The notes beneath the pieces were generated by a model. That model saw nothing but the letters and a program-made list of their open reading frames with translations, searched no databases and was not told the DNA's origin. The translations under genes and the position numbers were made by a program. This document shows, in pieces, positions 1 to 20,678 of a stretch of DNA of 20,678 nt (its first letter is position 1; each line of letters begins with the position of its first letter). Source of the DNA: a virus; IMG/VR virus record IMGVR_UViG_3300049478_000126, positions 1 to 20,678 of that record. One strand, written 5' to 3'.

Positions 1-267
1 GTGCTTTTGGTGTTTTATTTGGTTAAAGTGAAGAAAAGTTCTGGAGCTACGCAGGATTTCGATAAGGCAAAACTTCAAGCATCTATTAAGAAAGCTGGAG
101 CCAAAGAGGAACACGCAAAAAAGGTTGCCGACAACCTTGCAAGCAAAGCAAAGGAAGGAACGATGACTGTCGAGATAAGGCGATGGTGTATAACCGAACT
201 TAGACCACTAGACCCAAAAGCTGCAAAAGCGTACGAGACATTTGAAAAACCAGCAAAGAAAAAGTAA
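1..267 (+). CDS. ATP-cone domain protein (possibly 5' incomplete)
   Basis: This is an 88-residue basic protein that is almost entirely one ATP-cone domain, the nucleotide-binding regulatory fold found at the N-terminus of class I/III ribonucleotide reductases and in NrdR. Visible family features are the opening VKVKKSSGATQDFDKAKL (the usual K-x-G-x-x-x-x-F-D-x-x-K-L pattern), a helix with alternating Lys/Ala, the segment EGTMTVEIRRWCITEL, and the closing AAKAYETFEKP. No reductase or zinc ribbon follows, so it is a free-standing ATP cone, a type often seen in archaea and possibly a nucleotide-sensing regulator. The window begins on an in-frame GTG; a TTG at 19 would start the protein just before the conserved VKVKK and may be the true start. 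A T8 run follows the stop. The domain call is firm; the role is inferred. Confidence 0.75.
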   Translation: MLLVFYLVKVKKSSGATQDFDKAKLQASIKKAGAKEEHAKKVADNLASKAKEGTMTVEIRRWCITELRPLDPKAAKAYETFEKPAKKK

Positions 268-294
268 GTCTCGCCAAAAATCCATATACTTCTC

Positions 295-302
295 TTTTTT
301 TT
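295..302 (+). terminator. T8-run terminator after the ATP-cone gene
   Basis: A run of eight T residues lies 28 bases after the stop codon at 267, inside a pyrimidine-rich stretch (tctcttttttttgaag). Oligo-T tracts without a strong hairpin are the usual archaeal termination signal, and the position right after a gene fits. Confidence 0.5.
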
Positions 303-373
303 GAAGTCACTCCTGAAGGGTTAATTCTGTTTATTACAACAGCGAATTCGTTAACCACCTGAGGAAATTCCCT

Positions 374-431
374 GGTTGGTTGGATAGAAATTCTATGCAC
401 ACACACACAAATTGACGATGGTTAGGGCATG
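374..431. repeat. Family A palindrome with extended arm (GGTT-core-CA)
   Basis: Core GATAGAAATTCTATG at 383-397, preceded by ggttggttg and followed by a (CA)n tract (397-408) and then cgatggttagggca (416-429). The extended arm beyond the CA tract recurs in inverted orientation at 2430-2472, so these two copies are more alike than the other family A copies. The core is a hairpin-forming inverted repeat around a single central A. Confidence 0.8.
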
Positions 432-432
432 G

Positions 433-487
433 TGCCTTGAGGTAAGAAAAACACCTTCAGCCGAAAGTGCTTACTGTCTTCAAGGCA
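433..487 (+). ncRNA. Candidate structured RNA / strong hairpin in an ORF-less cassette
   Basis: The interval between two family A palindromes (397-500) holds no plausible protein but can fold: TGCCTTGAG (433-441) pairs with TTCAAGGCA (479-487, one G-T pair), giving nine base pairs; GTAAG (442-446) pairs with CTTAC (470-474) after a four-base bulge; CAC plus TT (452-457) pairs with AA plus GTG (465-469). The stacked helices resemble a small RNA or a folded recombination site. No known RNA family is recognised and expression is unknown. The drawing is by eye on the plus strand; the complement folds similarly. Confidence 0.3.
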
Positions 488-498
488 TTCTGGGTACG

Positions 499-521
499 GG
501 ATAGAAATTCTGTGTATACCC
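499..521. repeat. Family A palindrome, degenerate
   Basis: Core GATAGAAATTCTGTG at 500-514, one base off the consensus in the right arm, followed by gtgtat in place of the usual CA tract. It lies just after the stop codon of the minus-strand gene at 528 and separates it from the hairpin interval. Confidence 0.6.
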
Positions 522-527
522 ACCAGT

Positions 528-1022
528 CTAAGCCTGTGATTGAAGCTTCTGTTCTCTTTTCTTCATTTCATTGTAGAGGTATTCAAACCATTCTAGCGCT
601 TGAGGTCTTTTTAGCCGTTCTCTTCTTCCTTCTACAAGGGGCTTCATCTTTTCCCATGTGTCCAAGATAGGAATGGTGAATAGGTCATCGACTAAATCCA
701 TGCTTATCAGCTTTCTCTTGACAAGCACCCCTATACCCTCAAAGAAGACTCCCACTGAATATGACGCAGCCAAAACCTCAATGTTGCTGGTCGCATACCG
801 TTTAACATAGTCCGCGTAGTCCTCAAATTCTACACTCATCATTTTCTGATACGCTTTTTGAAATTCTGTGCTTCCAAATGTCGTGTATAATCTCATGACC
901 ATGTCCGTTTGTCTTAGTTTGGTCTGATGCCGAACTTGTAGAACATAGTAGATGGCTGCAAGCAATACACCAGCAGAAGCAATGGCTATAGAAATTGTCT
1001 GTATGTCAACAATTACTGACAC
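528..1022 (-). CDS. DUF4760-like single-pass membrane protein
   Basis: A 164-residue protein starting on GTG with a short outside segment, one transmembrane helix at about residues 9-29 (ISIAIASAGVLLAAIYYVLQ) and a cytosolic helical domain. The domain has the look of DUF4760-type proteins: a charged stretch after the helix (VRHQTKLRQTDMVMRLY), a FQKAYQKMM helix, the segment VGVFFEGIGVLVKRKLI, and a final WEKMKPLVEGRRE helix with the aromatic WFEYLY. Function of this family is unknown. The promoter probably lies in the AT-rich aataaac block about 30 bases upstream, giving a nearly leaderless transcript, since there is no ribosome site. It is a lone gene bracketed by family A palindromes at 500 and 1096. 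The family call is from motif memory and moderate. Confidence 0.65.
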   Translation of the reverse strand: MSVIVDIQTISIAIASAGVLLAAIYYVLQVRHQTKLRQTDMVMRLYTTFGSTEFQKAYQKMMSVEFEDYADYVKRYATSNIEVLAASYSVGVFFEGIGVLVKRKLISMDLVDDLFTIPILDTWEKMKPLVEGRRERLKRPQALEWFEYLYNEMKKREQKLQSQA

Positions 1023-1087
1023 GTGTCAATCGCCGATTACTGAAGTTTATTTCGGTTCAGCTATAGCTTTTTCGCACCATTCAAAGT

Positions 1088-1139
1088 TGTTGGTTGGATA
1101 GAAATTCTATCCAGCCAACCAACCAACCAACCAACCAAC
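1088..1139. repeat. Family A palindrome, fully symmetric, plus (CCAA)n microsatellite
   Basis: Core GGATAGAAATTCTATCC at 1096-1112 is a perfect inverted repeat around one base and extends into GGTT/AGCC on both sides. It runs straight into about six CCAA units (1115-1139). It lies between two divergent genes (1022 and 1241). Unlike most copies it has the GGTT/CCAA flank on both sides and no CA tract. Confidence 0.8.
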
Positions 1140-1240
1140 ATTCAGTGAACCGATTGACAAGCATCGAATCCTGAGCAATCAGAAAGAAAACGGAAACGCT
1201 TTTAGTTACTGATTTGCCATAAATCTCTTGTCGAATCTGC

Positions 1241-2374
1241 ATGAAATCAACAACATCGATAGTATTTTCCCTGATGTTGTGGTTTGTAGTATCTCCAAGC
1301 ATATTCCACGTCGCAATGCCCCAGCTGAATTTTCATGCGTTGGTCGCACCGCAGCTGTCTACTGAATCGGATATGGACTACGAGTTCAATTTACACGTCA
1401 ATGGAAGCGAGACTTTCAGTATTCACGACCGCGCTCTTAACGCCACTGGACCGGTATATGTACAGGACAACGCAACGCTTGACGTAAGAAATGCAACCCT
1501 GATCCTCACCAGACCTTTCGGCAGTCCAACAAATGATGTGCTGATAGCAACTGACAAAGCACACGTACTCATCGAAGACTCCACCATCATAATAAACAAC
1601 AACGGACACGACCCTGAACACGGAGACTACGTCACGTTCAGCGAATATAACCAAGCTGAGATGAACATAACTCGGTCAAAGTTTCAGGGTTACTCGTACA
1701 TGGACCAAGTTCGCATATTCGCATATGACACATCCGTGGTCAACGTCAAAGATTCGAATCTCACAGAGCAGTTGACGTATTACCCCAGCGAGCCCGGCGA
1801 AGTATCAGTCTATGGAAGCACGAACGCCTCTCTACACATCCTGAACTCAACCCTGTGGGTACTGGGGCTGAATGACAATTCAACAGCATCCATAAGGAAT
1901 AGTGACCTCAAAGAGATATTCACAGGGGAGAGTAGCCATCGAAACAGCACAATTGACAACATGTCTCTCACTCTGATAGATTCAAGGGTCATATCCGGTG
2001 TAATGGGGTATTCCGGATTCTGCAGATTTTTCATCCAGAACTCGGATATCTTCTGGCTGGTCATTGGACCTAATTCTTCAGCATACGTTGAAAACACCTC
2101 GGGAAATGAACTGAACGTTGATGCAAACTCAGAAGTCGTACTCGTGCATTCTTCTTGGAACCGCCTACAAACCCACGGAAACGGCAGAATACTTATCGGA
2201 GACTGGTTCTTTGGCCTACGCTTCCCAGGAATCGCATGCGTGCCCTACACATGGGTATCGCCACTACAGATACTCATCATCACAGTGACAATCGCGGTAG
2301 TTGTAGCCTCGGTCTATGTAAGTGTAATAAGAACACGCAGACATAGGACCAAAGCAAGTCCTCCCCCGACATAG
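1241..2374 (+). CDS. Surface-anchored right-handed beta-helix protein
   Basis: A 377-residue exported protein. An N-terminal signal segment (about residues 5-27) precedes a long body of short repeating strands, with rungs such as NATLDVRNATLIL, VLIEDSTIIINNN, VVNVKDSNLT, LHILNSTLWVL, ASIRNSDLK and LTLIDSRVISG, the pattern of parallel beta-helix (pectate-lyase-like) folds. Many Asn-X-Ser/Thr sequons suggest N-glycosylation. A C-terminal helix (about 343-363, LQILIITVTIAVVVASVYVSV) followed by basic RTRRHR anchors it in the membrane with the body outside. No catalytic residues are recognised; a binding or adhesin role is an inference. It stands alone between family A copies at 1096 and 2380/2457 and reads opposite to both neighbours. 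Confidence 0.7.
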   Translation: MKSTTSIVFSLMLWFVVSPSIFHVAMPQLNFHALVAPQLSTESDMDYEFNLHVNGSETFSIHDRALNATGPVYVQDNATLDVRNATLILTRPFGSPTNDVLIATDKAHVLIEDSTIIINNNGHDPEHGDYVTFSEYNQAEMNITRSKFQGYSYMDQVRIFAYDTSVVNVKDSNLTEQLTYYPSEPGEVSVYGSTNASLHILNSTLWVLGLNDNSTASIRNSDLKEIFTGESSHRNSTIDNMSLTLIDSRVISGVMGYSGFCRFFIQNSDIFWLVIGPNSSAYVENTSGNELNVDANSEVVLVHSSWNRLQTHGNGRILIGDWFFGLRFPGIACVPYTWVSPLQILIITVTIAVVVASVYVSVIRTRRHRTKASPPPT

Positions 2375-2376
2375 TG

Positions 2377-2400
2377 GGCATAGAATTTTTATCCAACCAA
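2377..2400. repeat. Family A palindrome, degenerate
   Basis: ATAGAATTTTTATCC (2380-2394) followed by aaccaac, starting six bases after the stop codon of the beta-helix gene. It has the CCAA side but no TG tract, and two differences in the core. Confidence 0.55.
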
Positions 2401-2407
2401 CTGCCTT

Positions 2408-2434
2408 TGCCCACGCCAGTGGGCGATTTGCCCT
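2408..2434. repeat. Two small hairpins between two family A copies
   Basis: GCCCAC-gcca-GTGGGC (2409-2424) is a perfect six-base-pair hairpin, and GGGC-gattt-GCCC (2421-2433) is an alternative overlapping it. They occupy the gap between the converging genes ending at 2374 and 2526 and may help terminate transcription. Confidence 0.4.
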
Positions 2435-2484
2435 AACCATCGTGGTGTGTGTGTGCATAGAAATTCTATCCTATCCAACCAGCC
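2430..2484. repeat. Family A palindrome with extended arm (TG-core-CCAA)
   Basis: Core ATAGAAATTCTATCC at 2457-2471 with a (TG)n tract on the left (2443-2455) and ctatccaacc on the right. Read on the minus strand it repeats the order core, CA tract, cgatggttagggca seen at 383-429, so the pair forms long inverted repeats around 432-2429. Confidence 0.8.
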
Positions 2485-2525
2485 TAGAAATGCAACGCAT
2501 TCTGCTTAGGGATTGTTTCTGCAGT

Positions 2526-3227
2526 TCAGGAGGATGCTACGTTTATGCTTGTCCACGCCAAGAAAAGATTTTCAAGCACGCGCTCGCTTGGTATGATTGC
2601 AGTGATTCTGTATGTGCCTGACATGTAGGTTTGGTTCCAGAACCCAGGATTTGATGTGTTAGTCTGGTTCCAGCTGAAGTTTCGTTCAAGAGTCTCGTTT
2701 GGTCCCACAGAGAACTCCGTCATACTTTGGTCAACTGCCCAGAAGTCGTATCCAGGTGGACTGTACCAGACTTCATATCCATAGTAGCGAAACTCGATAT
2801 ACTCCACTCTAACAATGACTGGTTTGTCTGACAAGGACTTGAAAGAATGTGCAATGAAACCCATGTTCCTGAGGGATGTCATAATTATCACGTCTTCTCC
2901 CAGTCTGTAGGTGGCTTTGTCTGTTGAAACGGAGAAGGACCATTTTGGCGTAGTGATTGTCCAGACTAAATGCGTAAACAACGTCGAAACAAGCATCACC
3001 CCAAGTGTAAGAACAAGAACCTTCTTGCCACCGAACTTGTCTCTTCCACCGAAGAAGTCAACCGCACAGGCGAACAGTAAAGCCCAAGCCATTACGTAAA
3101 ACAGTATGAAAAGGAGTGAGGGAAGCATTTCGTAGTAGAGAGCTGCTAAGCCCACGCTAGTCAGAAGAAAGACGGCTACAAAAAACAACACGGTATATAG
3201 TCTAGGTCGCAACTTCATCTGAGCCAT
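2526..3227 (-). CDS. Membrane protein with external BsuPI-like/Ig-like domain
   Basis: A 233-residue protein with three predicted transmembrane helices near the N-terminus (about residues 9-30, 35-58 and 68-90), then an outside beta-sandwich of about 140 residues. The opening of that domain, STDKATYRLGEDVIIMTSLRN followed by an FKSLSDKPVIVRVEY strand, a WY-containing loop, GPNETLERNFSWNQ and the closing GTYRITAII, matches the layout of BsuPI/intracellular-proteinase-inhibitor-like domains (Y-x-x-G-E, N-x-G, and G-x-Y-x-I/V-x-A). Several Asn-X-Ser/Thr sites agree with an external location. The start ATG-GCT-CAG-ATG has no ribosome site, suggesting a short leader. Function unknown. It is alone between family A copies at 2457 and 3290. 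Confidence 0.65.
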   Translation of the reverse strand: MAQMKLRPRLYTVLFFVAVFLLTSVGLAALYYEMLPSLLFILFYVMAWALLFACAVDFFGGRDKFGGKKVLVLTLGVMLVSTLFTHLVWTITTPKWSFSVSTDKATYRLGEDVIIMTSLRNMGFIAHSFKSLSDKPVIVRVEYIEFRYYGYEVWYSPPGYDFWAVDQSMTEFSVGPNETLERNFSWNQTNTSNPGFWNQTYMSGTYRITAIIPSERVLENLFLAWTSINVASS

Positions 3228-3280
3228 TCAGTTTCATTCATGTATTTGGGCTTTCATTCTTAAATTACTTGTGCGAGTTC

Positions 3281-3304
3281 GAGGAGGAGGATAGAAATTC
3301 TATG
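3281..3304. repeat. Family A palindrome preceded by GGAGGAGGA
   Basis: Core GATAGAAATTCTATG at 3290-3304, preceded by gaggaggag instead of GGTT repeats. The same GGAGGAGGATAGAAT-type sequence occurs inverted at 3470-3486 and again at 19831-19845, in both of those cases next to a family B palindrome. Confidence 0.75.
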
Positions 3305-3344
3305 CAGAGCACCATGAGAGATAGACTTTGACTTGTAGCAGCAT
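3300..3344 (-). pseudogene. C-terminal remnant of a second COG2401 gene
   Basis: On the minus strand these 15 codons read MLLQVKVYLSWCSA-stop, against MLQQVKVYLFWGTA-stop at the end of the intact ABC-ATPase/acetyltransferase gene (4489-4533). The reading frame, stop codon and adjoining family A palindrome are all shared, and in both the stop is TAG made by the palindrome arm. Homology ends at a GCGCGCGC run at 3344-3353. The two tails differ at several positions, so this is the tail of a diverged relative and not a fresh duplication. Confidence 0.6.
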
Positions 3345-3355
3345 GCGCGCGCGTA
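3344..3355. repeat. Family B-like GC palindrome at a gene breakpoint
   Basis: TGCGCGCGCGTA, an alternating GC run flanked by T and A like the family B core. It lies exactly at the join between the COG2401 remnant and the plus-strand gene fragment. Confidence 0.5.
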
Positions 3356-3434
3356 TCACAAAGAATGCTACTCCGAATATGACAGGCAGAGACAGGAGCA
3401 GATGCTCAAAAAAGTCCTAAACATAGAGCAGTAA
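3348..3434 (+). pseudogene. C-terminal fragment of an unknown (zinc-finger-like) gene
   Basis: Starting inside the GC run, the plus strand reads R-A then YHKECYSEYDRQRQEQMLKK and seven more residues to a TAA at 3432-3434. The composition, with an R-A-Y-H-x-E-C-Y opening and a charged helix, looks like the end of a treble-clef or zinc-ribbon protein. There is no start or upstream part: the preceding sequence is the palindrome and the COG2401 remnant on the other strand. A degenerate family B palindrome begins right after the stop. Being short, it could be chance, but the composition is protein-like. Confidence 0.4.
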
Positions 3435-3446
3435 TAGCCCGCGCTA
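3435..3446. repeat. Family B palindrome, one mismatch (TAGCCCGCGCTA)
   Basis: It differs by one base from TAGCGCGCGCTA and starts immediately after the TAA of the gene fragment at 3348-3434. Confidence 0.55.
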
Positions 3447-3469
3447 CCAGTAGGCGGCGACGTGCGCTT

Positions 3470-3502
3470 ATTCTATCCTCCTCCCTTTAATAGCGCGCGC
3501 TA
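3470..3502. repeat. Composite of half family A and full family B
   Basis: ttctatcctcctccc (3471-3485, the inverse of the GGAGGAGGATAGAA at 3282-3295) is followed by a perfect TAGCGCGCGCTA at 3491-3502. The same two elements, in the other order, bound the paralogous pilin-like cassette at 19831-19858. Confidence 0.7.
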
Positions 3503-3563
3503 TGGACGGGCATGAATTCATAGTTCATAAAACTCAAACGTTTTCGGCAGGCAATTTTAAGTT
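3503..3563 (+). promoter_or_regulatory. Promoter block shared by the two pilin-like cassettes
   Basis: The 60 bases before the start at 3564 are about 85% identical by eye to the minus-strand block 19761-19822 before the gene starting at 19760, including the identical AGTTCATAAAACTCAAACG (3522-3540; 19784-19802 inverted). CATAAAA is a plausible TATA box, which would put the transcript start about ten bases before the ATG. Both blocks end with aattttaagt before the start codon. Strong conservation compared with the flanks suggests that promoter and gene move together. Confidence 0.6.
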
Positions 3564-4352
3564 ATGGACGAAACGCTGGATGGATGGGATTTAATTTTCA
3601 GCGCGCGCGTGCGCGCTATTATTATACTCGCTGCAGCCTTGTTTCTTGGATTTATTATCTATCTGGCTATTCAGCCTCCGCTTGACTTTAGTCCCATAAT
3701 AACGCGCGGTAAACTTGAAGTGCAAAGCCACACATGGGCAATAAACTGCACATCGATAACCCTAACCATTAAGAACACTGGAACAGGGAGTGTATCTGTA
3801 GAGAAGATACTGGTCTATGCGGCAGGCTCCAATGTAACCGATGTGGTAGCCTCCAATGTAACCTACGGTCCAGCTTTCTCAGAAACTGCGAACACACTCT
3901 CTGCAGGAGAAACGGGTACAATAACCATAACCCAACAATTCTCATCTGGCATCCAATACGTGTTTCACGTGATTTCAACGAGTGGCAATTCGTATCCATA
4001 CGTTACCACAGCGCCATCGCCGGCGATTCAATTCTACTTGAAAATGGAGTCTGGCAGCATGGAACCAACCATCCATGTGGGTGACACAATCAAGGTCGAA
4101 CAGGTTATAAATGGAAGTTTGATCGAAGTAGGCGACATTATTGCTTTCCAAAGCCCTCACAACGCTTGTGAAACAATCGTCCATCGTGTAGTGAATAAGG
4201 AGTTTCGAGATGCAAGTATGGATACGAATTACTTAGGGCTCTGGTACTTCCAGACCAAGGGAGACGCGAATTATATTCCCGACATGTGGTCTGGCGAATA
4301 CACATGGAATGGCATGATCTCCGAAGAACTACTGATTGGCAAAATCATTTAG
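3564..4352 (+). CDS. Archaeal-type signal peptidase I with N-terminal pilin-like domain
   Basis: A 262-residue membrane protease expected to cut exported proteins outside the membrane. Residues 18-37 form one transmembrane helix; 45-150 are a beta-sandwich like those of archaeal pilins (ITLTIKNTGTGSVSV, TLSAGETGTITITQQFSSG); 155-262 are the S26 peptidase. The catalytic set is visible: Ser165 in SGSMEPTI, His207 in IVHRVV in place of the bacterial lysine, and Asp234 in TKGDANYIPD. A second C-terminal helix, common in archaeal SEC11-type enzymes, is absent. The sandwich has a close paralogue without peptidase at 19362-19760. Codons 13-18 (AGC-GCG-CGC-GTG-CGC-GCT) are an in-frame GC palindrome missing from the paralogue. 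A one-gene cassette between palindromes; fusion to a pilin-like domain suggests a dedicated substrate, which is inference. Confidence 0.85.
   Translation: MDETLDGWDLIFSARVRAIIILAAALFLGFIIYLAIQPPLDFSPIITRGKLEVQSHTWAINCTSITLTIKNTGTGSVSVEKILVYAAGSNVTDVVASNVTYGPAFSETANTLSAGETGTITITQQFSSGIQYVFHVISTSGNSYPYVTTAPSPAIQFYLKMESGSMEPTIHVGDTIKVEQVINGSLIEVGDIIAFQSPHNACETIVHRVVNKEFRDASMDTNYLGLWYFQTKGDANYIPDMWSGEYTWNGMISEELLIGKII
3600..3617. repeat. Family B-like palindrome inside the signal peptidase gene
   Basis: AGCGCGCGCGTGCGCGCT, an 18-base near-palindrome encoding Ser-Ala-Arg-Val-Arg-Ala between GWDLIF and the transmembrane helix. The paralogue at 19362-19760 goes from GWALIY directly into its helix, so the element looks like an in-frame insertion. 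Confidence 0.5.
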
Positions 4353-4460
4353 CGATCTCTGAAAAGCTCGCGCACCGCTTGAAAGCATATTTATCATTTG
4401 CCGATCATGGAAGCGACTATGATATCGTGCCGCCGTAGTTAGTGTTCATGACTTATAGGT

Positions 4461-4493
4461 AACGCGCGCGGTTGGTCGGATAGAATTTCTATG
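4461..4493. repeat. Adjacent family B-like and family A palindromes
   Basis: AACGCGCGCGGTT (4461-4473) is directly followed by ggtcg and the family A core GATAGAATTTCTATG (4479-4493). The right arm of the core supplies the TAG stop (4489-4491) of the minus-strand COG2401 gene. It separates the signal peptidase cassette from the packaging operon. Confidence 0.7.
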
Positions 4494-5940
4494 CAGTGCC
4501 CCAAAAGAGATAGACTTTGACTTGTTGTAGCATGCCACAGATGCCGATCAACTTGGAGACTTTCTGCAGGTCTGCGGTTTCAACAGCCCCCCTGTAGAAT
4601 CTGCTTCTGCCGTACGGGTCGTGGAAGCTGAATTCCTTCATGAAGCGTGGATGTCTGTTTTCCGAAAAAACTGTCCTAAGCATGTTCAGCTCTTCGTCCT
4701 TCAGGTTTGAGAGTTTGTTGAGCACGTATTTCGGGCTGCGCAGAAAAGTGATGTTGAAACCCAATGTTTTGAGCAACTCTGCAACTTTGAAAGCTTCCTT
4801 GACTGGTTGGCTTTCAGCTATTTTGCGCATGCCGGCTTTCTCAAAGAACGGATTGTATTTGGCCATGACCGCTACTGTTTCAACGTATGGTGTGCCTGCA
4901 TGCTCTAGGGTTTCTCGGATGAGTTTGTGGCCCAATCCAATTGTGCGGTATTTTGGATGAACAACGACTCGGCTGATAATGCTCAGTTTCTCATTCAGTT
5001 CTCGCATGCTCATTCTTGGCAAAACCATTCTTCGCCCAAAACATGCTGCTGGAGGATAAGAATAGACTATGACCCCGCAGAGTTCTTCGCCGCGTTTGAG
5101 AGAGAAAATCTTGCGGACACCAGCAACCTTATGGCTGCGGTAATGGAAACTGGCGAGCTGATAGTAATCTTGTCTTGAACCTTCTAACACGTGCATTTCC
5201 TTGACAAGCGAGCATTCTTTGTTGATTTCATTGGGACAGTATTTGACTTCAATCTCTCTGCCAAATCTCTTGTGCACATGGACTGAAGGCTTCAAGTCTT
5301 CAAACAGGTCGTTGTGCGTTGTGGCTGCCAACACGGCTTTTCCTTCTTGTCTGGCGAGCTTTTGCACGTTGAAGGCCACGATTTTAGCTGTGTCTCTGTC
5401 AAGTGTGGCTGCAAATTCGTCCATTATCCAAAACTGAGCCATACTCTCCATCATTTTTGCGATTCTGTATCGGTATTTCTGCCCATCGCTTAGCTGCTCA
5501 AAAGTGCGCAAGAATAGGAAGGCGTCGTTTAAGCCGACTTTGCTCAGCAGCTCCAAGCCTTCCTCAAGCGTGGCGCCAACTGTTTCGATAAGAGGCTTGT
5601 TGGGTACTGGATGAATGTCGGCGATGTTAATTGCTGATGCTTGCATGTCGTTCTTGATGTCTTTCTCTAAAGCTCTCAGCAGAACAGACTTGCCCGAGCC
5701 TGAATCTCCAGTTATGAGCGTAATGTCTATCTTCCCTATTTTCAACTCGACATTATCGTAGACCACAAATCTTTCCCATTTGTCCAAGCCTAATCCGAAG
5801 CTCTCAGCAACGGCTACGACTCTTTTAGTCGGCTTGGGAGCAGCTGTCTCATAGCTTATGTTGACGACGAACTTGCCAGTTTCACGGTCAAACCTGCGAG
5901 CCCAACGCTTAATCTTGAAAAACTCTCGGCGCCTAACCAA
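4489..5940 (-). CDS. ABC-type ATPase fused to GNAT acetyltransferase (COG2401 family)
   Basis: From the TTG at 5940 (GGAGG nine bases upstream; eight-base overlap with the terminase gene) this is a 483-residue protein; a GTG at 5991 would add 17 residues. The ATPase half shows Walker A GDSGSGKS (78-85), signature LSDGQ (150-154), Walker B FWIMDE (170-175) and an H-loop histidine in AATTHND. The second half is a GNAT fold with the acetyl-CoA loop in VVVHPKYRTIGLGHKLIRE (about 325-343) and YNPFFEKAGM. This matches COG2401, a soluble archaeal fusion with no transport partner and unknown substrate, often seen in virus-like clusters next to terminase. Its position directly after the large terminase suggests a role in packaging, DNA or host-protein modification. 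Its stop codon is supplied by a family A palindrome, and a tail of a second copy sits at 3300-3344. Confidence 0.85.
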   Translation of the reverse strand: MVRRREFFKIKRWARRFDRETGKFVVNISYETAAPKPTKRVVAVAESFGLGLDKWERFVVYDNVELKIGKIDITLITGDSGSGKSVLLRALEKDIKNDMQASAINIADIHPVPNKPLIETVGATLEEGLELLSKVGLNDAFLFLRTFEQLSDGQKYRYRIAKMMESMAQFWIMDEFAATLDRDTAKIVAFNVQKLARQEGKAVLAATTHNDLFEDLKPSVHVHKRFGREIEVKYCPNEINKECSLVKEMHVLEGSRQDYYQLASFHYRSHKVAGVRKIFSLKRGEELCGVIVYSYPPAACFGRRMVLPRMSMRELNEKLSIISRVVVHPKYRTIGLGHKLIRETLEHAGTPYVETVAVMAKYNPFFEKAGMRKIAESQPVKEAFKVAELLKTLGFNITFLRSPKYVLNKLSNLKDEELNMLRTVFSENRHPRFMKEFSFHDPYGRSRFYRGAVETADLQKVSKLIGICGMLQQVKVYLFWGTA

Positions 5941-7384
5941 TCTTAAAAACCTCCAAGAATGGCTCAGGCTCGGCACCTGTACTTGCGACACAGGCTAAAG
6001 CAATAGCCCAAAACCTATCGTCGTGTGATCCTTGCGGATGCGAGAAACTGTAGATCTCTGTTCCCGGTCTTTGCTCCCATTGTTCCGCGTTTAGCTCTGC
6101 CTGCACTTCCATGTCGAACGGGAGCTCAAACTGGCGTCGGGCTTCTTCAGGCTGCAACTCCTTGTCGCTTTTTCTCACAGCCATCATCTTCTGCTTCAAG
6201 AAACTAGCCAAACCGTGTTTTGAAGGCAACGAGAAATCGATTCCTTTCACGCCTGGGAACTCGCTTCTTTTGATCTCTTCATCCATGCCAAACGTTCCTG
6301 TGTGATCGTAGTAAACGGCGTTCACGGTTTTCCAGCGGTCGCACAACGATTTGATGTAAGCCATCTGCGTGACGTAAGGTGTGCCAAGCGGAAACTGCTT
6401 ACAATGAATCAAGACCAAAACATCGTCTCTTCTGTTGACAACGGCTACCACGCCAGGATCTCTTTCTCTGCCAAGATCCCAGCCAACATAGAACTCGCCG
6501 CTGATACTATCCTCAAACTGTGCGAATTCCAGAGCCTCATTCTGACATTTGATGATTAGGCTGCTAGGCAAGAACGCGGTTTCATCATCCACGAAACTGC
6601 ATTCCATCTCACGTTTCCAACGCCAAGTCTCACCCGCATACTGCTCACGCATACTCTCAACCTGCAGGGGATCCAGTGGACCGTCAGGTTTGAGCACGTT
6701 TTCCCACGTGCGCAGATAACGCGGCGGATCATGCTCGTTGATATTACCACTGAACATCTTGAAACCCTTGTCAAAACACATCTTCCAGTAAATCGAGTCT
6801 TTGTTCCACGGCGTACTGGCAACATTGATGTAGACCGTTCGAGTCAACGTCATGGGCAATAAGGCGCTCAGCCAAAGGTCCTTGTCCTTGCGAACGAAGT
6901 TCATTTCATCGCAATTCACCTTTCTAGGTCCATGACCTCTTATCGTGAAGGGCTCAGGCACTTCAGCCAGAATCTTTGACCCATTCCGGAAGCGAATAAT
7001 CGTTTGAAGCTGCTCCAAGACGAGGGCTTTGTAGACTTCGCGGTCCATTCGGGCTAAATGCTCATGTAAGCCGCCTTCGCCTTGAAAGTAAATTTCTTTG
7101 ATTTGTTGATGTTTTGGCATGATAACAAGAATGGTGGAGTTGGGCACGGTTGCCGCAAAATGAATGTCACTACCACTCATAACCGTTGTTTTACCAGCCC
7201 GCCTGCACCAACGCAAGACCTTAAGCGGACTCAAATCACGCAGAAACTCGGCTTGATAGGGATACGGCGTAATGTGTAAAATCTTTTGGAAAAACTCAAC
7301 AGGGTCCTGAGGTAACTTAACTTCCTCTTGCGCCCACAGGTCGCTTTCCAGTCTCCTCATCCTTTGCTTTTGCCTTTGCTTCAC
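5933..7384 (-). CDS. terL: Terminase large subunit (DNA-packaging ATPase/nuclease)
   Basis: A 483-residue protein of normal length for the motor that cuts and pumps DNA into proheads. ATPase motifs: a Walker A variant WCRRAGKTT (59-67), Walker B VNCDE (156-160), and the coupling motif NVAST (187-191). The RNase-H-like nuclease has its acidic residues in place: Asp303 in YVGWDLG, Asp360 in AVYYDHTG, and Asp455/456 in GSHDDRFW. The start is GTG with GGAGAGG upstream; an ATG eight codons later has no ribosome site. The 5' end overlaps the previous gene by 68 bases and the 3' end overlaps COG2401, so the three are translated as an operon. All motifs are intact, so it is probably functional. Confidence 0.95.
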   Translation of the reverse strand: MKQRQKQRMRRLESDLWAQEEVKLPQDPVEFFQKILHITPYPYQAEFLRDLSPLKVLRWCRRAGKTTVMSGSDIHFAATVPNSTILVIMPKHQQIKEIYFQGEGGLHEHLARMDREVYKALVLEQLQTIIRFRNGSKILAEVPEPFTIRGHGPRKVNCDEMNFVRKDKDLWLSALLPMTLTRTVYINVASTPWNKDSIYWKMCFDKGFKMFSGNINEHDPPRYLRTWENVLKPDGPLDPLQVESMREQYAGETWRWKREMECSFVDDETAFLPSSLIIKCQNEALEFAQFEDSISGEFYVGWDLGRERDPGVVAVVNRRDDVLVLIHCKQFPLGTPYVTQMAYIKSLCDRWKTVNAVYYDHTGTFGMDEEIKRSEFPGVKGIDFSLPSKHGLASFLKQKMMAVRKSDKELQPEEARRQFELPFDMEVQAELNAEQWEQRPGTEIYSFSHPQGSHDDRFWAIALACVASTGAEPEPFLEVFKIG

Positions 7385-7730
7385 TCACCAACCTCTCCAA
7401 CTCATCCAACTGAACATCAATTTGTTTCTCGTCAAAACCAGATGCAATGCTATTCAAAATCTGAGCGATGTAAGCTGCTATACGCGCCCACATCTGCCTC
7501 TGCTTCAGCGTAACCTTTACTCGCTTCCCCTCTTCCTTCTGCGTTTTGAATTCTCCTTTCGCAAATGCAACAGCCAAATCAAAAAGCAGTTCAAGGCTTC
7601 TGATGGTTTTTGAACGCATCTCTTGTGTGTCAACCTTAACTGTCCTCTTCAGCTCTACTATGCGCCGAATAATCATCTTATTACGTGAAATTCTAGCCAA
7701 ACGGCGATACCCCCCGTATTTTTTCATCAT
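7317..7730 (-). CDS. Putative terminase small subunit / packaging protein
   Basis: A 137-residue basic, mainly helical protein directly before and overlapping the large terminase by 68 bases. Its start ATG overlaps the upstream stop (ATGA at 7727-7730). It begins with a basic region (MMKKYGGYRRLARISRNKMIIRRIVELKR) and has a long central helix pair ending in KQRQMWARIAAYIAQILNSI, followed by a charged coiled tail. Small terminases bind viral DNA and hand it to the large subunit; the position, size and charge fit, but no helix-turn-helix motif is clear. The assignment is from context. Confidence 0.5.
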   Translation of the reverse strand: MMKKYGGYRRLARISRNKMIIRRIVELKRTVKVDTQEMRSKTIRSLELLFDLAVAFAKGEFKTQKEEGKRVKVTLKQRQMWARIAAYIAQILNSIASGFDEKQIDVQLDELERLVSEAKAKAKDEETGKRPVGARGS

Positions 7731-7984
7731 GCCTTCTGCCCAAAAACAGCTCCTAAAATGGTTCCGATGACCAGTGAGACAGCTGCAAAAACCTCGCTGC
7801 TGAATGTACGGAGTACAACAATGTAGGTTATTTCAAGGGCTGTCAGGCTGACGAGACTGGCGATGGCGAAGTATATGCCCAAAACAAGCTTCTGGCTTGG
7901 CGGAACCTCAATGTCCTGCGGTCGCCCACGTAGGTCTTTCACGGTCACCTTCCGTGTCAAGGCTCTCTTAATCATGTTCGTCAT
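7727..7984 (-). CDS. Two-helix membrane protein, holin-like
   Basis: Taken from the ATG at 7984, which overlaps the protease stop as ATGA and has AAGGA ten bases upstream, the product is 85 residues. A longer start at 8041 would overlap the protease by 61 bases and has no ribosome site. The protein has a basic N-terminus, two transmembrane helices (about residues 31-52 and 59-80) and the ending VIGTILGAVFGQK, a GxxxG-rich pattern typical of small viral membrane proteins near packaging genes. A holin or virion-membrane role is possible; there is no specific evidence. Confidence 0.5.
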   Translation of the reverse strand: MTNMIKRALTRKVTVKDLRGRPQDIEVPPSQKLVLGIYFAIASLVSLTALEITYIVVLRTFSSEVFAAVSLVIGTILGAVFGQKA

Positions 7985-8424
7985 CGCTTTTTCGTCCTTG
8001 GCCATGGTTTCAACATTGTCAGCTTGCCGATTTTGAGCCATTTGATCGGCTTGAGCAGCTTTCGATTCTTCACATCTATCTGCAGTTCAAGGATTTCCAT
8101 CACGTCAAAACCCAGCAGAGTTGAAGCGCTGTCTGAATCGCTAACAGCTACCAGCGTGATGACAGGTTTCTCGCAGATGGTGATGCAAACATAGGCAAAG
8201 GGAAAATTGACTATTCTTCCATCCGCCAGCTCGGCTTGAGCTCTTCCAACTTCCTCAAGCTTCAATTGCCTAGCTAGTTTCTTGGATACTACGCAGCCGC
8301 TGGCTCCTGTGTCAACAACGAATTTTGTTTGAGCCTTCAACTTGGGGTTTTTCGGGTTAGCGATGTACCCGTCAATTGAAACGACTTTGTCAGTCTTATT
8401 CTGCTTCAAAACAAGTCCATCCAT
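7981..8424 (-). CDS. Retropepsin-like (clan AA) aspartic protease
   Basis: A 147-residue single-domain aspartic protease. The catalytic motif is FVVDTGASGCVVS (Asp38-Thr-Gly), and the second family signature appears as STLLGFDVME, the hydrophobic-hydrophobic-Gly that folds against the active site. As a single domain it should act as a homodimer. It starts on ATG with GGGAGAG upstream, three bases after the stop of the baseplate remnant. It opens the intact part of the packaging operon; a role in virion protein maturation is plausible because no usual prohead protease is seen, but this is inference. Confidence 0.75.
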   Translation of the reverse strand: MDGLVLKQNKTDKVVSIDGYIANPKNPKLKAQTKFVVDTGASGCVVSKKLARQLKLEEVGRAQAELADGRIVNFPFAYVCITICEKPVITLVAVSDSDSASTLLGFDVMEILELQIDVKNRKLLKPIKWLKIGKLTMLKPWPRTKKR

Positions 8425-8427
8425 GTG

Positions 8428-8505
8428 TTAGACTCTCCCAGTGTATCGTGCTAAGCTGCCCGTCATGTTTCTCAAAGCATTCAAGTACTCAGCCAGCAGG
8501 GGCGG
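8428..8505 (-). pseudogene. C-terminal remnant of a second baseplate/tail gene
   Basis: Twenty-five codons beginning Pro-Pro then LLAEYLNALRNMTGSLARY and ending in TGRV-stop match the end of the intact tail protein at 11284-12870 (Pro-Pro then LLADYLYALRSKTGSLSRY, then KIGRI-stop). Homology starts at the base after the stop codon created by the TAGCGCGCGCTA palindrome. The remnant is still followed by a ribosome site feeding the protease, so an intact ancestor probably stood directly upstream of the protease gene. Confidence 0.7.
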
Positions 8506-8634
8506 TTAGCGCGCGCTAGGCACGTCAATGCTGTTCCCGCTGCCTATGCTCTTGCCAATAGAAGCATCAGCCCACTCAACACGAACAAGGTCACCCAGTT
8601 GTAAGGATTCAATCTGCTTTGCAACATGTTTCAT
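8506..8634 (-). pseudogene. N-terminal remnant of an unknown gene, cut at a palindrome
   Basis: From an ATG at 8634 the frame reads 42 residues, with the protein-like core LQLGDLVRVEWADASIGKS, and stops at once inside the family B palindrome (Ser-Ala-Arg-stop). A G-D-L-V-R-V-x-W-x-D-A-S pattern suggests the start of a small beta-barrel domain, but the family is not recognised. The rest of the gene is missing and replaced by the baseplate tail. It could still be made as a short protein. Confidence 0.55.
8507..8518. repeat. Family B palindrome, perfect (TAGCGCGCGCTA), at a fusion scar
   Basis: A perfect 12-base palindrome forming the join between two unrelated truncated genes on the same strand; its minus-strand reading supplies the TAA that ends the upstream fragment. 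Confidence 0.8.
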
Positions 8635-8689
8635 ACATCATCAAAAGACCCGCAAACAACGCTGACACATAAAGACTCACGAAATTCAC
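8609..8689 (-). CDS. Possible small membrane peptide at the start of the packaging operon
   Basis: A 26-residue frame starting on GTG contains one hydrophobic helix (VSLYVSALFAGLLMMYE) and ends 26 bases inside the next frame. A strong AAGGAG at about 8714-8719 stands before an ATG at 8709 that opens only seven codons (ending GTGA at the GTG of this frame), so either a tiny leader is coupled to this peptide or one frameshift separates a single 33-residue protein. Short and unconfirmed. Confidence 0.35.
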   Translation of the reverse strand: MNFVSLYVSALFAGLLMMYETCCKAD

Positions 8690-8728
8690 CAATTCACAAA
8701 TTTGCCCATAAACTTCTCCTTAGATAGA

Positions 8729-8756
8729 GTGTGCACAGAATTTCTATCCAACAACT
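8729..8756. repeat. Family A palindrome, degenerate (TG-core-CCAA)
   Basis: gtgtgc then ACAGAATTTCTATCC (8735-8749) and aacaac. It lies between divergent units, 20 bases ahead of the packaging operon's first ribosome site and about 110 bases ahead of the gene at 8861. Confidence 0.7.
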
Positions 8757-8860
8757 AACAAGAACTACGGTTGACAAGCAGTTTTGGTTTTGCGGAAAAG
8801 TTATTACCAAAAAAGAGAGAATCAGAATTGACAGCAAAATGAAAAGGGAGGTGCATTGGT

Positions 8861-9217
8861 TTGTTGGTTAATATTGTCAGATGGCGTGTTCCGAAAGAGA
8901 AGAGCAACGAGCAATTCGAGGTTTGGCGTGAAATGATGGACTACCAGAAGTCTCATCCAGAAAAGGTCTACTACACTAGGTCTCGTTTTTTCACCTTCAC
9001 TGAAAAGGACTCATCCGAAGAAAACTGGATGTTCCTTGATGAATATGAACACCGCGAAGACTATGACAAGTGGATGAAAGCTGTGCGTGAAGACCCAGAG
9101 CTAGTGAAACTCATGGAAGCTTGGTTCCCTAAGTGGGACGCTCTGATTGTTCCCGGGTCTAAGAAGAAAGGCGAAGTCTGGACTGAAGTTGAGAAGCTAA
9201 GAGTCGAGTTCAAGTAA
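8861..9217 (+). CDS. Dimeric alpha/beta-barrel (ABM/NIPSNAP-like) protein 1
   Basis: A 118-residue soluble protein starting on TTG with a clear GGGAGGTG site (8846-8853) seven bases upstream. It opens with a strand VNIVRWRV, then a helix EQFEVWREMMDYQK, two strands including YYTRSRFFTFTEK and ENWMFLDEYEHREDYDKW, and a helix VREDPELVKLMEAWF, the ferredoxin-like order of the dimeric alpha/beta-barrel superfamily (antibiotic-biosynthesis monooxygenases, NIPSNAP). Such proteins often act without cofactor on small aromatic molecules, but no active site can be assigned here. A single-gene cassette between family A copies at 8735 and 9233. A second member of the superfamily lies at 9721-10044. Confidence 0.65.
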   Translation: MLVNIVRWRVPKEKSNEQFEVWREMMDYQKSHPEKVYYTRSRFFTFTEKDSSEENWMFLDEYEHREDYDKWMKAVREDPELVKLMEAWFPKWDALIVPGSKKKGEVWTEVEKLRVEFK

Positions 9218-9222
9218 GGGGT

Positions 9223-9256
9223 TTGGGTTTGGGATAGAATTTCTACCCACACACAC
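9223..9256. repeat. Family A palindrome (GGGTTT-core-CA)
   Basis: gggtttggg then GATAGAATTTCTACC (9233-9247) and acacacac. It fills the 41-base gap between two converging genes (stops at 9217 and 9259). Confidence 0.75.
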
Positions 9257-9258
9257 TT

Positions 9259-9513
9259 CTATAAAGAAAGTTTGTCTTTGTGTCCTTTCTGAGTAGTGCT
9301 CGAAGGCTGCATCGGTTTTTCTCTCCGTTGAATAAAGAGCAGAAGGAGTATACCAACTATCACTATAAGCGATTGAATCGTGGGCACAACAACTGCACTT
9401 TCACCTGAGAATAATACATGAAAGTAAATCGTGTCCAGAGTGACATAGGCTAGCAAGGCTATGGCAACCGACACGGTCAATACTTTGGCGAGGCGTTGAG
9501 TGCGTCTTTTCAA
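9259..9513 (-). CDS. Small two-helix membrane protein
   Basis: An 84-residue protein with a basic start (MKRRTQRLAK), two transmembrane helices (about residues 10-32 and 42-61) joined by a short outside loop, and a polar, basic C-terminal tail (QRREKPMQPSS) that should face the cytosol. No family is recognised. It is a lone cassette between the family A copies at 9233 and 9574, with a candidate operator at 9606-9646 upstream. Confidence 0.55.
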   Translation of the reverse strand: MKRRTQRLAKVLTVSVAIALLAYVTLDTIYFHVLFSGESAVVVPTIQSLIVIVGILLLLFIQRREKPMQPSSTTQKGHKDKLSL

Positions 9514-9565
9514 TAGTCTCTATCCACATTAAACCTGTTGTCTGCTTCGATTTTATCTTTTTCTG

Positions 9566-9596
9566 CGTGTCTGGATAGAAATTCTATGCACACACA
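9566..9596. repeat. Family A palindrome (core-CA)
   Basis: GATAGAAATTCTATG (9574-9588) followed by cacacaca. It lies 60 bases upstream of the small membrane protein gene. Confidence 0.75.
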
Positions 9597-9605
9597 AAAA
9601 AAAGT

Positions 9606-9646
9606 GGAGATATCTCCCGTATTCCCGATTGACATAGATATCTCCC
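9606..9646. promoter_or_regulatory. Repeated AGATATCTCCC boxes, possible operator
   Basis: A perfect palindrome GGAGATATCTCC (9606-9617) and a second AGATATCTCCC (9636-9646) whose start is 28 bases from the first. Both lie between the terminator of the gene at 9721 and the start of the gene at 9513. Spaced copies of a palindrome in a promoter region suggest a regulator site; no regulator is identified, though an RHH protein is encoded at 11108. Confidence 0.35.
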
Positions 9647-9670
9647 AAAGAACACCGTGAATAAAGATGC

Positions 9671-9702
9671 TTAAAAAGCGTGATAGAGAATTGTTCTATC
9701 AC
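9671..9702 (-). terminator. Hairpin terminator of the gene at 9721
   Basis: On the minus strand GTGATAGA and TCTATCAC (9680-9687 and 9695-9702) pair over eight bases with a seven-base loop, followed by CTTTTTAAG. It lies 18 bases past the stop at 9721. The stem GATAGA/TCTATC is the same as the family A arms with the centre enlarged, so it may be a modified family A copy acting as a terminator. Confidence 0.6.
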
Positions 9703-9720
9703 CTTTTCTCTATTCTTAGC

Positions 9721-10044
9721 CTACACAACAGTACTCCATATTGACCTCGTAACAGGCGTCTGGTCTTTTATTTTGTAGTATTCTGTCATAAGCTCCTTGA
9801 TCTCTTTGTGCTCGAAAAGCGCGCGGTCAGACTTCTCCAAGGCTTCCATGCTTTTGAATTCATACATTTCAACTTTTGTGCCAGCTACTCCACCGTATTC
9901 TTGCTCGAAAACTCGCCACGATATCACTCCTTCAAACAACTTCGGGTCTGCCTTCATCATTTTTCGCATTTTTTTGATCAGAGCCAGATATTCTGCTCGC
10001 TTTCCATCTTTGATCCCGTATGTCAAAACAAAGACGATACTCAT
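9721..10044 (-). CDS. Dimeric alpha/beta-barrel (ABM/NIPSNAP-like) protein 2
   Basis: A 107-residue protein from the ATG at 10044, chosen because GAGGAGGTG stands nine bases upstream; a GTG at 10056 is part of that ribosome site. The order is strand SIVFVLTYGI, helix KRAEYLALIKKMRKMMKADP, strand GVISWRVFEQEYG, strand KVEMYEFKSMEALEKSD, and helix HKEIKELMTEYYKIK. This is the ferredoxin-like layout of dimeric alpha/beta barrels, with the superfamily's long first helix. No catalytic residues can be named. It is related in fold, not closely in sequence, to the protein at 8861. A single-gene cassette with its own terminator. Confidence 0.65.
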   Translation of the reverse strand: MSIVFVLTYGIKDGKRAEYLALIKKMRKMMKADPKLFEGVISWRVFEQEYGGVAGTKVEMYEFKSMEALEKSDRALFEHKEIKELMTEYYKIKDQTPVTRSIWSTVV

Positions 10045-10130
10045 ATTTCTGTTCACCTCCTCATCTTGCTATTCGTTCACGCTAGGTCAAAATCTAAGTA
10101 TGTTGTCTGGTTCGTCTATAACTTTTCCGC

Positions 10131-10169
10131 AAGTGTGTGTGTGCTTAGAAATTCTATCCAACCAACCAG
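10131..10169. repeat. Family A palindrome (TG-core-CCAA)
   Basis: agtgtgtgtgtgc then TTAGAAATTCTATCC (10145-10159) and aaccaacc. It lies between divergent genes starting at 10044 and 10276. Confidence 0.8.
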
Positions 10170-10275
10170 ATGCAGCTTCCTTGTTCCTTGATTCATTCTT
10201 GAATCATGCCAGAAATTCTCGTGGGCAATAAGCTATAAGAATGTATTTGATCGAATTAGTTTTGAGGAAGCCAAT

Positions 10276-10602
10276 TTGAAATGGCATGTTTTGTTTTTCA
10301 TAGTCGTGGCTTTTACTGCAAATGCGTTAGCGCTTGCAATCGCCATAATGTTAGAGAGTATATGGGCTGGTGCCATTATCTTTGCTTCTTTTGCATTGGG
10401 CTTCTACTGGATTTTCATTAGGTTTCGCAAGAAAAGGGAACCCAGATATCCATTGGTGCCACCAGAAGGAAAGCCTGATGTCTACTTGCCTCGAACAGAC
10501 ATCCCCCGACCAATATTTGAAGACTTTCGCAGAATGGAAGAGAAAAAAAGAAAGCTTGAAAAGCTGAAGAAGCTTTCACGGAAGAAGAAGCAAGCCACAT
10601 GA
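10276..10602 (+). CDS. Small membrane protein with basic cytosolic tail
   Basis: A 108-residue protein starting on TTG with TTGAGGAAG upstream. Two transmembrane helices (about residues 4-25 and 29-49) are followed by a basic, proline-containing linker (RFRKKREPRYPLVPPEGKP) and a very basic, lysine-rich helical tail (EEKKRKLEKLKKLSRKKK) that could bind nucleic acid or a protein partner. No family is recognised. A single-gene cassette between family A copies at 10145 and 10627. Confidence 0.55.
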   Translation: MKWHVLFFIVVAFTANALALAIAIMLESIWAGAIIFASFALGFYWIFIRFRKKREPRYPLVPPEGKPDVYLPRTDIPRPIFEDFRRMEEKKRKLEKLKKLSRKKKQAT

Positions 10603-10614
10603 AACTTCAGGTTT

Positions 10615-10647
10615 ACAAGTGTGTGTGATAGAATTTCTATCCAACCG
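10615..10647. repeat. Family A palindrome (TG-core-CCAA) overlapping a stop codon
   Basis: aagtgtgtgt then GATAGAATTTCTATCC (10627-10642) and aaccg. The minus-strand reading of the right arm supplies the TAG stop (10637-10639) of the gene that follows, as also happens at 4489. Confidence 0.8.
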
Positions 10648-11011
10648 AAACTCGAATGCCAGTATGTACGTGCCTGTATCTGTCTCTTAGATGAAGAAGC
10701 GCCCCGCAACAGATCGTGTATAGAACTGCATCGATTAGGAAACCAGGAAACAGTAGCGAGTAGGTTACGTAGCGACTTACAATAGGTCCGCAACCGTACT
10801 TGCGCACTATCTCCATTGAGGAAAACCAGTAAGCTGGAAACCCATAGCTTGTCTGCTTCTGAGGAAATTCGAAGATTATCATGACGCATGGCTCCACGCG
10901 ATCAGAAGAAAGATCGAGTTCGGATATGCGAAGAGCCGACGCAAGCGTCACAGCTAGTCCCAGAAGAATGGAGCCAAAGACAAACTTCAATCTTGCTTTG
11001 TTTCTTAGCAT
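10637..11011 (-). CDS. Membrane protein of unknown function
   Basis: A 124-residue protein taken from the ATG at 11011, which puts a signal-anchor helix (KFVFGSILLGLAVTLASA) at residues 8-25; an upstream ATG at 11095 would add 28 residues of non-signal-like sequence. A second hydrophobic segment (LLFPGFLIDAVLYTICCGALL) lies at about 84-104, and the region between, rich in aromatic residues and containing two cysteines, is probably outside. TTAAATG about 35 bases before the ATG could be the TATA box. The last codons and stop lie in a family A palindrome. Function unknown. Confidence 0.5.
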   Translation of the reverse strand: MLRNKARLKFVFGSILLGLAVTLASALRISELDLSSDRVEPCVMIIFEFPQKQTSYGFPAYWFSSMEIVRKYGCGPIVSRYVTYSLLFPGFLIDAVLYTICCGALLHLRDRYRHVHTGIRVSVG

Positions 11012-11107
11012 GACAGTACCACAACTTGTAGCGAAGGGCAGGCATTTAATCCCATGCAATCGAACGAAGTGTACTAGGATTAGTACAAGATGCATGCAGA
11101 CAGCTAG

Positions 11108-11281
11108 TCAAATCCTCAGTTTCCTGATTAGTGCTTTGACTCGTTCTTGATCTTTCAGGTATTCTTGGATTATGGCGTTTGTCAACTCGTATATGCGCAG
11201 GTCATTCAACAAGGCTAGCTTTCTTATTTCCGTGTGCAAGTCATCACGAACTTCTAGAACTGATCTGCGTGTCTTGTCCAA
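11108..11281 (-). CDS. Ribbon-helix-helix (CopG/Arc-type) regulator
   Basis: A 57-residue protein starting on TTG two bases after the stop of the baseplate gene, with GGAGG inside the end of that gene as ribosome site. Its body, RSVLEVRDDLHTEIRKLALL followed by NDLRIYELTNAIIQEYL and a basic tail, fits the RHH pattern: a strand with alternating residues, helix A (LHTEIRKLALL), a turn (NDLR), and helix B (YELTNAIIQEYL). RHH proteins bind DNA as dimers and repress their own and nearby promoters. As the last gene of the tail operon it could control viral genes or cassettes. Too short to have been found by a length cut of 60 residues. Confidence 0.6.
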   Translation of the reverse strand: MDKTRRSVLEVRDDLHTEIRKLALLNDLRIYELTNAIIQEYLKDQERVKALIRKLRI

Positions 11282-11283
11282 GG

Positions 11284-12870
11284 CTAGATCCTCCCAATTT
11301 TGTAGCGCGAAAGGCTACCCGTTTTGCTTCTCAAGGCGTAAAGATAGTCAGCCAGCAATGGCGGCTCTTTACCCAGCTCTAAGGTGACTTCCAGAGTCTG
11401 GGTTTCTGCGATCAAACGATACTCTGGGATGACAGGGTAGTATCCATCAACGTTCTCATTCGGCAAAGTAACCCAGATTCTGTCAGCTGCAAGGATAGGC
11501 GTCGTGCCATAGTCAATGACGTCGCTAACAACTCTAATGTACTCTGCAGGGCTGCTCAGGTGATTGTGAAGGGCTTTCGCTCGGAGCAAGCACTCATTAT
11601 CGCTGTGGAGCTCTTCATCCGTTTCAGGGAGCTCGCGGGATCCTGAGCCGTACGTGGCGCTCCATCGCGCGCTGTTGAAAAAGAGGTTGTCAACCCAGAA
11701 GCTACCTGTACCAGTTCCGCTGAAGTGCATGTCCCACCAAATCTCGTTAATAATCGCCCAGTTGAAGTTCGCTATGTCGCCTTGCCATTCGTCCACGTAT
11801 TTCTTGCCAACATTGAACTTCTGAAGCAACCACTTATCAGCCTGGACCTGAAACTCCCTGAAGATCAGAGTACCATCGTCATCCTTCAAAGTGATTGTGG
11901 CCTGGCCACTGAAGACCGATTCTCTGCGAATCTGAAACAGAAGACTCGGATGTGTGTTGCAGTTGGGCTGCCAACCCGATGGGATGATGAGGCGCAATCG
12001 CCCGTAGTAGTCGGGTGTACTCGTCGTATGCTTGATGCTGTAAGACCCCACGGCCTTGGTTACGTTGTCAAGAGAAACTGAGCCTGTTCCAGTGCCGCTG
12101 ACCCAATCATTTATGGCGTCCGTGTTGATGTCGAGAGTCTCAGTCCAGGAGTCCCCGTTTGCCGGGTTCTTCTTCTCCGCAGCGCCATAAATGTAGATCT
12201 TGTCTCTCTTGCGGAAAACGCTCTTTCGATACTCGCTTACCTCAAGTCTTTCGGAAAGACTAACAGATGAGGTCTTAGTGTTCTTAGGGAAGAACTCGAA
12301 TTTTCCGTCAGGCGCCACACGAAAGTCGAAGCCGATGTTTCCGCCCACGTCAGCGGTCTTGGCGATGTATTTGAGGATGTCAAAGGCAGGTGTGTTTTCG
12401 TATTCGAGCTTGGTGTAGGTGGTGTCAGTGTTCTCTACCAGCTCGGTGGAGTTGCGGACGTGGCTGAGGCCTACATAATTGTCGATTACATCTTTGACGA
12501 TGGCCTCGCCCTTCTGATTTTCATAAGTCTTAGTTACGACTCGACGGAAGAGACGCTCGCCCCAACACCTGCCCAAGACTCTTAGGAAATTCTCGCCGAG
12601 AGCATAGGACTGAGCCTTGGTTTCTTCAACCGTTATGGTAGCGATCAGCGGGCAGTTGGCTCCTCTGCCCATGCTTATACTGCCATCATCGCTGACATTG
12701 ATGGGATACGTGCCACCTGGGCTGTATTTCTTATCGAAGTTCCTGAGCAGGCATTCAAAACTAGAAACCTCGTCAGTAGCGCCTAGGTGTACTCTCAGTT
12801 CGAGGACGTCGGCTTGAGGCGGAGTCACAGAGCCGAAAACAACGGCGCAGACAGGTAGGGCTAGGCTCAA
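11284..12870 (-). CDS. Baseplate hub / tail protein with inserted carbohydrate-binding-like domain
   Basis: A 528-residue virion protein starting on TTG that overlaps the previous stop (TTGA) and has AGGAG upstream. The N-terminal 230 residues and the C-terminal 110 form the hub-like part found in gp27/gpD-type tail proteins: LELRVHLGATDEVSSFECLL, the ENFLRVLGRCWGERLFRR strand region, a YIAKTAD helix, then late strands in VVSDVIDYGTTPILAADRIWV and LEVTLELGKEP. Residues about 240-402 (from DSWTETLDINTDAINDW to FWVDNLFFN) look like a jelly-roll carbohydrate-binding module with the usual GSYSIKH and W-rich strands, inserted in the hub. This could touch the host surface. It follows the tape measure as in other siphoviruses. 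A remnant of a relative is at 8428-8505. Confidence 0.7.
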   Translation of the reverse strand: MSLALPVCAVVFGSVTPPQADVLELRVHLGATDEVSSFECLLRNFDKKYSPGGTYPINVSDDGSISMGRGANCPLIATITVEETKAQSYALGENFLRVLGRCWGERLFRRVVTKTYENQKGEAIVKDVIDNYVGLSHVRNSTELVENTDTTYTKLEYENTPAFDILKYIAKTADVGGNIGFDFRVAPDGKFEFFPKNTKTSSVSLSERLEVSEYRKSVFRKRDKIYIYGAAEKKNPANGDSWTETLDINTDAINDWVSGTGTGSVSLDNVTKAVGSYSIKHTTSTPDYYGRLRLIIPSGWQPNCNTHPSLLFQIRRESVFSGQATITLKDDDGTLIFREFQVQADKWLLQKFNVGKKYVDEWQGDIANFNWAIINEIWWDMHFSGTGTGSFWVDNLFFNSARWSATYGSGSRELPETDEELHSDNECLLRAKALHNHLSSPAEYIRVVSDVIDYGTTPILAADRIWVTLPNENVDGYYPVIPEYRLIAETQTLEVTLELGKEPPLLADYLYALRSKTGSLSRYKIGRI

Positions 12871-13334
12871 TATTCGACTCCTCTGCGGTAGTATTCCTCT
12901 TCTCCAGCACGCCTGATCGACCGAGATGGAGTCCTCTCAACCTCAGCGTTATACTCAGCTTGAGCCGATGCAGCGTCTCTGGTTGTTGAGGCTAGCCAAG
13001 CCATGTACGCGGCTGTGGCAATTATCAGGCCTACGCCCAGTGTGAGCAACGCAATCTTCATGGCTAAGGCAGCGTTCAGAATCCAGGTTGCCGCTGCTGC
13101 AATGTAAGTGGAGGCTGTGTGAGCAATCTGGCTTATCGACGTGGCAGTTAGGACGCCTTTCAGACTGGTGAAAAGATGCACGGCTGTCATTATTCCCGTC
13201 AGCATGCGACCGGTTTGGCTGTCAAGCGCTCCGAATGCGTAGGCTAGGTGTATGGTGTCCATGGCGATTGTGCGAAAAGCGTAGCTAGCCCTGTTCTCAG
13301 CCCGTACCGCTATGGAGATTTCATGGAACGACAC
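12867..13334 (-). CDS. Short tape-measure-like tail protein
   Basis: A 155-residue protein from GTG at 13334, overlapping the upstream stop by one base with GGAGG twelve bases before. It begins with the strand FHEISIAVRAENRASYAF and a helix typical of tape-measure N-termini, and then has two long hydrophobic helices (about 62-90 and 90-115, ending GVGLIIATAAYMAWLAS) and a charged, Arg-rich tail. The position between the gp10-like gene and the hub is where tape measures sit. At 155 residues it is much shorter than usual, so the tail would be very short or the protein is only the membrane-active part; no frameshift or second piece is seen. Confidence 0.55.
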   Translation of the reverse strand: MSFHEISIAVRAENRASYAFRTIAMDTIHLAYAFGALDSQTGRMLTGIMTAVHLFTSLKGVLTATSISQIAHTASTYIAAAATWILNAALAMKIALLTLGVGLIIATAAYMAWLASTTRDAASAQAEYNAEVERTPSRSIRRAGEEEYYRRGVEY

Positions 13335-13711
13335 TAGCCTGAAGCCTCCCTTATCGCATTTTGAATAGCTTGGTTCACGTGTTGGACTAGTCCGGGCATG
13401 CCTAGCTCTAGGGCTCTCCTGAGAAACCGTCTAGGCTGCATCCTGCGGGTTCCAAACTCAACGAACAAGGCGTAAGGCGCCCGTGCTCCCAGCTTGAAGG
13501 CCCATTCCTTGACTCGTTCAGCGAAGACTGTTGAAGCCAGGTAACCAGTGCGTTTGGGCGCTAGGTTCTGAGCTCGGGTCTGCATGGCTTGAACTTCAAA
13601 CTCTAAGGCCTGGTCCACAAGGGCTCTCATGCTTTGATCTAGGCTGTCCAGTTTGAAGCGTAACTCAGGGATCCCGTACACGTCGACCTGCATCTCAACC
13701 GACACGCACAT
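13334..13711 (-). CDS. HK97 gp10-like tail/neck protein
   Basis: A 125-residue protein with the recognisable HK97-gp10 pattern: helix DQSMRALVDQALEFEVQAMQTRAQNLAPKRTGYL with its conserved A-P-x-R/x-T-G-x-L, strand VFAERVKEWAFKLG, then APYALFVEFGTRRMQPRRFL, the Y-A-x-x-x-E-x-G-T-x-x-x-x-P-x-x-F signature, and a closing helix. The family helps complete the tail or neck of siphoviruses. The ATG lies only three bases from GGGAGG, so the GTG two codons later (13705) may be used. Its start overlaps the -1 frame product upstream. Confidence 0.8.
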   Translation of the reverse strand: MCVSVEMQVDVYGIPELRFKLDSLDQSMRALVDQALEFEVQAMQTRAQNLAPKRTGYLASTVFAERVKEWAFKLGARAPYALFVEFGTRRMQPRRFLRRALELGMPGLVQHVNQAIQNAIREASG

Positions 13712-14230
13712 GCGCCTCCCGCTTTGCTCTGCCTACTTCTTGCTCGGTTTGTCGATCAACCTCTGCTAAGATGAGGATGAATTGCTCAATGACTCGTGCT
13801 GGCTGTTTTCTGATTTGCAGTGGGGTCCATCCGAATTCTTTTGCGAGCCTGAACTCGGTGAGTGCTGGGTGGGGTTTGCCTCGGCGGATGGCTCGGATAA
13901 AAAACGCTGCTCATCAGACGCTACACTGCAAAGCTTGTTAGCTATTCTGGAGAAGAACTCGCCTAGCTCGATGGGGACGCCGTTTTCTTCGCCTAACAGC
14001 TTTTCAAGTGTGATAGGCTTACTCGGTGGCTGGTCTTTGAGTGAAGCCCATATGGTTTCGGCTTGGATGGCTACGAAGTCGCTGCTCACTATTTGACCTG
14101 TTATTGGGTGATATTTGGTGTGTTTTTGGATAATGCGGCTCCGCTTAGCCCACGTGATCTCCTGAAAGACATAGCGACCCGCATACTGCTCTCCAAAACG
14201 GCTGTCTAGCTCAACTTCTTCTGTGCGCAT
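13695..14230 (-). CDS. Tail assembly chaperone, -1 frameshift product (G-T type)
   Basis: Reading frame 0 from 14230 to the TTA at 13898-13900 (111 codons) and then shifting back one base at T TTT TTA gives 67 further residues to TGA at 13695-13697, 178 in all. The extension contains EFGWTPLQIRKQPARVIEQF and a charged helix rich in Glu and Arg, the E-F-G-W/x-P-x-x-I pattern of tail-chaperone T domains, whereas the unshifted end is low-complexity Ser/Asn-rich. In siphoviruses G and GT bind the tape measure before tail-tube assembly, and this gene is just upstream of the gp10-like and tape-measure genes. It overlaps the next gene by 17 bases. The join is inferred from sequence; efficiency is unknown. 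Confidence 0.75.
13766..14230 (-). CDS. Tail assembly chaperone, unshifted product (G type)
   Basis: The zero-frame product is 154 residues from ATG at 14230. The first 111 hold the folded part (RFGEQYAGRYVFQEITWAKR, then SDFVAIQAETIWASLKDQP and LEKLLGEENGVPIELGEFFS). The last 43 (SEPSAEANPTQHSPSSGSQK and following) are disordered, as is usual after the shift point of G/GT genes. It overlaps the small upstream gene by 20 bases. Most ribosomes are expected to make this form. Confidence 0.65.
   Translation of the reverse strand: MRTEEVELDSRFGEQYAGRYVFQEITWAKRSRIIQKHTKYHPITGQIVSSDFVAIQAETIWASLKDQPPSKPITLEKLLGEENGVPIELGEFFSRIANKLCSVASDEQRFLSEPSAEANPTQHSPSSGSQKNSDGPHCKSENSQHESLSNSSSS
13898..13904 (-). 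promoter_or_regulatory. -1 ribosomal frameshift site T TTT TTA
   Basis: The minus strand reads CAG CGT TTT TTA TCC in frame 0, so the heptamer T-TTT-TTA fits X-XXY-YYZ, the same string as the retroviral UUUUUUA slip site. Two bases on, CGAGCC (13890-13895) can pair with GGCTCG (about 13842-13847) as a six-base-pair stem closing a long loop, a possible but weak stimulatory element. Confidence 0.7.
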
Positions 14231-14417
14231 TGTTGATCATCTCCATTGTGGCAACTCGGTTCTTGATCGCGGTGTTCACGTCTTCCAGCACGATGTCTTG
14301 CATCCATTTGGGCAAGCAGAGAATTCGTTCGCCGAGCTTCTCCCATGTTTTCATCCATTTTCTCCGTAAGCCAGCGTCTTTGCCCCAGCCTTTCATCACC
14401 TCAACCTCGACAACCAT
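14211..14417 (-). CDS. Small basic/helical protein in the tail operon
   Basis: A 68-residue protein whose ATG is two bases after the stop at 14420, with GGGAGCGGA upstream; an internal ATG (14396) may be the start. The sequence is Trp- and Lys-rich and helical (MKGWGKDAGLRRKWMKTWEK, LPKWMQDIVLEDVNTAIKNR). The C-terminal helix ends in NNAHRRS while the chaperone gene has already begun, an overlap of 20 bases. The position between tail tube and chaperone suggests a tail-assembly helper. No family is recognised. Confidence 0.5.
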   Translation of the reverse strand: MVVEVEVMKGWGKDAGLRRKWMKTWEKLGERILCLPKWMQDIVLEDVNTAIKNRVATMEMINNAHRRS

Positions 14418-14419
14418 CG

Positions 14420-14857
14420 CTATCCGCTCCCTGTGACTATGATTGTGAAGCTGAAGGCATCAATTCCCGCGATGGTCTGGCTGACGTTGAGGACAAAAGC
14501 CACGAAGGCGTAGCTGCCAGCTGGGATTTCAGTGCCATTGTAGTCCCACGTTAATGCTATGGAGTCAGAGGCGTTCGTTGGGTTCCAATCTTCAGTTGTC
14601 ATTCTCAGCGTGATGGGCACATTGCTTCTATTCACGATGTAGGCTGAGAAATTCTTGCTTTCACCGGCTTCAACTATTCCCCAGTCGATCTGGGTCACTG
14701 AAACCGTGAAGTTAATGTCCTTGTAAATGCCCACGCCGACGGCTTTCACTGTGGCTGAGCTTGGAATCCGCTGGCTCCACTGCATAACTGCTAGGGTTGA
14801 GAAGCTGCCTAGCGCAAAGCAAAGCAGACAAGCAATAAGGAAAAGGGCTTTTTTCAC
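14420..14857 (-). CDS. Exported Ig-like/pilin-like protein inside the tail operon
   Basis: A 145-residue protein starting on GTG, seven bases after GAGGAGGTGG. A signal or anchor helix (KKALFLIACLLCFALGSFST, residues 2-24) precedes one beta-sandwich: INFTVSVTQIDWGIVEAGES, NFSAYIVNRSNVPITLRMTT, and the closing AGIDAFSFTIIVTGSG. The D-W-G-x-V-x-x-G-x-S-x-x-x-x-x-x-V-x-N motif is common in archaeal secreted pilin- or coat-type proteins. Several glycosylation sites agree with export. It sits between the tail tube gene (15 bases upstream) and tail-assembly genes, so it is probably viral, perhaps a surface or entry-exclusion protein; this is inference. Confidence 0.6.
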   Translation of the reverse strand: MKKALFLIACLLCFALGSFSTLAVMQWSQRIPSSATVKAVGVGIYKDINFTVSVTQIDWGIVEAGESKNFSAYIVNRSNVPITLRMTTEDWNPTNASDSIALTWDYNGTEIPAGSYAFVAFVLNVSQTIAGIDAFSFTIIVTGSG

Positions 14858-14872
14858 TTCATTTCCACCTCC

Positions 14873-15727
14873 TCAGTTGATAACCACGTCCCGAGCGACA
14901 AACGGCGCCTTCAGAGAAACCAAGTCTTCGATTTTCGTGGGTGAGCCAACTTTCTCCCATTTACAATACTTGAATAGGGCGCTGCTCGTTCCGCCTAAAC
15001 CGAATTTGAGGCTGAACTCGCTATCGTTGACTACGTCATCGTATTCCTGCTTGCTCTCGAACTCAAAAGTCACTTCGCCAGAAAGAATCCTATGACGCTC
15101 TTGAAGATACTTCAGCAAGTGTCCGCTTGTGCTTCTGATCACCGGCACTCGTTTGAGGTTGTTTTCTATGGTGAACTTCCAGTCTGTGGCTCTGTCAACT
15201 GCGGCTAGGCCTGACCCGTCTCCTGCTCCGCGTTGAACGTAGCTTTCGTTGAAAGGCACAGCGCCACTATAGTCTGCGTAGTTGGCTCCACTGATCTTCG
15301 CGGTTCCAACAGCCAAGTCCTGCCCGATAACGTCGACAGACGCCTTGACTAAGTCTTCAACGCTGCATTCCACAGATGCCTTGTCAAGCCGGCAGCCTTT
15401 GTGAAGCAAATCTATGATTCCGCTTGCTTTCTCATAGAAGACCTCGATGCTCAACGAGTACAACGTCGCTACATGCTGCAGAAAGTTGATGGGCGCCTCA
15501 CTTGGCAGAACATAAGCTACCTTCAGATCGACATGCCTCAAGCCTCGGCGCAAGACTTGAACGTCTCTGGAGCCTATGCCCCTTATCTTGAGTAAACCTG
15601 GGTCTAGGGCGGGTTCAACGTTATCTGCTGTGGCTAGTCCTAGCATGCTCGGGTTAGTCGGAGTTACTCCATAGGTTGATTCCTGTACATAGTAGATTTT
15701 GGCTTCATGCGCTCCGTAAACGCTCAT
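14873..15727 (-). CDS. Major tail tube protein
   Basis: A 284-residue protein starting MSVYGAHEAKIYYVQESTYG, with the A-x-x-x-Y-V-x-E-S-x-Y-G-V-x-P-x-x-P opening of siphovirus and archaeal tail tube proteins. The body alternates strands and a long insert (VEDLVKASVDVIGQDLAVG is the beta-hairpin pair of the tube fold), and SGEVTFEFESKQEYDD lies near the end. It lies 15 bases after the tail-completion gene and well before the chaperones, the standard order. AGGAG lies upstream of the ATG. Virion structural function is likely. Confidence 0.75.
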   Translation of the reverse strand: MSVYGAHEAKIYYVQESTYGVTPTNPSMLGLATADNVEPALDPGLLKIRGIGSRDVQVLRRGLRHVDLKVAYVLPSEAPINFLQHVATLYSLSIEVFYEKASGIIDLLHKGCRLDKASVECSVEDLVKASVDVIGQDLAVGTAKISGANYADYSGAVPFNESYVQRGAGDGSGLAAVDRATDWKFTIENNLKRVPVIRSTSGHLLKYLQERHRILSGEVTFEFESKQEYDDVVNDSEFSLKFGLGGTSSALFKYCKWEKVGSPTKIEDLVSLKAPFVARDVVIN

Positions 15728-15742
15728 GCTTTCAGCTTTCTC

Positions 15743-16747
15743 CTATGTTTCTGGAACATTTTCAAACATCCAACCAATGACCAAGAACTCGGTATGCAAT
15801 AGGAACGGCTTGACGGACACGTCGTCAGCGTCATTGAACGTGCCGAACTTGATGTGAGACAAGCCTTCAACCGTTAAGACGCATTTCACATAGTCGCAGT
15901 AGAGAACCGCAGGTGTTACGCCGTCGCTTGGATTTGTGGTTCTCGCAAGAAGGTAGACGTGGCCTACGCCTGAGGAATCCATCTCAACGTAATCAGTTAT
16001 GTTCGAGGTCAACGTGATAGTGATTGTTTCATCGTTGCCTGCTGCTCCTGTTTGGGCGTTTTCCCAAGCCGCTGTGCGGTGGTTCCAGACTTTTATGGTG
16101 ACTCCGTTGCCAGCTGGAGCGGTTCCGTAACCCTCAAAGCTTAAGATGATTTTGTTGACGTTGTTTTCATGCGGATCGTATTTTGACGTTTCAAGCTTGA
16201 CCTTGAAGAGAGCCATCGCATATTCGAGGTTCACTGAGGTTGATTTGCTGAAGCGGGTGTCATCGCTGTGCCATAAGGTCTGATATTCAAGTGCGGTGAA
16301 TTCCACCCAGCTCACGGAAGACGGAACGAGGTCTGAAGATGAAGAAGCATGATAGGCGTCATGGGGTCCGCTCGTGCCTAAGCCAAGGTAGTCGTAAAGA
16401 GTCTCGTTTGGTTTGGACCGTTTCTGCCGAACAACACGAAGGACCTCTTCCCGCAGTTTCGAGCGCGTTCTCACGCCAGGCTGTTTTCCAGTTTTGTCTA
16501 CGACCCAGCAGTCAACTTTGAAGTTCAGGATGCGCTGAGACAACGAGTGACTGAGGCTTAACGGCTTGATTTGGCTGGGCTGCCGCAGGCCCACAGTGAC
16601 CTGCCCATCATAGTTCTTGAGTAGTTCTCTGTCGTACCATTCGCGGGTTGTGCATATGCTGGCGATGCTGCCGTCATCGTTGACGACTCGTATGTTGGTT
16701 TTGAGCAGACGCACAAGCGTGGTCACTGGATCTTCTGTTTCAGGCAC
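15743..16747 (-). CDS. Tail-completion (neck) protein with inserted beta-sandwich domain
   Basis: A 334-residue protein from GTG at 16747, with GAGGAGG seven bases upstream and an eight-base overlap with the previous gene. Residues 1-120 and about 300-334 look like a tail-terminator/completion protein (VTTLVRLLKTNIRV, a strand VTVGLRQPSQIKP, helix RTRSKLREEVLRVVRQKR, and ending KPFLLHTEFLVIGWMFEN). Residues about 125-298 are an extra jelly-roll (VNLEYAMALFKVKLETSKYD, IILSFEGYGTAPAGNGVTIK, VWNHRTAAWE) like carbohydrate-binding modules. Such decoration would face outward from the neck. The insertion is parallel to that in the baseplate hub. The domain limits are approximate. Confidence 0.65.
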   Translation of the reverse strand: MPETEDPVTTLVRLLKTNIRVVNDDGSIASICTTREWYDRELLKNYDGQVTVGLRQPSQIKPLSLSHSLSQRILNFKVDCWVVDKTGKQPGVRTRSKLREEVLRVVRQKRSKPNETLYDYLGLGTSGPHDAYHASSSSDLVPSSVSWVEFTALEYQTLWHSDDTRFSKSTSVNLEYAMALFKVKLETSKYDPHENNVNKIILSFEGYGTAPAGNGVTIKVWNHRTAAWENAQTGAAGNDETITITLTSNITDYVEMDSSGVGHVYLLARTTNPSDGVTPAVLYCDYVKCVLTVEGLSHIKFGTFNDADDVSVKPFLLHTEFLVIGWMFENVPET

Positions 16748-18161
16748 CGAGAAGCCTCCTCAACACTGCTCTGCGATAGAGCGTGTCGCCTTTGAAGTCG
16801 CATTCAAGGAGTTCGGTTACTTCGTAGTCGACGCCTTTCCGGCGTATCTTGTCATGATGGCGTATGGGCGCGAAGACGTGGATTGTGAGGTAGTCGGTTA
16901 CTATGTAGCCTGCTTCCGGCATGATTTCTTCAATGCGAGCTGGAGAGACAATAGCTTTGATGTCGATGCCCTCGCCGTAAGACACGGTGTCTGACGCTTC
17001 TCTGATGGGATAGAGGGTCAGGTTTTCGCCTTTGGCTCGGAGAATCTGCGTGAAGCGGGTTAGGGGATCCTCGTAGTAAAGAAACAACAGGGAAAGCCAG
17101 CAAACGGTTGCCATGGCTTGCTTGTTTTCAACGCAGCTGTAGTCTGTGTGCTTGACACCCCAGAACATGAATTCGTCTTGATGCTTGTCGATGATTTGCA
17201 TGCTGAACTCATAGCTTGACTTGTCATGATGCTTGCGTAGCTTCCAGAGAATGCCTGAAGTCACCGCGTCGTAGTAGTCGCATGCTGGAAAACGGCTTAT
17301 TACGTCGATGTAGCCTGCCCAACAAACAGCAGGATTGTAAGCAGGATACTGCCCGCTTGCTCGGATCGTGTTGACAGAATGATAGGTTCTTTCGACTGAT
17401 ACGCTCCATCCTTCATAATCGTAGAGGCCCAATAAGGCGTAGGCAAACGGGTCATCGTATATCTCGTTTTCAGCTAAACCAACTCTGTGCCATTCTCCGT
17501 CTCCGCTCGGAAGCGGATGGAACTCAAGACAGAGACTTTCTAAGCCAAAACGCAAGAAACCCAGCAGGTCAAGCATCATGATTTCGTAATTGCTCTGGTT
17601 TGCGAGGTCTTCTTCAGCGAGCATCGTCAATGCGATGAGTCCGTAGAGATTTTCAATGTCCATCTCGGGAAGCCAAACGTCTGCGTCTGTGATGGCTCGG
17701 GCGAATCCGCCATAATGCCGGTCATGAACTGCTGGGATAGGCGGGTTTTGCATGCTATAGAGAAATGTTGCTCCAGCTAACTTTGCAGCGTCGAGGTACC
17801 CAGCTGTTTCAGTTAGCCTGTATGCTTTCAGGAGAGCTGGGATTACTCTACAGGCGTCTATGCTGTAGTAGTATGTGCTGGTCTCGTTGCTTTTGAATCC
17901 GCCATAAGCCTTCTTAGAAGGATTGCTCGTGTATTGCTGGGTTAGAATCCAGTCCGCAAGCGAGACGATCTTGTTGTAGATGTCTGTTTGCCTGCTAGAA
18001 AACTGAGGACCCGAGTAGGCTTCGTATAAGAAGTCGATGGCGAAAGCCGCGGCAAAAGCAGCTCTGCCCCACGTGGGATCTGGAGTGCTGGGCGGAATGA
18101 TGTACACGTAAGGCGCGTTCTCCATAATGAAATCATAGCAAGTCTGAGGCACAATGCCCAA
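16740..18161 (-). CDS. Alpha/alpha-toroid domain fused to head-closure protein
   Basis: A 473-residue protein from TTG at 18161. Residues about 1-375 are a large helical domain of paired helices with conserved aromatic, Gly and Asp loops (TWGRAAFAAAFAIDFLYEAY, KAYGGFKSNETSTYYYSIDA, MDIENLYGLIALTMLAEED, YDDPFAYALLGLYDYEGW), the look of (alpha/alpha)6 glycosidase or epimerase toroids. Residues 380-473 (FTQILRAKGENLTLYPIREA, the VSPARIEEIMPEAGYIVTDY strand region, HDKIRRKGVDYEVTELLE) match head-closure proteins of the SPP1 gp16 type, with D-x-I-x-x-x-G-x-x-Y-x-V. The second part seals the portal after packaging; the first might act on sugars at the neck. No catalytic pair is assigned. The fusion is unusual. 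Confidence 0.65.
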   Translation of the reverse strand: MGIVPQTCYDFIMENAPYVYIIPPSTPDPTWGRAAFAAAFAIDFLYEAYSGPQFSSRQTDIYNKIVSLADWILTQQYTSNPSKKAYGGFKSNETSTYYYSIDACRVIPALLKAYRLTETAGYLDAAKLAGATFLYSMQNPPIPAVHDRHYGGFARAITDADVWLPEMDIENLYGLIALTMLAEEDLANQSNYEIMMLDLLGFLRFGLESLCLEFHPLPSGDGEWHRVGLAENEIYDDPFAYALLGLYDYEGWSVSVERTYHSVNTIRASGQYPAYNPAVCWAGYIDVISRFPACDYYDAVTSGILWKLRKHHDKSSYEFSMQIIDKHQDEFMFWGVKHTDYSCVENKQAMATVCWLSLLFLYYEDPLTRFTQILRAKGENLTLYPIREASDTVSYGEGIDIKAIVSPARIEEIMPEAGYIVTDYLTIHVFAPIRHHDKIRRKGVDYEVTELLECDFKGDTLYRRAVLRRLLGA

Positions 18162-18162
18162 G

Positions 18163-18534
18163 TCACGCCATCCCCAAGTAGACGCCTTTGATTCCGTCCA
18201 AGAGACGCTTCATCTCAGCTTGGAGAACATCGAGAGGCGGAGCCTTGTCGAGAACGCTGACGTTTTGGTCGCCAACAGAGAAGCTTAACCCAACAGCTGA
18301 TCCGCCAGTCAGGTAGCAGATGGCGTATATGGCTGCGAGAACCGTGATGAACTCTTTCTCAGCATCCGTACAGTTGGCATAATCGATTTCTTTGCCTGTT
18401 TCAAGCTCAAGCGCAACCTCAGCACGCTTAAGCATCTTCAGAGCTTTGGTGTCTGGAACCTCAGCTGAGCTAACGTTAATCACGTCGCGTACATCGTCGG
18501 CGCTTACGCTTGCCAACGCTGACTCTGGCCCCAA
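18163..18534 (-). CDS. Head-tail connector protein (gp6/gp15-like)
   Basis: A 123-residue protein from TTG at 18534, the only start after an in-frame TAA. Features of the connector family are an N-terminal helix (DDVRDVINV), VPDTKALKMLKRAEVALELE, the E-I-D-Y-A-N-C-T-D-A-E-K region and a helix ITVLAAIYAICYLTGGSAVG, then the LSFSVGDQNVSV strand and a final amphipathic helix. It binds below the portal. One base separates its stop from the following TTG. As first gene of the operon it should follow a capsid gene, but exported-protein genes lie upstream, so the capsid module is missing here. Confidence 0.65.
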   Translation of the reverse strand: MGPESALASVSADDVRDVINVSSAEVPDTKALKMLKRAEVALELETGKEIDYANCTDAEKEFITVLAAIYAICYLTGGSAVGLSFSVGDQNVSVLDKAPPLDVLQAEMKRLLDGIKGVYLGMA

Positions 18535-18602
18535 ACAGAAACGAGAAAGACGCCGAATTTAACCTATTTTGGCGAAAAAGACTGCGTCAAAAGAACTACG
18601 TC

Positions 18603-18638
18603 AAAAAAGCCGTGAACGTGTGCTCGAACAGCTTTTTT
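18603..18638. terminator. A/T-tailed hairpin, two-way terminator
   Basis: AAAAAAGC (18603-18610) pairs with GCTTTTTT (18631-18638), so on either strand an eight-base stem ends in T6. On the minus strand it follows the gene at 18721 and precedes the connector operon. Two cgtcaaaa repeats (18585-18592 and 18599-18606) lie beside it. Confidence 0.5.
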
Positions 18639-18693
18639 GCGTTTTTGGTTACCTTGTGTCTGTTTATGCTTGGTATTCGTATTCAATGAAGAC

Positions 18694-18706
18694 AAAAAGA
18701 AAAAAT
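18694..18706 (-). terminator. T-rich terminator of the gene at 18721
   Basis: Reading the minus strand past the stop at 18721, ccttattttttctttttgtc begins about 12 bases on. T6 and T5 runs without a stem are a normal archaeal stop signal. Confidence 0.5.
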
Positions 18707-18720
18707 AAGGATTGAAGGCT

Positions 18721-19233
18721 TTAGTTGGATAGGTAGACTGCTATTGTTAAGAGTCCGTTGAAACTTGGATTTGCGTACAGGTATAGGTCAGTGGTTGCAG
18801 CATAAATCTCGATTGGACGCCCAACAATGCCATTGGCGAACCATGGGTGATTTGGGTCTATGTTTGTTTCCAAAGTTATCGGTCCAACCCCAGATGGAAA
18901 CGTTCGTATGCCGAAATTGTTTTCAAAGAACCAGACCTGCACTGTTGTTCCATAGAACGTGCCTTTTGACGCTTTTGCGGTTATGGTGAAGTATTTGAAA
19001 CCACCGGTATTGAATGAGGTTAAATAAACAATACTGGCGTCAGGAACGTTAACGGTTTGGTTGAACACCAGCATCTCCTTAGTTTTCTGAACCGTTGCTA
19101 TTTTTAGGTTTCCTTGGTCATCTAAGGGGAAGTTTGTTATGTAGACATTAGTTAATCTATCAGTAACTACTCCTGCACCAAAAACGGCTACAGCCAGAAC
19201 AATGCCTAACATTGTTGAAGATGCCATTCTCAT
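18721..19233 (-). CDS. Exported beta-rich protein with N-terminal anchor
   Basis: A 170-residue protein from the ATG at 19233, chosen because AAAGGAGGTGA stands seven bases before it; an upstream ATG at 19335 would put this ribosome site inside the gene. One hydrophobic segment (SSTMLGIVLAVAVFGAGVVT, about residues 5-24) precedes a beta-rich domain with strands LKIATVQKTKEMLVFNQTVN, ASIVYLTSFNTGGFKYFTIT and GTTVQVWFFENN, and ends in LLTIAVYLSN. The fold resembles discoidin-like or virion-spike sandwiches but no family is recognised. It is outside the membrane or secreted, and has its own terminator. Confidence 0.55.
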   Translation of the reverse strand: MRMASSTMLGIVLAVAVFGAGVVTDRLTNVYITNFPLDDQGNLKIATVQKTKEMLVFNQTVNVPDASIVYLTSFNTGGFKYFTITAKASKGTFYGTTVQVWFFENNFGIRTFPSGVGPITLETNIDPNHPWFANGIVGRPIEIYAATTDLYLYANPSFNGLLTIAVYLSN

Positions 19234-19352
19234 AGCAAAATCACCTCCTTTCTCCATCAACAATGCTACATTCTGTCTCACAGGTTGCATTAACGGCTTA
19301 TGGAGAAATCTTCCATTATCGTTGCCTCTCTTCACGGTTAAGAAAGAAGTGT

Positions 19353-19364
19353 TAGCGCGCGCTA
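19353..19364. repeat. Family B palindrome, perfect, supplying a stop codon
   Basis: TAGCGCGCGCTA. On the minus strand its first three bases are the TAG stop of the pilin-like gene at 19362, and the homology to the signal peptidase gene ends at this point. Confidence 0.8.
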
Positions 19365-19760
19365 TGGCGCTGTGGCAACGTATCTGTACCCATCGCTTGA
19401 AGCCACTATAAACTCGTATTTGATGCCTGATGAGAATTGTTGGGTTATGGTTATTGTGCCCGTTGCTCCTTCAGAAAGTGTGTTCGCAGTTCCTGAGAAA
19501 GCTGGACCATAGGTTACGTCGGAGACTGCCACATCATCGACCAGTACCGCCTTTACTGATGCACTCCTTGTTCCGTTGTTCATAACTGTGAGCGTGATGT
19601 TTGCATTGCCTGCTGCCCATGAGTGTCCCGTCACAACCAGTGGTTCAGTAGGACGGGGAAAAAAGACAATCGGGGGCTGCATCCATAAATACAATAAAAT
19701 CCCAAAAAACAAGGCTACAACGGATAGTATGTAAATTAATGCCCATCCTCTTTCGTTCAT
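19362..19760 (-). CDS. Pilin-like protein, paralogue of the signal peptidase N-terminus (truncated)
   Basis: A 132-residue protein: a transmembrane helix at about 8-28 (LIYILSVVALFFGILLYLW) and a beta-sandwich at 40-132. It aligns through its whole length with residues 1-151 of the protein at 3564-4352, with the identical runs VTYGPAFS and GTITITQQFSSG. The alignment ends at ATAP/TTAP: here a family B palindrome gives TAG, there the frame runs on to SPAIQF and the peptidase. The promoter block is also shared. It lacks both the peptidase and the SARVRA insert. It may work as a pilin-like or surface protein, or be a broken fusion gene; I cannot tell which state is ancestral. Confidence 0.7.
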   Translation of the reverse strand: MNERGWALIYILSVVALFFGILLYLWMQPPIVFFPRPTEPLVVTGHSWAAGNANITLTVMNNGTRSASVKAVLVDDVAVSDVTYGPAFSGTANTLSEGATGTITITQQFSSGIKYEFIVASSDGYRYVATAP

Positions 19761-19822
19761 GACTTAAAATTGTGTGCCGAAAGCGTTTGAGTTTTATGAA
19801 CTCTAAATTCATACTCGACCAT
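19761..19822 (-). promoter_or_regulatory. Promoter block shared with the signal peptidase cassette
   Basis: The inverted counterpart of 3503-3563, with AGTTCATAAAACTCAAACG on the minus strand at 19784-19802 and TATGGTCGAG at the far end. CATAAAA is the likely TATA box. Confidence 0.6.
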
Positions 19823-19830
19823 AAAAATAA

Positions 19831-19858
19831 AGGAGGAGGATAAAATTAGCGTGCGCTA
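19831..19858. repeat. Composite of half family A and family B
   Basis: GGAGGAGGATAAAAT (19832-19846) is followed by TAGCGTGCGCTA (19847-19858, one change from the core). Together with the copy at 19353 it brackets the pilin-like cassette. Confidence 0.65.
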
Positions 19859-19866
19859 TTTATATG
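19859..19866 (+). promoter_or_regulatory. TATA box of the secreted-protein gene
   Basis: TTTATATG directly after the composite palindrome, 55 bases before the GTG start at 19914. Transcription would begin near 19890, just before the GGAGGAG ribosome site at 19896-19902. Confidence 0.5.
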
Positions 19867-19913
19867 CCTTCTGCTGAAGTGTGTTAAAAAGACTTGGAGG
19901 AGAAGCGAGAGAC

Positions 19914-20678
19914 GTGAGAAAATTTGCAATAGTCGCATTGGCGCCTATAGCAATGACTATGTTCGCTGTGCCTGTGAAAGGTGCCACATGGTTCCAGGTT
20001 CAATACCTGTGCCAGAGAAATAACCAAACCCACATATGGGGAGCGGCTGGATGTGGCTATCTGTTTGACAAGCGCGATGCGTTCACTGAGGACCATTTTT
20101 ATTACACAATGGTCGGAGTTAGTGAATGGAACCTTGACACGTTCATCGAAGCTGGTCCATGTTACTACGTGGACCCATATGAAATATGGTTCGGGTTCTT
20201 TGTCACATACAAAGACCACGGTGGTGCCGTGATGGTAACATTCCCTGAAACCTATGACCCAGGAGATTGGGCAACTGTAACGATATGCAAGGACAAATAT
20301 GACCCATCGGGAATCAATTGGCATGTATTCATGTCCAGCCCGCATCATTACATCATGCATGAAGTGAACTTCTGGAACTCTGGTCAATGGGAAGGAGATT
20401 TCGCTATGAGCACAGTTGAATCAGGCGAAGGCATTGTAAACTACTCAGCCAACGAGAACGAGTTAGTATCAATATGGGACAGTCTGTCATACCTGACTCC
20501 TGGAGCATTTGGCAATTGGGAATATTGGGGAATGCCAGGATACAGCAGAGCTTGGTTCGGACCAACGATTGGTGGCAACACATGGCTTGGAACAGTCAAG
20601 GACCCAGATGCACCGTATGGATACGGAAGCTCATGGTATTCATACATACCGAATATCGATGACTATGAGACAAGGTGA
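19914..20678 (+). CDS. Secreted beta-sandwich protein, possibly glutamic-peptidase-like
   Basis: A 254-residue protein from GTG at 19914 (GGAGGAG eleven bases upstream; a GTG at 19881 would precede the ribosome site). A signal peptide (FAIVALAPIAMTMFAVPVKG) ends near residue 23. The mature part is rich in Trp, Tyr and Gly with strands FYYTMVGVSEWNLDTFIEAG, EIWFGFFVTYKD, WATVTICK and WHVFMSSPHHYIMHEVNFW. The order of a W/Q/E-A-G strand, a W-F-x-F-F/Y strand and a G-D-W-x-x-V-T strand recalls G1/neprosin-type sandwiches, but the catalytic pair cannot be assigned and a lectin-like role is equally possible. The stop is at the last three bases of the window, so the gene is complete. Confidence 0.55.
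   Translation: MRKFAIVALAPIAMTMFAVPVKGATWFQVQYLCQRNNQTHIWGAAGCGYLFDKRDAFTEDHFYYTMVGVSEWNLDTFIEAGPCYYVDPYEIWFGFFVTYKDHGGAVMVTFPETYDPGDWATVTICKDKYDPSGINWHVFMSSPHHYIMHEVNFWNSGQWEGDFAMSTVESGEGIVNYSANENELVSIWDSLSYLTPGAFGNWEYWGMPGYSRAWFGPTIGGNTWLGTVKDPDAPYGYGSSWYSYIPNIDDYETR

Follow-up and report, generated by a model that had tools for sequence, protein, structure and literature searches.

CRISPR adaptation is thought to have descended from casposons, its repeats having come from casposon ends or from duplicated target sites. Casposons were divided into families 1-4 (Krupovic et al. 2014, PMC4046053); as first defined, casposons encode a family B DNA polymerase (PolB), and the target-site duplications (TSDs) in the literature range from 1 to 27 bp with a median of 15. 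In the tandem casposons of Methanosarcina mazei and Nitrosopumilus the duplicated target was reused, giving an element-TSD-element order (PMC10359463; PMC6563490), and a synthetic mini-casposon also reuses its own duplication in tandem in vivo (PMC10359463). Casposons and tandem casposons are already known; no one-gene cassette arrays, PolB-less bathyarchaeial casposons or viral occurrence of these were found in the literature searched.

The locus described here lies in a viral DNA of 20,678 nucleotides (the window; positions 1 to 20,678 of IMG/VR record IMGVR_UViG_3300049478_000126). Tandem casposons comprise about two full elements at one site, whereas many one-gene units without cas1 are combined here with a palindromic site (palindrome A), in a virus and in host genomes. 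Judged by sequence features, palindrome A is most probably the site used for insertion by a casposon-type integrase, a solo Cas1 akin to the enzyme that inserts CRISPR spacers but belonging to a transposon, and the units, or cassettes, would be small non-autonomous casposons. As in the CRISPR arrays built by Cas1-Cas2, a short palindromic repeat would be duplicated with each Cas1-type insertion and the units lie between repeats, a few of them only 36 and 64 bp long. Unlike in CRISPR arrays, the repeats were only 13 bp, the units were mostly whole genes of 300-1300 bp with no CRISPR-like repeats, there was no evidence for immunity, and the host genome G054 had only a solo Cas1, with no CRISPR-type Cas1 found. 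Integron cassettes likewise form single-gene arrays between short recombination sites, and their recombinase may be elsewhere; the present units differ from them in that insertion would occur by site duplication rather than site-specific exchange, gene orientation was mixed, and no tyrosine integrase or attC/attI was seen.

Palindrome A and the units of the viral window

The repeated core of palindrome A was 13 bp (ATAGAAWTTCTAT). When the viral stretch was scanned with GATAGAANTTCTATC at up to three mismatches, exactly 12 matches were obtained (383, 500, 1097, 2379, 2456, 3290, 4479, 8734, 9233, 9574, 10144 and 10627), compared with approximately 1 expected by chance (shuffled sequence: mean 0.95, maximum 4). 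These were the same 12 copies that an earlier note on this DNA had listed, with coordinates agreeing to within 1 bp; the scan found no copy to the right of 10642. Each of the ten gene boundaries named in that note held at least one copy (10/10), and its statement that copies avoid genes except over stop codons was confirmed: ten of the 12 were wholly intergenic though intergenic sequence makes up 11% of positions (P about 1e-8), and the remaining two overlay the stop codons of genes 4489-5991 and 10637-11095. Palindrome A occurred equally at convergent, divergent and serial boundaries, and the orientation of the neighbours was irrelevant, as had been claimed. The oriented simple-sequence flanks also proved real, since the 24 outward 12-mers were 82% A/C, compared with 49% at random intergenic positions, and none of 20,000 random draws was as high. 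On the (TG)n side, C was the usual base next to the core, and the opposite side usually ran on as CC. The features were as follows.

384-396: palindrome A copy 1, ATAGAAATTCTAT; left flank a CCAA tract, right flank G(CA)n
397-429, plus strand: left member of an inverted pair, GCACACACACAC..ACGATGGTTAGGGCA; partner at 2429-2456, minus strand
501-513: copy 2, ATAGAAATTCTGT, one change
528-1022, minus strand: cassette gene, DUF4760 protein, 164 aa (PF15956, 4e-13)
1098-1110: copy 3; CC-type tract on both sides, the junction of two cassettes
1241-2374, plus strand: cassette gene, 377 aa; hydrophobic segment close to the C terminus; Pfam gave no match
2380-2392: copy 4, ATAGAATTTTTAT, one change
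2393-2456: gene-less unit of 64 bp between two A copies; G-type end GCACACACAC..ACGATGGTTAGGGCA
2457-2469: copy 5, ATAGAAATTCTAT; left duplication of the clearest cassette
2470-3290: clearest one-gene cassette, 821 bp; CC-type tract at each end, identical exact 13-bp duplication outside
2526-3227, minus strand: single gene of that cassette, 233 aa; hydrophobic segments, no Pfam match
3291-3303: copy 6, ATAGAAATTCTAT; right duplication of cassette 2470-3290
3304-3346, minus strand: remnant of the 3' end of a GNAT/ABC gene (3289-3346 is 88% like 4478-4535)
3468-3485: thirteenth, decayed half-site of palindrome A with a CCTCCTCCC tract; probable left edge of the next cassette
3564-4352, plus strand: cassette gene, S26 signal-peptidase-like with a CARDB-like part; DNA 69% like 19361-19851
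4480-4492: copy 7; overlies the stop codon of the viral GNAT/ABC gene
8440-11282: block absent from the closest relative, L010, in which the tail and protease genes are adjacent
8735-8747: copy 8, ACAGAATTTCTAT
8861-9217, plus strand: cassette gene, 118 aa, absent from viral relatives
9234-9246: copy 9; CC-type tract on both sides
9259-9513, minus strand: cassette gene, 84 aa
9575-9587: copy 10, ATAGAAATTCTAT
9721-10056, minus strand: gene between two G-type ends, 111 aa
10145-10157: copy 11, TTAGAAATTCTAT
10276-10602, plus strand: cassette gene, 108 aa
10628-10640: copy 12, ATAGAATTTCTAT; overlies the stop codon of 10637-11095
10637-11095, minus strand: last accessory gene of the array, 152 aa

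The description of the contents as unrelated single genes held for most intervals, but 384-501 and 2380-2457 were gene-less and 4480-8735 was the viral packaging operon, not a cassette. Cassette 2470-3290 had CC-type, C/A-rich termini on both sides (an example of a CC-type end is CCCACACACACA), of the same class as those of the Cas1 elements described below, the likeness being compositional and not one of long identity. Its exact 13-bp copies at 2457 and 3291 were the motif found around the Cas1 element of G054, and the copies of other cassettes were decayed or mismatched at the centre. The G-type end of the 64-bp unit matched the inverted end 397-429 and also sequences in the host genomes G054 and G056; none of 2000 random pairs reached the score of the inverted pair 397-429/2429-2456. 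The stretch common to 3289-3346 and 4478-4535 started exactly at palindrome A.

Palindrome A repeats were found in none of 80 related viral loci, ruling out the palindrome as a general trait of the virus group, and one-gene units between A copies were likewise found in none of the 80. Viral core gene boundaries were without palindrome A. There was no convincing pre-existing A site at these positions in the viral relatives, which counts against insertion by a casposase, and the junction in L010 carried extra scars. Two cassette proteins had no relatives when searched in viral contigs. The DUF4760 gene was the only accessory gene met in other viral contigs (a few); its relatives L478 and L479 lay in other viruses without A sites, and it is therefore not always a cassette. 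When viral and genome collections were searched for the motif with CCAACC, the matches were mostly due to chance, except L006 and the Bathyarchaeota contig L094. Looser tract-site-tract scans returned 107 and 113 matches; no convincing RAANTTY palindromic centre was present among the matches listed, and these scans gave no sign of a second viral array.

Cas1 elements and cassette arrays in Bathyarchaeia genomes

Palindrome A was also found in host-type (Bathyarchaeia) genomes. G054 carried 27 sites (at most one mismatch) in 2.3 Mb, compared with 12 in 10.3 kb of the virus; these sites were clustered, and the equal density across the host genome that the earlier note had set against a cassette array was not observed. 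Single exact matches in G087 and G248 were without tracts and were taken as chance. In G054, a 3329-bp element with 72-bp perfect terminal inverted repeats lay between two exact, same-orientation copies of ATAGAATTTCTAT. Its longest gene encoded a stand-alone Cas1 (PF01867, 8.9e-48). No other Cas1 was found in G054, and the ten regions examined, that of the G054 element included, showed no CRISPR-like array. The note had seen no integrase; a recombinase was indeed absent from the viral contig, but the G054 element, whose boundary is the same, encodes a Cas1 integrase.

Seven more solo-Cas1 elements were found in six Bathyarchaeia genomes, with mostly C/A-rich inverted termini and direct duplications of 13-15 bp, making eight elements in all with both features. 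Several of the duplications were plainly non-palindromic, indicating that they are true duplications. No simple duplication was present at L183, and repeats could not be detected for several other Cas1 copies. Cas1 was present in all nine sister elements. In fourteen Cas1 proteins the catalytic residues E, H and D/E were all conserved, and these proteins formed a 100/100 clade separate from CRISPR Cas1 of the same class; a single M. mazei casposase fragment sat on a long branch, its placement unsure. The bathyarchaeial elements resembled casposons in their stand-alone Cas1 with intact catalytic residues, inverted repeats, 13-15 bp TSDs and often intergenic insertion. Unlike casposons, they were short (3.3-7.7 kb) and had no gene large enough for PolB: the nine elements held no stop-free frame of sufficient length (longest 379 aa), and no polymerase match was obtained among the proteins scanned. 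They often carried a small DxD/YH protein whose similarity to AEP primases was weak (PF24387, 2.6e-4, below cut-off). Their 5' ends were C-rich and hence their 3' ends G-rich, compared with a 3' end of TCCCC in the A. boonei casposon. By these features the bathyarchaeial Cas1 elements are predicted to work as casposons do, only PolB-less.

One-gene units also occurred in the hosts. In G001, units separated by tract-site-tract sites formed an array directly adjoining an intact Cas1 element; comparison with relatives gave no usable empty site, synteny being lost on the far side. The host cassette L140:7625-8467 held one gene, with CC-type ends and identical 13-bp copies outside, the same structure as viral cassette 2457-3303. 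It belonged to a 5.0-kb host array whose two flanking genes were 11 bp apart in the relative G058. On the gain or loss of single genes between copies, which the note had proposed to check, a host array fills the junction closed in G058, but the stretch compared is 5 kb long and holds several genes, and in no strain pair was one single cassette present in one member and absent from the other with both flanks intact. The sequence common to L094 and L143 in host genomes started exactly at palindrome A. A homologue of the viral DUF4760 protein, 47% identical, was encoded in G054 between two A copies (L141:8104-8580).

Probable insertion by Cas1 and alternative explanations

Palindrome A is read as a target site duplicated by a casposase because it brackets the G054 Cas1 element and related elements carry inverted repeats and 13-15 bp repeats. 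The viral contig does not carry the enzyme; a Bathyarchaeia host, for example G054, would provide Cas1 in trans. The enzyme would make a staggered cut across the 13-bp palindrome (written for an insertion substrate, the target site is GTGTGTGCATAGAAATTCTATGCACACAC) and join between the cuts a cassette consisting of one gene between C/A-rich simple-sequence termini; repair would then leave one palindrome copy on each side. With both palindromes intact the site could be reused, producing serial A-cassette-A-cassette-A arrays in a manner similar to CRISPR repeat duplication. The CCAA-type tracts would be the cassette termini; the (TG)n arms possibly belong to the target, the (TG)nC side being its outer arm or another type of cassette end. 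That Cas1 moves A-type cassettes without cas1, and does so in trans, is suggested by the common site and termini. The cassette array bounded by a short palindrome, as first proposed, is well supported, because the accessory genes (DUF4760 in a few other viral contigs apart) are absent from the 80 viral relatives, the motif brackets a host mobile element and the two genes around a host array abut in G058; the palindrome itself is better described as a target-site duplication than as an attC-like site borne by the cassette.

The alternation of edge types that such insertions predict held from 2457 rightwards and failed in 384-2380, a part of the array that looks rearranged. Neighbouring copies sometimes differed in the central base (e.g., T at 9234 and A at 9575), which simple duplication does not predict and which speaks against the model. 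Homologous or illegitimate recombination at short repeats (palindrome A, tracts and GCGCGC palindromes) with no dedicated integrase, the Cas1 elements merely also using the sites, would fit the 384-2380 part, which departs from the order that insertions should give, and the gene remnants and GC-palindromes at joints 8425-8634 and 3304-3346, and the tracts and palindromes do provide repeated homology. We consider it unlikely, since 2457-3303 and L140:7625-8467 have exact, same-orientation 13-bp duplications and CC-type ends on both sides, in the same design as the Cas1 elements, and such features mark insertion at a staggered cut. We infer that insertion alone assembled the viral array, without a contribution from recombination with arrays of the host.

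It is less probable still, and distinctly so, that the palindrome has a regulatory or terminator role in intergenic regions (as an operator, REP-like or boundary element) among ordinary viral accessory genes. Nearly all copies were intergenic, and a promoter-like sequence, TGCGGAAAAGTTATAG, was common to three accessory genes near their starts; however, the palindrome was indifferent to boundary type and absent from core viral boundaries and the 80 relatives, the copies in a host flank a Cas1 element and its inverted repeats as a target-site duplication would, and sister elements hold unrelated 13-15 bp duplications at equivalent positions. A tyrosine-recombinase or integron-like system, or a MITE family with another transposase, recombining at A is very improbable: one-gene cassette arrays do resemble integrons and duplications of this length could come from other transposases, but the proteins scanned from the virus, the A-bracketed element and its sisters gave no integrase match, those from the element and sisters none to a recombinase or other transposase, Cas1 was in every sister element, and the boundaries are 13-bp direct duplications with inverted cassette termini, unlike attC recombination.

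Beyond insertion by Cas1, the chances are about even that a PolB-less casposon family of Bathyarchaeia runs a true gene-cassette system, in which a Cas1 integrase repeatedly sets one-gene units, sometimes spacer-sized ones of 36-64 bp, at a reused palindrome and arrays move between host and virus. If so, it would be a living intermediate between transposon and CRISPR array and the Cas1 counterpart of the integron. Natural arrays with many small units, lined up by a Cas1 transposase between repeats of a palindrome that is used again, are not known to us. The arrays of single genes in virus and archaeal host are most likely a natural counterpart of the CRISPR array, with genes as the units; they would supply that step from casposon to CRISPR and make it testable through own-site preference and control of unit length. 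They would also provide a mechanism for the transfer of individual accessory genes from the host to a head-tailed virus of archaea, and the palindrome could serve as a boundary mark for finding such mobile genes in Bathyarchaeia genomes. Tract-site-tract sites, mostly with a quasi-palindromic RAANTTY-type centre, were found in 10 of 257 genomes of the class, compared with 0 for the reversed control.

Palindrome A in the window and in related viruses

The window, a 20,678-base virus record, contained a terminase and tail-type gene clusters. An earlier note had reported a recurrent palindrome at 383, 500, 1096, 2380, 2457, 3290, 4479, 8735, 9233, 9574, 10145 and 10627, and a search with GATAGAANTTCTATC (≤3 mismatches) recovered 12 matches at these positions to within 1 bp, where 0.95 were expected. 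Its statement that the copies avoid genes except over stop codons also held: 10 were fully intergenic and 2 lay over stop codons; fully intergenic positions made up only 11% of the window. The core of the motif was 13 bp (ATAGAAWTTCTAT, palindrome A). The outward flanks on both sides were C/A-rich: A and C together made up 82% of their 12 bases, compared with 49% at random intergenic positions (0 of 20,000 draws). These flanks fell into two classes, CC-type (CCAACC, CCCAAACCC, CCTCCTCC, CCACAC) and G-type (GCACACAC).

No repeated copy of A, or of any comparable word, was found in 80 related viral loci gathered by terminase search. The cassette genes were absent from all 80, and the core GNAT/ABC gene was present in many of them. 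The alignment of the closest relative, L010, covered window positions 18591 to 11282 and resumed directly at 8440, ending at 4841; because it jumps from 11282 to 8440, the block between, with five motif copies, is missing from L010, where the protease and tail genes abut. A single A copy with both tracts was present in the fragment L006, beside a ribbon-helix-helix gene.

Palindrome A and solo Cas1 elements in Bathyarchaeia

A genome scan for the motif plus CCAACC gave 14 matches, about the number estimated by chance. One of these, in the Bathyarchaeota contig L094, was a small gene unit bracketed by two perfect copies. The exact 15-mer occurred in 5 of 257 genomes of the same class. The Bathyarchaeia genome G054 held 27 copies (14 exact 13-mers, 13 single-mismatch copies; control, 5), which were clustered, often at contig ends, and flanked by the same two tract kinds as in the window. 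The shared motif and tracts therefore indicate one site type common to the window, G054 (L139), the host-type genome G056 (L196), L094 and L006. L094:3017-3168 and L143:9374-9525, from two different host genomes, shared 152 bp at 97% identity beginning exactly at A; the DNA on the other side of A differed.

Locus L138 of G054 carried a 3,329-bp element between two identical, same-orientation copies of ATAGAATTTCTAT, with a 72-bp perfect inverted repeat as its ends. The element encoded a Cas1 (PF01867, 8.9e-48) that matched both CRISPR Cas1 and the M. mazei casposase 6OPM in a solved-structure search, together with a MazE/AbrB-like protein, a treble-clef protein and small unknown proteins. No second Cas1 match was found in G054, and no CRISPR-like repeats were seen in the element region. 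A disrupted relative of the viral GNAT/ABC gene in the window lay in the neighboring DNA, suggesting contact between the window's virus group and G054's host group.

A search with this Cas1 returned some twenty close solo copies, 44-59% identical across long stretches, as well as fragments and more distant CRISPR-type Cas1. Eight Cas1 elements combined inverted termini with direct duplications (ATAGAATTTCTAT, ATATAGGTTGAAT, ATCAAAATTTAGT, TTAAAATTTTTAT, ATAAAAATTAAAT, AAGAAAGTTTAATA, ATATACTTTGAATTT and ATTAAAATTTAGT); several duplications were plainly non-palindromic, so a palindromic terminus does not account for the duplication. The termini were mostly C/A-rich, and C/T-rich in two elements (L189, L193). 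In fourteen Cas1 proteins the catalytic residues E, H and D/E were conserved. These proteins formed a clade (100/100) apart from CRISPR Cas1 of the class, the placement of this clade relative to known casposases being unsure. No PolB-length reading frame was found in nine elements. The original definition of casposons named Cas1, PolB, inverted repeats and duplications; since the bathyarchaeial elements have every one of these features except PolB, they are, judged by sequence, a PolB-less variant that would work like casposons. Six of the nine elements shared a small protein bearing DxD and YH motifs, and one member of this family weakly matched an AEP-like primase model, below the cut-off; it is a possible minimal primase replacing PolB.

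The DxD/YHxVF small protein (142-223 aa) of six Cas1 elements
L138:9522-10067, small protein
L183:3082-3510, small protein
Four further elements, homologues

Tandem casposons are already known (PMC10359463; PMC6563490). In literature mostly from outside subscription journals, bathyarchaeial casposons were found only as a single passing co-mention, and no report was found of casposon cassette arrays with one gene per unit, whether in a virus or elsewhere; under the terms searched, a paper on Bathyarchaeia viruses had neither casposons nor cassette arrays. This silence is not proof of absence.

Host arrays and proposed insertion at palindrome A

Ten of 257 genomes held the pattern GGTTTGGG-N(8-20)-CCCAAACC, at about a dozen places in all, and its reversed control never occurred; the centers were mostly quasi-palindromic (RAANTTY-type). 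In the genome G001, an intact Cas1 element (L183:2250-7268) was followed by one-gene units separated by such sites, encoding a lipocalin and proteins of 307, 75 and 162 aa. A G054 cassette (L140:7625-8467) with one gene, CC-type ends and identical 13-bp copies outside sat within 5.0 kb separating a radical-SAM-like gene from a small regulator-like gene. These genes were only 11 bp apart in the genome G058 (adjacency in one of six relatives examined), indicating that the G054 array region was probably inserted; deletion from G058 is less likely.

Insertion by a Cas1 casposase at A is the best-supported mechanism for the directly observed structure of the sites, the termini, the Cas1 elements and the host insertion. 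The casposase would make a staggered cut of about 13 bp at A and insert a cassette there, leaving one A on either side, and repeated use of A would build an array. Published results support this chemistry: the A. boonei casposase gives 15-bp duplications with frequent tandem insertion, and a mini-casposon from M. mazei integrated in vivo into a duplication already present (PMC10359463). We infer insertion by Cas1 of cassettes without cas1 as well, its action in trans in the virus, and continuing activity of the array.

A native target (TG)nC-A-G(CA)n would be converted by cassette insertion to G-A-C...C-A-G, exactly the form of the G054 Cas1 element; one near-intact G-A-G copy was present at L139:1528. 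The clearest window unit (2457-3303) had one gene, CC-type termini and exact ATAGAAATTCTAT on both sides. From 2457 rightwards the copies were ordered as expected, first a left edge, then a right edge and internal CC copies, and a decayed left edge lay at 3468; the region 384-2380 departed from this order and was mirror-like. Its ends at 397 and 2456 shared 28-33 bp of inverted sequence also present in G054 and G056. The G-type ends may be outer arms of the native target or, given this shared inverted sequence and its recurrence in G054 and G056, termini of a second element kind. An ATP-cone domain protein (PF03477) at the left end of the record (1-267) may belong to another cassette ending at 384. 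Gene-less units between two A copies (L139:445-480, 36 bp; window 2393-2456, 64 bp) were near CRISPR spacer size and could represent either relics or real short insertions.

Misfits and probable traces of recombination

Several features fitted insertion poorly: no pre-existing A was seen in the viral relatives, the central base differed between some neighboring A copies, the left part of the window array was rearranged, and a GCGCGC palindrome with gene scraps occurred at 8425-8634 and 3304-3346, which points to additional recombination there. The arrays may therefore have reached the virus partly through recombination with host arrays.

At 8425-8634, a remnant of the 3' end of the tail gene (PPLLAEYLNALRNMTGSLARYTGRV) lay beside the N-terminal 39 residues of a small protein that is 121-139 aa long in relatives; the stretch reads as a recombination scar bordering the inserted block. 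GCGCGC stretches recurred in host array spacers (L138, L140, L094). A second palindrome, TAGCGCGCGCTA, had 6 matches at ≤2 mismatches (0.54 expected), and its copy at 8507 coincided exactly with the truncation point of a conserved gene.

Copies of the second palindrome in the window
3491-3502, TAGCGCGCGCTA copy
8507-8518, TAGCGCGCGCTA copy
19353-19364, TAGCGCGCGCTA copy
19847-19858, TAGCGCGCGCTA copy

Positions 3465-4020 and 19361-19851 were inverted copies of a CARDB-like gene region (69% over 561 bp), both adjoining a CCTCCTCC tract and a decayed half-site. The promoter-like sequence TGCGGAAAAGTTATAG preceded accessory genes at 1075 (-), 8792 (+) and 10130 (-) and in another viral contig (L479:1250 and 2440), suggesting that the accessory genes may be co-regulated.
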